Shown here: positions 1 through 64,000 of the stretch, piece by piece
Layout: each line of letters starts with the position of its first letter
Numbering within the stretch: position 1 is the first letter of the stretch
Origin: Candidatus Kaistella beijingensis
Lineage (GTDB): Bacteria; Bacteroidota; Bacteroidia; Flavobacteriales; Weeksellaceae
Direction of reading: 5' to 3'
Assembly: GCF_020084865.1 (NCBI RefSeq)
Contig: NZ_CP071953.1
Location: 434,001 to 498,000 of the forward strand
DNA length: 64,000 bases
Made by a program: the position numbers and the translations under genes
The notes under the pieces: generated by a model
Databases searched by the model: none
Told to the model about the DNA's origin: nothing
The model's input: the letters and a program-made list of their open reading frames with translations, nothing else

Positions 1-1343
1 AAATCAGAAGGCGTGAAAACCGCAGCCTGCCCGTACTGAATATCCATATTATTCACACCTGGTAAATTTCCTACGCAACCTGCAATTGCGACATAGCATT
101 CATTTTCAATCGCTCTCGCTGCAGCGCAGTGACGAACTCTTGTGTACGCATTTTGCGTGTCGGTAAGGAATGGAACAAACAAAATTTTCATTCCTTGTTG
201 CGCCAAAAGTCTTGGTAATTCCGGGAATTCCACATCATAGCAAATGACCAAACCTACCTTGCCGCAGTCGGTGTCGATGACTTTGATTTCGTTTCCGCCT
301 TTCATCCCATAATATTTCCTTTCATTGGGCGTGATGTGGATTTTTCGGTATTCATCAATTTTTCCGTTTCGATGAAGAAGATAACTCACATTGTACAGTT
401 CGCCATTTTCTTCGATCGGCATACTTCCAGCGATGATATTGATGTTGTAGCCAATCGCAAACTCAGAAATTTTACGTTTTATTTCTTCAGTAAATTCTGC
501 CAGTTTCAACATACTTTCTCTTTCCGAAAGATGATTGAAAGGAGCGAGAAGTGGCGTGTTAAACAATTCCGGAAACATAATGAAATCCGATTTGTAATCC
601 GCCATCACATTCACGAAAAATTCTACCTGTTCATAAAACGCTTCAATATCTTTGAAATGCCGCATCTGCCACTGAACCAAACCCAACCGAATCACCGAAT
701 CCTGCATGGTGTTTGGCTTTTTGCTGTAATAAATATTGTTCCACTGCAACAAAACCGCATTTTCTTCGGAATGAGAATCCTCGGGTAAATAATTTTTAAG
801 AATTCGCACAGGAAGAAAATTGTTTGCCAGCTGAAAACTCAGGACCGGATCATAAAGCTCTTTTTTTCGAACCTGTTGAATGTATTGCCGCGGAGAAAGT
901 TCTGCACTGTACAAATGATAATTTGGAATTCTGCCACCAACAATGATGGATTTTAAATTGAGTTTTTCGCAAAGTTCTTTTCTCGCGTCATATAACCTTC
1001 TCGCCAATCGAAGTTCGCGATATTCTGGATCTACAAAAATTTCGATTCCGTATAAAACATTTCCGGTTTCAGAATGGGTGTTGAAGGTATAATTTCCGGT
1101 AATTTCAGCATAAGTGTGATCGTCGCCGAAAAGTTCGTATTGTACAATTAAGGACAAACAAACCGCCGCAATTTTATCATTAACCGTGATGCAGATCTGC
1201 CCATCGGGAAAAATTTTGATAAGTTTTTCGATGCTTTTTTTTGACCATATATTTTCAGACATTGCGGGATATGCCTTTTTCATGGCTTCTCTCAGTTCGT
1301 TGTAATCGTCAATTTTTAAGTTTCTTATATCAATCTGCATCAT
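1..1343 (-). CDS. GNAT acetyltransferase / carbon-nitrogen hydrolase fusion (C-terminus cut by window edge)
   Basis: The frame is open from the ATG at 1343 to the left edge, so about 447 codons are visible and the C-terminus is missing. The N-terminal half (roughly residues 1-200) looks like a GNAT N-acetyltransferase, with the segment EIFVDPEYRELRLARRLY as the acetyl-CoA binding region. The second half is a nitrilase/amidase domain with the three catalytic residues of that superfamily visible: Glu in MFPELFNTP, Lys in YRKIHITP and Cys in LVICYDVEFPE. Such two-domain proteins are common in Bacteroidota; the substrate is unknown, but the hydrolase half should act on a C-N bond of a small amide. 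The start ATG ATG doublet (1343 or 1340) is the only reasonable one. Confidence 0.85.
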   Translation of the reverse strand, partial: MMQIDIRNLKIDDYNELREAMKKAYPAMSENIWSKKSIEKLIKIFPDGQICITVNDKIAAVCLSLIVQYELFGDDHTYAEITGNYTFNTHSETGNVLYGIEIFVDPEYRELRLARRLYDARKELCEKLNLKSIIVGGRIPNYHLYSAELSPRQYIQQVRKKELYDPVLSFQLANNFLPVRILKNYLPEDSHSEENAVLLQWNNIYYSKKPNTMQDSVIRLGLVQWQMRHFKDIEAFYEQVEFFVNVMADYKSDFIMFPELFNTPLLAPFNHLSERESMLKLAEFTEEIKRKISEFAIGYNINIIAGSMPIEENGELYNVSYLLHRNGKIDEYRKIHITPNERKYYGMKGGNEIKVIDTDCGKVGLVICYDVEFPELPRLLAQQGMKILFVPFLTDTQNAYTRVRHCAAARAIENECYVAIAGCVGNLPGVNNMDIQYGQAAVFTPSD

Positions 1344-1356
1344 TTTTAATTTTAAT

Positions 1357-2406
1357 TTAAACAATAATTCCCGATGAATGGTCGAGAGAACTTCCTGTTG
1401 CCGATGAAAGCACATTAATTTCATTATTCACCCTTAAAACGCCCATGAAAGCGAAAATTAAGGCTTCTTTAAAATCAATAATTTTGCTTTCCGGAATAAA
1501 GATTTCGGTTTGTGTTTTGGATTTTATCCTTTCTATTAAATACGAATTATAAGTTCCGCCGCCGGTGAATAGAACTTTGCTTAATTGGTTTTTATTGAAA
1601 ACCTCCGCAATTTGAAAAGCGGCGTGTTCTGTGAAAGTCGCCAAAACGTTTTCCGAATCTTCATCAGTTAATATAGGCAAAATATTTTCATTAACCCATT
1701 CAATTCCTAAAGATTTTGGTGGATTTTCCTGATAGAAATTTAATGAATTTAGTAGTGTTAAAGCTTCAAAGTTCACTTTTCCGTTTCGTGCAAAATCACC
1801 ATTTTCATCGTAGTTTTTACCTAAACTTTGTGCAAATTTATTCAAGACAATATTGACCGGACAAATATCGAAAGCTATTCTTTTTCCATCTTTTTTAAAG
1901 GAGATATTGCAGAATCCGCCAATGTTCAAACACGCATCAAATTCAGAAAATAATAATTCATCACCGATTGGAACTAAAGGTGCACCATTTCCACCCATCA
2001 AAACATCCTGACTTCGGAAATCATAAACGACAGGAATTTTATTGAGGATTTTTATAGCGCGACCGTCGCCAATTTGCAAAGTGAATTTTTTCTGTGGTTG
2101 ATGAAAAACGGTATGACCGTGAGAAGCGATTAAATCGATATTTTTTACAGAATACTTTTCAATAAAATTTTTTGTTTTTTCACCCAAATAAAAACCGTAG
2201 TCCGAATTCAAAGCCAAAAGTTCTTCTGAATGGAGCTGAATCGAATTTCTCAATTTAAATTCCCAATCTTCGGAATAAGGAATGGTTTCCGCATTTTCAA
2301 TCTCAAAACTCCATTTTCCAATTTCGGTTTTTTCAAAAGAAGCGCAACAAATATCCAATCCGTCGAGACTTGTTCCCGACATTAATCCTAAAGCACGAAA
2401 AGTCAT
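1357..2406 (-). CDS. anmK: Anhydro-N-acetylmuramic acid kinase
   Basis: The 349-residue protein phosphorylates and opens 1,6-anhydro-MurNAc, a step of cytoplasmic cell-wall recycling that yields MurNAc-6-phosphate. The N-terminal phosphate-binding signature GLMSGTSLDGLD (residues 7-18) and the later FTGGGTYNSYL segment are typical of the family, and the length is close to the usual 350-380 residues. It lies just upstream of the GNAT/nitrilase gene on the same strand, 13 bases away, so the two are probably cotranscribed. The N-terminus fits the family start well. Confidence 0.93.
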   Translation of the reverse strand: MTFRALGLMSGTSLDGLDICCASFEKTEIGKWSFEIENAETIPYSEDWEFKLRNSIQLHSEELLALNSDYGFYLGEKTKNFIEKYSVKNIDLIASHGHTVFHQPQKKFTLQIGDGRAIKILNKIPVVYDFRSQDVLMGGNGAPLVPIGDELLFSEFDACLNIGGFCNISFKKDGKRIAFDICPVNIVLNKFAQSLGKNYDENGDFARNGKVNFEALTLLNSLNFYQENPPKSLGIEWVNENILPILTDEDSENVLATFTEHAAFQIAEVFNKNQLSKVLFTGGGTYNSYLIERIKSKTQTEIFIPESKIIDFKEALIFAFMGVLRVNNEINVLSSATGSSLDHSSGIIV

Positions 2407-2444
2407 TAAGGTAATTTTAGGCTAAAAATAGTGAATTTTTGATG

Positions 2445-2483
2445 AAAGAGCCAAGTAAAAAGAGCCAAGAACCAAGTTGACAG
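2445..2483 (+). repeat. Dispersed AAGAGCCAAG repeat, copy 1
   Basis: A short intergenic repeat with the unit AAAGAGCCAAGTAAAA followed by AGAGCCAAGAACCAAGT. A close match lies on the opposite strand at 44331-44364, inside the blaI gene. It stands between anmK and lptC, where nothing else is recognisable. Confidence 0.6.
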
Positions 2484-2542
2484 TTTTGGATTTTTGAAAT
2501 TTTGAATAAAGGCTGGTTAACGAACTCGTTTCTTTACCTTCA

Positions 2543-3133
2543 TTATCTTCCTTTCTCCGGAATCTTCTTGGCATTAATATTGCCAGAATTATTGAAGAAG
2601 GTATATTCCGAGAAATCGTCTTTTGCCTTCATTCCATTTGCGCCGACCAAAGTGGAGCCGTCTTTATCGGTTACATAAACGGTATCTGAAGTGTAAATTG
2701 TTCTTTTAATCTGATCCCAATAAACCGACTGCATCGCGAACATTTGATTTTCTGACGTGATGATCTTTACATTTCCATTTGCCTCGTAAAACTTCTTTTT
2801 CTCATTAAACTTGGCATATTTCGCATTGATTTTTCCGGGAACTTTTGGCTTTTTTTTGTCGTAGAACAAAATATTTATTCCTTTTTTTGCCACAATATAA
2901 GGTGAATCAATAAATTCATATTTTTCAATAAGCGGTGCAGTTGCACGGAGTTTTACCACTCCTGAATCACGCTGAACAATATTGGCATTATTGATAATCT
3001 GCGAAGGAAAATTGGTGTTGTTGTTTTTATCTATTTTAGTAAGATCTTCGTCGCAGGAATTCAGAACAAAAAATATAGCACAACCGAAAACGGCGGCTAT
3101 ATTTTTATAGAATATTTTGCGGAAGAACTTCAT
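2543..3133 (-). CDS. lptC: LptC-like LPS export lipoprotein
   Basis: A 196-residue protein with an N-terminal hydrophobic segment ending in the lipobox-like FVLNSC. The body has the pattern of LptC/OstA-fold proteins (AKYAKFNEKKKFYEANGNVKII, then SVYWDQIKRTIYTSD), that is, repeated beta strands of the LPS-bridge jellyroll. LptC is the periplasmic part of the Lpt bridge that carries lipopolysaccharide from the inner-membrane LptBFG pump towards LptA/LptD. The gene starts 3 bases after the stop of the upstream outer-membrane protein gene, so the two form an operon. Call by fold pattern and context; LptC sequences diverge strongly. Confidence 0.8.
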   Translation of the reverse strand: MKFFRKIFYKNIAAVFGCAIFFVLNSCDEDLTKIDKNNNTNFPSQIINNANIVQRDSGVVKLRATAPLIEKYEFIDSPYIVAKKGINILFYDKKKPKVPGKINAKYAKFNEKKKFYEANGNVKIITSENQMFAMQSVYWDQIKRTIYTSDTVYVTDKDGSTLVGANGMKAKDDFSEYTFFNNSGNINAKKIPEKGR

Positions 3134-3136
3134 TTC

Positions 3137-4411
3137 TTAATCATAAAGACGCTTCATAAACCACTTGTCGGCAAAATTAATTCCAACTCGCAGGTTGATG
3201 AAATTCTGGCGGATCAAATTATTATCCACAGTACCTCTTTTTCCTAACTCAATACCCAGGTCAATTCCGCTCATACGGTTCACAGAACGGTTCTCAAAAG
3301 GTAACGTTACACCCGCAGTTAAAGCAAACTGATTGATGTTGGTTCCGTTGATTGAAAGATTTCCCTTTTCGTAATATGCACCATAACGGTAAGTTACACG
3401 GGAAAAATAATTTCTGAAATTATTGTAATTCGGCAAATACCATCCACCGGCTGCAATTTTATAGGAATTTTGGTTGGAGAAAGGCTGACCTAAATACTGA
3501 ATAGTTTCGCCTTTCTTGAAATCAAACTGCGTACCCATAAACCATTTCGCATCCTGTCCGTAACCAGCTCCAACACTGAACTCCATAGGAATTAAATTCT
3601 TGTCTTTACTGAATTTTTGATCAATAATGGCTTGGTTGGCTTTGGTTTCTCCGGGCAAGTAAAAATAGGTACTGTTGGTGTAAGCAGTTTCCATTTGACC
3701 CGTATTCCCAAAAGTGTAAGTAGCTCCCAAAGTTAGTTTTCTGTCTTTTTCCAACTTTTTTTGATAAGCGGTTCCTAAAGTAAAATTAAAGGTTTTGATT
3801 TTGTTTTTTGTTTCGTAACCGTTAATTAGTTCGGAATTGGAAAAAGCGACTTCATTGTTATCGTAAAGATTTCCAAAGAAGAAATTTGTTCTGAAACCCA
3901 TAGCAAATTCCGGGGAAATTTGATATGATACCGCAGCTTGAACAGTGCTCAAAGTTCCTTCACCACGGAAAAGTTCAGACCTCACAGTTCCAGTATCAAA
4001 GGTAGTTTGTCTGAGAATGGAATATTTTTTCGAGCTGTACGGTTGGTAACCCATCCCAAATTTAACTTTACTGGAAATAGGAAATGCAATGCTGATGTTG
4101 GATAGATAGGTAGAATGTTTGGTAACATTGATATTTCCGTAGTCAGACTTGAAGAAATTGTTTTCGTTGGTGGCCTCAACTTTTAAAGTTGCCAATTCTA
4201 AATTTTTATTTGCTGCAGGATTGCTGAAATTAAAATTATTGTTGAAATCCCAAATATATGCAGTAGAGATACCGCCCATCGCATTCACATCCGTCGTATT
4301 GTCATACTTCACATCCCCAATTCCGAAGGCAGCATAAGGAGAATTACCAATCGATTGCGCTTGGAGGAAAAATCCCGCAGCGACGAGTGGTAACACAAAA
4401 AATCTTTTCAT
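3137..4411 (-). CDS. Outer-membrane beta-barrel protein of unknown function
   Basis: A 424-residue protein with a signal peptide (residues 1-18, ending LQAQ) and alternating strand patterns with aromatic girdles throughout, ending in a strand with terminal aromatic residues. The N-terminus (SIGNSPYAAFGIGDV, NAMGGISTA) resembles the FadL/OmpP1-like barrels that lie upstream of lptC in many flavobacteria. Substrate is unknown. It is the first gene of the lptC transcript as far as visible. Confidence 0.75.
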   Translation of the reverse strand: MKRFFVLPLVAAGFFLQAQSIGNSPYAAFGIGDVKYDNTTDVNAMGGISTAYIWDFNNNFNFSNPAANKNLELATLKVEATNENNFFKSDYGNINVTKHSTYLSNISIAFPISSKVKFGMGYQPYSSKKYSILRQTTFDTGTVRSELFRGEGTLSTVQAAVSYQISPEFAMGFRTNFFFGNLYDNNEVAFSNSELINGYETKNKIKTFNFTLGTAYQKKLEKDRKLTLGATYTFGNTGQMETAYTNSTYFYLPGETKANQAIIDQKFSKDKNLIPMEFSVGAGYGQDAKWFMGTQFDFKKGETIQYLGQPFSNQNSYKIAAGGWYLPNYNNFRNYFSRVTYRYGAYYEKGNLSINGTNINQFALTAGVTLPFENRSVNRMSGIDLGIELGKRGTVDNNLIRQNFINLRVGINFADKWFMKRLYD

Positions 4412-4760
4412 TCTCTATTTTTAAAAATAATGCGCAAATATCTTAAAATATACTGAATTGAGAAAATTTACTTTGGTTAAAGTTTGTTAAGGGAGATGCG
4501 AGTTTTGAATTACGGGACACGAGTTTGGAGTGGTGAAAGTTGCTCCTGTTACAAATCGTGGTTTGTTTAAAATGCAAATGTTTTTTAATGGATAGTCAAA
4601 TATTTCGATGAAGTTTTAGCATTATTTATAAAACAACATTCAAAACGGTCTGATTCACCCTGAAGGAAATTGACTGCGCCGCAAATTCACTCACAAAGTC
4701 AAATTCACAATAATTAATTATTCATTTTTAATTCTTCATTAAATACGTTATTTTTACCAC
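4412..4760. other. Intergenic region between divergent genes
   Basis: 349 AT-rich bases between the outer-membrane protein gene (minus) and holB (plus). It holds a copy of the AGCGAAGCAAATTCAC-type repeat (4669-4690) and, around 4495-4535, a stretch resembling one at 60488-60530 (variants of ACGAGTTTGGGA). No clear TAnnTTTG promoter box is seen for either gene; GATATTTG on the minus strand near 4434-4441 is the nearest candidate for the outer-membrane protein gene. Confidence 0.5.
4669..4690 (+). repeat. AATTCAC/GCGAAGC dispersed repeat, degenerate copy
   Basis: The sequence ATTGACTGCGCCGCAAATTC resembles the element found at 10147-10177, 53194-53241 and 60558-60589. This copy is the most degenerate of the four. 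Confidence 0.4.
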
Positions 4761-5879
4761 ATGAATTGGGAACAAATCGCAGGACAGGATAATCTGAAAA
4801 AGCTTCTGAAAGATAGCATTCAGGACAATCGTGTAAGTCACGCTCAACTATTTGTGGGGAAAGATGGTTACGGAACTTTGCCGATTGCTTTGGCTTTTGC
4901 TAAAGAGGTTTTCAAAAAAGAAAACGAACACTCTTCCTCAAAAGTAGAAACACTGAATCATTTGGATTTGCACTTCAGCTTCCCCGTATTTAAAGAGAAA
5001 ACAAGCGGACTTTCCTCTAATTTCTACGAAAATTTCAGGGAAATGATTCTTGAAAATCCCTACGCAAATAGCGAAGATTGGAGCAAAATTCTTGAATCGG
5101 AAAACAAACAGTTGACGATTTACGCCGATGAAGTGGATGAACTTAACAAAAAATTCTCCTTGAAAAGTTTTGAAGGCGGAAGTAAAATCCTCATCGTTTG
5201 GCAAGCCGACAAAATGAATGTTTCTGCAGCAAACAAATTCCTGAAATTCCTCGAAGAACCGCCAAAAGGAACCTTAATTATCCTCACCGCAGAAAATACC
5301 GACAATATTTTGCCTACGATTTTTTCGCGAACCCAACTGGTCGAAATTCCGAGAGTTGCGGATGAAGATGTTGAAGCTTATTTAAGTGAAAATTATCAGA
5401 TTTCGGAAGAAAAAATCAAAGAAGTCGTCTTTCAATCCCAAGGAAATTTAAACGTTGCCAGAAAACTTGTACTGGAGGAAAACTCCGATTCCGAATTTGA
5501 GGAACTTTTTGTAACTTGGGTTCGTGAAGCATTCCAGGTAAAAAAGAAACCCGAATTTTTAAAGAATATCGTTTTTTGGGGAAGAAATATTGCAGGTTGG
5601 AACCGTGAAAAACAAAAGAGTTTCCTCAATTATTGCGGCGAAATGTTCCGTCTTGCATTGTTACAGAATTATGGAAACGAAAATTTGGTGTACAAAAAAA
5701 TCGATTCGGGCGGATTCAAGTGGGACAGCTTTTCAAAATTCATCCACGGTGCAAACATTGAAGCAATTATCGATGAAATTTCCGACGCCGATTATCATCT
5801 GGAAAGAAACGCCAACGCAAAAATTGTGTGGACGGATTTGGGGATTAAGCTCTCTCGATACATCCACAAATCGGCATAA
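4761..5879 (+). CDS. holB: DNA polymerase III delta-prime subunit
   Basis: A 372-residue clamp-loader protein. The N-terminus MNWEQIAGQDNLKKLLKDSI and the motif ANKFLKFLEEPPKGTLIILT (sensor region, with IFSRTQLVEIPR after it) are typical of the DnaX/HolB AAA+ fold. The P-loop position reads GKDGYGTLP and lacks the Walker lysine, as expected for delta-prime, which does not hydrolyse ATP. It would act with tau and delta to load the beta clamp. Monocistronic; a hairpin follows the stop. Confidence 0.92.
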   Translation: MNWEQIAGQDNLKKLLKDSIQDNRVSHAQLFVGKDGYGTLPIALAFAKEVFKKENEHSSSKVETLNHLDLHFSFPVFKEKTSGLSSNFYENFREMILENPYANSEDWSKILESENKQLTIYADEVDELNKKFSLKSFEGGSKILIVWQADKMNVSAANKFLKFLEEPPKGTLIILTAENTDNILPTIFSRTQLVEIPRVADEDVEAYLSENYQISEEKIKEVVFQSQGNLNVARKLVLEENSDSEFEELFVTWVREAFQVKKKPEFLKNIVFWGRNIAGWNREKQKSFLNYCGEMFRLALLQNYGNENLVYKKIDSGGFKWDSFSKFIHGANIEAIIDEISDADYHLERNANAKIVWTDLGIKLSRYIHKSA

Positions 5880-5880
5880 A

Positions 5881-5908
5881 AAAACCACCTTTTCGGGTGG
5901 CTTTATTT
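5881..5908. terminator. Bidirectional terminator between holB and the Cys-rich peptide gene
   Basis: Arms CCACC (5885-5889) and GGTGG (5896-5900) with a six-base loop, flanked by A-rich and T-rich runs, sit between the convergent holB and 5908-6123 genes. Confidence 0.75.
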
Positions 5909-6123
5909 TAAGCAGCTTTCTTTGCTTCCTGTTTTTTTGCTTTTGCGTCGCAACTGCCTTTACAATCTTTGTGATCTTTCATATCACAATTTTTTGCGGT
6001 TTTCTTACTATCCATTTTACATTCTTTGGCGTCTTTCCCCGCACAGCAAGATTTTTTTGGAGCTTCTTGAGCGAAAGTCAACGTAAAAGCTGAAATCGCT
6101 AAAACCGAAATAATTTTTTTCAT
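5908..6123 (-). CDS. Small exported Cys- and Lys-rich protein, possible metal-binding partner of CopA
   Basis: A 71-residue protein: signal peptide (1-18, ALTFAQ) followed by a short chain with seven cysteines (KKSCCAGKDAKECK, NCDMKDHKDCKGSCD) and many lysines. The cysteines are in CC, CxMK and DCKGSC arrangements that could bind soft metals. It lies 71 bases downstream of the P-type ATPase gene on the same strand, which supports a role in copper or other metal handling; this is inference. A -7-like box TATCTTCG (6155-6162, minus strand) suggests its own promoter. Confidence 0.7.
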   Translation of the reverse strand: MKKIISVLAISAFTLTFAQEAPKKSCCAGKDAKECKMDSKKTAKNCDMKDHKDCKGSCDAKAKKQEAKKAA

Positions 6124-6154
6124 ATCAAATTTATTTTTATTTTGTTAGATGATG

Positions 6155-6162
6155 CGAAGATA
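6155..6162 (-). promoter_or_regulatory. -7 box of the Cys-rich peptide gene
   Basis: TATCTTCG on the minus strand matches TAnnTTTG with one change and would give a leader of about 25 bases before the ATG at 6123. Confidence 0.4.
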
Positions 6163-6194
6163 GAAATATTTTTGAAATATTTTCTTTCATGAAT

Positions 6195-8888
6195 TTATTT
6201 TACCTCCAAATGAGCATTATTCAACCTCAACGAATTCAAAATCACCGAAACCGAACTGAAACTCATCGCCGCCGCCGCAATCATCGGTGAAAGCAAAATC
6301 CCGAAGAAAGGGTAGAGCAAACCTGCCGCAACAGGAATTCCTAAGGTGTTGTAAATAAAGGCGAAGAAAAGATTTTCCTTGATATTTCTCAATAATTTTT
6401 CGCTTAAAATTTTGGCTTTTGCAACGCCCAAAATATCGCCTTTTAACAAGGTAATTCCTGCGCTTTCAATGGCTGCATCGGTTCCTGTCCCCATCGCAAT
6501 TCCTACGTTGGATTGCGCCAAAGCAGGAGCATCGTTAATTCCGTCGCCGGTCATCGCCACGATTTTTCCTTCGTTTTGAAGTTTTTTGATTTCGTGCATT
6601 TTATCTTCAGGAAGACAGTTTGCGAAATATTTTTTGATGCCGAGTTCGGCTGCAACAGCTTTTGCGGTATGTTTATTATCTCCCGTCATCATCACAACCT
6701 CGATATTTTGATTTTGAAGATATACAATCGCCTTTTTAGAACTCTCTTTAATTTTATCTGAAAAACTCAAAAATCCTAAAACTTTTCTATCTTTAGTCAA
6801 ATACGAAATCGTTCTTGCTTGGTCCTGGTTTTCAACAACTTTCTGTTTTAAATCTTCAGGAACTTGAATGTTGAATTGATTTAAAAGTGCTTCATTTCCG
6901 AGCAAAACTTCTTGTCCATCAATATTTCCTTTCACTCCTTTTCCGGAAATATTTCTGAAGTCTTCGACTTTCTCTAAACTTTCTTTCGATGCGATTCTTT
7001 TGTCATGCTGAGTTTCCCGAAGCATCTTAAAATTTTCTTGAGCAACGGCGAAAGAATCCAAAACCGCTTTCGACAAAGGATGTTCCGAATTTTGGTTTAA
7101 AGAAGCCGCCAATTTCAAAATCTCGTTTTTACTCGAATTTTCGAAAATTTCTATGGATATCAAACTCGGTTTTCCTTCTGTTAAAGTACCTGTTTTATCG
7201 GTAATCAGCACATTTACCTTGTGCATTTCCTCCAAAGCTTCGGCGTTTTTAATTAAAATTCCATTCTTTGCTCCTTTTCCAATTCCGACCATTAAACTCA
7301 TTGGTGTAGCTAATCCTAAAGCGCATGGACAAGCCACAATCAAAACGGCAACAGCATTCACAAAAGCATAAATGAGTTTATTTTCTCCACCGAAAATCAT
7401 CCATAAGATGAAAGTCAATATTGAAATCCCAATTACCACCGGCACAAAAATTTTCGAAATTTTATCCACCAAAGTTTGAATTGGAGCGCGACTTCGACTT
7501 GCTTCATTCACCATTTTAATGATTTGTGAAAGTAAGGTTTCATCACCTACTTTTTCGGCTTTCATCACGAAAACTCCATTTCCGTTAATCGTTCCGGATG
7601 TGACTTTATCATCGATTTTTTTCTCGACAGGAATAGGTTCTCCCGTAATCATGCTCTCATCTACGGTTGAATTACCTTCCGTAATTTTTCCGTCCACAGG
7701 AATTTTTTCGCCCGGTTTTACTTTTAAATAATCACCAATCTTAACTTCCGAAAGTGGAATTTTTTTCTCGTTTCCTTCAACAATTAAATTCGCAACATCG
7801 GGTGAAAGATTCATCAATTCTTCAATGGCTTTTCCGGTTTTTTGGTGAGCTCTGGCTTCCAACATTTGTCCCATAATGACCAAAGTCAAAATCACGCAAA
7901 CCGATTCAAAATAGAGCGGAATTTTTCCACCGTGAGCCATTTCGTGAGGTAATATATTGGGAATAAATAAGGCAACCAAACTGAAAATAAATGCCGCAGC
8001 TGATCCTAAAGCAATAAGTGAAAACATGTTTAAATTCCAGGTTTTAAAGGAAACCCACCCACGTTTCATTAAAAACCATCCTGCATAAAAAATCACGGGA
8101 ATGGATAAAACCAATTCCAAAATTCCCTGAACTTGATTGGAAAAAGGAAAATCAATCCACATTCCGCCCATCGAAAGGACGAAAACTGGAATCGTGAAAG
8201 CCAAAGCAATCAGGAATTTTTTCTTTAAGATATTAAAGGTATCATCTTCATTATCACTGTTTTTTGAAGGTATAGGAACCAAATCCATTCCGCAGATTGG
8301 GCAGTCTCCCGGTTCATTTTTTACAATTTCGGGGTGCATTGGACAAGTGTATTGAGTGGGTTTTGGTTTTTCTGGATATTTCACCAAATCCATTCCGCAA
8401 ACCGGGCAACCTACATTGGAATCATACACTTTATCGCCTTCACAAAACATAGGACAATAGTATTTGCCGGCATGATTTTCACTATTTCCATTGGATGGAA
8501 CTGGGTGATGCGTATGATTATGGGCATTTCCGCGGTCGTGTTTTTTTGAATTTTGAATTAAATCGTCGGTAATTTCTTCCAAATGCATGTGACAAACCGG
8601 GCAACCAATGTCGGAATTGTAGGTTTTATCGCCTTCGCAGAACATCGGACAAAAATATTCGCCAATTTTTTCTTTGAAATTTTCAGGTAAATTGGTTTTT
8701 GAAAATTGTTGCGGTTTATTTCTAAATTCCTCTTTTTCTTCGATTGGAACGAGGTACATGTTGCAAACAGGACATCTTTTTCCCTGCTGAAAATATACTC
8801 TTTCACCTTCGCATTCCATGGGACAATAATAGACGGAACTTGGCGAAACGCGGTCTTTTGGCGGAATAGGATGATGTTTGTGCTCCAT
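6195..8888 (-). CDS. copA: Copper-type P1B ATPase with four N-terminal Cys-rich metal-binding repeats
   Basis: An 897-residue heavy-metal-translocating P-type ATPase. Four repeats of a CPM-x(n)-CPxCxM type domain (heavy-metal-binding/YHS-like) stand at about residues 20-48, 78-104, 143-169 and 180-206, separated by linkers, the third of which is His-rich. The core follows: TGE phosphatase loop (415-417), CPC in the transport helix (520-522), DKTGT with phospho-Asp 564, the HP motif SEHPL (601-605) and [11 protein letters not shown] plus the absence of HMA domains points to Cu(I)/Ag(I) efflux. Residues about 621-640 are an extra segment compared with the usual spacing to VEDF and coincide with a dispersed DNA repeat. 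The gene begins 2 bases after the thioesterase stop, so they share a transcript. Confidence 0.93.
7000..7028. repeat. GTCATGCTGAG...GAAGCATCT element inside copA
   Basis: On the minus strand AAGATGCTTCGGG then AAACTCAGCATGACAA: short arms ATGCT/AGCAT around a ten-base loop. It has the look of the CATGCTGA/GAAGCATC repeats scattered through many bacterial genomes and is read in frame as MLRETQHDK. Confidence 0.55.
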
Positions 8889-8890
8889 TT

Positions 8891-9286
8891 TTATTCTTTT
8901 GATTTTAGGCGGTCACTTATAAATTCAATTTTTGTTTTGCCGTGCCTTGTTGGTTTTCCGTTTTCATCAACGCCTACGAAAATTATTTTATCGATGGTGA
9001 TGATGGTTTGCCGCGTCATCATGTTTCTAACTTCGCAAGTTAAAGTGATGGAAGTATTTCCAAAATCAATTGCCTCAATCCCGATTTCAATAATGTCGCC
9101 TTGTTTTGCGGAACTGACGAAATTAATTTCCGAAATATATTTGGTAACGCAACGTGGAGTTTCCAATTGTACAATCGCGTAAAGTGCGGCTTCTTCGTCA
9201 ATCCACTGCAATAATCTTCCACCAAATAAAGTGTGGTTTGGATTTAAATCTTCGGGCTTGATCCATTTTCGGGTATGGTAATTCAT
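8891..9286 (-). CDS. Acyl-CoA thioesterase (hotdog fold)
   Basis: A 131-residue single hotdog-domain protein. The N-terminus [20 protein letters not shown] with [17 protein letters not shown] matches the YciA/BFIT class: the helix with the catalytic acidic residue (DEE) and the later [11 protein letters not shown] strand. It should hydrolyse acyl-CoA to free acid and CoA in the cytosol. An upstream in-frame TTG at 9319 would add 11 residues, but the family starts at the ATG at 9286. Its stop lies 2 bases from the copA ATG. Confidence 0.88.
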
Positions 9287-9352
9287 TTCTTTTATTTTTT
9301 TGTTTTCGGCTTTCAGCAATTGACTTTTGGCTGAAATGTTTTTTCTTTGAAG

Positions 9353-10111
9353 CTATCTTGTGAAAACAAGTTTAGTTTTGGAAGAAAGTTCTTCGTCGAT
9401 TCGGTATCCTTCCAAGTTAAACGCTTTCACGTCATTTAAGGTTTTTGCTTGATTTTCAGCGCAAAATCTTACGACTAAACCTCGTGCATGTTTTGTGTAA
9501 ACTACGATGGTTTTTAGTTTTCCGTCTTTCATTTCATAAAAATCAAAATCGATAACTGGAGCGTTAAGTTTCTTTTTATCTAAAACTTTGATGTATTCTG
9601 AACTTGCTAAATTTAAAATTAAATCTTTGCTTTTCAGTTCGGAATTAAGTTGCTGGGTGACTTTTTCACGCCAAAATTCATAGAGATTTTTGTAGTGCTC
9701 AAATTCAAAACTTCTGCCCATTTCCAATCGGTAAAGCATGATTTTGTCGGAAGGTTTCAAAAGTCCGTACAATCCGGAAAGCATTCTGTAATTTTTTTGA
9801 AGATAATCCACCGCTTTTTTGTCTAAAGTTTTTGCGTCCAAACCTCGGTAAACTTCGCCTGTGAAAGCAAACATTGCAGGTGCAGATTCTTTCGCGGAAG
9901 GTTTTGCTTTCCAGTTTTGGTTTCGTTCCCAATTTTCGTCGGCAAGTTTTTGGGAGATTTCCATTAAATCCGACAAATATTTGGGAGATTTTTCCTTTAA
10001 ATACGATTGAATAAATGCCGCTTCGTCAATGAATTTCGGAGTTGTTGATTTCAACATGTCCGTTTTGTTTTCAATATTCATCAATTTTGCGGGTGAGGTG
10101 ATTATCTTCAT
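9353..10111 (-). CDS. yaaA: Peroxide stress protein YaaA (UPF0246)
   Basis: A 252-residue protein with the family signatures MKIITSPAKLM at the N-terminus, FTGEVYRGLDAKT in the middle and LSGLYGLLKPSDKIMLYRLEMG. Known members bind DNA and help limit free iron and damage under hydrogen peroxide. It is followed on the same strand by the thioesterase gene (66-base gap). Confidence 0.93.
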   Translation of the reverse strand: MKIITSPAKLMNIENKTDMLKSTTPKFIDEAAFIQSYLKEKSPKYLSDLMEISQKLADENWERNQNWKAKPSAKESAPAMFAFTGEVYRGLDAKTLDKKAVDYLQKNYRMLSGLYGLLKPSDKIMLYRLEMGRSFEFEHYKNLYEFWREKVTQQLNSELKSKDLILNLASSEYIKVLDKKKLNAPVIDFDFYEMKDGKLKTIVVYTKHARGLVVRFCAENQAKTLNDVKAFNLEGYRIDEELSSKTKLVFTR

Positions 10112-10146
10112 CTATTTTGTTTAAAGTTTAAGGTTCCAAGTTGATA

Positions 10147-10177
10147 AATTCACTATTGACAGCGAAGCGAATTCACC
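10147..10177 (+). repeat. AATTCAC/GCGAAGC dispersed repeat
   Basis: AATTCACTATTGACAGCGAA then GCGAATTCACC, between yaaA and the Sua5/YciO gene. Nearly identical to the copy at 60558-60589 and related to 53194-53241. It is preceded by a TTTAAAGTTTAAGGTTCCAAG stretch-like segment (10118-10141) that also precedes the copy at 53194. Confidence 0.55.
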
Positions 10178-10186
10178 GTTCACTTA

Positions 10187-10798
10187 TTACATTTCCCCTT
10201 TTCCTTGTCGCAGAACTTCCGGTTCACCGCTCGTTAAATCCACAATTGTTGACGCCACGTTGTCGCCATATCCGGAGTCTATGACGATATCCACCAAATG
10301 GTCGTATTTTTCTGCAATCAGTTCGGGATCGGTGGAGTATTCGATGACCTCGTCGTCGTCTTTAATGGAAGTCGACGCAATCGGATGTCCCAATTTTTCT
10401 ACAATCAATTTGGGAATCGGATGGTCGGGAACTCTTATTCCGACGGTTTTCTTGCCTTTGTAGGCGAGCGGAAGATTTTTGTTGGCTTCCAAAATAAAGG
10501 TGAAAGGTCCGGGAACTCTGTTTTTCAAGAAACGAAAAATTGCAGAATCGATGGGTTTTGTAAATTCTGACAGGTGGCTCAAATCGTTACAGATAATGGA
10601 AAACTGCGCTTTGTCAAGTTTTGTTTTTTTAATCTGCGCCAATTTTTCCATCGCTCGAATGTCGAAAATATTGCAACCCAACGCATAAACCGTGTCGGAG
10701 GGATAAATAATCAGTCCGCCGTTTTTTAAAGTCTTCACCACTTCGTCAATCGCACTTTCCTGTGGATTTTCGGGATATATTTTAAGGATTTTAGCCAT
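10187..10798 (-). CDS. Sua5/YciO/YrdC family protein (L-threonylcarbamoyladenylate synthase type)
   Basis: A 203-residue YrdC-fold protein: YPSDTVYALGCNIFD (residues about 34-48), the RVPGPFTFILEANKNLP segment and IASTSIKDDDE. The family makes threonylcarbamoyl-AMP from threonine, bicarbonate and ATP for the t6A37 modification of ANN-decoding tRNAs. The QIKKTKLDKAQFSIICNDLS stretch is closer to YciO than to TsaC, and YciO activity is weaker, so the biochemical role is less certain than the fold. The ATG at 10798 is chosen over a TTG at 10804; it lies only 3 bases after a -7 box. Confidence 0.85.
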   Translation of the reverse strand: MAKILKIYPENPQESAIDEVVKTLKNGGLIIYPSDTVYALGCNIFDIRAMEKLAQIKKTKLDKAQFSIICNDLSHLSEFTKPIDSAIFRFLKNRVPGPFTFILEANKNLPLAYKGKKTVGIRVPDHPIPKLIVEKLGHPIASTSIKDDDEVIEYSTDPELIAEKYDHLVDIVIDSGYGDNVASTIVDLTSGEPEVLRQGKGEM

Positions 10799-10801
10799 AC
10801 A

Positions 10802-10809
10802 CAAATTTA
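10802..10809 (-). promoter_or_regulatory. -7 box immediately upstream of the Sua5/YciO ATG
   Basis: TAAATTTG on the minus strand matches TAnnTTTG exactly. Only TGT separates it from the ATG at 10798, which suggests a leaderless or nearly leaderless mRNA. Confidence 0.5.
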
Positions 10810-10844
10810 GTAAAATTAGATGAATAAAGAATTTTTACAAAAAA

Positions 10845-10875
10845 TTTGCAGATCCACAGAATTGTTGTATATTTG
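10845..10875 (+). promoter_or_regulatory. Promoter of the initiator tRNA gene
   Basis: TTTG (10845-10848), exactly 19 bases, then TATATTTG (10868-10875): a perfect Bacteroidota housekeeping promoter. Start of transcription would fall a few bases before the tRNA 5' end at 10887. Confidence 0.8.
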
Positions 10876-10886
10876 CACCACAATAT

Positions 10887-10962
<76 letters not shown>

Positions 10963-10966
10963 AGGC

Positions 10967-10997
10967 AAAGAGAATTACAAATGTGATTCTCTTTTTT
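10967..10997 (+). terminator. Terminator of the tRNA gene
   Basis: Perfect 9-base arms AAAGAGAAT (10967-10975) and ATTCTCTTT (10986-10994) followed by a T run, 5 bases after the tRNA. Confidence 0.85.
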
Positions 10998-11013
10998 ATT
11001 TAAATGAGGTTTC

Positions 11014-11703
11014 ATGACAGATCTTCCCGGAAAAGCCATTCACGATTATTATTTTAACAAGAGTAAGATAAAATTGTACGTCAAAGATATTTTCGGGCCG
11101 AAAGTAGAAATGCCTTTGTCCCTATATTTTCGTGGATTTTCTGAAATGCCCGATTTAGAAAAGAAGGCGTTACAACTTGGTCGAGGAAAAATATTGGATA
11201 TCGGTGCAGGTTCCGGTTCCCATGTTTTGGAGCTTCAAAAAAATAATGATGAAGTTTATGCGCTTGAAATTTCTCCTGCAGCTTGTGAAGTGATGAAAGA
11301 TAGAGGAGTGGAGAACGTGATTTGTAAAGATATTTTCAAATATAAAGGTGAAAAATTCGACACGCTTTTGCTTCTGATGAATGGAATTGGACTTTCTTCT
11401 ACATTAGAAGGTTTTAAAAAGTTTTTGAAAAAAGCTGAAGATTTACTCGATCCAAATGGACAGTTAATTTTCGATTCGTGCGATATTTCCTATATGTATG
11501 AAATGGCGGAAAAGCCTGATTACTATTACGGTCAAGTAAAATGCCGCTACGAATATGACCAACTTTTGACCGATTGGTTTGAGTGGCTTTATCTCGACAA
11601 AAAAACCATGACCCAAATCGCGACTGAATGCGGTTGGAATGCGGAAGTCGTTTTTGAAGATGAAAACGATCAGTATTTGGCGGTTCTCAGCAAAAGGAAC
11701 TAA
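11014..11703 (+). CDS. Class I SAM-dependent methyltransferase
   Basis: A 229-residue Rossmann methyltransferase. Motif I is LDIGAGSGSHVLEL (residues about 61-74), followed by an acidic strand end (VYALEIS), a CKDIFKY motif and the post-motif FDTLLLLMNGIGL. The N-terminal helical cap (residues 1-50) and the C-terminal YDQLLTDWFEWLYLD segment may form the substrate site; the substrate cannot be told. It stands alone between the tRNA and a convergent gene. Confidence 0.83.
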   Translation: MTDLPGKAIHDYYFNKSKIKLYVKDIFGPKVEMPLSLYFRGFSEMPDLEKKALQLGRGKILDIGAGSGSHVLELQKNNDEVYALEISPAACEVMKDRGVENVICKDIFKYKGEKFDTLLLLMNGIGLSSTLEGFKKFLKKAEDLLDPNGQLIFDSCDISYMYEMAEKPDYYYGQVKCRYEYDQLLTDWFEWLYLDKKTMTQIATECGWNAEVVFEDENDQYLAVLSKRN

Positions 11704-11772
11704 TCTCATTCTGATTGCGCATCTAAAACCTTGTTTCGGCTTGATAAATAAAGTTGACAGTCAAATTTGTTT

Positions 11773-13338
11773 TTAATGAATTTCCACCGCCACATAATCG
11801 CTTTCATTTCCTAAACGATCCACCGCTTTCAACGCCAAATCCGTTAAATGAACTCCCGATTTTAATAAAGGAAGAAATTTGCTGTGTTCGTCGCTGTTCA
11901 AAATTTCGGTTTCCCATTTGTTGCCGTATTTAGCGAAGAGAATAAAATGTTTTGCCTGTTGCGGATTTCGTGAAAGCCAATGAATTTCTGCATTATTACC
12001 TGATTTTTTGGCGGTAATTTCAGGTTTTAAAACAGGTTCCGATTTAATCCACGGACTTGCCGGAACCAGAGCTTTTTCTTTATACAAGTTCTGAAGAGCC
12101 GTTTGCATCACATAGTTTTTAGAAATTCCATCAATGCTGTAATGAATGACACCGGAATTATTTCCTAAAATACTTCTCGTGATTTTTATTTGATTTGAAA
12201 TTTCCTCCACTTTGTCAGCAACATTTTTTACTCCCACCGTGTTCAATCCCGGCCAAAGATGGACGTTCTTCGGTGTTTCTGATTTCCACCAATTTAAAAG
12301 TGAGGAATAACTTTGCGGACCGCCTTCTTTCCAATAGAGTTGCGGCGAAAAATAATCGCACCAACCTTCGTTCAGCCATAATTTTGCATCGGCGTAAAGT
12401 TCATCATATTGCGAAGTTCCCGTCACATCTGCAGGAAATCCCGGCTTCCAAATTCCGAATGGGGAAATTCCAAATTTGACGTACGATTTTTCGGCTTTTA
12501 TTTCATCGTGAATTCTTTTGATAAATTTGTTCACATTTCCGCGTCGCCAATCTGCACGCGACAAAGTTCCGCCCGAATTTTTGTAAACAGTCCAAGTTTT
12601 ATCGTCAGGAAAATCTCTTCCGCCGTTGTATTCTTTGTAAGGATAAAAATAATCGTCTATGTGGATGGCATCAATATCATAACGTTTCACCAAGTCTTTG
12701 ATGACCGATGAAGCGTGGTTTTGCACTTTCTCATCCGAAGGATCCATCCAATACATTCCGTTTCTCAAGCGATAAGTTTCATTGGACATTTTAGAGGCCA
12801 TACTTTCGGAAGTCACGGCTCCGCCAGTTGTGTGATGCGCTCGGTAAGGATTGAGCCACACGTGAAGTTCCATCCCACGTTTGTGTGCCTCGGAAATCCA
12901 AAATTCCAAAGGATCATAAAACGGCGACGGCGATTTCCCTATTTGTCCCGTCAAGAAATAAGACCAAGGTTCCAAATCACTTTTGTAAAGCGCATCTGCA
13001 GAAGGTCGCGCCTGAAAAACCACCGCATTGAAATTGGCGTCTTTCAGCAAATCCAAAATTTTGATGGCTTCCTGTTTTTGTTGTTCAGTAGAAAGATTAT
13101 TTTTTGAAGGCCAATTGATGTTTGCCACGGTTGCAATCCACGCTGCACGAAATTCGCGGTTGACTTCGGGTAATTGTATAGCTGCTGGTTGCTGATTGCT
13201 GGTTACTGGCTTTGTGACCGGTTTTGTGGTGACAGTTGTTGGTTTTTTGGGTGGGGTTGAGGTTTTTTGGGTGGAACAGGATGCGATGAAGAGACCTGTT
13301 AATATTGGGAGGGTGTATTTTAGAGTTGATATTTTCAT
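11773..13338 (-). CDS. Family 10-like glycosyl hydrolase lipoprotein (GHL10/DUF187)
   Basis: A 521-residue lipoprotein: signal peptide with lipobox FIASC (Cys about residue 21), a Thr/Pro/Lys-rich linker (27-45), then a TIM-barrel domain with EFRAAWIATVANINWPSK at its start, FQARPSADALY, ELHVWLNPYR and DAIHIDDYFYPY, typical of the YngK-type hydrolase-like family, and a C-terminal Fn3-like region from about 430. Some relatives cleave denuded peptidoglycan glycan or other glycans; the substrate here is unknown. It is likely anchored to a membrane and faces the periplasm or surface. Confidence 0.85.
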   Translation of the reverse strand: MKISTLKYTLPILTGLFIASCSTQKTSTPPKKPTTVTTKPVTKPVTSNQQPAAIQLPEVNREFRAAWIATVANINWPSKNNLSTEQQKQEAIKILDLLKDANFNAVVFQARPSADALYKSDLEPWSYFLTGQIGKSPSPFYDPLEFWISEAHKRGMELHVWLNPYRAHHTTGGAVTSESMASKMSNETYRLRNGMYWMDPSDEKVQNHASSVIKDLVKRYDIDAIHIDDYFYPYKEYNGGRDFPDDKTWTVYKNSGGTLSRADWRRGNVNKFIKRIHDEIKAEKSYVKFGISPFGIWKPGFPADVTGTSQYDELYADAKLWLNEGWCDYFSPQLYWKEGGPQSYSSLLNWWKSETPKNVHLWPGLNTVGVKNVADKVEEISNQIKITRSILGNNSGVIHYSIDGISKNYVMQTALQNLYKEKALVPASPWIKSEPVLKPEITAKKSGNNAEIHWLSRNPQQAKHFILFAKYGNKWETEILNSDEHSKFLPLLKSGVHLTDLALKAVDRLGNESDYVAVEIH

Positions 13339-13449
13339 GGGATAAAAATAGGTGAAAATGTTTTGTTTTTAAAGTTTTTAAGAAATTTTAGGAATTCAGT
13401 TTTTATTTGATGGGATTGCTTTGTTGTTCATTATTTCCTTTTTATCAAC

Positions 13450-13490
13450 GGATTGCTTCGTCGTTCGTTCCTCACTCCTCGCAATGACGG
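13450..13490. repeat. GGATTGCTTCGTCG...CGCAATGACGG repeat
   Basis: A GGATTGCTTCGTCGTTC unit followed by CTCACTCCTCGCAATGACGG; its two ends are partly complementary. This REP-like sequence type is widespread between genes in many bacterial phyla. A shorter related piece follows at 13545-13569. Confidence 0.55.
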
Positions 13491-13501
13491 TGTAAAAGAA
13501 A

Positions 13502-13530
13502 AAAAGACGCTCCAAAAAGCGTCTTTTAAA
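13502..13530 (-). terminator. Terminator of typA
   Basis: Perfect 10-base arms AAAAGACGCT (13502-13511) and AGCGTCTTTT (13518-13527) with a six-base loop; on the minus strand the hairpin is followed by a run of T. It lies about 45 bases past the typA stop. Confidence 0.85.
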
Positions 13531-13544
13531 ATATATTTATCGAT

Positions 13545-13569
13545 GGATTGCCGCGCTCTCGCTCGCAAT
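13545..13569. repeat. Partial GGATTGC...CGCAAT repeat
   Basis: GGATTGCCGCGCTCTCGCTC then GCAAT, a shortened form of the element at 13450-13490, ending 6 bases from the typA stop. Confidence 0.45.
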
Positions 13570-13575
13570 AAAAAA

Positions 13576-15381
13576 TTACCCTTTCGCAACTCTCTCCGCA
13601 CGTTTTCTTTCCTCTTCAGAAAGCACTTTTTTACGCATTCTGATGAAGTTTGGCGTTACTTCGATGGCTTCGTCGGCTTGGATGTATTCCATACATTCTT
13701 CCAACGAGAAAAGGATTTTTGGGGCAACTCCGGTGTCTTTGTCTTTGCCGGATGCACGCATGTTGTTCAATTGTTTTCCTTCCACGATGTTTACTACCAA
13801 ATCGCCCGGTTTGTTTTGTTCACCCACAATCATTCCAGCATAAACATCTTCACCTGGATCCACGAAAAATCGTCCTCTATCCTGTAATTTATTGATGGAA
13901 TATTCTGTACAAGGTCCTTGAATTTTTGAAATCAAAACGCCATTACTTCTTCCCGGAATGGAACCTTTGAAAGGCTTATAATCCACGAAACGGTGCGCCA
14001 TAATCGCTTCACCTGCAGTTGCGGTCAACATTTGCGAACGAAGTCCGATTAACCCACGGGAAGGAATTTCAAACTCCAAATGCTGCATTTCGCCTTTGGT
14101 TTCCATGATGTGAAGGTCGCCTTTTCTTTGTGTCGCCAAATCAATAACTCTTGAAGCAAATTCTTCCGGAACATCTACCACCATTGATTCGTAAGGTTCG
14201 CAATTTACCCCGTCAATTTCGCGCAAAATTACTTGCGGTTGACCGATCGTCATTTCGTAACCTTCTCTACGCATCGTTTCAATAAGAACGGAAAGGTGCA
14301 AAATTCCACGACCAAAAACCAAGAATGTATTTGCATCATCGGTTGGTTCAACTCTTAATGCTAAATTTTTCTCTAATTCCTTATACAAACGGTCTTTCAA
14401 GTGGTTTGAAGTCACATATTTTCCGTCTTTCCCGAAGAAAGGGGAATTGTTGATGGAGAAGGTCATGTTCAAAGTCGGCTCATCGATAGAAAGTCTTGTC
14501 AATGGTTCCGGATTTTCTAAATCTACAAACGTGTCGCCAATTTGGAAGGAATCAAAACCTACAATCGCACAAATATCTCCTGCGTGAACTTCCTGAACTT
14601 TTTTCTTGCCAAGTCCTTCAAACACGTATAATTCTTTTACTTTTCCTTTTATAATTTTTCCGTCTTCCTGCGCCAAACCAATCCATTGCGATTCTTTTAC
14701 GGAACCTCTTGCTACTTTTCCAATCGCGATTCTTCCTAAAAATGAAGAAAAATCAAGCGATGTAATCTGCATTTGAAGGTTTCCTTCTTCTACTTTTGGT
14801 TCAGGAACGTATTGCAAAATTCCGTCTAACAAAGGCATAATTGAATCTGCAGGTTCCAAAGTGGTGTTGAACCAACCCTGTTTGGATGAGCCGTAGAAAG
14901 TTGGGAAATCCAATTGTTCTTCCGTTGCATCAAGGTTGAAAAACAAATCGAAAACTTGGTCGTGAACCTCCTCCGGACGACAGTTGGGTTTATCCACTTT
15001 ATTGATGACAACGATAGGTTTCAAGCCGAGTTCCAACGCTTTATGCAAAACGAAACGCGTTTGTGGCATCGGTCCTTCAAAAGCATCCACCAAAAGCAAA
15101 ACTCCATCTGCCATTTTCAAAACACGTTCTACTTCACCACCAAAATCGGCGTGACCAGGAGTGTCGATCACATTAATTTTCGTGTCTTTATAGGTTACGG
15201 AAATGTTTTTTGATAAAATGGTGATTCCTCTTTCGCGCTCCAGATCATTGTTGTCCATAATCAGTTCACCAGATTCCTGGTTTTCTCTGAAGATGTTTGT
15301 GGCGTGAATAATTTTGTCGACCAAAGTTGTTTTTCCGTGGTCAACGTGTGCGATAATCGCGATATTTCTAATGTTTTGCAT
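13576..15381 (-). CDS. typA: Translational GTPase TypA/BipA
   Basis: A 601-residue ribosome-associated GTPase. G1 is [15 protein letters not shown] (residues about 8-22), G2/switch I contains [10 protein letters not shown]3 is [11 protein letters not shown] and G4 is NKVD; the EF-G-like domains and the TypA-specific C-terminus ([19 protein letters not shown]) follow. It takes part in 50S assembly and in stress and cold adaptation. The ATG at 15381 ([12 protein letters not shown]) is chosen over an ATG 21 bases upstream, because the -7 box lies there. Confidence 0.96.
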
Positions 15382-15399
15382 AATCGTTTTTTGACGGTG

Positions 15400-15407
15400 C
15401 AAAAGTA
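15400..15407 (-). promoter_or_regulatory. -7 box of typA
   Basis: TACTTTTG on the minus strand matches TAnnTTTG, 18 bases upstream of the chosen ATG. It overlaps the upstream alternative start and so argues against that start. Confidence 0.6.
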
Positions 15408-15679
15408 ATCTTTTTTGTCGGATAATTTATTAAACCGTAAAGAATTAATAAAAATTAATGTGGAAAATTGAGGAAAGTTGAATTTAAGGTTTGCTGGGTC
15501 GTGGATGTTGGGTGCTGGAAGTCAAAAGTTTGATGAGAAGATAAATGACTTTGAAGATGTGTAGAAAACCAAAATTCCTATTTAAACAAATGTTTGCAAC
15601 AAAACGTTTCAAGTGCGCTTTTCATAGACGCACAAAGATTAATTGTAAAATAATAATTTATCATACAGTTTTAATAGGT

Positions 15680-17062
15680 TTATGCAACTGAGTTTTTATT
15701 TTTCTCGTGATAATTAATTTTTCTCTGAGAAAGATTTAAAAACCTGAAAACCAAAAGAATCGCAGAAACCGTTAATCCCAAACCAAGTGCAATCCACATT
15801 CCGAACGCACCCATTTTTAAAGTCACGGTGAGAAAATATCCCAAAGGAATTGCAATCAACCAATAAGCAATAAACGTAATGATGGAAGGAATTTTCACAT
15901 CCTGAATTCCTCGGAGACAACCGAGTGCTACAACTTGAATTCCATCCGAAAGCTGAAAAAGAGCTGCAATGATCAACAATTTTGCGGCGAGTTGAATGAC
16001 GTCAACATCTTCCTTTTTAGTAAAGAAGGTCGGTAAAATATGTCTTCCGAAAATGAAAAACAATCCACAAACGAACATGAAAATGAAAACGATTTTCAAA
16101 TTGTTGATGCCGACTTTTTTTAATTCTACATAGTTTTGCTCTCCTAATTTCCTTCCAATCATCACTGTTGAAGCCACACTGAACCCGATACAGAGATTAA
16201 AAGTAAAGGACGCCATGGAAAGGGCAATTTGATGCGAAGCGATATCATGCGACGAAATCAATCCGCAAATAAACGCGGCTCCTGCAAATGCAGTTACTTC
16301 AAAAAACATTTGAAGAGCAGTCGGAAAGCCGATCTTGAGCATTTTATCAAACATTGCCTTGGAAAATTCTGAAATTTTTAATGAAAAATCTTTGATGTAC
16401 CTTTTGGTTTTTTCCTGTTTCATTAGGACGTAATAAAGGAAAACCATCATGAAAATTCTAGCAATCAAACTCGCTAAAGCCGAACCTTTTACGCCCATCG
16501 GTGGAATTCCGAACATCCCTTTAATAAAGACATAATTTAAGATGACATTGATGACGTTTGCAATAATCGTTGCTTTCGTAACTCCAATTGTGTAGGATAA
16601 ACCTTCAGAAACTTCGCGCAAAGTCTGGAAGACCATGAACGGTAAAATACTTAAAGTCATGATGCTCAAAAAACCAATCGTGTCGGGAATAATTTCCGGT
16701 GGTTGGTCCATGTGATAAAGCAGTGGCATTGCAGCGAAAAGTAGAATCATCAACAATAATCCGATTCCCAAATTAATCACAAAGCCGTGACGAAAGACCG
16801 AATTAATCGTTTCGTGTTTATGCTGTGAATGCGCTTCGGAAACGAGTGGGGGAATGGCAAACGAAAATCCCAACGCAAAAACAAAAATCGAGAAAAATAC
16901 GGCATTTCCCAATGAAACCGATGCCAAAGCTTGCGCACCCAATAACTTCCCGACAATAATATTATCGAACAGGTTTACGGAAACCTGACCAACCTGCGTT
17001 AACATTACAGGAAGTGCGAGTTTCAGACATGCTTTGGTGTGTTGTTGATTAAGAAATACCAT
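15680..17062 (-). CDS. MATE family multidrug/Na+ antiporter
   Basis: A 460-residue protein with 12 predicted membrane segments. The N-terminus (ALPVMLTQVGQVSVNLFDNIIVG, within residues 17-39) and the pseudo-repeated second half (ALQMFFEVTAFAGAAFICG) are typical of NorM-like MATE exporters, which expel cationic drugs in exchange for Na+ or H+. The C-terminus is hydrophilic. No dedicated regulator is adjacent. A TATTTTTG box on the minus strand (17086-17093) is a candidate promoter. Confidence 0.9.
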   Translation of the reverse strand: MVFLNQQHTKACLKLALPVMLTQVGQVSVNLFDNIIVGKLLGAQALASVSLGNAVFFSIFVFALGFSFAIPPLVSEAHSQHKHETINSVFRHGFVINLGIGLLLMILLFAAMPLLYHMDQPPEIIPDTIGFLSIMTLSILPFMVFQTLREVSEGLSYTIGVTKATIIANVINVILNYVFIKGMFGIPPMGVKGSALASLIARIFMMVFLYYVLMKQEKTKRYIKDFSLKISEFSKAMFDKMLKIGFPTALQMFFEVTAFAGAAFICGLISSHDIASHQIALSMASFTFNLCIGFSVASTVMIGRKLGEQNYVELKKVGINNLKIVFIFMFVCGLFFIFGRHILPTFFTKKEDVDVIQLAAKLLIIAALFQLSDGIQVVALGCLRGIQDVKIPSIITFIAYWLIAIPLGYFLTVTLKMGAFGMWIALGLGLTVSAILLVFRFLNLSQRKINYHEKNKNSVA

Positions 17063-17085
17063 AAAATTTCAAAAAAAATTTGCAG

Positions 17086-17093
17086 CAAAAATA
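17086..17093 (-). promoter_or_regulatory. Candidate -7 box of the MATE gene
   Basis: TATTTTTG on the minus strand, 23 bases upstream of the ATG at 17062. Confidence 0.4.
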
Positions 17094-17131
17094 CTGCAAA
17101 CTTTTCCTAATCTATTTACCTTAATGTTAAT

Positions 17132-18316
17132 TTATTTTCGTACGAAACTTGCAACATCCGCTGCAGATACAGGATTTGAACCTAGAATAATCAAACGTTC
17201 CACCACATTTCGAAGTTCACGAATATTTCCAGTCCAGCTGAAATTTTCCAGAGCTTTGACAGCATCTGCACTGAATTCTTTTTGTGCTGTTCCGTGCTCT
17301 TCGGAGATCACTTTCGCAAAATGACGGACCAAAAGTTGAATGTCTTCTTTTCTTTCATCTAAAGGCGGTACATAAATTTCAATCACAGAAAGTCGGTGAT
17401 AAAGGTCTTCACGGAATTTGCCCGCTTCGATTTCCTTCTGCATATTTTTGTTGGTTGCCGCCAAAACGCGAACATCCACTTTGATTTCTTTGTCGCTTCC
17501 TACGGGTGATACTTTGCTTTCCTGCAATGCACGAAGAACTTTTGCCTGTGCAACGAGACTCATATCACCAATTTCGTCAAGAAAAATAGTTCCATTGTTC
17601 GCTAATTCAAATTTTCCCTGCTTGTCTTTAATGGCTCCGGTAAAACTTCCTTTAACGTGTCCAAACAATTCAGACTCAATAAGTTCCGAGGGAATTGCGG
17701 CGCAGTTTACCTCAATCATTGGTCCTTTGCTGCGGTCGCTTTGTGCGTGGATTGCGTGTGCAACCAATTCTTTTCCGGCTCCGTTTGGTCCTGTAATTAA
17801 AACTCTTGCGTCTGAAGTGGCTACTTTTTGAATCATCTCCTGAATTTTTTTCAAAGGAGCGGATTCGCCAATCATTTGGTATTTTTTGTTGACTTTTTTC
17901 TTTAGGGTAGAATTTTCCGATTTTAGATTTTGATTGGTTTTCTGCAAAATTCTTTTGTCCAGTGCATTTTTTACACTGGTAATCAATCGGTTGATGTCAA
18001 TTGGTTTTGAAATGAAATCATACGCACCTTCTTTTAAGCAATCCACGGCGGTATCGATATCGGCATGTCCGGAAATCATGACAAAAGTGGTGTCCGGTTT
18101 CAATTGAAGTGCCTGTTTCAAAAGTTCGGTACCCGAAAGTTTAGGCATTTTTATGTCGGAAATGACCAAAGCGAAATCTTCTTTTTCAATGTGTTTATAA
18201 CCTTCCAAACCGTCTTCTGCTACGACAAATTCATAGTCGGTAAGTTCATCGGAAAGGATGCTTTGCAGTACGCCGGAAATGGCCTTTTCATCTTCTACAA
18301 TCAAGATTTTTTGCAT
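17132..18316 (-). CDS. NtrC-like response regulator lacking the C-terminal helix-turn-helix
   Basis: A 394-residue protein: receiver domain (residues 1-120) with phosphoacceptor Asp in ALVISDIKMP, then a sigma-54 AAA+ domain with P-loop GPNGAGKE, the sigma-54 contact loop GSFTGA (instead of the usual GAFTGA), Walker B GTIFLDEIGD and WTGNIRELRN. The chain stops about 20 residues after the last motif (DVASFVRK), so the Fis-type DNA-binding domain normally found in this family is absent. It should activate sigma-54 RNA polymerase, perhaps from solution. No partner kinase is adjacent; yggS lies upstream. Confidence 0.9.
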   Translation of the reverse strand: MQKILIVEDEKAISGVLQSILSDELTDYEFVVAEDGLEGYKHIEKEDFALVISDIKMPKLSGTELLKQALQLKPDTTFVMISGHADIDTAVDCLKEGAYDFISKPIDINRLITSVKNALDKRILQKTNQNLKSENSTLKKKVNKKYQMIGESAPLKKIQEMIQKVATSDARVLITGPNGAGKELVAHAIHAQSDRSKGPMIEVNCAAIPSELIESELFGHVKGSFTGAIKDKQGKFELANNGTIFLDEIGDMSLVAQAKVLRALQESKVSPVGSDKEIKVDVRVLAATNKNMQKEIEAGKFREDLYHRLSVIEIYVPPLDERKEDIQLLVRHFAKVISEEHGTAQKEFSADAVKALENFSWTGNIRELRNVVERLIILGSNPVSAADVASFVRK

Positions 18317-18394
18317 TCGTTAAATTTTATGGATTTAATAAAAATTTAGTTTAAAATTTGCAAATTGTGCAGCAATAATCGTACCCAAAAGCAG

Positions 18395-19066
18395 TTATCG
18401 GACATAATTTCTGTTTCCGAAAATTGCCGAACCAATCCGCACTGAATTTGCACCACAATTAATGGCAATCTGGAAGTCATCACTCATTCCCATCGATAAG
18501 GTGTCCAATTTTTTCAATAATGAAAGTTGGTCGAAAATCTGTTTTAAGTACATGAATTCTTTTCGCACTTGGTTTTTGTCCTCGGTAAAAGTCGCCATTC
18601 CCATCAAACCTGTGATTTCAATATTTGGATATCTTCCGTTGAGATAATCGGTGAAAAGTTCTTTTGCTTCGTTGATTTCCAACCCGAATTTTGTTTCTTC
18701 TTCCGCAATTTTTACTTGAAGCAAAACCTTGATTTTACGTTTGTATTTTTCTGCCTGCTTATCAATTTCAGTTAGCAGTTTTTCGGAATCCACGCTTTGT
18801 ATCGTATCAATGAATTCGGCGATATATTTCACTTTATTGGTTTGAAGATGTCCGATTAAGTGCCATTGAATGTCACCTGGTAAAAGCGGAAATTTCTCCA
18901 AAAGTTCCTGCACTTTATTTTCGCCAAAAACTCTTTGTCCCAAATCATAAACCTGCTGAATTTTTTCAACTGGATGCATTTTTGAGACCGCAACTAATTG
19001 TACATTTTCGGGGATTTGCTTAATTATTTCTTGGTAATTATGTAGAAGAACAAGGTCATTAATCAT
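18395..19066 (-). CDS. yggS: PLP homeostasis protein, YggS family
   Basis: A 223-residue TIM-barrel PLP-binding protein. The PLP lysine is K29 in LVAVSKMHP; FGENKVQELLEKF, WHLIGHLQTNKVK and the C-terminal SMGMSDDFQIAINCG with VRIGSAIFG complete the family pattern. It buffers the intracellular pool of pyridoxal phosphate and affects amino-acid metabolism. Same strand as the NtrC-like gene, 78 bases upstream of it. Confidence 0.94.
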   Translation of the reverse strand: MINDLVLLHNYQEIIKQIPENVQLVAVSKMHPVEKIQQVYDLGQRVFGENKVQELLEKFPLLPGDIQWHLIGHLQTNKVKYIAEFIDTIQSVDSEKLLTEIDKQAEKYKRKIKVLLQVKIAEEETKFGLEINEAKELFTDYLNGRYPNIEITGLMGMATFTEDKNQVRKEFMYLKQIFDQLSLLKKLDTLSMGMSDDFQIAINCGANSVRIGSAIFGNRNYVR

Positions 19067-19193
19067 TGATGGTTCAGTTGTTTTCCGAAAAGTTAATAAT
19101 TTTTTTCAAAAGTAGGGAGGAAATAATTGGTTTCCGACTATAAATAAGGAAATATTATGCTTTAAATATAAAATAAATTTTTTCAAATACATT

Positions 19194-19241
19194 TTAGGGT
19201 GTTTTCACCCTAATTTTAAAGTATTGTTATCAGTATATTTG
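19194..19241 (+). promoter_or_regulatory. Palindromic activator-type site and promoter of the signalling operon
   Basis: A perfect inverted repeat, arms TTAGGGTG (19194-19201) and CACCCTAA (19206-19213) around TTTT, stands 30.5 bases (centre to box start) upstream of the -7 box TATATTTG (19234-19241). There is no TTTG at the usual -33 position; the palindrome's right arm takes that place, as expected for an activator-dependent promoter. The same arrangement recurs at 21772 and 26662. Confidence 0.75.
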
Positions 19242-19262
19242 TTAAAATAAAACCTAAAAACG

Positions 19263-19664
19263 ATGAAAAATCTTAACGATCATTTGCTGAACAGCAAACA
19301 AGCGGAAATTCTTTCGAAAGAGTACGAAAGAACAAACTATTCCCAGATTAACTCTTCCAGACCATCCGGTAAGCCAGATTCAAAGCATTACATCTATGAT
19401 TTGGAGGTTTTACAGGAGTACATTAATCTGATCCGTGATGATATGGAAAAACGTGGAATTAGAAACAAGGGTATTCGTATTTCATTAGGAAAGTATCCTG
19501 ACATAAGTTTTGACCCGAGATTAAATCCAGATTTTTTAGGATATCAAACCATCTTTTTTTCGGGTGAAGATATGGATGGTGCTTCGGCAACAGATCGTGT
19601 CGAATCCGCTCCTATTCCTGATGGACCAGTTTTAGATTTTGGAACCATCGCACCACCGTATTAA
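19263..19664 (+). CDS. Unknown 133-residue protein, first gene of the signalling operon
   Basis: No family recognised. The chain has no signal peptide or membrane segment. Residues 1-35 are polar, with NSKQAEILSKEYERTNYSQI as a probable helix; 45-62 (YDLEVLQEYINLIRDDMEKR) a second helix; then the segment GIRISLGKYPDISFDPRLNP; the C-terminus is Pro/Gly-rich and ends in an exposed aromatic (FGTIAPPY). It starts about 15 bases after the expected transcription start and is followed after 18 bases by the 7-TM gene. It may be a cytosolic partner of the kinase (inference). Confidence 0.7.
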   Translation: MKNLNDHLLNSKQAEILSKEYERTNYSQINSSRPSGKPDSKHYIYDLEVLQEYINLIRDDMEKRGIRNKGIRISLGKYPDISFDPRLNPDFLGYQTIFFSGEDMDGASATDRVESAPIPDGPVLDFGTIAPPY

Positions 19665-19682
19665 TTGAACGGTTAAAAAATC

Positions 19683-20342
19683 ATGATTGAGTGGAACAAA
19701 CAATTGGGTGTCCTAATCCAAATTTTGTTGATGCTTTTAACTCTGTTTTTTCTAATTTTAAGAAGAAACCAACTTGGCAAAAGCATCAATTACTTTATTA
19801 GTGCAATATCACTGGGTTGCGGCATCGAGATATTTAATTTCGTTAGTAAATATTTTGATGAGGAATACAATTCAGTGCCTGTTTACATTATTGGAGTTAA
19901 CCTCATTATTTTTTTTATTTTCTTTCTTTATTTCTATCAATTATTAGAAGTAAAGCGCTTTAAAAGAATAGGTGTTGCTTTAATTGTAATTTTCTTGTTG
20001 GGTTATCTCATTTCTGCGATAGCCCAAAAAGATTTTTTCAATAGTTTTCCTTTTGTCTTTTATTGTGCGGAGGTTGCCTTGCTTTCTATGATTATTTTTT
20101 TGGTTCTGTGGCAAACATTTAATTCAGACAGAATTTTGAAACTAAAGTCATACTATCCTTTTTGGGTGAGCATAGGTTTGATGGTTATTTATTTGGGTGT
20201 TGTTCCGCTGCTGATCGTAAGTAATACTGCAAAAACAATGATGAACTTAAATATTTTTTTCATAATTTTATTTGCGGTAAATGTAATAGGATATTCTATT
20301 TTGTTAACTGGTATTTTTTACGCAAAAAATACAGAAATATAA
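19683..20342 (+). CDS. Seven-helix membrane protein of a two-component operon
   Basis: A 219-residue protein made almost wholly of seven hydrophobic helices (about residues 8-26, 36-57, 65-88, 95-113, 120-145, 158-180 and 187-213), with very short loops. No catalytic motif is seen. It lies between the unknown 133-residue protein and the kinase, 6 bases from the kinase start, so it probably works as the membrane sensor for a kinase that has only one helix itself (inference from position). Confidence 0.75.
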   Translation: MIEWNKQLGVLIQILLMLLTLFFLILRRNQLGKSINYFISAISLGCGIEIFNFVSKYFDEEYNSVPVYIIGVNLIIFFIFFLYFYQLLEVKRFKRIGVALIVIFLLGYLISAIAQKDFFNSFPFVFYCAEVALLSMIIFLVLWQTFNSDRILKLKSYYPFWVSIGLMVIYLGVVPLLIVSNTAKTMMNLNIFFIILFAVNVIGYSILLTGIFYAKNTEI

Positions 20343-20348
20343 TAAATA

Positions 20349-21137
20349 ATGAACTTCTCGGAAACAGATTTTCTGATTACATTATCCACATTCATTATAC
20401 TGATAGTTGTATTAATGATGGTATTGATTTATGGAGTTTTCATAAAAAAGAAATCTGAACTCCTTTTGTCACAGCAAAAGAAAGAAGCCATTTTCGAACA
20501 GGAACTGGCAATTTCTCAAGTGGAAATTAAAGAGCAGACCCTCAATTACATCGGGCAGGAATTACATGACGATTTAGGGCAGAAATTATCGGTGGCACGT
20601 CTCATGACCAATAAAATCTCTTTTTCAAAAGAAACAGATATAAAGGAAATTGGGACAGAAATTAATCTTTTAGTGGGAGAATGTATTCAAGACATCAGAA
20701 ATTTATCCAAAATATTCATCACCAAACAAGTCGAACATTTTGGATTTGTGGATTCTATTGAAAGAGAGGTTTTTCGCCTAAGGAAATTAAGCTTGATGGA
20801 AGTGGAGTACCAAAACAATAATCATCATTTGGAAATGAAACCAGATCACGCACTCATTTTATTTCGAATTATTCAGGAATGTATCAATAATGTCATCAAA
20901 CATTCAAGAGCAAAAAAAATAGTTCTTGCCGTTCACGAAAATAGCGATTCTATAGAAGTAAAAGTTAGTGATGATGGTATAGGTTTTAGAGAGAAGGATA
21001 TTTATGACGGAAGTGGATTGAAAAGTATGGCAAACAGAGCCAAGATCATCAATGCAGATTTCAATATAAAATCGCAGGAAAACAAAGGAACAGATATTAC
21101 GGTACTATACCGAAAAAAAAATTATGGAAAAGATTAA
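20349..21137 (+). CDS. Sensor histidine kinase, NarX/DesK-type (HisKA_3)
   Basis: A 262-residue kinase. One membrane helix (about residues 8-30), a coiled coil (35-65), the H-box GQELHDDLGQKLSVARLM with phospho-His near residue 74, an N-box ECINNVIKHSRA, and G-boxes VSDDGIGFRE and GSGLKSMANRA with NKGTDITVLY at the end. It has no extracellular domain, so signal input must come from the membrane or a partner. It overlaps the regulator gene by 14 bases (21124-21137), indicating translational coupling. Confidence 0.9.
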   Translation: MNFSETDFLITLSTFIILIVVLMMVLIYGVFIKKKSELLLSQQKKEAIFEQELAISQVEIKEQTLNYIGQELHDDLGQKLSVARLMTNKISFSKETDIKEIGTEINLLVGECIQDIRNLSKIFITKQVEHFGFVDSIEREVFRLRKLSLMEVEYQNNNHHLEMKPDHALILFRIIQECINNVIKHSRAKKIVLAVHENSDSIEVKVSDDGIGFREKDIYDGSGLKSMANRAKIINADFNIKSQENKGTDITVLYRKKNYGKD

Positions 21138-21768
21138 AATTGCTATCGTTGATGACCATAAACTGGTTTCTAAGGCGCTCGAAAATATGATCTCTGTCAA
21201 TTCAGATTTTGAGGTGATCATGACCTGCTTCAACGGCGAAGAATTCTTAAATGAGTTGGAGACTAAAAAAATAATGCCTGATGTTGTGTTGATGGATATA
21301 AATATGCCGGTGAAAAATGGAATAGAAACAACCGGCGCTCTAAAAAAAATACATCCAGATCTGAAGGTGATCGCCCTCACCATGGAAGATAACGAAGCTA
21401 CTATTATTAAGATGCTTAATGCAGGTGCGAAAGGATACTTGCTGAAAGATATGTCTCCTGATAATCTTTTTGAAGCTATTCATATCGTTCATGAGAAAGG
21501 AACTTTTTATACCGACATGATCAATCAAAGTTTACTGAAGATAAAAAGCGAGAAAAAATTTGCAGATAAGGTGAAAGAAGAGTTAAATGACAGAGAAGTG
21601 GAATTTATTAAATTGGCATGTTCCGAGTTAACTTACCGTGAAATCGCGGACAAAATGTTTCTGAGCCCGAGAACGATAGACGGATATCGGGACTCGATTT
21701 TTGGCAAAATCAATGTAAAATCGAGGGTAGGAATTGTACTTTTTGCGATAAAAAATGAATTATATTAA
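21124..21768 (+). CDS. LuxR/NarL-type response regulator with intact receiver
   Basis: A 214-residue regulator. The receiver has all key residues: acidic pair in AIVDDHKL, phospho-Asp in VVLMDINMP, Thr in IALTMED and Lys in GYLLKDMSP. The C-terminal GerE helix-turn-helix contains LNDREVEFIKLACSELTYRE, ADKMFLSPRTIDGYR. It is the output of the upstream kinase. A NarL-type dimer is a plausible binder of the nearby GGGTG-N4-CACCC palindromes, including the one in front of its own operon. Confidence 0.92.
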   Translation: MEKIKIAIVDDHKLVSKALENMISVNSDFEVIMTCFNGEEFLNELETKKIMPDVVLMDINMPVKNGIETTGALKKIHPDLKVIALTMEDNEATIIKMLNAGAKGYLLKDMSPDNLFEAIHIVHEKGTFYTDMINQSLLKIKSEKKFADKVKEELNDREVEFIKLACSELTYREIADKMFLSPRTIDGYRDSIFGKINVKSRVGIVLFAIKNELY

Positions 21769-21771
21769 AAA

Positions 21772-21818
21772 TAGGGTGTTTTCACGGTAGCGTTGTTTCA
21801 CTTTTTAGTTTACCTTTG
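21772..21818 (+). promoter_or_regulatory. Second palindromic site with promoter, driving a tiny transcript
   Basis: TAGGGTG (21772-21778), TTTT, CACGGTA (21783-21789; two changes from a perfect repeat) and, with centre-to-box distance 30.5 bases, a -7 box TACCTTTG (21811-21818). It begins 4 bases after the regulator stop. The transcript it predicts (from about 21825) runs straight into the hairpin at 21844-21887. Confidence 0.65.
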
Positions 21819-21824
21819 AACCAT

Positions 21825-21887
21825 AAATATTACACAGATAATGGAAAAAAAGAAGAGCCGGCTTTTATGTCGGTTTTTTTTTTGTCC
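21825..21887 (+). ncRNA. Predicted short hairpin RNA or gene remnant under the palindromic promoter
   Basis: The predicted transcript has about 16 bases of leader, then an ATG (21841) followed by AAAAAAAGAAGAGCCGGC, loop TTTTAT and GTCGG with a long T run. The only open frame is 18 codons (MEKKKSRLLCRFFFCPFF), which overlaps the terminator and is unlikely to be a real product. It is either a small RNA, a leader, or the scar of a deleted gene. Confidence 0.4.
21844..21887 (+). terminator. Terminator hairpin ahead of dnaE
   Basis: Arms GCCGGC (21857-21862) and GTCGGT (21869-21874) extended by A-rich/T-rich flanks, ending in ten T. It can end both the tiny transcript and the signalling operon. 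Confidence 0.75.
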
Positions 21888-21936
21888 TTTTTTTTAAAGA
21901 AATTTTAAACTAATTTTACCAAAATTCTTTAATTAA

Positions 21937-24900
21937 ATGTATCTGATTTTCGACACCGAAACTACCGGTTTACCTAAAAACTTCAACGCCCCATTAACCG
22001 ATTCCGACAATTGGCCGAGAATGGTTCAAATTGCGTGGCAACTCCATGACAAAGACGGAAATCTTTTAGAAAATCAGGATTACATCGTCAAACCGGAAGG
22101 TTACGACATTCCTTTCAACGCTGCGAGAATCCACGGAATTTCCACAAAATTAGCCAACGAAGAAGGTCGAGATTTAAACGAAGTTTTAATCGAATTTCAA
22201 GAAGTTTTAAAAAAGGCGGAAGTTGTTGCAGGTCACAACATCGATTTCGATTACAAAATTGTGGGCGCAGAATTTTTTAGAAAGGAGTTAGAAAATACGT
22301 TAGAAAAGATTCCATCTGCAGATACGATGGAATTGGGAACGGAGTTTTGCCAATTAGGCGGTGGAAAAAACGGAAGATACAAGTCTCCAAAATTGGAGGA
22401 ACTTTACGAAAAATTATATGGTGAAAAATTCGATGAAGCACACAACGCTGCAGCCGACGTGAATGCAACTGCACAGGTTTTCTTCGAAATGATGCGGATT
22501 GGAATTATTCCCGCAGAAAATCTCAAAATTACCGAAGCAGAATTACAGGATTTCATCAGCAATCATAAAAGTCCGATTAAACCGTTTGCAATTGTTATCA
22601 GAAGACAGGTTGCCGCCTCGAAAAAGAAAAAAACAGTCGATTTTGGTGATAGCGATGAAATTGAAATCGGCGATTATTTCAACTTCCATAACCACAGTAT
22701 TTATTCGTCGCTTCAAGCCTCTACGCATATTCATGAACTGATTAATAAAGCGTTGCAAAATAATTTTGCAGCAGTTGGTTTGGTTGATTTGGGAAATATG
22801 ATGGGGGCTTTTAAGTTTGTTTCCGAGGTTGAAAAAGCGAACGGAACCATCAAAAAAAATCACAAGGAATTTTTAGAGAAAAAACAAAAAGCGGAAGAAG
22901 AAGGAAATGATTTTAAAGAAACCGAACCACGAAAAGAAGAACTCATTCCCATCATCGGTTGTGAATTCTATATTTCCGACCGGCCTGAACAAAAGCAGTT
23001 TACCAAAGATGACCCCGACCGAAGAACCAATGTGGTTTTGTTGGCAAAGAACTTCAACGGTTATAAAAATCTTGCGAAGCTTTCGAGTATTGGTTATGTG
23101 AACGGATTTTATTTTGGCGTTCCAAGGATTTCAAAGGAAATGATTGCTCAATATAAGGAAGATTTAATTGCTTTAACGGCGGGAACTTTCGGTGATGTTC
23201 CGAATACGATTTTAGAATTTGGGGAACAAAAAGGAGAAGAAGTTTTCAAATGGTGGAAAGAGACTTTTGGTGAAGATTTTTATGTTCAGCTTCAAAACCA
23301 TGAAGTGGAGGAAGAAGAACACTTAAATGATGTTCTACTCGAATTTGCCGACAAATATAATGTCAAAATTCTAGCTCAAAACGAAACGTTCTACACCGAA
23401 AAAACAGACGCGAATATTCAGGATATTTTATATTGTATTAAGGATGGCGAAAAACTGTCATCGCCTGTTGGAAAAGGTTTCGGAAAAAGGAGAGGACTTC
23501 CTTCCAATGAATTTTACATTAAAAACGAAGAGGAAATCAAGCAAAGTTTTCGACAGTTTCCCGATGCGTTTGAAGCGTATACGGAATTTTTGGCCAAGTT
23601 TGAACCTTATACTTTAAAGCGTGATGTTCTACTTCCCAAATTCAACATTCCTGAAGAATTTTTGAGTGAGGAAGATAAAATTGATGGGGGAAAACGTGGT
23701 GAAAATGCTTATTTAAGATATTTAACCTACGAAGGTGCAAAAAAGAAATATACCGAAATCACCGATGAAATCAAGGATAGATTAGATTTTGAATTGGAAG
23801 TTATTGCGAATACCGGTTATCCCGGATATTTTTTGATTGTTCAGGATTTCTGTAACGAGGCGAGAAATATGGGAGTTTGGGTTGGTCCAGGTCGTGGTTC
23901 TGCGGCAGGTTCTGCGGTGGCTTATTGCATCGGAATTACCAACGTTGACCCTATTAAATACGACTTACTTTTCGAAAGGTTCCTCAACCCTGAAAGAATT
24001 TCCATGCCCGATATTGATATCGATTTCGATGATGAAGGTCGCGATAAAATCATCAAATGGGTGGTGGAAAAATATGGAAAAAGTAATGTCGCACAAATTA
24101 TCACCTATTCCGTTTTGGGTGGAAAATCTGCAATTAAAGATGCGGGAAGAGTTTTGGATGTTTCCATTGCGGAAACCAACAATATTGCGAAACTCGTTCC
24201 GTCAACTCCGGGAATGAATATTGCGAAAGCTTTTTCAAAATTCGATAAGTTAAGCCCTGAAGATAAAATTCTTGCACAGGAAATGAAAGATATTCTTGCC
24301 AATCCAGAAGATGGTAGATTTGAAGTTCTTTCCGCAGCACAAAAAATGGAAGGCTGCATTAGAAATACAGGAATTCATGCATGTGGAGTGATTATCACAC
24401 CGGAAGATATTTCGAATCTCGTTCCGATTACGATTGCTTCGAAAGATGCCGATATTTTGGTTTCGCAATTTGACAATTCCGTGGCGGAAAGTGCAGGTTT
24501 GCTGAAGATGGATTTCCTGGGTTTGAGGACTTTAACCATCATTAAACACGCCATCAAACTCATCAAACAAAGACATGGAATCGATATCAATCCTGATGAA
24601 ATTCCATTGACTGATACCAAAACTTTCCAACTTTTTCAAGAGGGTAGAACGGTTGGGATTTTCCAATATGAAAGTCCGGGAATGCAGAAATACATGCGTG
24701 AACTGAAACCGACAGTTTTTGCGGATTTAATTGCGATGAACGCACTCTACAGACCGGGTCCAATTAAATATATTCCAAATTTTATCAACCGAAAAAATGG
24801 TTTGGAAAAAGTTGTATACGATTTAGAGGAAACCGAAGAATATTTAAAGGAAACCCACGGAATTACTGTTTATCAGGAACAGGTAATGTTGCTTTCTCAA

Positions 24901-26586
24901 AAACTTGCCAATTTCACTAAAGGTGAAGCCGATACATTGAGAAAAGCGATGGGTAAAAAGCAGAAAGATGTTCTCGATAAAATGTATCCGAAATTTATTG
25001 AAGGGGGAGAAAAAAACAACCTCGATGTTGATAAACTCAACAAAATTTGGAAAGATTGGGAAGCGTTTGCAGAATATGCCTTCAATAAATCGCACTCCAC
25101 CTGTTATGCCTTGATTGCTTATCACACCGCTTATCTCAAAGCCAATTATCCGGCGGAATATATGGCGAGCGTTATGTCGAATAACATCAACAATACCAAA
25201 CAAATCACCCTATTTATGGAGGATTGCAAAAGTATTGGTGTAGATGTTTTAGGACCGGATGTGAACGAATCCCAATATGAATTTGCGGTGAACGAAAAAG
25301 GACAAATCCGTTTTGGTTTGGGTGCAATTAAAGGAATTGGTGAAGGTCCGAGTGAAGCGATTGTGGAGGCAAGAAAAGAAGAAAGATTCAAAAATATTTA
25401 CGATTTTTTCGAGAAAGTTCCATCGGGTCAAATGAACAAAAGAGTGGCGGAAAGTTTGGTTATTGCAGGTGCTTTTGATGAAGTGGACAAATATCACCGT
25501 GCACAATATTTCGATATCGATAGTTCGGGAAGAACCAATGTGGAGCGACTTTTACGTTACGGACAAAGTTTTCAGGACAATAAAAACGAGATTGAAAATT
25601 CCCTTTTCGCCGATTTTGCTGACGAAGTGAAAATTGAACAACCGAAGATCAATCCTGCTCCGGAATGGCAAAACATGCACAAACTCAACAAGGAAAAGGA
25701 AATCATTGGTTTCTATCTTTCTGCGCATCCGTTGGATGAATATAAATATCAATATCAGTTTATTCAGGGAGCTTTGAGCAAAAAGGAAATTTTGGAAGGC
25801 AAAAAAGAGGAAGTGGTGGAACTGGAAAAAGTGATTCTTCCAATCGATGTTTCCGAAGTCGCAGATTCGGATGAAGATTTGGTGGATATTCCTTCAGAAA
25901 ATTTAGATGAAGAAGATTCGCTGATTGAAGAACCGACTAAAAAGGCAGAACCAAAAGGAACTTTCAACTTCCTGAATTTGGATGAAGTGGATGCTTTTAA
26001 AGAAACGGTGTTTGGAAATCAACCTGATTTGTTCAACAACGACAAACTGTCCTGGAAAGAGAAACAGGCAATAAAAAACAACGCACCCGAATACATGGTT
26101 GCAGGAATGGTGACGGAATATTCTGTTCGAGACGGAAAAAACAGTGGTGAAAAAGTCGCCTTCATCACTTTGGAAGATTACAGCGGAAGTTACAGTTTTC
26201 GTTTGGGTGACCGCGATTATATGCGATTACGCGACAAAGTGGATGTGCAGCGATTTGTCATTTTTAAGATTAAATTTTCTCAATCCAATGACGGCAGGGT
26301 TTTCGTGAATGTTGCAGATATTATCGATTTAAAGGACGCTTTCGAAAAATTTGCCAAAAAAATGACGGTTGTTGTCGATATCAACGATTTACGGAAAGAG
26401 GACATCGAGTTTTTCAAAAAGAATTTCATTGAAAATAAGGGCGAACAAAAACTCAATTTCTATGTGAAAAATCCTTCAGATAATTCAACAATAGAACTGA
26501 TGTCAATGAAAGCCCATGTGGAAATCAACGGCGATATTTTGAACGTCATCAATGAAATGCAGAAATATGAGGTTTTTCTGAATTAG
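21937..26586 (+). CDS. dnaE: DNA polymerase III alpha subunit with fused N-terminal 3'-5' exonuclease
   Basis: A 1549-residue replicative polymerase. Residues 1-190 are a DnaQ-like DEDDh exonuclease (FDTETTG, D6 and E8; NAAADVNATA with the last acidic residue). A PHP domain follows (HNH at 251-253), but its usual TDHGN reads VDLGN, so a metal-binding His is lost. The palm carries PDIDIDFDDEG with D692, D694 and D696. An acidic linker near 1290-1330 precedes the C-terminal OB-fold region. Fusion of proofreading and polymerase is found in other flavobacteria and makes a separate epsilon subunit unnecessary. Confidence 0.95.
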   Translation: MYLIFDTETTGLPKNFNAPLTDSDNWPRMVQIAWQLHDKDGNLLENQDYIVKPEGYDIPFNAARIHGISTKLANEEGRDLNEVLIEFQEVLKKAEVVAGHNIDFDYKIVGAEFFRKELENTLEKIPSADTMELGTEFCQLGGGKNGRYKSPKLEELYEKLYGEKFDEAHNAAADVNATAQVFFEMMRIGIIPAENLKITEAELQDFISNHKSPIKPFAIVIRRQVAASKKKKTVDFGDSDEIEIGDYFNFHNHSIYSSLQASTHIHELINKALQNNFAAVGLVDLGNMMGAFKFVSEVEKANGTIKKNHKEFLEKKQKAEEEGNDFKETEPRKEELIPIIGCEFYISDRPEQKQFTKDDPDRRTNVVLLAKNFNGYKNLAKLSSIGYVNGFYFGVPRISKEMIAQYKEDLIALTAGTFGDVPNTILEFGEQKGEEVFKWWKETFGEDFYVQLQNHEVEEEEHLNDVLLEFADKYNVKILAQNETFYTEKTDANIQDILYCIKDGEKLSSPVGKGFGKRRGLPSNEFYIKNEEEIKQSFRQFPDAFEAYTEFLAKFEPYTLKRDVLLPKFNIPEEFLSEEDKIDGGKRGENAYLRYLTYEGAKKKYTEITDEIKDRLDFELEVIANTGYPGYFLIVQDFCNEARNMGVWVGPGRGSAAGSAVAYCIGITNVDPIKYDLLFERFLNPERISMPDIDIDFDDEGRDKIIKWVVEKYGKSNVAQIITYSVLGGKSAIKDAGRVLDVSIAETNNIAKLVPSTPGMNIAKAFSKFDKLSPEDKILAQEMKDILANPEDGRFEVLSAAQKMEGCIRNTGIHACGVIITPEDISNLVPITIASKDADILVSQFDNSVAESAGLLKMDFLGLRTLTIIKHAIKLIKQRHGIDINPDEIPLTDTKTFQLFQEGRTVGIFQYESPGMQKYMRELKPTVFADLIAMNALYRPGPIKYIPNFINRKNGLEKVVYDLEETEEYLKETHGITVYQEQVMLLSQKLANFTKGEADTLRKAMGKKQKDVLDKMYPKFIEGGEKNNLDVDKLNKIWKDWEAFAEYAFNKSHSTCYALIAYHTAYLKANYPAEYMASVMSNNINNTKQITLFMEDCKSIGVDVLGPDVNESQYEFAVNEKGQIRFGLGAIKGIGEGPSEAIVEARKEERFKNIYDFFEKVPSGQMNKRVAESLVIAGAFDEVDKYHRAQYFDIDSSGRTNVERLLRYGQSFQDNKNEIENSLFADFADEVKIEQPKINPAPEWQNMHKLNKEKEIIGFYLSAHPLDEYKYQYQFIQGALSKKEILEGKKEEVVELEKVILPIDVSEVADSDEDLVDIPSENLDEEDSLIEEPTKKAEPKGTFNFLNLDEVDAFKETVFGNQPDLFNNDKLSWKEKQAIKNNAPEYMVAGMVTEYSVRDGKNSGEKVAFITLEDYSGSYSFRLGDRDYMRLRDKVDVQRFVIFKIKFSQSNDGRVFVNVADIIDLKDAFEKFAKKMTVVVDINDLRKEDIEFFKKNFIENKGEQKLNFYVKNPSDNSTIELMSMKAHVEINGDILNVINEMQKYEVFLN

Positions 26587-26610
26587 ACTTAGAGTTTTTC
26601 ATGATTACTA

Positions 26611-26641
26611 AAAACAGCGACTAAGGTTGCTGTTTTTTTTT
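26611..26641 (+). terminator. Terminator of dnaE
   Basis: An 11-pair hairpin, arms AAAACAGCGAC (26611-26621) and GTTGCTGTTTT (26626-26636), loop TAAG, followed by T. Confidence 0.85.
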
Positions 26642-26661
26642 GCTTTCAAACAACAGTTAAA

Positions 26662-26709
26662 AAAGGGTGAAATCACGATTTTTTTTTTTGTTGAAACTCT
26701 TTACCTTCG
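26662..26709 (+). promoter_or_regulatory. Third palindromic site with promoter, upstream of the CsgD-like gene
   Basis: AAAGGGTG (26662-26669), spacer AAAT, CACGATT (26674-26680), then -7-like box TACCTTCG (26702-26709) at the same 30.5-base centre-to-box distance as at 19194 and 21772. The right arm is degenerate beyond CAC. Confidence 0.65.
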
Positions 26710-26730
26710 TACAAACAAATAACTAATAAA

Positions 26731-27387
26731 ATGAAAACAGAAATTATTACCTATGACAGTTATTATCTCTATTTAGAGTGTATGACCTGTCTCCTAGAGA
26801 AAAATGGTTTTGGAAAAGATTATGATTTTCTAAACACCATTAATTTTGATCAGATTGAAAATTTTATTTCTGATAAAACATCAATCCTGATAATGAATAT
26901 TGTAGGATTAGGATTAAGTGATACTTTTGATTTTATAGAAAACACGCTCAAACGATTTTGTAATCTAAAAATCATGATTTTATCGCCCAATATGGAAATG
27001 AAAGTTATTAAAAAGTTCTTTGAGAAAGGAGCGAAATCATTCCTTACTAAAAACACAAACAGTGCGGAGTTTTTGAATGCCTTGAAAGCGGTAATTGAGG
27101 ACAAAGTATATATCAATGATGATGCAAAGAAATCCCTTTTCGACTATATCTGCAATCAGGAAGAATTATCTGATAAAAAAAATTATGGCGGTGATGAATT
27201 AACTTGCCGTGAGAAAGACGTTTTAGCTCTTTTATGTGATGGTTATCGTACAAAAGAAATCGCCGACAAACTTTTTATCAGTACTCACACCGTTGAATCG
27301 CATCGCAGAAACATCATGCTTAAATTAAATGTCAATAATTCTTCAAAACTCGTAAAGTTAGCAATGGAAAACAATTTAGTGAATTAA
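26731..27387 (+). CDS. CsgD-like LuxR-type regulator with degenerate receiver
   Basis: A 218-residue protein with a receiver-like N-terminal domain (1-125) and a GerE helix-turn-helix (LTCREKDVLALLCDGYRTKE, ADKLFISTHTVESHRR). The phosphoacceptor position reads LIMNIVG: Asn replaces Asp. The N-terminal acidic pair is reduced to one Asp (ITYDSYYLY), whereas Ser (ILSPN) and Lys (FLTKN) remain. It therefore cannot be phosphorylated in the normal way, as is the case for enterobacterial CsgD. It lies tail-to-tail with the curli operon and has the palindromic site in its own promoter. Role as curli regulator is inferred. Confidence 0.85.
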   Translation: MKTEIITYDSYYLYLECMTCLLEKNGFGKDYDFLNTINFDQIENFISDKTSILIMNIVGLGLSDTFDFIENTLKRFCNLKIMILSPNMEMKVIKKFFEKGAKSFLTKNTNSAEFLNALKAVIEDKVYINDDAKKSLFDYICNQEELSDKKNYGGDELTCREKDVLALLCDGYRTKEIADKLFISTHTVESHRRNIMLKLNVNNSSKLVKLAMENNLVN

Positions 27388-27408
27388 GTTTGAATAAATT
27401 TAAAATTA

Positions 27409-27442
27409 AAACTGCTTTATCCGTTGATAAAGCAGTTTTTTT
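27409..27442. terminator. Bidirectional terminator between the CsgD-like gene and the curli operon
   Basis: 13-pair hairpin, arms AAACTGCTTTATC (27409-27421) and GATAAAGCAGTTT (27426-27438), loop CGTT, T run on the plus strand and T-rich continuation on the minus strand. Confidence 0.85.
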
Positions 27443-27454
27443 GTGGGGAGATTA

Positions 27455-28966
27455 TTATTCCCAATCAGGCATTTCTGCATTGGCGAATAATGTCGTTCTC
27501 AAATACTCAGTGTTGGCGTTATTGAAGGTTATTTTCACAATATCTTTTTGTGAAATACCGTCATTTGAAGTATTCATAAAAATGACTTCAGCATCGTTTG
27601 GTGAAAATCTCGGGTCTAAATCATTGGTCCCAAGTGGTTTTTTGCTAATCTGCGAAATGTCGGTGGTGGTGTTTGAATTCAAATCATATAAAAATATTCG
27701 TGAATCTAATTGCCGATGATTTGGATTTTCATAACCTGAAATGTCTCGGGTAAACAGTAATTTGTTTCCTGCAATGGAAAAATTCAAACCTCCTGCCGCT
27801 CCACTTTGACCGGAAAGAACAGTTTGAACGACATTTCCCAACAGATCGATAATGAAGATTTTCACATTGTATCCATTTACATCATTGGTTTTTAAGGCAA
27901 TTTTACTTCCATCAATACTCCAGTCACATTCGGTGATGAAATTTCCATCGGACGTCGTATAGATTAAAGTTAAACCACTTCCGTCTTTATTAATTTTGTA
28001 AAGTTTATTAAACGCTGGGTAAATTAATTCACTTCCATTTGAGCTCCAACAAAAATCCAAATCCTCATAATTGTAGCCTAAAACTGGCTGATTTGTAGTA
28101 ACCTGTTTCACATTTGAACCGTCTTTTTTAGCCGTAAAAATTTGCGTTGTACCTGAAACTGTCTGCAAATAGGCAATTAAGCCTGCATCATTATTAAGTC
28201 TAGGTCTCCAACTGTTTACTGCGTTGGAGGTTAACTGAAAATTTTGTCCCGTCTCATTGCTTGAAATAATGTAATAGTTAGAGCCTGATTTCTTCACATA
28301 ATGAAAACGGTTGTTCGGGGTATCAGAAACTTTAAATTGTTTCACAGCGCTGTAAACATCAGGATTTACAGTATCATTTGCAACAATTTGCCAAAAGTAG
28401 GTAACTCCAAAATTCAGATTATCTAAAACATAACTCTTTGTTTTGATATCGGATTTTTCAAAAACGGTGTTGTATAAACTATTTTTAACAATTAGTTTAA
28501 ATTTCAATTTCAAGGAATCTCCTGGATCTGGATCGGTGCAACTCCAGGTCAAAGTGACCGAGGTTGGTTGATCAACGGAATTGTCCGCGGGAGTTAGAAG
28601 TTGAGGAATGGATGGTGGGGAATTTAATGAATTATCATCTGAAAGTTCGAACACAACGCTTACCGCATTTTCTGTCTTCAAATTAACGCCTTGAAATGAT
28701 GCCAAATATCCTGTTAATTCAGCTTTTACAGAATAATCTCCCAAGGGAACGTTTTCAAGTTTGAAAGTTCCGTCTGTTCCGCTAAATACAGTTTGGGTTG
28801 TTGGAGAAGTATAAATCTTCACATTGGCAATTGGGGTATTGGTTCCTTTTTTTACCACTTTTCCGGTTATTGTTCCAGTTGTAATTTTACCAACCAAGTC
28901 TTCACTGCACGAATGGCAGAAAAAAAATAGAATAAATAGAAATAAGATATTATATAAAGTTTTCAT
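27455..28966 (-). CDS. Curli-operon lipoprotein: carboxypeptidase-regulatory, Fn3 and PD40 beta-propeller domains
   Basis: A 503-residue lipoprotein (lipobox FCHSC, Cys20). Residues about 33-110 form a carboxypeptidase-regulatory-like domain (GTITGKVVKKGTNTPIANVK, TDGTFKLENVPLGDYSV). Residues 114-212 look like Fn3 (PSIPQLLTPADNS, VTYFWQIVAND). From 215 a TolB/PD40-type propeller has repeats such as SWRPRLNNDAGLIAYL, FCWSSNGSELIYPAF and CDWSIDGSKIALK. It starts 4 bases after csgG and ends at the operon terminator, so it is cotranscribed with curli genes. It could anchor or organise the fibre at the surface; function unknown. Confidence 0.8.
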   Translation of the reverse strand: MKTLYNILFLFILFFFCHSCSEDLVGKITTGTITGKVVKKGTNTPIANVKIYTSPTTQTVFSGTDGTFKLENVPLGDYSVKAELTGYLASFQGVNLKTENAVSVVFELSDDNSLNSPPSIPQLLTPADNSVDQPTSVTLTWSCTDPDPGDSLKLKFKLIVKNSLYNTVFEKSDIKTKSYVLDNLNFGVTYFWQIVANDTVNPDVYSAVKQFKVSDTPNNRFHYVKKSGSNYYIISSNETGQNFQLTSNAVNSWRPRLNNDAGLIAYLQTVSGTTQIFTAKKDGSNVKQVTTNQPVLGYNYEDLDFCWSSNGSELIYPAFNKLYKINKDGSGLTLIYTTSDGNFITECDWSIDGSKIALKTNDVNGYNVKIFIIDLLGNVVQTVLSGQSGAAGGLNFSIAGNKLLFTRDISGYENPNHRQLDSRIFLYDLNSNTTTDISQISKKPLGTNDLDPRFSPNDAEVIFMNTSNDGISQKDIVKITFNNANTEYLRTTLFANAEMPDWE

Positions 28967-28970
28967 GGTT

Positions 28971-30359
28971 TTAATTTTTTATGTTGTGTTTTTTCGCCTG
29001 TTTGATATAGTAATTGATTCCTAAACCAATATGAAATGCCTGATCTTTCCTTTTCCCGTTCACGAAATTGTCCCAAGTATCATCAAACCCCATGTCGTAT
29101 TGAGCATTTAATCTTAATGAAAGATTGTTTCCCGCCAAATATTCTAATCCACCACCAAACTGATACTTCAAAAAATTTTTATCTTTAAACATTGTTCCGA
29201 TTCCAACATAAGCGTAAGGTGAAACAGAAAACTTTGGGAGCATTAAATATTCCAAATTCAATTCGGTATACATGAAATTATTTTTCACGATGTCCTTATT
29301 TTCAAGGGTTTCAAACCCTGCACTTAATTCGGTGTTAAAATGGTCGGTAAAGAAATATTTGAAACCTACTTTTCCGCCGATATTCATTTTTGCGTCGGTG
29401 TAATCTCCTTTAATTAAATCGCCGTTCACGATTGCCAAAACAGATGCTCTAGATCTTTCTTTATCGTTAAATTTATTTCCTACAAGTTGCTTTTCGTTCC
29501 GGATTTGTTCAGCATGATGTTTTGCAAGCAAATCTTTCACTTCTTTTTCATGAACTTTTTCAATTCTAAAAGTTCCATCTTCCACACATTCTAAAATTAA
29601 AGTGTAAACCGCTTTTTCAATGGCTTGTGTAACGGCTAAACTTACCGGTTCGTTTTGGGTAAATCCCATTTCGGCTTCCAAAATTCGGTCAGTATCAATG
29701 TATCGGAAGAAACTACCATTAACTGTTGTTGATAGGATATTTTTAGAAGTGTAAACGGTTTTCATAATTTCTCCTGTCATGCTGGAAACTACACGTAAAT
29801 AAACTGTAACACGGTCTTGTCGATATTGCGTTCCACCGCCTATTCCAAAATATCTTGCGCCAATTCCGCCTGTCATTACATTGCTATCGTAAGAAATAAT
29901 TCCGCCTTCCAAAAGAATTCCTGCATAGAGAAGGGGTGGAAGTTGGTCACTGATGATGGTTTTTCCATCTTTTGCAACTTCGTATTCTTTTCGGGTGGAA
30001 CGTATGATTTGTCTTTCGTTTAAGAGATTGCCGATATTTTCGCGTTCTATCGGCCGGAACCATTTGCTGTCTTCTAATGCTTTTAATAAAATAGAAGTAG
30101 TTCCTTGTGGAATTGCAGTACTCCAGTTGCTTCCGTTTTCCGCCATTTTGTATTGACCGGTTTGGTCTTTGAATTTGTACACTCCGATAACAATTTTATC
30201 TTCGGGAGCGGGAAGTTCTTTCAGTTGCTTTGTATAAGGCGTCATTTCACCCAAAGTAGAGGTGTCGCCTTCGGCGGGTAGATTCATCATCGTGCCGCAA
30301 CTGCTCATTATTCCTAATAGGATAAGGAGTAATAATTTGGTGGTTAATAAACTTTTCAT
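28971..30359 (-). CDS. csgG: CsgG curli secretion channel with an added C-terminal beta-barrel-like domain
   Basis: A 462-residue lipoprotein (IMSSC, Cys21). Residues about 21-285 match CsgG: VIGVYKFKDQTGQYK, TSILLKALEDSKWFRPIERE, ERQIIRSTRKEY, LLEGGIISYDSN, GGIGARYFGIGGGTQYRQD, VTVYLRVVSSMTGEI. CsgG forms the nonameric outer-membrane pore for curlin. Enterobacterial CsgG ends near residue 277; here about 170 more residues follow, with alternating strands (FNTELSAGFETL, LRLNAQYDMG, AFHIGLGINYY) like a small OmpA/OMP_b-brl barrel. The start follows csgF after 12 bases. Confidence 0.9.
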   Translation of the reverse strand: MKSLLTTKLLLLILLGIMSSCGTMMNLPAEGDTSTLGEMTPYTKQLKELPAPEDKIVIGVYKFKDQTGQYKMAENGSNWSTAIPQGTTSILLKALEDSKWFRPIERENIGNLLNERQIIRSTRKEYEVAKDGKTIISDQLPPLLYAGILLEGGIISYDSNVMTGGIGARYFGIGGGTQYRQDRVTVYLRVVSSMTGEIMKTVYTSKNILSTTVNGSFFRYIDTDRILEAEMGFTQNEPVSLAVTQAIEKAVYTLILECVEDGTFRIEKVHEKEVKDLLAKHHAEQIRNEKQLVGNKFNDKERSRASVLAIVNGDLIKGDYTDAKMNIGGKVGFKYFFTDHFNTELSAGFETLENKDIVKNNFMYTELNLEYLMLPKFSVSPYAYVGIGTMFKDKNFLKYQFGGGLEYLAGNNLSLRLNAQYDMGFDDTWDNFVNGKRKDQAFHIGLGINYYIKQAKKHNIKN

Positions 30360-30371
30360 GATATTAATTCT

Positions 30372-30767
30372 TTAGTTCGGGATTATAATTTCTGACTGTT
30401 CACCTGTTGAAGTATTTAGAATTCGTACGATTAAACCTTTGTCTGACTGTGTAACTTGTATGTACATGGAACCGAAAGTGTAATTTCCTGGTTTTAAATT
30501 TCCTGTGCCAAATTGGTCTCCGAAGAGTTTTTGGGATAACTGACTTAATAACTGCCTGTTGAGACTTTCTGTAAAACTATCCAAAGTGCTTAAGGAGCCG
30601 TAAGGATTTGTAGTTCCTTTAAACTGATTTTGTGCGGACGCTGAACTCAAAAGCCATTGGTAATTGAACGTGTCGCCTCCAAATGCGGGATTTATAGGTT
30701 TGTAAACGAACTGTTGCCCGAATATCAAACCTATTCCGCAGAATAAATAAATGAGTAATGTTTTCAT
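30372..30767 (-). CDS. csgF: Curli assembly factor CsgF
   Basis: A 131-residue secreted protein with signal peptide (1-17) and mature N-terminus QQFVYKPINPAFGG, which matches the conserved CsgF segment that plugs into the CsgG channel and narrows it. NYQWLLSSASAQNQ and the C-terminal strands complete the match. CsgF couples the CsgB nucleator to the secretion pore at the cell surface. It lies between the CsgE-like gene and csgG in a tight operon. Confidence 0.92.
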   Translation of the reverse strand: MKTLLIYLFCGIGLIFGQQFVYKPINPAFGGDTFNYQWLLSSASAQNQFKGTTNPYGSLSTLDSFTESLNRQLLSQLSQKLFGDQFGTGNLKPGNYTFGSMYIQVTQSDKGLIVRILNTSTGEQSEIIIPN

Positions 30768-30784
30768 AAGATTGTTTTTTTTGT

Positions 30785-31522
30785 TTAATAGAGGAAACCT
30801 TTGTTAGAAATCTTTTTGCTGCTGTCATATTTAATGAGACTAGCAATAGTTTCTTTCACGGCGTCATCTAAATAGTCGTCATCAGGTTTTGCCATAAACG
30901 ATAAAATATTTTCATCGTCAGCAAAAACCTGCAGTTGTGTGTTTCTGCCAGTTGAAGGAACTTCGGAAATCTTGATTCGAAAACTGAACTGCAAAGAATT
31001 CAACATTAACAGTGAGTGAAACTTACTATAGAAATCATCGCCAACTTTAGTTTTTGTTTCATTGATGATCAAACCTTTCATCATCATATTTTCTTCGTTT
31101 GCGACTTTCTCATAAGAAACACTGTTTTTGAAACTTTGCGCATTCATTTCCAAACTGTCTTTTGCAATTGGTTTTTGAGTTTTTTCGTCTTTGATAAACA
31201 GATAAACTTTCAAGGCATCGTTCTTTTCAACATTCATGCTGATTTCCGAAAGTGTTTTGGTTTCTTTCGGAAGAAGGGTGAATTTATTCTGCTGTTGTGA
31301 TGAGGACATGTTTTTTCCTTTGTCCTTTTTCACCGCAAGAAAAATGTAGTTTAAAGACTGGTGAACATCACCCAAGTTTTGGGCGACTGCCTTCATTACA
31401 AGAGAACCTTCAATGTTTTGAGTTTCAATTTTTGCCTTTACTGTTGCGCTTTCTTGAGCATTAAATTTTTTAAAGGGGAAGAGCAACATACTGAAACAAA
31501 GAAATGGGATTAAATTTTTCAT
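30785..31522 (-). CDS. csgE: CsgE-like secretion gatekeeper with an N-terminal CsgC/CsgH-like domain
   Basis: A 245-residue exported protein. Residues about 148-234 match CsgE (MKGLIINETKTKVGDDFYSK, FRIKISEVPSTGRN, QLQVFADDENILSF, LDDAVKETIASLI), the periplasmic cap of the CsgG pore. Residues 25-124 are a separate beta-sandwich-like stretch with the pattern YIFLAVKKDKGKNMSSSQQQ, then KFTLLPKETKTLSEISMNV, which resembles the CsgC/CsgH amyloid-inhibiting chaperones. The fusion is inferred from motif pattern only. The ATG at 31522 is used; a GTG one codon upstream is the alternative. It starts 9 bases after the csgB-like gene. Confidence 0.82.
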   Translation of the reverse strand: MKNLIPFLCFSMLLFPFKKFNAQESATVKAKIETQNIEGSLVMKAVAQNLGDVHQSLNYIFLAVKKDKGKNMSSSQQQNKFTLLPKETKTLSEISMNVEKNDALKVYLFIKDEKTQKPIAKDSLEMNAQSFKNSVSYEKVANEENMMMKGLIINETKTKVGDDFYSKFHSLLMLNSLQFSFRIKISEVPSTGRNTQLQVFADDENILSFMAKPDDDYLDDAVKETIASLIKYDSSKKISNKGFLY

Positions 31523-31531
31523 CACATTATT

Positions 31532-31936
31532 TTAAAAGTGTCGCACAAAAATCATTTTATCATTTGTTTTCAGGTTAATCTGCATTTCTTTGGAATTGCT
31601 GTTGTTTCCTGTAATGTCTATATAGTTGTTGTTGCCTTCAACACTTACTTTTTGCTTATTCTCAATTTCCGGATTGGTGTTGGTCATTAAAGTGGTATTG
31701 AAATCCCCGGTTTGGCGAATCATCAAATCACTTTTTTTACTTCTGTCGTAAACATTTGCCTTATTGTTATCCCCAATCTGAATTACTGCGGTTTTGGAAC
31801 CTTGTTCATAACTTTTGATGCTTTCGGCATTTAGAAGGTTCAAAATATTTTTACTGTTAATTTCGCTAAAAGTTAAATTTTGCGATAAAAAAGGATAATA
31901 AAAGAAAACGAGCAGGATTAGTATTAAATTTTTCAT
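31532..31936 (-). CDS. csgB: CsgB-like curlin nucleator
   Basis: A 134-residue secreted protein with signal peptide (1-18) and degenerate curlin repeats: VIQIGDNNKANV, MIRQTGDFNTT, KVSVEGNNNYIDITGNNS and a basic end KMIFVRHF, comparable to the basic last repeat of CsgB that anchors it to the cell. Only a few repeats keep the QxGxxN pattern. The ATG at 31936 gives a proper signal peptide; an upstream in-frame ATG at 31981 would add 15 residues but is coded within a hairpin. Confidence 0.78.
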   Translation of the reverse strand: MKNLILILLVFFYYPFLSQNLTFSEINSKNILNLLNAESIKSYEQGSKTAVIQIGDNNKANVYDRSKKSDLMIRQTGDFNTTLMTNTNPEIENKQKVSVEGNNNYIDITGNNSNSKEMQINLKTNDKMIFVRHF

Positions 31937-31954
31937 GATATTTTTTTGGATAAA

Positions 31955-31979
31955 AGGGAGAAACTCTGAAGTTTCTCCC
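31955..31979 (-). terminator. Perfect hairpin between the csgA-like and csgB-like genes (attenuator candidate)
   Basis: 10-pair perfect arms GGGAGAAACT (31956-31965) and AGTTTCTCCC (31970-31979), four-base loop, followed on the minus strand by TTTTATCC. It lies inside the operon, 32 bases after the main subunit stop, and could end most transcripts or protect the 3' end of the csgA mRNA. Confidence 0.75.
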
Positions 31980-32011
31980 AAGGGTTGAATTAATATCAGA
32001 TGATCAGTTTG

Positions 32012-32911
32012 TTAACAACCGCCTCCTGAATGTGGTGGACATTTTGGATCTGGTAATGTAGGAGCATCACAGCAAGTTCCGCCATTCGCATTTCCTGATT
32101 CTTGGAAAATATCTTGTGAATTATTGTTACCCACCTGGATTCCAACATGGTCATGTAGATTACCAACTTGTTTTACAATAATATCGTTATCACATCCGTC
32201 TTGGAAATCGGTAGCCAAGTTTTTATTGCCTAATTGAGTTTCCTTGATTGAGTTTCTGTCGCCAATTTGTGTTGCGAATGCTACGTTATCGTCACCAACT
32301 TGTTTTTGCATGATCTTGTTATCGTACCCTGTCTGTTTTCCTGTTGCTTTATTGTCGTCTCCATCTTGATTTTGGTCGATCGAGTTTCTCATACCATTTT
32401 GCCAAGCGATTGCCTTGTTGTCATCACCTTTTTGGGTTTGATTAACCTTGTTGTCCTTACCATATTGTTCAGACTTTGCGTTGTTACCGTCTCCGGTCTG
32501 GGTTTGATACGCTTCGTTTTTATCACCGCACTGCAAAGCATAAACAGAGTTGTCGTCTCCTTTTTGTTTTTGTACAACTTTGTTGAAGTCGCCGTACTGC
32601 TTAGTCGTAGCTTCATTTTTGTTGCCTTGTTGCCAAGTAGAGTTGCTGTTTGATTTTCCGCTTTGGTATACGAGCTCTTCATTTTTGTTACCAATACTGG
32701 TTGTTGCATTCTCATTTTTGGTACCAAACTGCGAAACTTTCGCTTTGTTTTGGTTACCCCACTGCAAGATGCCATTGGAATTCTCTTTTCCGTGCTGGTC
32801 AACATTTGCTTTGTTCAAGTTTCCTAACTGTGTTGTTACGTCATGGTTGTCTTGTGCGAAACCGATTGTAACTGCCATAAGTGCGAATGCACTTGCTAAT
32901 AATTTTTTCAT
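32012..32911 (-). CDS. csgA: Curlin major subunit-like protein with 22 half-repeats and a Cys-rich tail
   Basis: A 299-residue secreted protein. Signal peptide 1-19 (GFA before Q20). From Q28 to residue 269 it consists of 22 consecutive 11-residue units of the form QxGxxNxxxxx (for example QWGNQNKAKVS and QKGDDNKAIAW), equal to 11 curlin repeats of 22 residues, against five in enterobacterial CsgA. Unit 5 begins with Ser instead of Gln and unit 21 loses the Asn. The last 30 residues contain GGTCCDAP, PKCPPHSGGGC, four cysteines not typical of curlins. It is the first gene of the curli operon. Forms surface amyloid by family inference. Confidence 0.93.
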   Translation of the reverse strand: MKKLLASAFALMAVTIGFAQDNHDVTTQLGNLNKANVDQHGKENSNGILQWGNQNKAKVSQFGTKNENATTSIGNKNEELVYQSGKSNSNSTWQQGNKNEATTKQYGDFNKVVQKQKGDDNSVYALQCGDKNEAYQTQTGDGNNAKSEQYGKDNKVNQTQKGDDNKAIAWQNGMRNSIDQNQDGDDNKATGKQTGYDNKIMQKQVGDDNVAFATQIGDRNSIKETQLGNKNLATDFQDGCDNDIIVKQVGNLHDHVGIQVGNNNSQDIFQESGNANGGTCCDAPTLPDPKCPPHSGGGC

Positions 32912-32943
32912 GGTTAAAAAATTTTTATTGGTTAATTGTAGGA

Positions 32944-32951
32944 CAAATGTA
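32944..32951 (-). promoter_or_regulatory. -7 box of the curli operon
   Basis: TACATTTG on the minus strand, 32 bases upstream of the csgA-like ATG at 32911. No TTTG is found at the usual -33 distance, consistent with activator control. Confidence 0.6.
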
Positions 32952-33033
32952 GAACGATTTAAAAGGCAATAAATCCCCCGAAATGATGAATTTCAAAAAA
33001 TCACCAGAAACAATGAGAGACATGGTGAAATCA

Positions 33034-33045
33034 CCCTATAAGAAA
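33034..33045. promoter_or_regulatory. Palindrome upstream of the curli operon
   Basis: GGTG-AAAT-CACC, followed by CT as in the palindromes at 19194, 21772 and 26662. It lies 88.5 bases (centre to box start) from the csgA -7 box rather than 30.5, and a half-site AAATCACC occurs 40 bases closer (32998-33005). Confidence 0.5.
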
Positions 33046-33203
33046 ATTCATATCCTCAAAAATACTTCGGAAGTCTTATAAATAGGGATTTCCAGTGAAA
33101 AGCTGTTGGTTGTCTAAGATGAAAATTAAATTCTCTGGACGCTGATGATTAGATCAGTTAATAAAATCGTAATGAAAAATTTACAAATAAACTCGGAAAC
33201 TTT

Positions 33204-33234
33204 TTTGGTTTTTTAGTTTCCTTTTGTATATTTG
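33204..33234 (+). promoter_or_regulatory. Promoter of the tetR-efflux operon
   Basis: TTTG (33204-33207), exactly 19 bases, TATATTTG (33227-33234). Transcription would begin near 33240, which sets the tetR start at the ATG at 33251. Confidence 0.8.
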
Positions 33235-33250
33235 CACCCGAAAATTTACA

Positions 33251-33853
33251 ATGGAAAACAATTTATTCTTACTAAAAGCAACCGAACTTTTTATAGAAAA
33301 CGGTGCAAAGACGCTCACAATGGATGATGTGGCGAAGGAATTCGGGATTTCCAAAAAAACGCTTTATCAGAAATACAAAAACAAAGAAGCACTTTTAGAG
33401 GACGTTCTCGATTTCAAACTCAAGGAAATTATCTTCAAAATGCTGAAATTGGATGTGGAAATTGAAAATGCAGTGGAAAGAATGTTTTGTCGCGACGAGC
33501 AGATAGAAAAGGCTGTAAAGTCAAACGATTCAATGCTGATTAAACAGTTGGTTAAATATTATCCTTCCATATTTAACAAACACATGCTGAATTTTTCCGA
33601 AAAGTTTGCAGAAGTTTTGGTGAGAAATATCGAGAAAGGGCGTAAACAAGGATATTACCGAACAGATTTCGATGCATCCATCTATTCAAAATTATTTTTT
33701 CAGTTAATGATGTCTTACGAATCGTCACCCTTTTTCGACACCTCGGAAATCGACAGAGAAGAATTTCATCAGGAAGCCATGATGCTTTATATGAACGCCA
33801 TCACCACTGAAAAAGGAAGAGAAATATTAAAAAAAATATACAAATCTAAATAA
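33251..33853 (+). CDS. TetR/AcrR family repressor of the efflux operon
   Basis: A 200-residue regulator. The helix-turn-helix is in residues 20-42 (MDDVAKEFGISKKTLYQKY), and the rest is a helical ligand-binding domain. An in-frame TTG at 33224 lies within the -7 box, so the ATG at 33251 (MENNLFLLKATELF) is used. Its stop overlaps the start of the tolC-like gene (TAATG), so it is cotranscribed with, and probably represses, the tripartite pump. Confidence 0.9.
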   Translation: MENNLFLLKATELFIENGAKTLTMDDVAKEFGISKKTLYQKYKNKEALLEDVLDFKLKEIIFKMLKLDVEIENAVERMFCRDEQIEKAVKSNDSMLIKQLVKYYPSIFNKHMLNFSEKFAEVLVRNIEKGRKQGYYRTDFDASIYSKLFFQLMMSYESSPFFDTSEIDREEFHQEAMMLYMNAITTEKGREILKKIYKSK

Positions 33854-35139
33854 TGAAAAACAGATTATTAACCTTACTGGCTGTAACTGCACTTTCAACG
33901 GGAATTTTTGCACAGAAAACATTGAGTATCGACGAAGCTTGGCAATACGCCATCGAGAATAATGTGAATTCTAAAAAAGCAAAAATCGACCGTACCATTG
34001 CAGACCAAAAAGTGAAGGAAACAACCGGTATTGGTTTTCCACAGATTAATGCACAGGCGAAATACACGGACAATATTAAAATTCCGGTGGTAGTTTTTGG
34101 TGGTCAAGAGTTCGAAATGGGTTTTAAACAAAATATCACAAGCGGAATTACCGTTTCGCAACTTTTATTTAATGGTTCGTATCTGGTTGGTTTGCAAAGT
34201 GCTAAAGCTTATAAGGAAACAGCTGCCTTAGCAGAAGAAAAAACCAATATTTCTGTTAAAGAAGGTGTTTTAATGACCTACGCAGGAATTTTAGCAACCG
34301 ATGAAAACATACTCACTTTGCAGGAAAACCAGCGCATTTTGAATAAAAATCTTCATGATACAGAAATTACCTACAAAACGGGTTTGACAGAATTTCAAAA
34401 TGTGGAGCAGCTGCAATATTCCGCAAAAAATATGGCGACCATAATTGATAACTTGAAACGTACCCGTAAAAAATTAGAATTGGGATTAAAATACATGATT
34501 GGTTACCCTCTGGAGGAATCAATTGTTTTAACTTCGAGCTTTGATGAGGTCATTGCAAAAAATAATGTGTTGGTTTCAAAAGATGCAACAAATTTTGACA
34601 ATCATGTTGATTTAAGATTGCAGAAAAACCAAGTTAAAATCAGTGAACTTTTATTAAAACTTGAAAAATCCAAAGCTTTACCTTCATTATCTGCTTTTTA
34701 CGCCGCAAATGCAAATGCACAAGGACCTAAATTAAATAATTTAATGTGGAATCATCCGATGTTGTGGGGTTTACAGCTTGATGTGCCGATTTTTAGCGGT
34801 TTACAAAGACACTGGAAAACAGAGCAAGCCAAATTAAACCTAGAAAAAGCCAATTTGGATTTGGACGACAAGAAGAGAAATATTGAAAACAAAGCAGGTT
34901 CAGCTTACATCGATTACGAGAATGCACTTGCTTCTTATAATAATGCAAAAGAACTTATCGCACTTTCCACAAGCATCTACAACAAACAACAAATTAAGTT
35001 TAAAGAAGGCATGGGAACAAGTTTCGAGCTTTCACAGGCAGAATCCCAACTTTTCGAGGCACAAACAAAATATTACGAAGCCGCCCTGAATTTGGTTCAG
35101 GCAAAAACAAAACTAGACGAAGCTCTTGGAACTTTGTAA
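33853..35139 (+). CDS. TolC family outer-membrane efflux protein
   Basis: A 428-residue outer-membrane factor. Signal peptide 1-19 (GIFAQ), N-terminal LSIDEAWQYAIENNVNSKKA and two long helical coiled-coil regions (about 40-210 and 240-425), with the second TolC half ending KEGMGTSFELSQAESQLFEAQTK-like pattern followed by AKTKLDEALGTL. It forms the trimeric exit duct of the RND pump coded downstream. Start overlaps the tetR stop. Confidence 0.92.
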   Translation: MKNRLLTLLAVTALSTGIFAQKTLSIDEAWQYAIENNVNSKKAKIDRTIADQKVKETTGIGFPQINAQAKYTDNIKIPVVVFGGQEFEMGFKQNITSGITVSQLLFNGSYLVGLQSAKAYKETAALAEEKTNISVKEGVLMTYAGILATDENILTLQENQRILNKNLHDTEITYKTGLTEFQNVEQLQYSAKNMATIIDNLKRTRKKLELGLKYMIGYPLEESIVLTSSFDEVIAKNNVLVSKDATNFDNHVDLRLQKNQVKISELLLKLEKSKALPSLSAFYAANANAQGPKLNNLMWNHPMLWGLQLDVPIFSGLQRHWKTEQAKLNLEKANLDLDDKKRNIENKAGSAYIDYENALASYNNAKELIALSTSIYNKQQIKFKEGMGTSFELSQAESQLFEAQTKYYEAALNLVQAKTKLDEALGTL

Positions 35140-35165
35140 ACATTAAAATAATAAACAAACTCTAC

Positions 35166-36419
35166 ATGAAAAAAATATTCATCCCCTTAATCGCACTTTC
35201 GGTTGTTGCTGTATCGTGCAAAAAAGAAACAGTAGTGAAAGACGAACGTCTGGAAACTTTAATTAAAAACAAAGACGTAAAAGGCCTACAACAATACAAA
35301 GACCGCCAAAAATTCAAGCTAGACAGTTTGAATCAGGTGATGGGACAAATTGATGCAGGTTTGAACAAACTTGGCGTTACAGATGTTGCGAGCGGATTTG
35401 TTCAGGCAAAAAAACTGGAGATTTCTAATTTCGTACACAGCATCGAAATTCAAGGAAATGTTACGACAGACCAGGATGTGATGGTGCAGCCACAATTCGC
35501 AGGAACACTTTCACTTTATGTGAAAAGAGGGCAGAATGTTGGTAGAGGACAAGTGATCGGCCGAGTTGCAGATGGTGGTTTACGTGACCAATATCAACAG
35601 GCGTTGATTTCGGTTTCTACCATTAAAGCTCAGCTTCTTGCGGCTCAATCCAATGCAAATTTGGCTAGAATTGCTTACGAAAAACAATCTGCTTTATGGA
35701 AACAGAAAATTGGTTCAGAATTCCAATATCTTCAGGCTAAAACCAACTATGAAGCAGCACAGAAAAATATTTCCGGGCTTCAAAGTCAAGTTGCAGCAAC
35801 TCAAAAAGCAGCAGATGCGGTGAAAGCTAATCTTGCAAAAACTGCGATTGTTGCACCTTTCAGTGGGGTAATTGATGATGTTATTACTGAAAACGGACAA
35901 GTTGTTTCTCCTGGAACAAACATTGTGAAATTAATTTCCCTTGGAACCATGCGCGTTGAAGCCAAAGTGCCTGAAACCTATCTTGCAAGTGTGAGAAGAG
36001 GAACTCCTGTGAAAATTTTCTTGCCGACTTTAAATAAAACTTTAAATTCAAGTGTGAGACTAGTCGGAAATTACATTGACCCTGCAACAAGAACTTTCGT
36101 GATAGAAATTCCCATTTCAAGCGAAGGTGGAGTAGTGAAGCCTAATCTTTTGGCGCAAGTTCATATTCAGGATTATGTGAATCCTAACGCGATTCAGGTT
36201 CCTGCACAGTATGTTTACGAAGATGCTGCGAAAAGAAAATACGTCTTCATCGCAACCAATGTAAACGGGCAAAACGCGGTAGCCAAAAAAGTTGTGGTAA
36301 ACGTTGGAGAAAAATCTGAAAACGAACTAGAAATCACTACAGGCTTAAATGCAGGTGATGTCATCATTCTTGATGGTTCTAAAAACCTTACCGACGGACA
36401 GAAAATTAAAATTCAGTAA
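35166..36419 (+). CDS. RND efflux periplasmic adaptor (membrane fusion protein)
   Basis: A 417-residue lipoprotein (lipobox VVAVSC, Cys19). Unusual for the family, residues 20-75 form a polar helical stretch before the first barrel strands. The lipoyl half-motifs are QPQFAGTLSLYVKRGQNV and AKTAIVAPFSGVIDDVITEN, flanking a helical hairpin (QYQQALISVSTIKAQLLAAQ onwards). It links the inner-membrane pump and the TolC-like duct. It lies 26 bases after the tolC gene. Confidence 0.93.
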   Translation: MKKIFIPLIALSVVAVSCKKETVVKDERLETLIKNKDVKGLQQYKDRQKFKLDSLNQVMGQIDAGLNKLGVTDVASGFVQAKKLEISNFVHSIEIQGNVTTDQDVMVQPQFAGTLSLYVKRGQNVGRGQVIGRVADGGLRDQYQQALISVSTIKAQLLAAQSNANLARIAYEKQSALWKQKIGSEFQYLQAKTNYEAAQKNISGLQSQVAATQKAADAVKANLAKTAIVAPFSGVIDDVITENGQVVSPGTNIVKLISLGTMRVEAKVPETYLASVRRGTPVKIFLPTLNKTLNSSVRLVGNYIDPATRTFVIEIPISSEGGVVKPNLLAQVHIQDYVNPNAIQVPAQYVYEDAAKRKYVFIATNVNGQNAVAKKVVVNVGEKSENELEITTGLNAGDVIILDGSKNLTDGQKIKIQ

Positions 36420-36450
36420 TAAACAGCTATCTGCAAAAAGCTTCGGTGAT

Positions 36451-36486
36451 TTTATGATGCCGAAAGCTGAGCGCCGATTGCCGAAA
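36451..36486 (+). repeat. GATTGCCGAAA repeat, copy 1
   Basis: ATGCCGAAAGCTGAGCGCC, GATTGCCGAAA between the adaptor and permease genes. A related copy stands upstream of ychF (44981-45014). Confidence 0.45.
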
Positions 36487-36500
36487 ACATAAAAATAATT

Positions 36501-39500
36501 ATGGACAAAAAGAATCACCACGAAAAGGAATCCTTTATCTCGAGTTGGGCGGTCGATAACCGAACTACGGTTTACGTCATCACGTTCATTATTGTGGTTT
36601 TGGGGATTTTCTCTTTCTTCTCGATGCCTCGAGAAAGTTTCCCGGAAGTGGTACAAAACAACATTTACATTTCATCAATCTATCCCGGAAACTCTGCGGA
36701 AGATGTCGAGAAAGTAGTAACCAAGGAACTTGAAGACAAATTCAAAAATGTTTCGGGGGTAAATAAAGTAACCTCAAACACTTTTCAAGACTACAGTTTG
36801 ATTATTGTTGAATTTGACGAGAAAGTAAAAATTGCAGAAGCAAAACAGAGAATTAAAGATGAGGTGGACAAAGCAAAAGGAGACCAAGATTGGCCGACTT
36901 TGGATTCAGGTTCAAAGGTGGAACCAAATGTTTTTGACCTTAATATTTCTGAGGAATTTCCCATCTTAAACATCAATGTTAAAGGGAATTATTCAAAGTT
37001 TGATCTGAAGAATTATGCAGAAGACATTAAAGATGATTTGGAAGACATTCCGGAAGTTAAGGAAGCACAGATTGTTGGTGTTGATGATAATGAAGTGGAA
37101 GTTGCTCTTGACTTATTCAGAATGAATGCAGCAGGAGTAAGTTTTGACCAGGTAATCAACGCGATTAGAAATGAAAACATCACCATTTCAGGAGGAAATT
37201 TAATTACAGACGGAAACAGAACCAATGTAAGAATCAAAGGTCAGATTTCTTCACCAAATGATCTGAACAGTTTCGTCATCAAACCCGGAGTTCGTATTCA
37301 AGATATTGCAACCGTAAATTTCCGTGAAAAGGAAAAAACCACTTATGCGAGAGAATCTGGACGTGATGTGGTGATGATTAACCTGAAAAAACGTGCAGGA
37401 ACCAACATGATTTCTGCAATTGAACAGGCAAAGGAAAAAATCAAAAAAGCACAGGAAACCTATCTTCCAAAAGATTTGAGCATCTCTCTTTCTTCGGACC
37501 AGTCAACGCAAGTTGAACATCAGGTAAACGAACTGGCAAACCACATTTTAATTGGTATCCTTCTCGTAATGGCGGTTTTAAGTTTCTCGATGGGAATGAA
37601 AAACGCACTTTTCGTAGGAGCAGCAATTCCGCTTTCGATGTTGATTGCCTTTTTTATTCTGTACTTTATCATGGGTGTTACGCTGAACACGATGGTACTT
37701 TTTGCCATGATTATGGGACTGGGAATGCTCGTGGACGACGGAATTGTGGTTGTAGACAATGTTTACGCCAATATGGAAAAGGGATTGTCCCGAAGAATGG
37801 CTTCCAAATACGGTATTGGTGAAATTGCTTTTCCGGTAATTACATCGACTTTAACTACCGTATTCGCATTCCTTCCGATGTTGATGTGGCCAGGAATTAT
37901 GGGAGAATTTATGAAGTATTTCCCAATTACCATTTCGGTTACTTTGATGGCTTCATTATTTGTGGCTTTAGTTATTAATGCTTCAATGACGGGAGGTTCA
38001 ATGACTTTAGATAATAAGAATTTAACTCAAAAACAGGCGAAAAAATACACCCTAATTTTTGGAGTTATCGCCATTGTTTTTGGAATTTTAAGAATTGTAA
38101 CAGGAGTTCCTTTCTTCTTGGGTGTTACCACATTTTCTGTGTTGGCAATCGCTGCTATTTGGTTATATAAAAACTTTTTCCACGATAAAATTGAACATTT
38201 TCAATACACGTTTTTCCCACGACTGGCGAAAAAATATCAAGCTTTTTTAGGAAATCTTCTACAAGGGAAAAAGCCGAGATACGCTTTATTGGGAGTTTTC
38301 GGAGTGTTGCTTTTCTCCTTCATCGTTTATGGAGCAATGATGGGAATTGGCCGTTCAAAAGTTCTATTCTTCCCTTCAAGCGAACCGAAACAAACCATGA
38401 TTTACATGGAATACCCACAGGGAACGGACATTGGTAAAACCAATATCGCCACAAAATTGGTGGAACAAAAAGTTTTGGGAGTTTTGAACCAATATAAAGA
38501 AGGAGATAAAAACTTCCTCATTGAATCGATGGTGACGCAAGTTGGGAAAGGAGCGATCAATCCGCAAGTTGATGCAGGTTCTGCCGCAGAAACCCCTTTC
38601 AAATCAAAAATTACCGTTACTTATGTGGAATATGCTCACAGAAAAGGAATAAAAACTTCCGACGTAATGGAACAGATTAGAAAAGCCGTTCCACAAATTC
38701 CGGGACTAAGTGTGATTGTAGAAGCCAATCAAAATGGGCCACCTGTAGGTTATCCGATTTCAATTGAATTGAAAGGTGACGATTATGACCACCTTTTGAC
38801 GGAAGCGAACAAGATGATTACCTATATCAACGGACAAGGTTTTCAAGGAATTGAAAAATTGCAAACCGATGTGAATAAGGAAAGTCCCGAGTTGATTATC
38901 GATATCGACAGAGAAACTGCAGGAAATATGGGCGTTTCCACAGCTTATACGGGAATTACGCTTCGTAGAGCATTGTTCGGACAGGATATCTCTACGTTTA
39001 AGGATATTGATAAAGATTATGATATTTCTGTCAGACTTCAGGAAGACCAACGAAGAAACAGAAGTGTACTTTTCAATCAGCCCATCACTTTGAGTGGTCC
39101 GAATGGAACGGTTCAGGTTCCAATGTCGGCGTTCGCTAAAATGCAGGAGGCTTTCACTTTCAATAAGATTAAGAGAAAAGACAATACAAGAACAATCATG
39201 GTTTATTCCAACGTGCTGAAAAATTACAACGCGAACGAAATTGTTGGAAAAATCCGTGAATCATTGAAAAACTACAAAACTCCGGATGGAATTACCTACA
39301 GTTTTGGTGGTGAACAGGAAGAGCAGGCAAAAAACATGAATTTCCTTTTGTTTGCATTGTTCCTTGCAATGGCTTCTGTAACTGCGATTATCGTGTATCA
39401 GTTCAATTCATTGTCTAAAACTTTAATCATTATGACGACGATTATGCTGAGTTTTGCGGGAGTTTTCCTTGGTTTAGCCATTACAGGAATGGATTTCGTA

Positions 39501-40052
39501 ATCTTGATGACGATGATGGGAATTATTTCCCTCGCCGGAGTTGTGGTGAAAAACGGAATTGTATTGATGGACTTTTTCGTCCTGAAACTCGATGAGAAAG
39601 TTGCAGAAAAAGGCGTTGAAACCCATGACGATTTAGAAATTGATGAAGTAAAAGAAATCATCATCGAATCCGGAAAAGAACGTTTGAGACCAGTTTTATT
39701 AACGGCGACAACTGCGGTTTTAGGTTTGATTCCTTTAGCAATCGGTTTAAACTTTGATATCGCGTCTTTCTTAACTACATTAAATCCGCACATTTCTTTG
39801 GGTGGCGATAACGTAGCGTTTTGGGGACCTTTAGCCTGGACGATTATTTACGGGTTAACTTTTGCGACATTCCTTACCCTGATTATCGTTCCGGTCATGT
39901 TTTACATGATTTCGAAAAGAAAAATCAACAGCAGAAGAAAATATCTTCAAAAACATTCCCATGATGCAGAAGATGATGCAGCGGAAATAGAACGGTTGAA
40001 AACATTGTATCCAGATCAATTCCATTTGGATGATCCGCAACCGGAAATGTAG
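36501..40052 (+). CDS. RND efflux permease (AcrB/HAE-1 type)
   Basis: An 1183-residue inner-membrane proton-drug antiporter with two halves of six helices each and two large periplasmic loops. The proton-relay Asp pair is in TM4, GLGMLVDDGIVVVDNVYAN. Compared with AcrB (about 1050 residues) it is longer, mainly through a hydrophobic and charged insert around 500-590 (KYTLIFGVIAIVFGILRIV) between TM6 and the second half. With the TolC and adaptor proteins it forms the tripartite pump under the TetR regulator. Substrates unknown. Confidence 0.95.
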   Translation: MDKKNHHEKESFISSWAVDNRTTVYVITFIIVVLGIFSFFSMPRESFPEVVQNNIYISSIYPGNSAEDVEKVVTKELEDKFKNVSGVNKVTSNTFQDYSLIIVEFDEKVKIAEAKQRIKDEVDKAKGDQDWPTLDSGSKVEPNVFDLNISEEFPILNINVKGNYSKFDLKNYAEDIKDDLEDIPEVKEAQIVGVDDNEVEVALDLFRMNAAGVSFDQVINAIRNENITISGGNLITDGNRTNVRIKGQISSPNDLNSFVIKPGVRIQDIATVNFREKEKTTYARESGRDVVMINLKKRAGTNMISAIEQAKEKIKKAQETYLPKDLSISLSSDQSTQVEHQVNELANHILIGILLVMAVLSFSMGMKNALFVGAAIPLSMLIAFFILYFIMGVTLNTMVLFAMIMGLGMLVDDGIVVVDNVYANMEKGLSRRMASKYGIGEIAFPVITSTLTTVFAFLPMLMWPGIMGEFMKYFPITISVTLMASLFVALVINASMTGGSMTLDNKNLTQKQAKKYTLIFGVIAIVFGILRIVTGVPFFLGVTTFSVLAIAAIWLYKNFFHDKIEHFQYTFFPRLAKKYQAFLGNLLQGKKPRYALLGVFGVLLFSFIVYGAMMGIGRSKVLFFPSSEPKQTMIYMEYPQGTDIGKTNIATKLVEQKVLGVLNQYKEGDKNFLIESMVTQVGKGAINPQVDAGSAAETPFKSKITVTYVEYAHRKGIKTSDVMEQIRKAVPQIPGLSVIVEANQNGPPVGYPISIELKGDDYDHLLTEANKMITYINGQGFQGIEKLQTDVNKESPELIIDIDRETAGNMGVSTAYTGITLRRALFGQDISTFKDIDKDYDISVRLQEDQRRNRSVLFNQPITLSGPNGTVQVPMSAFAKMQEAFTFNKIKRKDNTRTIMVYSNVLKNYNANEIVGKIRESLKNYKTPDGITYSFGGEQEEQAKNMNFLLFALFLAMASVTAIIVYQFNSLSKTLIIMTTIMLSFAGVFLGLAITGMDFVILMTMMGIISLAGVVVKNGIVLMDFFVLKLDEKVAEKGVETHDDLEIDEVKEIIIESGKERLRPVLLTATTAVLGLIPLAIGLNFDIASFLTTLNPHISLGGDNVAFWGPLAWTIIYGLTFATFLTLIIVPVMFYMISKRKINSRRKYLQKHSHDAEDDAAEIERLKTLYPDQFHLDDPQPEM

Positions 40053-40087
40053 AAATACGTAAATATAGAAATCCCTGAAATTTGGAC

Positions 40088-40128
40088 TGCCCCCAAAAAG
40101 TTAGACACTTTTTAGGGGCATTTTTTTT
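40088..40128 (+). terminator. Terminator of the efflux operon, resembling an insertion-sequence end
   Basis: A 13-pair hairpin with one mismatch: TGCCCCCAAAAAGT (40088-40101) against ACTTTTTAGGGGCA (40107-40120), then eight T. The left arm together with TTAGACA resembles the terminal inverted repeat type of some IS3-family elements. It also faces the NlpC/P60 gene, whose stop is at 40127. Confidence 0.8.
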
Positions 40129-40732
40129 ATTCAATAACAGAAATTGCTTTGACAAATCTTGCGGTATAATGAGGTTCAGAAAGAGAAGTAATCGTGACTC
40201 CATTCGCTTTTCCGCTTGAGGAATGAATAAAGTCGGAATTTTTTCCTTTGGGATTTATAACAATTCCAATAGGACCAATTTCAGGCGAATCTAAATCAGT
40301 TCCGTTGAAAATCAACAAATCACCTTTCTGTACATTTTCGATGGAAACTTCTTTTCCGAAATTGAAAAATTCTTTGGTTGAGCGAGGAACGACATATCCA
40401 AAATGCTGATAAACATAATTGATGAAACCCGAACAATCAAAACCAAATTCCGGATTTGTAGAACCGTATAAATAAGGTGTTCCCAAATATTTTTGAGCAA
40501 AATCTACAATTTCTACACGGCGATTTTCAGTTGGAGAAGAAGAATGAGTTGTAGGAATTTCAATTCTTTTAGTTGGAGAAATTTCGGGAACTTTGGTTGA
40601 ATCAATATTTACTGAAATGGAATCTTTAGAATTTCTAAAAATCAAGTTTGAATATTCTTTTTGCAGATTCTTCATGTCGGAATCAGAGCAGGAGAGAAGC
40701 GTGAGTAGCAATATGCAGTGGATTTTTTTCAA
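40127..40732 (-). CDS. NlpC/P60 (C40) cell-wall peptidase lipoprotein
   Basis: A 201-residue lipoprotein (TTG start, signal MKKIHCILLLTLLSC, Cys15). After a Ser/Thr-rich spacer the peptidase domain (80-201) shows the catalytic Cys in GFDCSGFINYVY, FIHSSSG with the catalytic His, and a third polar residue after SLSEPHY. The family cleaves stem-peptide bonds in peptidoglycan. The usual HVGIY signature is replaced by PIGIVINP. No in-frame ATG gives a signal peptide, so the TTG start is accepted. Confidence 0.85.
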   Translation of the reverse strand: MKKIHCILLLTLLSCSDSDMKNLQKEYSNLIFRNSKDSISVNIDSTKVPEISPTKRIEIPTTHSSSPTENRRVEIVDFAQKYLGTPYLYGSTNPEFGFDCSGFINYVYQHFGYVVPRSTKEFFNFGKEVSIENVQKGDLLIFNGTDLDSPEIGPIGIVINPKGKNSDFIHSSSGKANGVTITSLSEPHYTARFVKAISVIE

Positions 40733-40807
40733 AAGAAGTTTTTGAAAGGGCTGAAAACTTTATGCCAAAAGAAATAGATCTTTTTAATTTGATACGTGAC
40801 AAATTTT

Positions 40808-41014
40808 GACAAATAGAAAAAAACCACAAAAGTCACAAAAGTTTTAAATATTTGATTCGCGATTTTATAGATATAAAGTTTAATGAAAAGAACACAAAAC
40901 TATAAATCGAAGATTTTCATCTTTTGTGCGCTGAAAGTTTTTCTAAAATATTGTAGTTTATTATATTAATTTTAATAGTTTATTTTGTGCCTTTTGTGGT
41001 AAATTTTTTTTGTC
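40808..41014. repeat. MITE-like element with 32-base imperfect terminal inverted repeats
   Basis: Left end GACAAA (40808-40813) and ACCACAAAAGTCACAAAA (40823-40840); right end TTTTGTGCCTTTTGTGGT (40983-41000) and TTTGTC (41009-41014). The inner 18-base arms match with one mismatch. The interior is AT-rich and has no open frame. Confidence 0.5.
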
Positions 41015-41040
41015 AAGTACTTAACTTTTTTATTTTAAAA

Positions 41041-41088
41041 CACCCCGCCTTTTTTCCTTCGGAAAAAATCCACCCCTCTGAAAGAGGG
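41041..41088. repeat. REP-like double hairpin (CCCCGCC...CCACCCCTC)
   Basis: Two perfect hairpins in a row: TTTTTTCC/GGAAAAAA with loop TTC (41050-41068) and CCCTCT/AGAGGG with loop GAA (41074-41088). Confidence 0.6.
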
Positions 41089-41117
41089 AAACCCGATTCT
41101 TTGGCAGATTGCGCAAT

Positions 41118-41143
41118 AAAAAAAGCGGCTTTCTCAACCGCTT
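41118..41143 (-). terminator. Terminator of the DUF465 gene
   Basis: Arms AAGCGG (41123-41128) and CCGCTT (41138-41143); on the minus strand it is followed by a T run. Confidence 0.75.
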
Positions 41144-41165
41144 AAATTTATTTTCGAAAATTATC

Positions 41166-41402
41166 TTAATGTTCCTTTAAGTACGAATAAATATCATCCT
41201 TCAAATGAACCCGTTTTTTCCTCAAGTCTGTCAAATGTTCGTCTGTCGTGTGATTTTCTTCCCCTTCTTCGTAATGCTGAATGAGCGCGTTCACTTCCTC
41301 GTAATTCACGTAAAGTTTTTTGAAAGTTTCGTCATTCAGTTTCAAGGTGCTGATTTTTTCAGCCAGTTCAGGGAATTCGTGGGTTAAGGTGTGGTTTTCC
41401 AT
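41166..41402 (-). CDS. DUF465/YdcH-like small coiled-coil protein
   Basis: A 78-residue, strongly charged, helical protein without signal peptide: HEFPELAEKISTLKLNDETF, KLYVNYEEVNALIQHYE and LRKKRVHLKDDIYSYLKEH at the end. This matches the DUF465 pattern (HxFxE at the start, LK...KD near the end). Its role is unknown. Single gene with its own terminator. Confidence 0.85.
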   Translation of the reverse strand: MENHTLTHEFPELAEKISTLKLNDETFKKLYVNYEEVNALIQHYEEGEENHTTDEHLTDLRKKRVHLKDDIYSYLKEH

Positions 41403-41482
41403 GACGTAAAAATTTTACTTGTTTAATAAATTAAAGTTAGGAAAAATTTCGGCGAAATTCAATATGAAAATTGTCAGCAAAA

Positions 41483-42340
41483 TTATTTCAACATATCCAG
41501 TTCAATAATATTGTTGTCTTTTGCACGATCTTCTTTTCCCTTTTGTTCGCGCTTTCTTATTTCATCCGCTGGATTCAGTTCTTTTCCATCCTGACCTATC
41601 AATTTTATTTCGCCGCCTTGGCTCAGCATTTCGCGCAAAGTTTTGGCGGGGTCGTTTCTAAGTTCCAAATACATTTTCTGATATTGTTTTTGGTTGAGTG
41701 AAATTTCGGGAGAAGTGACAAAAGGTGAGGCTGGCTTTGGTTTATCGTTTTCGAAAAATTTCTTTACCGCCTTTAGTTCAAAAGAATGGCTATTGGTTTT
41801 GTCCGTCAGTTTTACAATTAAACCAGGCAATCCGTGAAATTTGTAGGGTCCGTCGTGTATGGGAATTTCTGTGGCAAACCAAGCCGTCCATTTTCTGCCG
41901 AATAGTTCAGTTTCAGCTTTTTGGGTGTTGAATTCACCAGTTTTTTCTTTGACAGGAAGGATTTTCCAGACTGCTTTTCTTTCGTCTGAAACTTTATAAG
42001 TGTTCATTCCCATCCCGATTAGATAAAAAGTCTCGAAATTGGGATAGGTCTTTGAAACGGTGTAATGAATTTTTCCTTTGTAGTAATTTTTGATACTGAT
42101 AATTTCTGAGTTGCTGTTTTTTTGTCTTTCCAACTCGATAGTAACGAGAGAATCTGCTTTGAATTTTTCGTAGCTGTAAAATTTCGAACCTTTCGGATTC
42201 ACGTCCAAAACCATAAATTCTTTCTCGATATTTTCTTTCTTGGTTGAGTCGGAAACAAACTTGTATTCGTAGGTAAACTGTTGATTTTGTGCTTTTGAAA
42301 AAACGAAAATGAAAACGAGGAAAAGAAGATACTTTTTCAT
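41483..42340 (-). CDS. GLPGLI family secreted protein
   Basis: A 285-residue protein with signal peptide (1-17, SKAQ) and the naming motif HGLPGLI in IHDGPYKFHGLPGLIVKL, common in Bacteroidota and of unknown function. WTAWFATEIP precedes the motif, as usual. The C-terminal 40 residues are charged (EIRKREQKGKEDRAKDNN). It lies 65 bases after the blaR1-like gene on the same strand and may be controlled by it. ATG 42340 is used. Confidence 0.9.
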   Translation of the reverse strand: MKKYLLFLVFIFVFSKAQNQQFTYEYKFVSDSTKKENIEKEFMVLDVNPKGSKFYSYEKFKADSLVTIELERQKNSNSEIISIKNYYKGKIHYTVSKTYPNFETFYLIGMGMNTYKVSDERKAVWKILPVKEKTGEFNTQKAETELFGRKWTAWFATEIPIHDGPYKFHGLPGLIVKLTDKTNSHSFELKAVKKFFENDKPKPASPFVTSPEISLNQKQYQKMYLELRNDPAKTLREMLSQGGEIKLIGQDGKELNPADEIRKREQKGKEDRAKDNNIIELDMLK

Positions 42341-42405
42341 CAATATATTTTTTGTGAAGATATAAAAATTAACGGCTCAATTTTTTTGAACCGTTAACTG
42401 CTATT

Positions 42406-44292
42406 TTATTTTTTGGTCGTAATATGAATTTCAGCATTCTTTTTACCAAGATAACCTTTCTTGTTCACTTCCATCTTTTCAATTTTTTCAGGTGGAAACC
42501 TCTCCATTTCCGATTTGGAAACTTCTTTTCCATCAATGTAGATTTTGATATTTTCATCGCCTTTTCCGGAACTGTTCAAAATGATTACTTTTGATTTGTT
42601 CCCGTTTTTAGTGGCTTCTTCAGCAGCTTTTTGGGCGTCTTTAATTTGTTGTTGGTATTCTTTTGAGTTGACTAATTTTTTCGCATTTTTGGCTGCTTTT
42701 TCCGCATCGGCAATTTGTTTTTTAAATTCTTTGGAATTCACCAATTTCGCTGCATCTCTTGCTGCAATTTCTGCGTCTTTTGCTGTTACTTTCGCATTGG
42801 AAGAGATTTCTTTAAGTTCTTTTTCGTTTAAAAGCTTCCCAAAATTTTCAGCATTTTTTAAGCTGTTAATAAAGTCGTCGGAATTATAAAATTTATCGAG
42901 TTGTGCATAAAGCTTATCCATGTCGCTAAATTTCATTTCCATCGATTTTTGATTTTTTACGAAATCTTCAGAATTAAAAACCGCATCTATTTTCTTGCCT
43001 ATTTCATTCATCTCTTTTTCCAGTTTAGAAAAATCAGGATTATCCCAATCTTTCTTCTCGGAAAGTTTTTTTAATGCATCATTTTTTACCCGCATTTCAT
43101 CATAAAACTTTCGAGCAATTTCGTAGTCTTTGTCAAGTTTGCTTCTTAATGGCTCAATTTCTTGACGCTTCTTCTCGATTGTTTTACGAACTTCTTCAAT
43201 CGAACTTAAATCTTTGGTATCAGAATCTTTGAATAATTCCGGATTGCTTTTGTACAGAGCGGTTCCGTCTTTTCCATAACCAATATTTCCCTTGGTTGAA
43301 TCTAAAATAATGATTTGCGGATGGTCCGACTTCTTAGGAATAATCGTGTCTTGCTTAAAATTTGAGTTCAACTGTTCAATTTTAAGATCGGAAACCATCT
43401 TTTCAATTTCTGAATTGGTTTCCTTAATCTCTTTATTTTTCGCATTCACCAAGTAAATAAAACTGAGGATGAATAAAAGTGGCAACGCAAAAATCCTGCG
43501 CGCATAACTGAATTTTGTTTTTGATTTTTTTAGCATTGTTAATCGTTTTTTAAGGTTGGAACTGAGGAACGGACTCGTTGCAGGAAACTGTTTTCCGGAA
43601 AAGTGACTTGCCAAAAGCATCTGCGCAAATGCTTTCGTGTCCGAGTTTTGAACCGCCTTTTTATCGGCGAGATATTCGTGAATTAGATTGATTTCTTTCT
43701 TAATAAAATAGAAAAACGGGTTGAACCAAAATAAGGAAGTGGCGATTTCGGTGAAAATGTTGTCCCAGGAATGTTTTTGCTCGATGTGAACCATTTCGTG
43801 CTTCAAAATTTGGCGTCCCAAATCGGATTGAAGATGAATGGAATCCTTCCAAAAAAGGTTTCGGAAAAAGGAAAATGGAGCTTCCTGTAAGTTGGTTTGG
43901 TAAAAGTTGATGCCCCCGAAATTTTCTTTTGAAAACTGTTTTTTGAATTGCTGAATTTTAGCTAAACCATAAATAAGTTTCGCTAGAAAAAAGACAGAAA
44001 CCAATCCAAAAGCGACAGCAGCAAATTTAAGATAAATGAAATCATGACTTAAATTATTTTTAGAGTTAAAATCTTGTAATTTGTTAATTAATAGATAAAT
44101 ATCGTTATTTACTTCAAGTGTGAAATAACTCACTTTCAGCAAAGGCAAAAGCAAACTCACCAACAAAACCGACAGTAAATAAAACCGATTGTAATGATGA
44201 AAGGTCTTGTCTTTAAGAAACAACCGATAGTACAAAAACATTACACCCGAAGTCAAAATAACTTTCCCGAAATAGATAAAGATCGTTTCCAT
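42406..44292 (-). CDS. BlaR1-like M56 metallopeptidase sensor
   Basis: A 628-residue membrane protein. Three N-terminal helices (about 3-24, 37-57, 85-108), zinc motif HEMVH (165-169) with a downstream Glu (NLIHEYLADKKA), a fourth helix near 268-285 (IFALPLLFILSFIYLVNA) and a large periplasmic region. Residues about 380-560 are charged and helical; the stretch contains two 23-residue tandem repeats around LVNSKEFKKQI and LVNSKEYQQQI. The end (IKIYIDGKEVSKSEMERF, EKMEVNKKG) resembles a plug-like domain. It senses a signal and releases the BlaI repressor by proteolysis. Starts 2 bases after the blaI stop. Confidence 0.9.
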   Translation of the reverse strand: METIFIYFGKVILTSGVMFLYYRLFLKDKTFHHYNRFYLLSVLLVSLLLPLLKVSYFTLEVNNDIYLLINKLQDFNSKNNLSHDFIYLKFAAVAFGLVSVFFLAKLIYGLAKIQQFKKQFSKENFGGINFYQTNLQEAPFSFFRNLFWKDSIHLQSDLGRQILKHEMVHIEQKHSWDNIFTEIATSLFWFNPFFYFIKKEINLIHEYLADKKAVQNSDTKAFAQMLLASHFSGKQFPATSPFLSSNLKKRLTMLKKSKTKFSYARRIFALPLLFILSFIYLVNAKNKEIKETNSEIEKMVSDLKIEQLNSNFKQDTIIPKKSDHPQIIILDSTKGNIGYGKDGTALYKSNPELFKDSDTKDLSSIEEVRKTIEKKRQEIEPLRSKLDKDYEIARKFYDEMRVKNDALKKLSEKKDWDNPDFSKLEKEMNEIGKKIDAVFNSEDFVKNQKSMEMKFSDMDKLYAQLDKFYNSDDFINSLKNAENFGKLLNEKELKEISSNAKVTAKDAEIAARDAAKLVNSKEFKKQIADAEKAAKNAKKLVNSKEYQQQIKDAQKAAEEATKNGNKSKVIILNSSGKGDENIKIYIDGKEVSKSEMERFPPEKIEKMEVNKKGYLGKKNAEIHITTKK

Positions 44293-44294
44293 GA

Positions 44295-44714
44295 CTAATC
44301 CTTTGATTGGTTTGAATTTCCTTTTGCTACACTTGACTCTTGGCTCCTTTTACTTGGCTCTTTTAATTCATTAAGTAACATTTCCAAATCTTCCACGCTC
44401 ATTTCGTTTTTTTCTACGAGAAATGAAACTGCGTTTTTGTATGAACCTTCGAAATAGTTTTTTACCAAACTTTTCATGGATTTTCCGCTGTATTTTTCTT
44501 TGGAAATCAATGGGAAATATTCATGTTGTCTGCCGAAAACTTCGTAATCCACGAAATCTTTTTCTTTCAAAACTTTTAGAATGGTAGAAACAGTATTCGT
44601 ATGCGGTTTTGGTTCAGGAAATTGTTCTAGAATGTCTTTCAGGAAAGCCTTTTTCAGTTCCCAAAGATATTGCATCACTTGTTCTTCGGCTTTGGTGAGT
44701 TGGGGAATTTTCAT
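44295..44714 (-). CDS. BlaI/MecI/CopY family repressor
   Basis: A 139-residue winged-helix repressor: LTKAEEQVMQYLWELKKA at the start, recognition helix in HTNTVSTILKVLKEKDFV, wing FGRQHEYFPLISKEKY. The C-terminal 25 residues (after LLNELKEP) are encoded by a dispersed DNA repeat and are unlike the family. It should repress its own operon through the two inverted repeats at 44715-44781. It overlaps the operator-leader region, with a leader of about 14 bases. Confidence 0.92.
   Translation of the reverse strand: MKIPQLTKAEEQVMQYLWELKKAFLKDILEQFPEPKPHTNTVSTILKVLKEKDFVDYEVFGRQHEYFPLISKEKYSGKSMKSLVKNYFEGSYKNAVSFLVEKNEMSVEDLEMLLNELKEPSKRSQESSVAKGNSNQSKD
44331..44364 (-). repeat. Dispersed AAGAGCCAAG repeat, copy 2, coding for the BlaI C-terminus
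   Basis: On the minus strand AAAAGAGCCAAGTAAAAGG then AGCCAAGAGTCAAGT, matching 2445-2483 on the plus strand at nearly every position. Confidence 0.6.
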
Positions 44715-44781
44715 ATCACTATTTGTTTAGTGATACAAATGTAGGAATTAATTTTAATCGTACAACTATTTTTTTAGTGAT
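44715..44781 (-). promoter_or_regulatory. Two BlaI operators flanking the promoter of the blaI-blaR operon
   Basis: Operator 1 is a perfect inverted repeat ATCACTA (44715-44721) - six bases - TAGTGAT (44728-44734). Operator 2 has ACAACTA (44762-44768) - six bases - TAGTGAT (44775-44781). Between them lies the -7 box TACATTTG (minus strand, 44736-44743), with GTTG 19 bases upstream of it. A repressor bound to either site would block the promoter. Confidence 0.75.
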
Positions 44782-44838
44782 AATAAAATAGTTCATTTAA
44801 ATGATTGATAATCAGTGTATAAATTTTAATATTAAAAG

Positions 44839-44893
44839 TTTTGGCTAAAGCCAATAGACTCTAAATCTTCTTAAAAACGGACTAAAGTCCGTT
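44839..44893. repeat. GGCTAAAGCC / GGACTAAAGTCC REP-like element
   Basis: Two perfect hairpins: TTGGCT/AGCCAA with loop AA (44841-44854) and AACGGACT/AGTCCGTT with loop AA (44876-44893), followed by CCTGTTGATA. This is a REP-like intergenic pattern. Confidence 0.6.
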
Positions 44894-44960
44894 CCTGTTG
44901 ATACTTAAATGCAGTATTTTCTCGCCACAAATTTCTATTTCCAAACTCTTTCAAAATCAT

Positions 44961-44968
44961 TATCTTTG
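44961..44968 (+). promoter_or_regulatory. -7 box of ychF
   Basis: TATCTTTG matches TAnnTTTG; transcription would start near 44975, about 55 bases before the ATG. Confidence 0.6.
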
Positions 44969-44980
44969 CGGACTTTTAAT

Positions 44981-45014
44981 TTTATGGCAGAACGCAGAAC
45001 GCTGATTGCCGAAA
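44981..45014 (+). repeat. GATTGCCGAAA repeat, copy 2
   Basis: TTTATGGCAGAACGCAGAACGC-type stretch followed by TGATTGCCGAAAGC in the ychF leader, related to 36451-36486. Confidence 0.45.
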
Positions 45015-45029
45015 GCAAAATTTTTAAAT

Positions 45030-46121
45030 ATGAAATGTGGAATCGTAGGTCTTCCCAACGTAGGAAAATCAACCCTTTTTAACTGTTTAAGCAATGCAAA
45101 AGCGCAGTCTGCAAATTATCCTTTCTGTACGATTGAGCCGAATTTAGGAACTGTTTCCGTTCCTGATCCAAGACTTTTCGAGTTGGAAAAGTTGGTTAAT
45201 CCTGAAAGAGTTTTGCCCGCTGTTGTAGAAATAGTGGACATTGCAGGTTTGGTGAAAGGCGCTTCGAAAGGAGAAGGTTTGGGAAATCAGTTTTTGGCAA
45301 ACATCCGCGAATGTGAAGCGATTATCCATGTTTTGAGATGTTTCGAAAACGGAAATATTGTTCACGTGGAAGGTACGGTTGATCCGATGCGCGACAAAGA
45401 AATCATCGATATCGAACTTCAGTTGAAGGATTTGGAAACTTTAGGAAAAGCGGTTGACAAAGCAAAAAAGTTCATCAAATCAGGAAAAAAAGAAGATGTT
45501 TTGACTTACGAAACTTTATTAAATCTTCAAAAATTTGTAGAGGACGGAAAAAATGCTAGAGAATTTCCAGCCAATGATTTTGAAAAATCGGTAATTGACG
45601 AAGTTCATTTGTTGACAAAAAAACCGGTTCTTTACGTGTGTAACGTGGATGAAAACTCCATCAAAAACGGAAACGAATGGATTCCGAAAATTGAAGAAAT
45701 GGCAAAAAAAGAAGGCGCAGAAGTAGTTGTTCTAGCCGCTCAAATCGAAGCCGACATTAATGAACTGGAAACTTTTGAAGAAAGGCAAATGTTCCTGGAA
45801 GAACTTGGTTTGGAAGAACCAGGCGTGAACCGATTGATTAGAAAGGCGTACGATTTGTTGCATCTTCAAACGTATTTCACGGCGGGAGTAAAGGAAGTTC
45901 GAGCTTGGACTATTGGTAAAGGTTGGACTGCGCCGCAAGCAGCAGGAGTGATTCACACCGATTTCGAAAAAGGATTTATCCGTGCAGAAGTAATTAAATA
46001 CGATGATTTCGTAAAATACGGAACAGAAGCAAAAGTGAAAGAAGCAGGAAAAATGGGTGTTGAAGGAAAGGAATATATCGTTCAAGACGGCGATGTGATG
46101 CATTTCAGATTCAACGTATAA
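45030..46121 (+). CDS. ychF: Redox-regulated ATPase YchF (Obg-related)
   Basis: A 363-residue P-loop protein, the same length as the E. coli member. G1 is GLPNVGKSTLFNCLS (residues 6-20), followed by DIAGLVKGASKGEGLGNQF (G3 region with the family's specific EGLGNQFL), a helical coiled-coil insert and a C-terminal TGS domain (TYFTAGVKEVRAWTI, GVIHTDFEKGFIRAEV). It prefers ATP over GTP and acts on ribosomes and in oxidative stress. The ATG at 45030 is chosen over one at 45006, as the family starts at MKCGIVGLP. Confidence 0.95.
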   Translation: MKCGIVGLPNVGKSTLFNCLSNAKAQSANYPFCTIEPNLGTVSVPDPRLFELEKLVNPERVLPAVVEIVDIAGLVKGASKGEGLGNQFLANIRECEAIIHVLRCFENGNIVHVEGTVDPMRDKEIIDIELQLKDLETLGKAVDKAKKFIKSGKKEDVLTYETLLNLQKFVEDGKNAREFPANDFEKSVIDEVHLLTKKPVLYVCNVDENSIKNGNEWIPKIEEMAKKEGAEVVVLAAQIEADINELETFEERQMFLEELGLEEPGVNRLIRKAYDLLHLQTYFTAGVKEVRAWTIGKGWTAPQAAGVIHTDFEKGFIRAEVIKYDDFVKYGTEAKVKEAGKMGVEGKEYIVQDGDVMHFRFNV

Positions 46122-46165
46122 TTTTGTACGGACAACTCGAGATTTGTCCAAATTATGATATTGAT

Positions 46166-46194
46166 AAAGGCGGACTTCGGTTCGCTTTTTTTTT
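46166..46194 (+). terminator. Terminator of ychF with a TTCG tetraloop
   Basis: 10-pair stem around C(TTCG)G at 46166-46189 followed by nine T. The stem-loop GCGGACTTCGGTTCGC also forms the terminator at 47047. Confidence 0.85.
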
Positions 46195-46250
46195 GTAACA
46201 AAACTTCTCATCAGTTTACTAATTTAGAAAATCTAAAAAAATCTTTAAAA

Positions 46251-47033
46251 ATGAACAACCACGAAATTGATTACAAAATCCACGGAGAAGAAATGCAGTG
46301 CGTAGAAATAGAACTAGATCCGAGTGAAAGCGTCATTTCTGAACCGGGAAGTTTTATGATGATGACGGAAGGAATACAAATGCAGACGATGTTTGGGGAT
46401 GGAAACGAAAAAGGTTTGATGGGAAAAATTTTCTCTGCAGGAAAAAGAATGTTGACGGGGGAAAACCTTTTCATGACTGTTTACACCAACAATTCCCAAC
46501 AAAAAAGACAGGTTTCTTTCGCCGCTCCATATTCTGGAAAAATTATTCCGTTGGATTTGGCTCAACTTGGCGGAAAAGTGATTTGTCAGAAAGACAGTTT
46601 TCTTTGTGCTGCAAAAGGCGTTTCCGTAGGTATTGAACTTCAGAAAAAATTGGGAACCGGTCTTTTCGGCGGTGAAGGTTTTATTATGCAAAAATTGGAA
46701 GGAGACGGAATGACTTTCGTTCACAGCGGAGGTCATGTCATTGAAAAACAGCTTCAACCAGGAGAAATTCTGAAAATTGATACCGGTTGTATCGTGGCTT
46801 TCACCAAAGATGTTGATTATGATATTCAGTTTGTTGGTGGAATTAAAAATACCATTTTCGGAGGTGAAGGTTTGTTCTTCGCGCAGCTTCGCGGTCCTGG
46901 AAAAGTTTGGATTCAAACGCTGCCAATTTCTCGTTTAGCGAGTAGAATTCTTCAGTATGGAACCACCAAAAAAGGAGAGCAGGGAAGTGTTCTAGGTGGA
47001 TTGGGAAATCTTCTCGATGGCGACGGATTTTAG
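46251..47033 (+). CDS. AIM24/TIGR00266 family protein
   Basis: A 260-residue protein with a double beta-helix-like fold: VEIELDPSESVISEPGSFMM near the start, FSAGKRMLTGENLFMTVYTN, and FGGEGFIMQKLEGDGMTFVHS, LFFAQLRGPGKVWIQTLP. This pattern defines the AIM24/TIGR00266 family (in yeast a mitochondrial protein, in bacteria of unknown role). No signal peptide. The ATG at 46251 is used; longer in-frame alternatives overlap the ychF terminator. Confidence 0.88.
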   Translation: MNNHEIDYKIHGEEMQCVEIELDPSESVISEPGSFMMMTEGIQMQTMFGDGNEKGLMGKIFSAGKRMLTGENLFMTVYTNNSQQKRQVSFAAPYSGKIIPLDLAQLGGKVICQKDSFLCAAKGVSVGIELQKKLGTGLFGGEGFIMQKLEGDGMTFVHSGGHVIEKQLQPGEILKIDTGCIVAFTKDVDYDIQFVGGIKNTIFGGEGLFFAQLRGPGKVWIQTLPISRLASRILQYGTTKKGEQGSVLGGLGNLLDGDGF

Positions 47034-47046
47034 AAATATTTAATTT

Positions 47047-47073
47047 AAAAGCGGACTTCGGTTCGCTTTTCGT
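47047..47073 (+). terminator. Terminator of the AIM24-like gene, TTCG tetraloop
   Basis: AAAAGCGGAC-TTCG-GTTCGCTTTT (47047-47070): ten pairs. Same stem-loop as at 46166. Confidence 0.8.
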
Positions 47074-47133
47074 TTATCATTTCTAATTCTATAAAATTTT
47101 TCCACAATATTTTTAATTTCTGTTACAATTCGC

Positions 47134-47141
47134 TAAATTTG
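47134..47141 (+). promoter_or_regulatory. -7 box of the parE operon
   Basis: TAAATTTG, with TTTT 19 bases upstream instead of TTTG; transcription would start near 47147, about 50 bases before parE. Confidence 0.55.
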
Positions 47142-47197
47142 TGGGTTATTGAATTCAAAGCTGTAAAACGATTGTTGAAAGCCTATCACAAAAAAAT

Positions 47198-49078
47198 ATG
47201 AGCGAAAACACTACTGTAAATTATACCGACGACAACATCAGAACCCTCGATTGGCAGGAACATATCCGTCTTCGTCCCGGAATGTACATCGGAAAACTGG
47301 GTGATGGTTCTTCTGCGGACGATGGGATTTACATTTTGCTCAAAGAAATCATCGACAATTCCATTGACGAATTTGTGATGAAATCCGGAAAAAGGATTGA
47401 AATCAAAATTGATGAAGGCAAGGCAACGATTCGTGATTACGGCCGTGGAATTCCCTTAGGGAAAGTAGTTGACGCCGTTTCCAAAATGAATACCGGAGGG
47501 AAATATGACTCGAAAGCGTTCAAAAAATCGGTAGGTTTAAATGGAGTAGGAACAAAGGCAGTGAATGCACTTTCCGATTATTTCAAGGTAAAATCTGTTC
47601 GTGATGGAAAAGTGAAAATGGCTGAATTCTCTAAAGGAATTATCACCGAAGATTTCAAAGAAACTGAATCTACAGACCGAAACGGAACTGAAATTACCTT
47701 CATTCCGGATTCAACAATTTTTACTCATTTCAAGTTCAGAAAAGAGTACATCGAGAAGATGCTTAAAAACTATTGCTACCTGAATCCAGGTTTGAAAATA
47801 GTTTTCAATGGCGAAACCTATTTTTCAGAAAATGGTTTGAAGGATTTGCTTCAGGAAGAAATTGAAGGCGACATTCTATATCCCGTAATTCATTTGAAAG
47901 ATGAAGATATTGAAGTGGCGATTACCCATTCCGACAAGTCACAGTCTGAAACCTATTTTTCTTTCGTCAACGGACAAAATACAACACAAGGTGGAACTCA
48001 CTTGAATGCTTTCAGAGAAGCTTATGTAAAAACAATCCGTGAGTTTTTCAACAAAAATTTTGAGGCTGCGGATATCAGAAAATCCATCATTGCAGCAGTT
48101 TCTATTAAAGTCATCGAACCTGTTTTTGAATCTCAAACGAAAACAAAATTAGGTTCCAATGAAATGGAGCCGGGAAAAGAAACGGTGCGGACTTTCATCA
48201 CCAATTTCCTTAAAAATAAACTCGATAATTTCCTGCATCAAAACCAAGAAATTGCAGAAGCGATTCACCGCAAAATCATTATCTCTGAAAGGGAAAGAAA
48301 GGAACTTTCGGGAATCCAAAAATTGGCAAGAGAACGCGCCAAAAAAGTATCGCTTCACAACAAAAAACTTCGTGATTGCAGACAGCATTACAACGACCAA
48401 AAAGCGTTGAGAAAGGCGGAAACCATGATCTTCATTACCGAAGGTGATTCTGCGTCCGGTTCCATCACAAAATCGCGTGATGTAGAAACTCAGGCGGTTT
48501 TTTCATTGAAAGGAAAGCCTTTGAACTGTTATGGTTTAACGAAAAGAGTGGTTTATGAAAACGAAGAATTTAACCTGCTTCAAGCTGCTTTAAACATAGA
48601 GGATTCTTTGGAGGATTTGCGTTACAACCACGTGATCATCGCAACCGACGCCGATGTGGACGGAATGCACATCCGACTTTTGATGATTACGTTCTTCCTG
48701 CAATTTTTCCCGGATCTAATTAAAAACGGACACCTTTATATTTTGCAAACGCCTTTATTCAGGGTTAGAAATAAAAAGGAAACGAGATATTGCTATTCTG
48801 AACCGGAAAGAATCAAAGCTTTGGAAGAATTGGGCAGAAATCCTGAAATAACACGATTCAAAGGTTTGGGAGAAATTTCGCCCGATGAGTTCAAACACTT
48901 TATTGGGAAAGATATTCGTTTAGAGCCGGTTGTCATTGGGAAAGATCAAACCATCGACCAGCTTCTGGAATTTTACATGGGAAAAAACACGCCTGACCGA
49001 CAAACTTTCATCCTTGAAAATTTGGTGGTTGAAGATCCCGATATCGACAAAAAACAAGTTCTGAGTGATGCAGAATGA
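47198..49078 (+). CDS. parE: DNA topoisomerase IV subunit B
   Basis: A 626-residue GHKL-type ATPase. [18 protein letters not shown] at residues about 16-33, the ATP-binding [19 protein letters not shown], the [10 protein letters not shown] lid, and in the second half the TOPRIM motif EGDSASGS with DADVDGMHI. This size and the sequence [16 protein letters not shown] point to ParE of Bacteroidota rather than GyrB. It partners with ParC, coded two genes downstream, to decatenate chromosomes. Confidence 0.94.
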
Positions 49079-49121
49079 TAAATAAAAATCACAAAAACAC
49101 ACAGCACAAAAACACAAACAG

Positions 49122-49619
49122 ATGAGATTAAATAATAGAAACAAAGCAGGTTTGTACAATTTTTTGAGTACTTTCTTACTGATGTTTTTTTTTGGCGGAG
49201 TAGGCGTTTTTCTTTTAGCGCGATATAAATTTGATGTTTGGGGGTTTGAAAGCATACTTTTTATTGTAGTACCGGCAATTCTTCTCGGCATTTTTTATTT
49301 GAGAGGAAGGCAAATTTTTGAGTATGACAGTGATGGAGAAGCGTTAAATTTCAAGAACAGAAATGTCATTTTATTTTTGGATCGTCCTGCAAATGATGAG
49401 TTTCCAAAATATAAACTGTTAAGTTATGAAATTGTCAATGCATACGTTTGTAAGCGCCTTTACATTACGATTTTGAGTAGAAAGGGACATTCTACTATTT
49501 TAAAATACGATGTTTCATATTTAACGAAAAGGGAACTTAGCGATCTTAAGCTCTCATTAAGTAAAGTGATTAAGGCAAATACAGAAAACAATAAGCGGCA
49601 GCAGCTGCAGCAACCATAG
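49122..49619 (+). CDS. Small two-helix membrane protein between parE and parC
   Basis: A 165-residue protein of unknown function. Two hydrophobic helices (about residues 9-34 and 41-62) are followed by a soluble domain of about 100 residues (YDSDGEALNFKNRNVILFLD, YKLLSYEIVNAYVCKRLYIT, ISRKGHSTILKYDVSYLTK) that looks PH-like in its strand pattern. The end is Gln-rich (NNKRQQLQQP). It lies 43 bases after parE and 16 bases before parC, so it is cotranscribed. No relation to topoisomerase is evident. Confidence 0.75.
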   Translation: MRLNNRNKAGLYNFLSTFLLMFFFGGVGVFLLARYKFDVWGFESILFIVVPAILLGIFYLRGRQIFEYDSDGEALNFKNRNVILFLDRPANDEFPKYKLLSYEIVNAYVCKRLYITILSRKGHSTILKYDVSYLTKRELSDLKLSLSKVIKANTENNKRQQLQQP

Positions 49620-49635
49620 AGCGAGAAATTAGTTG

Positions 49636-52239
49636 ATGGAAGAACAAGAAAATCACCACGAAGAAACCCTGAAAAAAGTTTCCGGTCTTTACAAAGATTG
49701 GTTTTTAGATTATGCCTCTTATGTAATTTTAGACCGGGCAATTCCCTCGATTTACGACGGATTCAAGCCGGTTCAGCGTAGAATTATGCATTCGATGCGT
49801 GAGTTGGAAGACGGCCGTTACAACAAAGTAGCGAACATTGTAGGAAATACGATGAAGTATCATCCGCACGGAGACGCTTCAATCACCGATGCAATGGTGC
49901 AAATTGGTCAAAAAGAACTTTTAATTGATACTCAAGGAAACTGGGGAAACATTTACACCGGAGATTCTGCGGCGGCTGCAAGATATATTGAAGCGAGATT
50001 GACGCCTTTCGCTTTGGAAGTGGTTTTCAACCCGAAAACTACAGATTGGGCAAAGTCTTATGACGGCAGAAATAACGAGCCAATTGATTTGCCTGTAAAA
50101 TTCCCACTGCTTCTTGCATCAGGAGTTGAAGGAATTGGGGTTGGACTTTCCACGAAGATCATGCCGCACAATTTCAACGAGTTGATTAATGCTTCCATTG
50201 CTTATTTGAAGGGCAAAAAACTTGAGCTTTTTCCTGATTTCTTGACAGGCGGAATGTTGGATGTTTCCAATTACAACGATGGTGAACGTGGCGGAAAAAT
50301 TCGGGCAAGAGCAAGAATTATCCAAAAAGATAAAAATACACTTTGTATTACCGAGCTTCCTTTCGGAAAAAACACGGGAGATTTAATTGATTCCATCATC
50401 AAAGCCAACGAAAAAGGAAAGATTAAAATCAAAAAAATTGAGGACAATACTTCCGACGAAGTTGAAATCAACATCCTTTTAAACAGCGATGTTTCTCCCG
50501 ATAAAACCATCGATGCGCTTTACGCTTTTACGGATTGTGAAATTCCCATTTCTCCGAATGCATGTGTGATTGTGGGCGACAAACCCGAATTTTTATCAGT
50601 ATCTGAAATTCTGAAAAGAAATACGGACCACACCGTTTCTTTGCTTAAAAAAGAATTGGAAATCGAACTTCACGAACTGCAGGAAAGTTGGCATTTTTCG
50701 TCCCTCGAACGAATTTTCATCGAGAACAGAATTTACCACGATATCGAAGAAGTAAAATCTTGGGAAGAAGTTATTTCCACCATTGACAAAGGTTTAAAAC
50801 CACACACCAAACATCTTTTAAGAGCAGTAACTGAAGAAGATATCACCAGATTGACCGAAATCCGAATCAAGAGAATTTCGCGTTTCGACTTGGATAAATT
50901 CAAAGAAAACATCCTCGCTTTAGAAGGAAAAATCGAGCAGGTTAAACATCATTTGGCGAATCTCATTGCTTATGCGATTGATTATTATGCCAACATTCAG
51001 AAAAAATACGGAAAAGGGAAGGAGCGTAAAACCGAACTTCGAATTTTTGACACAATTGATGCGACGAAAGTAGCGGTGGCCAACGAAAAATTTTATGTCA
51101 ACAAAGAAGAAGGTTTCATTGGAACTTCCTTGAGAAAGGATGAATATCTTTTCGACTGTTCCGATATTGACGATATCATTACCTTCCAAAAAGATGGAAC
51201 GATGAAAGTGGTGAAAGTAGAACCAAAAACCTTCATCGGAAAAAATATCGAACACGTCGCAGTATGGAAAAAGAACGATAAACGCACGGTTTACAATATG
51301 ATTTACCGTGAAGGAAGAGACGGTCCTTACTACATGAAACGTTTTTCTGTGACAGGAGTTACCAGAAATACGGATTATAAATTAGCATCCGACAAAAAAG
51401 GTTCAGAAATGCTTTACTTCTCGGCAAATCCAAACGGTGAAGCGGAATTGGTAACGGTTTTGTTAAAACCCAACGCCAGAATCAGAAAAAATAAAATTGA
51501 AATCGATTTCTCTGAATTGGCGATAAAAGGTCGTGATTCCAAAGGAAATTTGGTCACAAAATATGCAGTAAAAAAAGTAGATTTGAAGGAAGAAGGCCAT
51601 TCTACTTTGGCGCCGAGAAAAATTTGGTTTGATGATACGGTTCGTCGCTTAAACGCAGATGCACGCGGAACCTTGCTCGGAACCTTCAAAGGGGACGATA
51701 AAATTTTGACCATCAATCCACACGGTGAAGCGAAATTGGTTTCTTTCGATTTGATGAACCGTTTCGATGACGAATATTTAATCCTCGAAAAATGGAATCC
51801 TGAACAACCGATTACCTGCATTTATTTTGATGGAGATAAAGGAATTTACTTCATTAAGAGATTTTTGTTGGAAAATACCACCAATGTTCAAAACTTCATG
51901 CCATCGGACCATCCGAAATCGTTTGTAGAAAACGTGATTGTTGCGAATAATTCAATCGCTGAAATTATTTTTGCTAAAGACAAAGGCAAAGAAAAAGAAC
52001 CTGAAACCATCAATATCGACGAGTTCATTTCCGTAAAAGGAATTAAAGCGATTGGAAATCAGTTTATTAAAGACAAAGTAAAATCCATCAACATCATAAT
52101 TCCTGAACCGACCGAAGAAATCAACGAAGGTTTCGATGTGGTGGAATCTACGGAAGGCCACATCAGTTTCATCGATGAAGACGTGAAGGACGAGGATTTT
52201 CCGGAAGAAGGACAGATTGGAAGCTTGTTTGATGAGTAA
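49636..52239 (+). CDS. parC: DNA topoisomerase IV subunit A
   Basis: An 867-residue topoisomerase subunit. Catalytic Tyr lies in the segment GDSAAAARYIEARL; the winged-helix motif is HGDASITDAMVQIGQ and SIYDGFKPVQRRIMHSM stands at the start. The C-terminal third (from about 510) forms the beta-pinwheel, and the last 40 residues are acidic. The second codon ATG (49636) is preferred to the TTG at 49633. Together with ParE it forms a heterotetramer. Confidence 0.94.
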   Translation: MEEQENHHEETLKKVSGLYKDWFLDYASYVILDRAIPSIYDGFKPVQRRIMHSMRELEDGRYNKVANIVGNTMKYHPHGDASITDAMVQIGQKELLIDTQGNWGNIYTGDSAAAARYIEARLTPFALEVVFNPKTTDWAKSYDGRNNEPIDLPVKFPLLLASGVEGIGVGLSTKIMPHNFNELINASIAYLKGKKLELFPDFLTGGMLDVSNYNDGERGGKIRARARIIQKDKNTLCITELPFGKNTGDLIDSIIKANEKGKIKIKKIEDNTSDEVEINILLNSDVSPDKTIDALYAFTDCEIPISPNACVIVGDKPEFLSVSEILKRNTDHTVSLLKKELEIELHELQESWHFSSLERIFIENRIYHDIEEVKSWEEVISTIDKGLKPHTKHLLRAVTEEDITRLTEIRIKRISRFDLDKFKENILALEGKIEQVKHHLANLIAYAIDYYANIQKKYGKGKERKTELRIFDTIDATKVAVANEKFYVNKEEGFIGTSLRKDEYLFDCSDIDDIITFQKDGTMKVVKVEPKTFIGKNIEHVAVWKKNDKRTVYNMIYREGRDGPYYMKRFSVTGVTRNTDYKLASDKKGSEMLYFSANPNGEAELVTVLLKPNARIRKNKIEIDFSELAIKGRDSKGNLVTKYAVKKVDLKEEGHSTLAPRKIWFDDTVRRLNADARGTLLGTFKGDDKILTINPHGEAKLVSFDLMNRFDDEYLILEKWNPEQPITCIYFDGDKGIYFIKRFLLENTTNVQNFMPSDHPKSFVENVIVANNSIAEIIFAKDKGKEKEPETINIDEFISVKGIKAIGNQFIKDKVKSINIIIPEPTEEINEGFDVVESTEGHISFIDEDVKDEDFPEEGQIGSLFDE

Positions 52240-52260
52240 TTTCTGATTAAAATATTTTTG

Positions 52261-52288
52261 AACGCGCCTTTTGGTGCGTTCTTTTTTT
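52261..52288 (+). terminator. Terminator of parC
   Basis: 8-pair hairpin AACGCGCC/GGTGCGTT with loop TTTT (52261-52280), then a T run; it lies between convergent parC and the isoaspartyl peptidase gene. Confidence 0.8.
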
Positions 52289-52291
52289 ATT

Positions 52292-53134
52292 TTATTCAAA
52301 TATTTCAAACTCCTCCCCATCAAAACTTGCAAAAACCATTTTAGGGTAAGAATCTTTGTGAAAAATGTTTCCGTATTTGTCAATTCCAATGGCGCCTGCA
52401 AATCCGTCGATTTCTTTTAACTCAAGAAAAGTTCGGTCGAACGCGTGTTCAATCGTCATTCCATCAGAAACTCGGGTGACAATTTTTGCGGCGGTTGCGT
52501 TGCTTACGATGTCTTCGCCAACTCCGGTGCAACTAACGGCGCAATGTTGATTGGCGTAATTGCCGGCAACGGTTGCAGAATCGGAGATTCTTCCCACCAA
52601 TTCAAAACCTTTTCCACCTGTGGAAGTTGCTGCGGCTAAATTTCCATGAGCATCGATCGCCACACAACCAACCGTTCCTTTCCCGCCGTTTTTTAATTTT
52701 TCTTCGTATTCTTTTCTACGTTGTGGAATCTCCGTTGAAAAATCTTGGAAACCATATTCTGTGGCGTATTTTTTCGCACCATTTCCGCCCAAAACTCGAT
52801 CATCTTCTTTCATCAAAACTTGGGCAACTTCAATCGGATTTTTTACATTTTCGATATTAATCACACCCGAAAACTTTTGAGTTTCGCCATTCATCAAAGA
52901 AGCACTCATCCTGATTTTCCCGTCGCTTTGAATTTGAGAACCAATTCCTGCATTGAAAAGCGAATCATCTTCCAACAAAGAAACTGCATAAACCACTGTT
53001 TCTTCCGCAGAATGATTTTTCAAAAAGTCGAAAGCTTTTGAAGCGATTTCTTTCAAGGAATTTTGTTTGGCAACCTTCACTTCGTGGCTTTGGTCGCTTT
53101 CGGAAAAAAATCCACCGTGGATGATTAGTTTCAT
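52292..53134 (-). CDS. iaaA: Isoaspartyl peptidase / L-asparaginase (Ntn hydrolase)
   Basis: A 280-residue precursor that self-cleaves in front of the nucleophile Thr154 (GGKGTVGCVAID), leaving alpha and beta subunits. Other motifs: HGGFFSE at the N-terminus, SLFNAGIGSQIQ, and STGGKGFELVGRISDS. It hydrolyses beta-aspartyl dipeptides. Next to cyanophycinase and cyanophycin synthetase its probable substrate is beta-Asp-Arg, giving Asp and Arg. ATG at 53134 preferred to TTG at 53137. About 130 bases separate it from the cyanophycinase gene. Confidence 0.9.
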   Translation of the reverse strand: MKLIIHGGFFSESDQSHEVKVAKQNSLKEIASKAFDFLKNHSAEETVVYAVSLLEDDSLFNAGIGSQIQSDGKIRMSASLMNGETQKFSGVINIENVKNPIEVAQVLMKEDDRVLGGNGAKKYATEYGFQDFSTEIPQRRKEYEEKLKNGGKGTVGCVAIDAHGNLAAATSTGGKGFELVGRISDSATVAGNYANQHCAVSCTGVGEDIVSNATAAKIVTRVSDGMTIEHAFDRTFLELKEIDGFAGAIGIDKYGNIFHKDSYPKMVFASFDGEEFEIFE

Positions 53135-53193
53135 CAAAGAATTTATTTAGGTTTAAAGTTTAAGGTTTCAAGTTCCAGGTTTCAAGTTTCAAA

Positions 53194-53241
53194 AATTCAC
53201 AATTTACTTCCGAAGCAAAATTCATTGCGAAGCAAATTCAC
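53194..53241 (+). repeat. AATTCAC/GCGAAGC dispersed repeat, double unit
   Basis: AATTCACAATTTACTTCCG, AAGCAAAATTC, ATTGCGAAGCAAATTCACT: two related units in a row. Related to 10147-10177 and 60558-60589. It lies between the isoaspartyl peptidase and cyanophycinase genes. Confidence 0.5.
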
Positions 53242-53273
53242 TTTTATCTTTTGCCTTGTATATTGTTTCTTTT

Positions 53274-54158
53274 TTACGTTTGTGGAATCGGGCTATACTG
53301 CGAATTCACAATCGTTAAATCTTTAGTTTTCAAGTCGAAATGGTCGTTTTGCGACATCACATGCACAATCAAATTGTCAATAGAAATCGGCTCTCCAAGT
53401 TGAATGTTGGTTAAATTGGTGTCCTTAATAAATCTACCGTCCACCAAAATCACGAGTCCGGAACCAATGGCGGTCATCACGTCATCTTTTATGAAAAGTC
53501 CGGTATCTTCACCAAGTCCTATTCCCAAAGTTCGCGGATTGTTGACTACTGCCTGAAAAAGTCTTCCAATTCTTCCACGTTGCACGAAATGCGTATCAAC
53601 AATAACATTTTCAATAAATCCTAAACCTTGTGTGGTTTTAATTTCGCCTTTCAAAAGCGCTTCGCTGCTCGAACCTTGATAAATCATATTTTCCGAAGCG
53701 GCGGCTGCACCTGCAGAAGTTCCTGCGTAAATAAAATCCTGTTCCTGATATTTTAGAAGAATGGCATCATGAAATCTTGTTCCACCCAAAATCGAAGTCA
53801 AGCGAAGTTGATCACCACCGGTCAACATTATCACATCTGCGGCATTTGCTCTTGCCACCATTGCGTCTGAATTAGCCTGTTCACGGTTTTGAATATCCAA
53901 AATATTGACATTTTTCGCACCCAAAAACTCGAACGCCTTCTTGTATTCAGGTCCAACAATTTGGGGAATTTGTGAGGCAGTGGTAATAATTTCGATGACA
54001 GAATCTTCCTTCAGTTTGGATTCGTTGATGATTTTTCTTAAGATTCCTCTTTCAAAAAAATTGAGGTTTTTCTCGACATTGTTATCGTAATCGGTCTCCG
54101 CAAAACTGCCTTTGTTTACGGCACCGCCGATGATCATTAATTTTCCGGCTGGTCTCAT
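53274..54158 (-). CDS. cphB: Cyanophycinase
   Basis: A 294-residue serine hydrolase of the peptidase S51 type. The nucleophile is Ser148 in YAGTSAGAAAAS, with GKLMIIGGAVNKGSF at the N-terminus and LTGGDQLRLTSIL before it. It cleaves cyanophycin to beta-Asp-Arg dipeptides, probably in the cytosol since no signal peptide is seen. The start at 54158 follows a -7 box by only 6 bases. It is divergent from cphA. Confidence 0.9.
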   Translation of the reverse strand: MRPAGKLMIIGGAVNKGSFAETDYDNNVEKNLNFFERGILRKIINESKLKEDSVIEIITTASQIPQIVGPEYKKAFEFLGAKNVNILDIQNREQANSDAMVARANAADVIMLTGGDQLRLTSILGGTRFHDAILLKYQEQDFIYAGTSAGAAAASENMIYQGSSSEALLKGEIKTTQGLGFIENVIVDTHFVQRGRIGRLFQAVVNNPRTLGIGLGEDTGLFIKDDVMTAIGSGLVILVDGRFIKDTNLTNIQLGEPISIDNLIVHVMSQNDHFDLKTKDLTIVNSQYSPIPQT

Positions 54159-54164
54159 ATATTG

Positions 54165-54172
54165 CAAATTTA
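54165..54172 (-). promoter_or_regulatory. -7 box directly upstream of the cyanophycinase ATG
   Basis: TAAATTTG on the minus strand, separated from the ATG (54158) by 6 bases (CAATAT), so the mRNA should be leaderless or almost so. Confidence 0.5.
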
Positions 54173-54304
54173 AAAAAATTATTAAATGATGTTAAAATCT
54201 TTACCAATAAAATTGAATTCATTTTCAACAATGAAAATTTTTAATCAGTTGCAGAAATCATTCAGAAAATCAAATATTTTGTCGGAATTGTTAAGCTTTT
54301 CTAT

Positions 54305-54312
54305 TATCTTTG
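54305..54312 (+). promoter_or_regulatory. -7 box of cphA
   Basis: TATCTTTG matches TAnnTTTG; the transcript would have a leader of about 40 bases. Confidence 0.6.
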
Positions 54313-54357
54313 GTTATAGAATAAATTTAAAAGTTTAAAAAAACGTCCATTAACTAT

Positions 54358-56985
54358 ATGAAAATCGAAAAAATACAGGTTTTAAGAGGTCCGAATATTT
54401 GGAGCATCCGCAGAAAAAAATTGATTCAGATGCGTTTAGATCTTGAAGAAGTTGAACATCAACCCACCAATAAAATTCCAGGATTTAGAGAAAGATTGGA
54501 AAAATTGATTCCTTCTTTGATTACGCACCGCTGTTCGGAAGGTGTTGAAGGTGGTTTCTTCCAACGTGTGGAAATGGGGACGTGGATGGGACACGTCATT
54601 GAACACATTGCCCTGGAAATTCAAACTTTGGCGGGAATGGACACCGGTTTCGGAAGAACCCGGGAAACCAAAACACCTGGAGTTTACAACGTGGTTTTCT
54701 CCTATATCGAAGAAAATTCCGGAGTTTACACTGCGGAACAATCAGTGGAAATCGCACAATGCTTAATTGATGGAACGGATTATGACATAGATGCTTGCAT
54801 TAAGCGTTTGAAAGAAATTCGGGAACGTGAAAGACTTGGACCTTCAACCGGAAGTATCGTGGAAGAAGCTGTTGCGAGAAACATTCCGTGGATTCGATTG
54901 GGGAAAAATTCTTTGGTTCAATTGGGATATGGCGTAAATCAGCAACGGTTTCAGGCGACAATTACGGGTAATACAAGTTCCATCGCGGTTGATATTGCGT
55001 GCAACAAAGAACTCACGAAAAAAATGTTGGACGATGCCGCAATTCCCGTTCCGACCGGAGATTTGGTGGTGGATGAAGAAGACTTGGAAAGAGTAATTAG
55101 AAAAATCGGCTATCCCATTGTGCTGAAACCGCTCGATGGAAACCACGGAAGAGGTCAATCCATCAACGTAAACGATTGGGAAACAGCGAAAATAGGTTTG
55201 CAACATGCACAAACCGTCTCAAGAAAAGTGATTGTCGAAAGATATGTTACAGGCTACGATTTCAGAGTTTTGGTTATAAATCATAAAATGGTTGCTGCTG
55301 CGAGAAGAGTTCCAGCAAATGTTGTAGGAGACGGCGAAATGAACATTCAACAACTGATCGATAAAGAAAATCTCGACCCAAGAAGAGGTTATGGTCATGA
55401 AAATGTTTTAACCGAAATCTTGGTGGATAAAGACACGAACGAACTTTTAGAAAAACTTAATTACACTTTAGAAAGCGTACCCCAAAAAGGAGAAATCGTA
55501 TATTTAAAATCTACGGCAAATCTTTCTACTGGGGGAACCTCGATTGATGTGACCGACATGATTCACCCCGAAAATGTCACCATGTGCGAAAGGGTTTCAA
55601 AAATAATTGGACTTGATGTTTGCGGAATCGACATCATGGCGGAAAATCTTACGCAACCCTTAAAAGAAAGTGGCGGTGCGATTTTGGAAGTCAACGCAGC
55701 TCCCGGATTTAGAATGCACCTCGCTCCAAGTGAAGGTTTGCCGAGAAACGTTGCCGCTCCTGTTGTCGATATGCTTTATCCACAAGGAAAACCGGTGAGA
55801 ATCCCAATCATCGCTGTAACCGGAACCAACGGCAAAACAACCACGACAAGATTAATCGCACACATTGTAAAAAATAACGGTTATCGAGTAGGTTTCACCA
55901 CTTCTGATGGAATTTACATTCAGAATACCATGCTTACAAAAGGTGATACAACCGGACCAATTTCCGCTGAATTTGTTCTGAAAGATCCAACGGTGGAATT
56001 TGCCGTTTTGGAAACTGCAAGAGGTGGAATTTTGCGTTCAGGATTGGGTTTCAGTTATTGCGACATCGGTGTTTTGACGAATATTAAAGAAGACCATTTA
56101 GGTTTGAGCGACATCCACAATTTGAAGGATTTAACGCGTGTAAAAAGAGTTGTTCTCGATTCCGTAAAAAAAGACGGGTGGAGTGTTTTGAATGCAGACG
56201 ACGACTATTCCATGAGATTGATGCCGGAATTGGATTCCAAAGTCGCACTCTTTAGTTTGGATGAAAACAATCCACACATCAAAAAATTCGCGAAAGAGGG
56301 AAAAATTACCTGTGTTTACGAAGATGGTTTCATCACCATTAAAAAAGGCGACTGGAAAATTCGTGTTGCTAAAGCTCACAACATTCCAATCACAATGGAA
56401 GGAAAGGCGAAATTTATGATTTCCAATGTTTTGGCGGCAAGTTTGGCGACTTACCTTTATGGGTTTGAGATTGAGGATATTTCAAATTCATTGCGAACTT
56501 TTATTCCGAGTGCACAATTAACTCCGGGAAGACTGAATATTTTTAAATTTAAGAATTTCAAGGTTCTGATTGATTTCGCACACAATCCTGCAGGTTATGA
56601 AGCCATAGAAGATTATCTGAAAAATGTGGAAGCATCCAAAAAAATTGGAATTATTGCCGGTGTAGGAGATCGAAGAGATGAAGACATCAAAGAATGCGGA
56701 AGGATTGCTGGAAGAATGTTCGATTATGTGATTATTCGTAACGAGAAGCACTTGCGTGGCAGAACTGAAGAAGAAATCAACGGCCTTATTATTTCTGGAA
56801 TGCAGGAATCGGGTAGTGCGGTGAATTATGAAATTATTCCAAAAGAAATTGAAGCCTTGAAGCACGCAATGAGCATGGCGGAAGAAGGAACCTTTATCAC
56901 TGCACTTTCCGACGTAGTTTCTAATGCAATCGACTTGGTTCAGGAATATCAGAACAAGGAGCTTTTAGAGGAAGGTAAACTTTAA
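54358..56985 (+). CDS. cphA: Cyanophycin synthetase
   Basis: An 875-residue enzyme that builds multi-L-arginyl-poly-L-aspartate without ribosomes. Order of domains: N-terminal domain (1-160), ATP-grasp (about 215-470; RVRA-type motif replaced by AARRVPANVVGDG, ending EVNAAPGFRMHL), and Mur-ligase-like C-terminal half with P-loop GTNGKTTTT (about 488-496), FAHNPAGYEA and GDRRDEDI. One half adds Asp, the other Arg. Its length is close to that of cyanobacterial CphA. Divergent to cphB and next to the isoaspartyl peptidase, which completes a storage and recovery pathway. Confidence 0.93.
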   Translation: MKIEKIQVLRGPNIWSIRRKKLIQMRLDLEEVEHQPTNKIPGFRERLEKLIPSLITHRCSEGVEGGFFQRVEMGTWMGHVIEHIALEIQTLAGMDTGFGRTRETKTPGVYNVVFSYIEENSGVYTAEQSVEIAQCLIDGTDYDIDACIKRLKEIRERERLGPSTGSIVEEAVARNIPWIRLGKNSLVQLGYGVNQQRFQATITGNTSSIAVDIACNKELTKKMLDDAAIPVPTGDLVVDEEDLERVIRKIGYPIVLKPLDGNHGRGQSINVNDWETAKIGLQHAQTVSRKVIVERYVTGYDFRVLVINHKMVAAARRVPANVVGDGEMNIQQLIDKENLDPRRGYGHENVLTEILVDKDTNELLEKLNYTLESVPQKGEIVYLKSTANLSTGGTSIDVTDMIHPENVTMCERVSKIIGLDVCGIDIMAENLTQPLKESGGAILEVNAAPGFRMHLAPSEGLPRNVAAPVVDMLYPQGKPVRIPIIAVTGTNGKTTTTRLIAHIVKNNGYRVGFTTSDGIYIQNTMLTKGDTTGPISAEFVLKDPTVEFAVLETARGGILRSGLGFSYCDIGVLTNIKEDHLGLSDIHNLKDLTRVKRVVLDSVKKDGWSVLNADDDYSMRLMPELDSKVALFSLDENNPHIKKFAKEGKITCVYEDGFITIKKGDWKIRVAKAHNIPITMEGKAKFMISNVLAASLATYLYGFEIEDISNSLRTFIPSAQLTPGRLNIFKFKNFKVLIDFAHNPAGYEAIEDYLKNVEASKKIGIIAGVGDRRDEDIKECGRIAGRMFDYVIIRNEKHLRGRTEEEINGLIISGMQESGSAVNYEIIPKEIEALKHAMSMAEEGTFITALSDVVSNAIDLVQEYQNKELLEEGKL

Positions 56986-57005
56986 TAAGCAATACTTAAA
57001 TTATA

Positions 57006-57034
57006 AAAAAACCGTTCAAATCGAACGGTTTTTT
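57006..57034. terminator. Bidirectional terminator between cphA and rpe
   Basis: AAAAAACCGTTC/GAACGGTTTTTT hairpin with a five-base loop, A/T runs on both sides, between convergent genes. Confidence 0.85.
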
Positions 57035-57037
57035 CTA

Positions 57038-57688
57038 TTATATTTTTAAAAGTTCGATGGTCCTCTCCGGGTTTTCGGATGAAAAAACTGCGTTTCCGGC
57101 AACCAAAACATCGGCTCCGGCTTCGAAAAGTTTTCCCGCATTGTCCAAATTCACACCGCCATCAACTTGAATTAAAGCGGTTGAGTTATTAGAAATGATC
57201 AAGTCTTTAGTTTCAGCGATTTTTTTGTAGGTATTTTCAATGAATTTCTGTCCGCCAAAACCGGGATTCACGCTCATCAATAAAACCAAATCAACATCCG
57301 CAATAATATCTTCCAACATGAGAACTGGAGTTGAAGGATTGAGAACTAATCCTGCTTTCGCACCTTTATCCTGAATCAAATTAATAGTTCGGTGAAGATG
57401 AACACACGCTTCGTAATGCACAGAAACCAAATCCGCTCCGTGATTGATAAATTCTTCTACATATTTTTCTGGTTCAACGATCATTAAATGTACATCCACA
57501 AATTTTTTGGAAAACTTCTTAACCGTTTTCATCACGGGAAATCCGAAGGAAATATTGGGAACAAATCTTCCGTCCATCACATCTACATGCAGCCAATCAG
57601 CTTGCGAAAGGTTGAGCATTTCGATATCTCTTTCCAAATTCCCGAAATCCGCAGAAAGCAGGGAAGGAGCGATGAGTTTTGTTTTCAT
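57038..57688 (-). CDS. rpe: Ribulose-phosphate 3-epimerase
   Basis: A 216-residue TIM-barrel enzyme that interconverts ribulose-5-phosphate and xylulose-5-phosphate. Signatures: APSLLSADFGNLERD at the N-terminus, LHVDVMDGRFVPNISFG, VDVHLMI, LLMSVNPGFGGQ and the phosphate-binding VDGGVN. The ATG at 57688 is used; an upstream GTG (57802) would overlap the NTF2-like gene. It lies 20 bases downstream of that gene. Confidence 0.95.
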   Translation of the reverse strand: MKTKLIAPSLLSADFGNLERDIEMLNLSQADWLHVDVMDGRFVPNISFGFPVMKTVKKFSKKFVDVHLMIVEPEKYVEEFINHGADLVSVHYEACVHLHRTINLIQDKGAKAGLVLNPSTPVLMLEDIIADVDLVLLMSVNPGFGGQKFIENTYKKIAETKDLIISNNSTALIQVDGGVNLDNAGKLFEAGADVLVAGNAVFSSENPERTIELLKI

Positions 57689-57707
57689 TTTTTTACTTTG
57701 TTTATTT

Positions 57708-58175
57708 CTACTTTTTCTGATCTTTAAAATATTTTTTTCCAATTTCTTCGGAGCAGTCAGTTCCTGAATCAAGCGATAGTTTCCAGTTTCCTTTTTCATC
57801 ACGCTTCCAAATGCTTACATAATAGGAATATGAAGTTTCCGTTTTTCCGTTCACCTCATAAGTAGCCTTCCCAACTCCATACGTATAACCCATATCGTTG
57901 GATTTAGAAACTTCTGCCTTCAGTGGAATCCAGTCCAAAGATTTTAATTTGGAAAAATTTTCAATGCTCTTGTCTCGATCAGTAATGATTCCGGCTTTAT
58001 AAGAGAATGTTGTAGTATTTGTAGCCAAATACGTTTCGAAAGCAGTTTTCACCCCTTTGTCTCGGGATAGTTTTGCAAAACTTTCGTCGGACTTTAAAAG
58101 TTGTTTCTCCGCCTTAGTTTGTGCAAAGAACCACACATTCATAAAAATGAACAGCAAAGCGAAATGGGTTTTCAT
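57708..58175 (-). CDS. Secreted NTF2-like (DUF4440/SnoaL type) protein
   Basis: A 155-residue protein with signal peptide (1-18, FFAQ) and a small alpha+beta domain: SDESFAKLSRDKGVKTAFETY, DWIPLKAEVSKSNDMGYTYG, KRDEKGNWKLSLD at the end. The pattern is that of NTF2-like DUF4440 proteins, which have a cone-shaped pocket, but no active-site residues stand out. Role unknown. It probably shares a transcript with rpe. Confidence 0.78.
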   Translation of the reverse strand: MKTHFALLFIFMNVWFFAQTKAEKQLLKSDESFAKLSRDKGVKTAFETYLATNTTTFSYKAGIITDRDKSIENFSKLKSLDWIPLKAEVSKSNDMGYTYGVGKATYEVNGKTETSYSYYVSIWKRDEKGNWKLSLDSGTDCSEEIGKKYFKDQKK

Positions 58176-58197
58176 AGGGTTGCGGTTTTAAGTTTAT

Positions 58198-59274
58198 TTA
58201 GTGGTACTTCAAATTCATGGTTGGTTTTATTTTCAATAAAGTTTCATAAATCAGCTGAATCACATTGGACACATCTTCCTTGGAAACCATTTCCACCGTT
58301 GTGTGCATATAACGCAGCGGAAGCGAAATCAGTGCAGAAGGAGTTCCGCCGTTGGAATGTGCAAAAGCATCGGTATCGGTTCCTGTTGCTCTACTTGCAG
58401 CCGCTCTTTGAAAAGGAATTTTTTTGGTTTTTGCCGTTTCAACGATCAGTTCGCGCAAATTGTGATGAATACTTGGTGCGTAGAAAATTACGGGACCATT
58501 ACCACATTTTTGATCACCTTCCTTTTTCTTTTCAATCATGGGAGTTGTGGTGTCGTGTGTGACATCAGTAATAATCGCAATATTCGGTTTAATAGTGTCT
58601 GCAATCATATCCGCTCCGTAAAGTCCAACCTCCTCTTGAACAGAATTGGTAATGTACAAACCAAATGGAAGTTTCTTTTTATTTTCCTTTAAAAGCCGTG
58701 CAACTTCGGCAATCATAAACCCGCCGATTCGGTTGTCTAAAGCTCGACACACAAAATATCGGTCATTCAGTTCGAAAAATTCATCAGGATAAGTAATCAT
58801 GGTTCCCACGAAAATTCCCAAATCTTCCACTTCTTTTTTGGAAGTCGCGCCGCAATCGATGAAAATATTTTCAATTTTTGGGGTGGTTTCTTTTTCAGCA
58901 CCGATTCTCGTATGAATTGCAGGCCAACCGAAAACACCTTTCACGATTCCTTTTTCGCCGTGAATATTGACCACTTTTGAAGGGGCAATCATTTGGTCTG
59001 AACCGCCGTTTCGAATGACGTAAATTAGGCCATCATCGGTGATATAATTCACGTACCAAGAAATTTCATCGGCGTGTGCTTCAATAACGACCTTAAATTC
59101 AGCTTCAGGATTAATGATTCCATAGCAAGTTCCGTAATGATCAAACTGTATTGTATCGACATAAGGTTTGATGTAATTCATCCACACTTTTTGCCCGTTG
59201 TGTTCGTAACCTGTTGGAGATGCGGTATTTAAATATTCTTCTAAAAATTTTAGGGATTTTTTTTCAAATTTCAT
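58198..59274 (-). CDS. M42 family metallo-aminopeptidase
   Basis: A 358-residue cytosolic zinc peptidase. Motifs of M42: VIEAHADEISWYV (first metal His and catalytic Asp), RALDNRIGGFMIAEV, NSVQEEVGLYGADM (bridging Glu-Glu) and TDVTHDTTTP. The segment SIHHNLRELIVETAK ends the metal set. The family removes N-terminal residues from short peptides. It is transcribed away from the DUF4294 gene. Confidence 0.92.
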   Translation of the reverse strand: MKFEKKSLKFLEEYLNTASPTGYEHNGQKVWMNYIKPYVDTIQFDHYGTCYGIINPEAEFKVVIEAHADEISWYVNYITDDGLIYVIRNGGSDQMIAPSKVVNIHGEKGIVKGVFGWPAIHTRIGAEKETTPKIENIFIDCGATSKKEVEDLGIFVGTMITYPDEFFELNDRYFVCRALDNRIGGFMIAEVARLLKENKKKLPFGLYITNSVQEEVGLYGADMIADTIKPNIAIITDVTHDTTTPMIEKKKEGDQKCGNGPVIFYAPSIHHNLRELIVETAKTKKIPFQRAAASRATGTDTDAFAHSNGGTPSALISLPLRYMHTTVEMVSKEDVSNVIQLIYETLLKIKPTMNLKYH

Positions 59275-59330
59275 GTAAAAGGGAATGAATTTTGTTAAAA
59301 TTTTGTTTGATTTAATTGGAAGTAAAAGTA

Positions 59331-60032
59331 ATGAAATTATATAAAACGGTTTTTATTTTTCTATTATTTTCGGCATTTACGATGAATGCGCAGGAAATCA
59401 GACAAATGAAACCACTTCGTGAGTACCCGCCTGAATTGCTGAAAACAGACGAGTTCGGCAACAAATATTATTACGACGAATCTCAGAAAGCAAGAATTTA
59501 CGAAATAAATGGTGAAAATGTGGTGGTAATGGATGAGCTGATCCTTTTAAATAAGCCTCGCTTCAACAACAGTCTCGACCAAAATTATTACTATTTTCTT
59601 AACAAAAAACTGAATCGTGTTTATCCACTTTTTTTAACGGCCTTAGAACAATATCAAGATATTCAGGCTGATTTAAGCAATCTTGATAAAGGCGATCAGC
59701 GAAAATATGTCAATGACAGACAGAAAGATTTGGCGAATCAATACGAAACCCAACTGCGGGATTTGACGACCAGTGAAGGTAGAGTTTTTGCAAAATTGAT
59801 GAACCGAGCTACAGGAAAAACGGTCTATGAAATCATCAAGGAACTTCGCGGCGGATGGAGTGCATTTTGGTGGAACGTGAAAGGAAATATTGCCGATGTG
59901 AGCATCAAAGAACCCTATGATCCGCATGTGAATAGAACTGACCAATTTGTAGAATCTCTTTTACAGAGCAATTGGAATGCGGGTTACTTGACGCCGTATC
60001 CAGGTTATCAAGACTTCAAGATAAAAAAATAG
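59331..60032 (+). CDS. DUF4294 secreted protein
   Basis: A 233-residue exported protein (signal 1-18, MNAQ) of the Bacteroidota-specific DUF4294 family: YYYFLNKKLNRVYPLFLTAL, FAKLMNRATGKTVYEIIKEL, RGGWSAFWWNVKGNIADVSI. Its function is unknown. A TTG at 59316 would add five residues; the ATG at 59331 gives the proper signal peptide. It is convergent with the Nudix gene (stop at 60033), the two stop codons being adjacent. Confidence 0.88.
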   Translation: MKLYKTVFIFLLFSAFTMNAQEIRQMKPLREYPPELLKTDEFGNKYYYDESQKARIYEINGENVVVMDELILLNKPRFNNSLDQNYYYFLNKKLNRVYPLFLTALEQYQDIQADLSNLDKGDQRKYVNDRQKDLANQYETQLRDLTTSEGRVFAKLMNRATGKTVYEIIKELRGGWSAFWWNVKGNIADVSIKEPYDPHVNRTDQFVESLLQSNWNAGYLTPYPGYQDFKIKK

Positions 60033-60449
60033 TTATTTAAACTTTTCTCTCAATTTTTCAAAAGCAATCTTATCAATAGGTAGAGGAAATGGGTTTTCAT
60101 CGTTATCGATGGGAATCCATTCTATTTTTTCGATGCATGGATCCATGATGAGAAACTCGTCGTTATCAATAATTTCTACCATATAGTAGATAGTGAGAAG
60201 TTGCTCATTTTCTCGAAAACGGGAAACCAAAAATTCTTCCTGCGTGTAAAGATGACCCAAAATTCTTATTTTACAGTTCAGTTCTTCTTCAAATTCGCGA
60301 TGAAGACAATCAAGAATTCCTTCCCCAAATTCCAATCCACCTCCCGGAAGTTTCATCAGGTGATCACCTGCATATTCTTCGTGCAATGCCAAAACTTTTC
60401 CGTTCTTAATTGCTGCAGCATAAACTCTGATGTTGATTTTATCGACCAT
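60033..60449 (-). CDS. Nudix hydrolase
   Basis: A 138-residue protein with the Nudix box GGGLEFGEGILDCLHREFEE followed by ELNCKI (about residues 36-61). Nudix enzymes hydrolyse nucleoside diphosphates linked to another group; the substrate of this one cannot be told. It ends at the stop of the convergent DUF4294 gene without a visible terminator between. Confidence 0.9.
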   Translation of the reverse strand: MVDKINIRVYAAAIKNGKVLALHEEYAGDHLMKLPGGGLEFGEGILDCLHREFEEELNCKIRILGHLYTQEEFLVSRFRENEQLLTIYYMVEIIDNDEFLIMDPCIEKIEWIPIDNDENPFPLPIDKIAFEKLREKFK

Positions 60450-60557
60450 TTTCTATTTAATGTTTTTCAAATTTAGTAATTTCTTTGATACGAGATGTGA
60501 CACGCGGGTTACGAGATTTGGGATTTGTAGGGATGTGAACTTTTACAATTAAAGTAC

Positions 60558-60589
60558 AATTCACTATAAACAGCGAAGCAAATTCACTA
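60558..60589 (+). repeat. AATTCAC/GCGAAGC dispersed repeat
   Basis: AATTCACTATAAACAGCGAA then GCAAATTCACTA; closest to the copy at 10147-10177. It lies between mnmD and the Nudix gene. Confidence 0.55.
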
Positions 60590-60598
60590 CTGAGATTA

Positions 60599-61294
60599 TT
60601 AATTATTGCTTGTTAATTGTTCATTTTTAAAAGCGTTAATCATTTCCCTTTTTCCCGGCGGTCCGTCTTTTTTTTGTACTTTAAAATTGAGTTCTTCTAA
60701 AATCCTTCGCACACTTCCTTTTGAAGAATACGTTGTTAAAAGTCCGCCTGTTTTCATTTTATCTGCAACCATTTCAAACAAAGGCTTTTCCCACAAGTCA
60801 GGTTGAACTCTAGCTCCGAAACAGTCGAAATAAACCAGGTCAATTTCGGGTAAATCAAGGTTTTTTAATTCGAAAAAATCACTTTGAAATTTGGTGAAAA
60901 AGAAGTTTGGGAAAATTTCGGTCGTTTTATTCCATTCACACTCGTGTAATTTTTGGTTGTATTCCTTAATATTAGGTTCATCGAAAAAAGAATCATAAGA
61001 CAATTCCCTAACTTCTGATTCGTTTACGGGATATTTTTCTAATGTATAATAATAAATAATATGATTTTTGTCAGTTTTCAAAAATTCATCAATTGTCACC
61101 AAAACATTAAGACCTGTCCCAAAACCGAGTTCTAAAATATGAATTTCGTAATTATTTTTTAAATTTAATCCATATTTAATAAATACATGTTTTGCTTCTT
61201 GAAGTGCACCATGATGGGAATGATAGTTCTCATTTAAATCACTGATATATAAAGTTTTACTTCCGTCTGAAGTGGTTTTGATTTCTCTGTTCAT
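60599..61294 (-). CDS. mnmD: tRNA 5-methylaminomethyl-2-thiouridine methyltransferase MnmD
   Basis: A 231-residue SAM-dependent enzyme (stand-alone form of the MnmC methyltransferase half). The N-terminus TSDGSKTLYISDLNENYHSH, HGALQEAKHVFI, the SAM-binding ILELGFGTGLNVLVTI and VYFDCFGARVQPDLW with TYSSKGSVRR are all typical. It completes the mnm5s2U34 modification in tRNA. The -7 box at 61307-61314 covers a longer alternative start (TTG 61309), so the ATG at 61294 is used. Confidence 0.93.
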   Translation of the reverse strand: MNREIKTTSDGSKTLYISDLNENYHSHHGALQEAKHVFIKYGLNLKNNYEIHILELGFGTGLNVLVTIDEFLKTDKNHIIYYYTLEKYPVNESEVRELSYDSFFDEPNIKEYNQKLHECEWNKTTEIFPNFFFTKFQSDFFELKNLDLPEIDLVYFDCFGARVQPDLWEKPLFEMVADKMKTGGLLTTYSSKGSVRRILEELNFKVQKKDGPPGKREMINAFKNEQLTSNN

Positions 61295-61306
61295 CGCAAA
61301 TTTTTT

Positions 61307-61314
61307 CAAAATTA
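61307..61314 (-). promoter_or_regulatory. -7 box of mnmD
   Basis: TAATTTTG on the minus strand, 12 bases from the ATG. Confidence 0.55.
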
Positions 61315-61323
61315 ATTTAATAT

Positions 61324-61353
61324 TTTGATATTTAAAAAATTATTTTAAATTTG
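61324..61353 (+). promoter_or_regulatory. Promoter of ilvE
   Basis: TTTG (61324-61327), 18 bases, TAAATTTG (61346-61353); transcription would start near 61360, about 20 bases before the ATG. Confidence 0.65.
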
Positions 61354-61378
61354 TAGAACATCAACAAAAATTTTAAAA

Positions 61379-62452
61379 ATGATAATTCAAAAATCTACCA
61401 ATCCGAGAATTTCAACATTCGATCCTCATAATTTTTCTTTCGGAAACACCTTTATCGACCACATGGTAATTTGTGAGTACGAAAACGGGAGATGGGGCGA
61501 TGTGAAATTGGTTCCGTACGGTCCGCTTCCTTTTTCTCCCGCAATGATGGGCGTGAATTACGGACAGGCTTGTTTCGAGGGAATGAAGGCGTACAAAGAC
61601 AAAGATGGTCAGGTTTTTTTATTCAGACCGGAAAAGAATTTTTCTAGAATCAACAAATCCGCGACTAGACTTGCAATGCCGGAAGTGTCGGAAGAAATGT
61701 TTTTGGAAGGATTAAAAGCGTTGGTTGATATCGACAGAGATTGGATTCCTCACGGAGAAGGAATGTCTTTATATATTCGACCGCTAATTTTCGCGACGGA
61801 AGAAGCTTTGAAAGCAAGAATCGCTAATAAATATATGTTTGCAATCGTGGCAACTCCTGCGAAAAGCTATTATACAGAACCGGTTTCTGTGAAAATTTCA
61901 GATTTCTATTCAAGAGCGGCAAACGGTGGAGTAGGTTCTGCAAAAGCTGCAGGAAACTACGCGGCATCTTTCTATCCAACAAAATTGGCGATTGAGGAGG
62001 GTTACGAACAAATTATTTGGACGGACGATTCTACCCACGAATATTTTGAGGAAAGTGGAACGATGAACGTTTTCGTGAGAATTAATGACACGATTTATAC
62101 ACCGCCAACTTCAGAAAAAATTCTTGATGGTGTAACCAGAGACAGTTTCATTCAGTTGGCGAAACACAGAGGAATAGAGGTGAAAATCGAGCCTGTTTCC
62201 GTAAAAGCTGTTGTGGAAGCACATAAAAACGGAACTTTAAAAGAAGTTTGGGGAGTTGGAACTGCTGTGGTAACAAGCGTTTTCCAAGCTTTGGGTTATA
62301 AGGGTGAAAAATTGGAATTGCCGAAATTGCCTGCTGAAGAAAGTTACGCATTAACTTTACAGAAAGATTTGGTGGATATTCAAACCAACAATTCGGAGGA
62401 TCCTTTCGGATGGAGGGTTTTAGTTGAAAAAAACGTCATGGAAACGGCTTAA
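61379..62452 (+). CDS. ilvE: Branched-chain amino-acid aminotransferase
   Basis: A 357-residue fold-type IV PLP enzyme. YGQACFEGMKAYK (residues 61-73), LYIRPLIFATE, the PLP lysine K189 in GSAKAAGNYAAS, EESGTMNVFV and DGVTRDSFIQLA are family motifs. It interconverts Leu, Ile and Val with their 2-oxo acids using 2-oxoglutarate. It stands alone with its own promoter and terminator. No leader peptide rich in branched-chain residues is seen. Confidence 0.95.
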   Translation: MIIQKSTNPRISTFDPHNFSFGNTFIDHMVICEYENGRWGDVKLVPYGPLPFSPAMMGVNYGQACFEGMKAYKDKDGQVFLFRPEKNFSRINKSATRLAMPEVSEEMFLEGLKALVDIDRDWIPHGEGMSLYIRPLIFATEEALKARIANKYMFAIVATPAKSYYTEPVSVKISDFYSRAANGGVGSAKAAGNYAASFYPTKLAIEEGYEQIIWTDDSTHEYFEESGTMNVFVRINDTIYTPPTSEKILDGVTRDSFIQLAKHRGIEVKIEPVSVKAVVEAHKNGTLKEVWGVGTAVVTSVFQALGYKGEKLELPKLPAEESYALTLQKDLVDIQTNNSEDPFGWRVLVEKNVMETA

Positions 62453-62473
62453 TCTTCCATTAAAATAAAATAG

Positions 62474-62504
62474 AAAACCGGGAAAAATTTTCGCCCGGTT
62501 TTTT
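62474..62504 (+). terminator. Terminator of ilvE
   Basis: AAAACCGGG/CCCGGTTTT, nine perfect pairs (62474-62482 and 62494-62502), then T. Confidence 0.85.
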
Positions 62505-62549
62505 CGTTTTAGAATGTGGTGCGAATTCCTTATTTTCGCAAAAGTTTTT

Positions 62550-63059
62550 ATGAAAAAATTGATTTTGTTTTCGTCATTAATGATAATTGGTTGTGCGCAG
62601 AACAATCAGGCTCATCCGCCCGTTGGAGGAATTTTAAGTCAGGAAGATTTGAATGTTTCGAAGAATCGGGCAAAAAATTTAAACCAAACAGAACGAATTC
62701 AAATTCAGGATTGGATCAATAATCAGAATGAAAAATTTTATCCGATGAGTCTAAATTATTGGGTAAATATCGAAAATTTAAGTCAGAAAAACAGAAAAGC
62801 AGACGGAGAAGAAATTTCCTATCAATATGTTCTTTACGATTTCGACAACGTAAAGCTGTATGAAGTTCCAAAAAAAAATCTCAATGTACAATTCGGAAAA
62901 TTTGAAGATTTGAAGGCAGTTGAAGACGCTTTGAGATATTTGGAAAAAAATCAGGAAGCCACACTTTTAGTCCCTTCAGTTTTAGCATTCGGAACTTACG
63001 GTGATAACGATAAAATCCCGAACGACATGCCTTTAATCATTAAAATAAAAGTACTTTAA
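62550..63059 (+). CDS. gldI: Gliding-associated FKBP-type lipoprotein GldI
   Basis: A 169-residue lipoprotein (MKKLILFSSLMIIGC, Cys15) with an FKBP peptidyl-prolyl isomerase-like domain ending LLVPSVLAFGTYGD, MPLIIKIKVL. Length, lipobox and the NYWVNIENLSQK stretch fit GldI, which in gliding flavobacteria is needed for the type IX secretion and gliding machinery. The aromatic active-site positions are only partly kept. The ATG at 62550 makes the signal peptide; an in-frame ATG at 62514 lies upstream. It is 12 bases before the next gene. Confidence 0.82.
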   Translation: MKKLILFSSLMIIGCAQNNQAHPPVGGILSQEDLNVSKNRAKNLNQTERIQIQDWINNQNEKFYPMSLNYWVNIENLSQKNRKADGEEISYQYVLYDFDNVKLYEVPKKNLNVQFGKFEDLKAVEDALRYLEKNQEATLLVPSVLAFGTYGDNDKIPNDMPLIIKIKVL

Positions 63060-63071
63060 AAATTAGTATTC

Positions 63072-64000
63072 ATGATAAAAAAGAGTTTTTTAATCGCTTT
63101 GGCGATATCTTTAACAAGTTGTACCCCAATTTATAAAAAAATGAACGTAGACAAAGAAACTTACGAAAGTCTGAAAGACGGACTTTATGCCAATTTCCAA
63201 ACTTCCAAAGGAAATATGATTGTGAAATTCGAAGACAAAAAAGCACCGGTTACCGTTGCGAATTTTGTTGGTTTGGCGGAAGGAAAAATTGATAACACCG
63301 CAAAAGCGAAAGGAGTTCCATTTTATGACGGAACGATTTTCCACAGAGTCATCAAAGATTTCATGATTCAGGGAGGCGATCCAAAAGGAACAGGAATGGG
63401 CGATCCGGGATATAAATTCGAGGACGAAAAAAATGATTTGCAACACACCGGAAAAGGAATTCTTTCCATGGCAAATTCAGGACCGAATACAAACGGTTCC
63501 CAGTTTTTCATCACCGAAGTGGCGACACCTTGGTTGGATGGAAGACACACGATTTTCGGCCAAGTAGTAAAAGGCGAAAATGTAATCGATGCGATTGCAA
63601 ATGTTGAAAAAGGCGCTCAAGACAAACCAAAGACAGATGTTGTTTTAGAGAAAGTTTCTGTTTTCAGCAAAGGTGACGAATATAAAAATTACGATGCCGC
63701 TAAAGTTTTTAATGAAGGAAAAGGAAAAATCCAGGAAAACAACAAAGCCATCACTGCAAAAATGGAAGCTGAAAAGAAAAGAAAAGAAGAAGAATTTGCT
63801 GCAAACCAACAAAAATTGGTTGACGAGTTGAAAGCGGGAATGCAGTCAACTCCTTCAGGATTGTATTATAAAATCACAAAAACTACCAATGGAGTTGCTC
63901 CAAAAGCAGGTGACCAAGTTTCGGTACATTATGCAGGAAAATTGGTGGACGGTTCTGAATTCGATTCTTCATTCAAAAGAAATCAGCCGATTGATATTCC
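63072..64000 (+). CDS. Cyclophilin-FKBP double peptidyl-prolyl isomerase lipoprotein (cut by window edge)
   Basis: 309 codons are visible before the right edge. Lipobox SLTSC (Cys17), then a cyclophilin domain (about 38-200): FHRVIKDFMIQGGDP, MANSGPNTNGSQFFIT and LDGRHTIFGQV with the catalytic Arg in HRV. A charged helical linker (about 215-265, AKMEAEKKRKEEEF) leads to an FKBP domain (GLYYKITK, VSVHYAGKLVDGSEFDSS), whose end is outside the window. It should assist folding of exported proteins, and follows gldI in an apparent operon. Confidence 0.9.
   Translation, partial: MIKKSFLIALAISLTSCTPIYKKMNVDKETYESLKDGLYANFQTSKGNMIVKFEDKKAPVTVANFVGLAEGKIDNTAKAKGVPFYDGTIFHRVIKDFMIQGGDPKGTGMGDPGYKFEDEKNDLQHTGKGILSMANSGPNTNGSQFFITEVATPWLDGRHTIFGQVVKGENVIDAIANVEKGAQDKPKTDVVLEKVSVFSKGDEYKNYDAAKVFNEGKGKIQENNKAITAKMEAEKKRKEEEFAANQQKLVDELKAGMQSTPSGLYYKITKTTNGVAPKAGDQVSVHYAGKLVDGSEFDSSFKRNQPIDI

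Follow-up and report, generated by a model that had tools for sequence, protein, structure and literature searches.

A conserved GGGTG-N4-CACCC palindrome as probable operator of a NarL/LuxR-type response regulator, joining competence genes, curli and a predicted small RNA in Kaistella

Several described regulatory systems resemble the locus examined here. ComA of Bacillus subtilis is a member of the NarL/LuxR family tied to competence; in gammaproteobacteria, the GacS/GacA system employs a LuxR-type response regulator and a palindrome to drive the small RNAs RsmY and RsmZ, which carry repeated GGA loops; and the csg genes of Escherichia coli are under the LuxR-type control of CsgD. The ComA operator is an inverted hexamer repeat, TTGCGG-N4-CCGCAA, for which a 4-nt spacer is optimal (PMC4797271). 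For the group to which the present host belongs, knowledge of natural transformation comes from Riemerella transposon screens, and in Riemerella anatipestifer both ComEC and a helix-hairpin-helix (HhH) protein are essential for it; the periplasmic HhH protein RA0C_RS02645 of this species has its domain near residues 236-301 (PMC8459023). Since the terms ‘response regulator’, ‘two-component’ and ‘LuxR’ have no occurrence in the main text of that paper, no such regulator is reported there. Full-text searches of open-access literature turned up no competence regulator of Bacteroidota.

The window analysed is a stretch of 64,000 nucleotides from Candidatus Kaistella beijingensis (contig NZ_CP071953.1, positions 434,001 to 498,000). 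It holds GGGTG-N4-CAC sites at 19197, 21774 and 26665 on the forward strand and at 33036-33023 on the reverse strand, so that the four palindromes which an earlier note had placed near 19194, 21772, 26665 and 33034 are all present; an extra match at 38120 lies within a gene. Matches to GGGTGNNNNCAC number 6, a count that takes site 1 twice (once on each strand), where 0.42 were expected and where 0 of 100 shuffles gave as many as 6. Site 1 (19194..19213, forward strand) is the perfect 8+4+8 palindrome that had been described, with arms TTAGGGTG and CACCCTAA around TTTT and the GGGTG-N4-CAC core at 19197-19210; it stands upstream of a signalling operon, the promoter of which has the -7 box TATATTTG (19234..19241, forward). 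Site 2, GGGTGTTTTCACGG (21774..21787, forward), begins 5 bases past the stop codon of the response regulator gene of that operon (RR1) and precedes the -7 box TACCTTTG of a predicted tiny RNA (21811..21818, forward), and site 3, GGGTGAAATCACGA (26665..26678, forward), lies upstream of a second regulator gene (RR2) and precedes the box TACCTTCG (26702..26709, forward; 5/6 match). In each of these three, the T of the TAnnTTTG-type box is exactly +37 from the first G, which puts the site centre 30.5 bases before the box, just as the note had it. A box would fall into the +36..+38 slot at three of four sites with a chance of about 8e-5, given the window's intergenic box frequency, in keeping with the view that such fixed phasing is unlikely to arise by chance. 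As the -7 element is placed at -12 to -5 (PMC6847099), the centre of the site comes to lie near -42.5, which corrects the earlier figure of about 44 bases upstream of the start. Site 4, GGGTGATTTCACCA (33023..33036, reverse strand), is upstream of the curli operon and centred at about -90.5; its distance from the -7 box TACATTTG (32944..32951, reverse), formerly given as 88, is 85 bases when counted to the box T from the first G and 78.5 bases when counted from the centre.

The signalling operon is on the forward strand and comprises ORF1 (133 aa; 19263..19664), which has no Pfam or NCBIfam match, ORF2 (219 aa; 19683..20342), which has no family match and looks membrane-embedded from its sequence, a histidine kinase with HisKA_3 and HATPase_c domains (20349..21137), and the NarL/LuxR-type response regulator RR1 (21124..21768), the proposed binder of the palindrome. 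RR1 has a receiver domain (PF00072, 1.9e-27) and a GerE helix-turn-helix (PF00196, 8.3e-11), its phospho-acceptor aspartate pocket (D10, D11 and D58) and K108 are invariant among 10 aligned RR1 sequences, and its best sequence matches among solved structures are chains of VraR and NarL; against the UvrY/SirA/GacA model it scores 117.8 bits, under the cut-off of 280. Its orthologues in congeneric genomes are 69-80% identical, own copy aside. All 20 RR1-bearing genomes among the 21 congeneric ones examined have a phased site upstream of the operon at +36..+38, which is weak in two of them (G012 and G032) and in G032 was chosen with help of the phase. The site just past the RR1 stop codon is likewise present in 20/20, with the box at +37 in 18 and at +36 in 2. 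In G018, ORF1, ORF2 and the kinase are absent from beside RR1, yet RR1 and both sites are kept. The sole genome of the 21 without intact RR1, G015, shows no site at either ComEC or the gene of the HhH protein, and retains AGGTGAAAACACCC beside an RR1 remnant as well as a phased site at RR2; its use as a natural RR1 knock-out was set aside, because G003 and G005, which do bear RR1, are also without the ComEC site, so that G015 is no clean test.

Across the host's own genome, sites of the form GGGTGWWWTCAC are intergenic in 11/11 cases, as against 1/15 for sites with other spacers (Fisher p 1.6e-6, for a WWWT spacer class picked after the hits were seen). A box, defined as TA plus at least 5/6 of TAnnTTTG, stands at +36..+38 from 7 of these 11 sites (chance about 3e-9), and from 4 of the 7 that are outside the window (chance about 2e-5); the four without it are those at curli, at the HhH gene, at 945022 and at 2130244. 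Perfect GGTGWWWWCACC sites, of which 7 genomes have 66, are genic in 38 cases and intergenic in 28, so that perfect 12-mers are common inside genes; it is the phased intergenic sites that carry the meaning. When 76 offsets were compared at the 28 intergenic sites, +37 was the commonest box offset (7 boxes), followed by +33 (5 boxes, from a single gene family) and +76 (4 boxes), and the genic sites had 1 box at +37. Of the two patterns by which the earlier note would have abandoned its regulon, random distances from -7 boxes are thus not what is seen, nor is equal frequency in genes for GGGTGWWWTCAC, though the perfect GGTGWWWWCACC is indeed often genic. The own genome has 149 one-mismatch sites, and the 41 stretches read among 100 matches listed contained no new clearly phased promoter ahead of a gene.

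Site 2 would drive an RNA of about 60 nt, predicted at 21823..21883 on the forward strand, in which CACAGATAATGGAAAA is followed by an intrinsic terminator, both ends being predictions; we infer that it exists as a transcript. Its consensus element in the genus is CACAAATRATGRAAAA, and the -33 stretch of its promoters has no TTTG in 16/16 and TTGT in 2/16. The window copy gave nothing above gathering in Rfam 15, the best being STnc240 with 25.6 bits versus 55 required. In an RNA-model search of 80 family genomes, four of the five congeneric ones had, among the matches listed, a strong match next to RR1, whereas the fifth (G104) had no strong one (best E 0.004); outside the genus the matches listed were weak, a few being real-looking (L194, L192) and many resembling ordinary terminators. 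No consistent signal of pairing with the start regions of ComEC or the HhH gene was detected relative to shuffles (15 genomes each, z -2.2 to 1.4). A conserved peptide was rejected, as the readings differ and 2/16 are without ATG.

RR2 (26731..27387, forward) is a LuxR protein of CsgD-like type, the receiver of which is atypical and gives a weak Response_reg match, and it scores 54 with the NCBIfam CsgD model, below the cut-off of 250. Next to it lie the curli genes (27455..32911, reverse strand), which, judging from gene order, appear to form one operon containing Curlin_rpt genes (32012-32911 and 31532-31981, reverse), CsgE, CsgF, CsgG and a CarbopepD_reg_2 protein. By a threshold scan the curli site had seemed unconserved, a reading overturned once the loci were aligned on their -7 boxes: in 10/10 loci examined the best site falls at +84..+86, in a search that spanned 40 positions and in which 3/10 sites score below 11.5. 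The conservation beside curli genes for which the note had asked is found, at a fixed distance, and the link that it drew between signalling operon, tiny transcript, CsgD-like gene and curli is supported by sites in 20/20, 20/20, 6/14 (phased) and 10/10 cases, respectively.

Competence genes also carry the site, an observation beyond what the earlier note had. The ComEC protein is identified by its competence domain (PF03772, 209.5 bits, E 7.7e-62), and in 18/21 genomes its promoter bears a site whose box lies at +36..+38, those without being G003, G005 and G015. The gene of an HhH protein (PF12836 at 250-313) is preceded by the site, often in tandem copies, a pattern defined after the data were seen; a score of 13 is reached at 14/21 of its promoters (that of G006 being doubtful), and a phased box is present in 3.

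Outside the genus, the operon promoter is kept at +37 in 5/5 Chryseobacterium loci, with the second palindrome arm drifted according to a motif chosen after the data were seen and the CAC arm upstream of the operon kept in 2/5; none of these five loci has the tiny RNA after RR1. The ComEC site was recognisable in 0/8 RR1-bearing genomes outside the genus by a score built on the host genus, which would overlook a drifted site; the tiny RNA follows RR1 in only 2 of these 8. At 30 more distant response regulator loci, no convincing site was found within 170 bases downstream, the best scoring 13.5.

Where the sites lie, how they are phased, how far they are conserved and which genes they precede is read from the genomes directly; that RR1 binds the sites and activates its targets is what we infer from them. 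The kinase of the operon would sense a signal and phosphorylate RR1, a dimer of which, bound near -42.5, might replace the missing -33 box by class II recruitment of polymerase. RR1 would thereby act on its own operon in positive feedback, on the tiny RNA just downstream of its gene, in some species on the gene of RR2, and on ComEC and the HhH DNA-uptake protein, while at curli the same site would act from a distal, class I-like position at -90.5. The resulting programme would consist of surface fibres, competence and envelope enzymes.

We consider it probable that GGGTG-N4-CACCC is the operator of RR1 and that the RR1 regulon joins competence, curli and a small RNA. Another universal factor, such as a Crp/Fnr-family activator, could instead own the palindrome and have the RR1 operon as just one target among others: the boxes of that family can be 5-N4-5 repeats near -41.5, a geometry that fits the sites, and a spacer with first A and last T makes them read GTGA-WW-TCAC. 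This reading is, however, spoiled by the TTTT and AAAA spacers, and RR1 is flanked by sites in 20/20 genomes, including G018, which has lost the other operon genes; a factor of this kind seems unlikely. Terminators or chance AT-rich repeats are scarcely credible: runs of T or A do flank or follow several sites (e.g. 26665 and 592377), and the many genic 12-mers would suit such an origin, but site 1 stands between divergent genes, the +37 phase to the promoter box is fixed, and arms and phase are conserved while the spacer drifts.

The earlier note had inferred a regulon bound by one of the two LuxR-type regulators; the module, its phasing and the regulon stand, and of the two proteins RR1 appears the better candidate. 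RR2 is LuxR-type, adjoins curli and has its own site phased in 6/14 of the RR2-bearing genomes examined. Its orthologues are 41-60% identical elsewhere, whereas G006, G008, G010 and G016 have no full-length match above 35% identity and nevertheless have the site at all three of the operon, the tiny RNA and ComEC, which makes RR2 an unlikely binder; a diverged paralogue may substitute there, and ownership of the palindrome by RR2 is very improbable. As for what RR1 would do, a further-reaching proposal, which we put forward as speculative and rather doubtful, is that it is the master regulator of natural competence in this lineage, coupling DNA uptake (ComEC, HhH) to curli biofilm, and that the RNA is a new short regulator, an open strand with CACAAATRATGRAAAA as a strong Bacteroidota-type translation start and a terminator cap, serving as decoy for ribosomes, bS1 or an RNA-binding protein and dispensing with target pairing.

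With a named response regulator, an operator and target promoters, the regulation of transformation becomes directly testable; DNA uptake and curli fibres would be linked under one signal, and the locus hints at a conserved small RNA, the window copy of which goes unrecognised by Rfam 15.

In comparison with known systems, the locus recalls GacS/GacA in uniting a LuxR-type regulator, a palindrome and a small RNA (predicted here); unlike RsmY and RsmZ, the RNA is only about 60 nt long, follows directly on the regulator gene and has a start-codon-like element instead of GGA loops. In contrast to E. coli CsgD, the operator tracks RR1, with its canonical receiver, and the CsgD-like RR2 is only an intermittent target. 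With ComP-ComA of B. subtilis the repeat shares the 4-nt spacer that ComA prefers, but the half-sites differ (TTGCGG versus GGGTG) and the palindrome does not match the ComA operator (PMC4797271); moreover, comEC itself is here an apparent direct target, and the host belongs to Bacteroidota. Both kinds of gene essential for transformation in R. anatipestifer, ComEC and HhH, carry the site here, the HhH protein being likened to RA0C_RS02645 by domain description (PMC8459023).

All four GGGTG-N4-CAC palindromes proposed earlier were confirmed in the window sequence, before a signalling operon (19197), a tiny RNA (21774), the gene for the CsgD-like LuxR protein RR2 (26665) and curli genes (33036–33023, minus strand). 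The fixed phasing described for the first three also stands, since the distance from the first G to the T of the TAnnTTTG-type -7 box is exactly +37 in each. The curli site lies at +85 on the same measure, so that its former spacing of 88 bases becomes 85, or 78.5 from the centre. If the TAnnTTTG element is placed at -12 to -5 (PMC6847099), the palindrome centre falls near -42.5 instead of about 44 bases upstream of the start.

The module also withstood a whole-genome check of the motif. Matches to GGGTGNNNNCAC in the own genome (2.82 Mb) numbered 29, at 26 distinct places, versus 13 for the reversed control, and across 21 genus genomes GGTGWWWWCACC occurred 193 times versus 30 for its reversed control (row sums). 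Sites with a WWWT spacer, a class set after the hits had been seen, were intergenic in 11/11 cases versus 1/15 with other spacers, and seven of the 11 had a phased box (TA plus at least five of six box letters at +36 to +38): six at +37 (own-genome positions 453197, 455774, 460665, 592377 (-), 939462 and 1574312 (-)) and one at +38 (939154 (-)). Outside the window four of seven WWWT sites were phased, with 2.7% expected per site (chance ~2e-5). An unselected set of 66 sites was formed by 59 from six relatives with complete match lists and seven of nine own sites, leaving out sites already taken beside RR1 and two in-window own sites; 28 were intergenic by an ORF rule, and when 76 offsets were scanned in both orientations, their boxes peaked at +37 (7), the top offset, and at +33 (5). 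The +33 peak comes from a single gene family, present in five genomes and assigned by Pfam to NlpC/P60 for the one member scanned; the palindrome stands there at its own fixed phase before an NlpC/P60-type lipoprotein gene (L287, L303, L312, L319, L332).

The operon is ordered ORF1, ORF2, HisKA_3 kinase and RR1, a NarL/LuxR-type response regulator (21124–21768) with orthologues (69–80%) in 20 of 21 genus genomes. In G015 RR1 is reduced to short remnants (L416, 6671–6840), which adjoin an intact palindrome; this is the one genome of 21 to have lost it. Upstream of the operon, all 20 RR1-bearing genomes have a site with a box at +36 to +38, weak in G012 and G032 and in the latter chosen with the help of phase; the operon start and RR1 of G002 are on separate contigs. 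Directly after the RR1 stop, 3–5 bases away where measured, a site recurs in 20/20 genomes (box at +37 in 18, +36 in two). The second RR1 copy of G002 (67%) lacks this downstream site, and G018 keeps both sites although the kinase, ORF1 and ORF2 were not found there. A GTGTTTT site whose box lies at +37 stands in the operon promoter of all five named Chryseobacterium compared (5/5), two of which retain the CAC arm. At Chryseobacterium loci L198–L202 a gene that looks caspase-like lies downstream of RR1, and GGTGTTTTACC-like repeats precede this gene in some, with a similar leader.

The downstream site would drive the tiny RNA, predicted at ~60 nt. Across 16 aligned copies the palindrome, box, CACAAATRATGRAAAA-like stretch and CCGG hairpin are conserved while spacer and leader drift, with double changes at four of nine stem pairs; with G002, G005, G031 and G032 added, the hairpin is present in 20/20, with a longer version in G005 and a weak T run in G008. 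A CACAAA-type element occurs in 19 of these 20 loci (missing from G002), and no conserved peptide emerged among the possible peptides compared. After RR1, three loci from two genera outside the genus (L194 and L422; L425) keep a box (at +37 or +38) together with AACACAAATGATG and a hairpin, the palindromes being altered. As AACACAAATGATG is found at other loci as well, it could be no more than a strong start region. In several family genera (L194, L422, L425, L174, L180, L187, L188, L189, L191, L193) it or a one-letter variant recurs ahead of either a short hairpin or a short frame, and is perhaps a strong translation start for leader peptides and tiny RNAs. A second palindrome stands directly past the terminator of the tiny RNA in L135, L143 and L144; in the last of these TAATTTTG is spaced similarly, and a second small RNA may be present. 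L192 (G087) has GGGTGTTTTTCCCC with TACCTTTG placed at +38; AACACAAAGATG comes next, followed by a hairpin, and no RR1 match was seen in the locus. The perfectly phased promoter TATCTTTG at 592377 (L278, ~2877; +37) follows an electron-transfer flavoprotein-like gene and runs antisense into a sirtuin-like one (names by sequence look), perhaps for another small RNA.

Competence genes are also preceded by the palindrome. ComEC (PF03772) has a site (score 12.5–17) with a box at +36 to +38 in 18/21 genomes, the last box letter mostly A; among the 21 scanned, G003, G005 and G015 lack it. Promoters of a helix-hairpin-helix (HhH) protein (PF12836) score at least 13 in 14/21, one doubtful, with a phased box in three. 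In six HhH promoters counted for tandem copies, 22–23 bases apart, G005 has four, G010 three, G016 and G002 two each, G032 at least two and G012 one; this spacing is about two helix turns (L341, L348, L357, L344, L351). In R. anatipestifer, ComEC and a predicted periplasmic HhH protein (domain 236–301) are both essential for transformation (PMC8459023); the own-genome protein has its domain at residues 250–313, and we infer that the two are orthologues. Neither DprA nor ComF was identified among genes adjoining the 11 own-genome sites. In other genera, 0/8 RR1-bearing genomes showed a recognisable ComEC site (21 of 28 other-genus ComEC loci read), and two of eight had the tiny RNA.

The suggested conservation beside curli genes was borne out in 10 loci, at +85 in eight, +84 in one and +86 in one (scores 9.0 to 16, each the best of 40 positions). 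RR2 (26731–27387) has its promoter site at +37 in 6/14 genomes and at +33 in one; in G009 there is just a weak site far from the gene. As read from sequence, Asn apparently replaces the expected phospho-acceptor Asp of its receiver. Other putative own-genome targets are a divergent M15 peptidase/patatin-like phospholipase pair (939154, 939462), a 161-aa protein (945022) and a beta-eliminating lyase-family gene (2130244), which has unphased sites in G032 and G008 too.

TTTG is absent at -33 in 16/16 tiny-RNA promoters, TTGT occurring in two, and a centre at -42.5 without it would fit the geometry of a class II activator; the curli site, at -90.5, would suit distal activation. The palindrome might instead be bound by a Crp/Fnr-type factor, but the sites adjoin RR1, which argues against such a binder. 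RR1 is the proposed binder; an RR2 orthologue is absent from four genomes that retain the sites. Our literature search, mainly of open-access papers, found no report of a Bacteroidota competence or curli regulator, nor of a response-regulator-controlled small RNA in Bacteroidota, and 'LuxR', 'palindrom-' and 'competence' do not appear in the text of a Flavobacterium transcriptome map (PMC9723704). Among known systems, a spacer of 4 nt is also the length favoured by ComA of B. subtilis (PMC4797271), and the tiny-RNA element resembles the A-rich Bacteroidota translation start described in PMC6847099.
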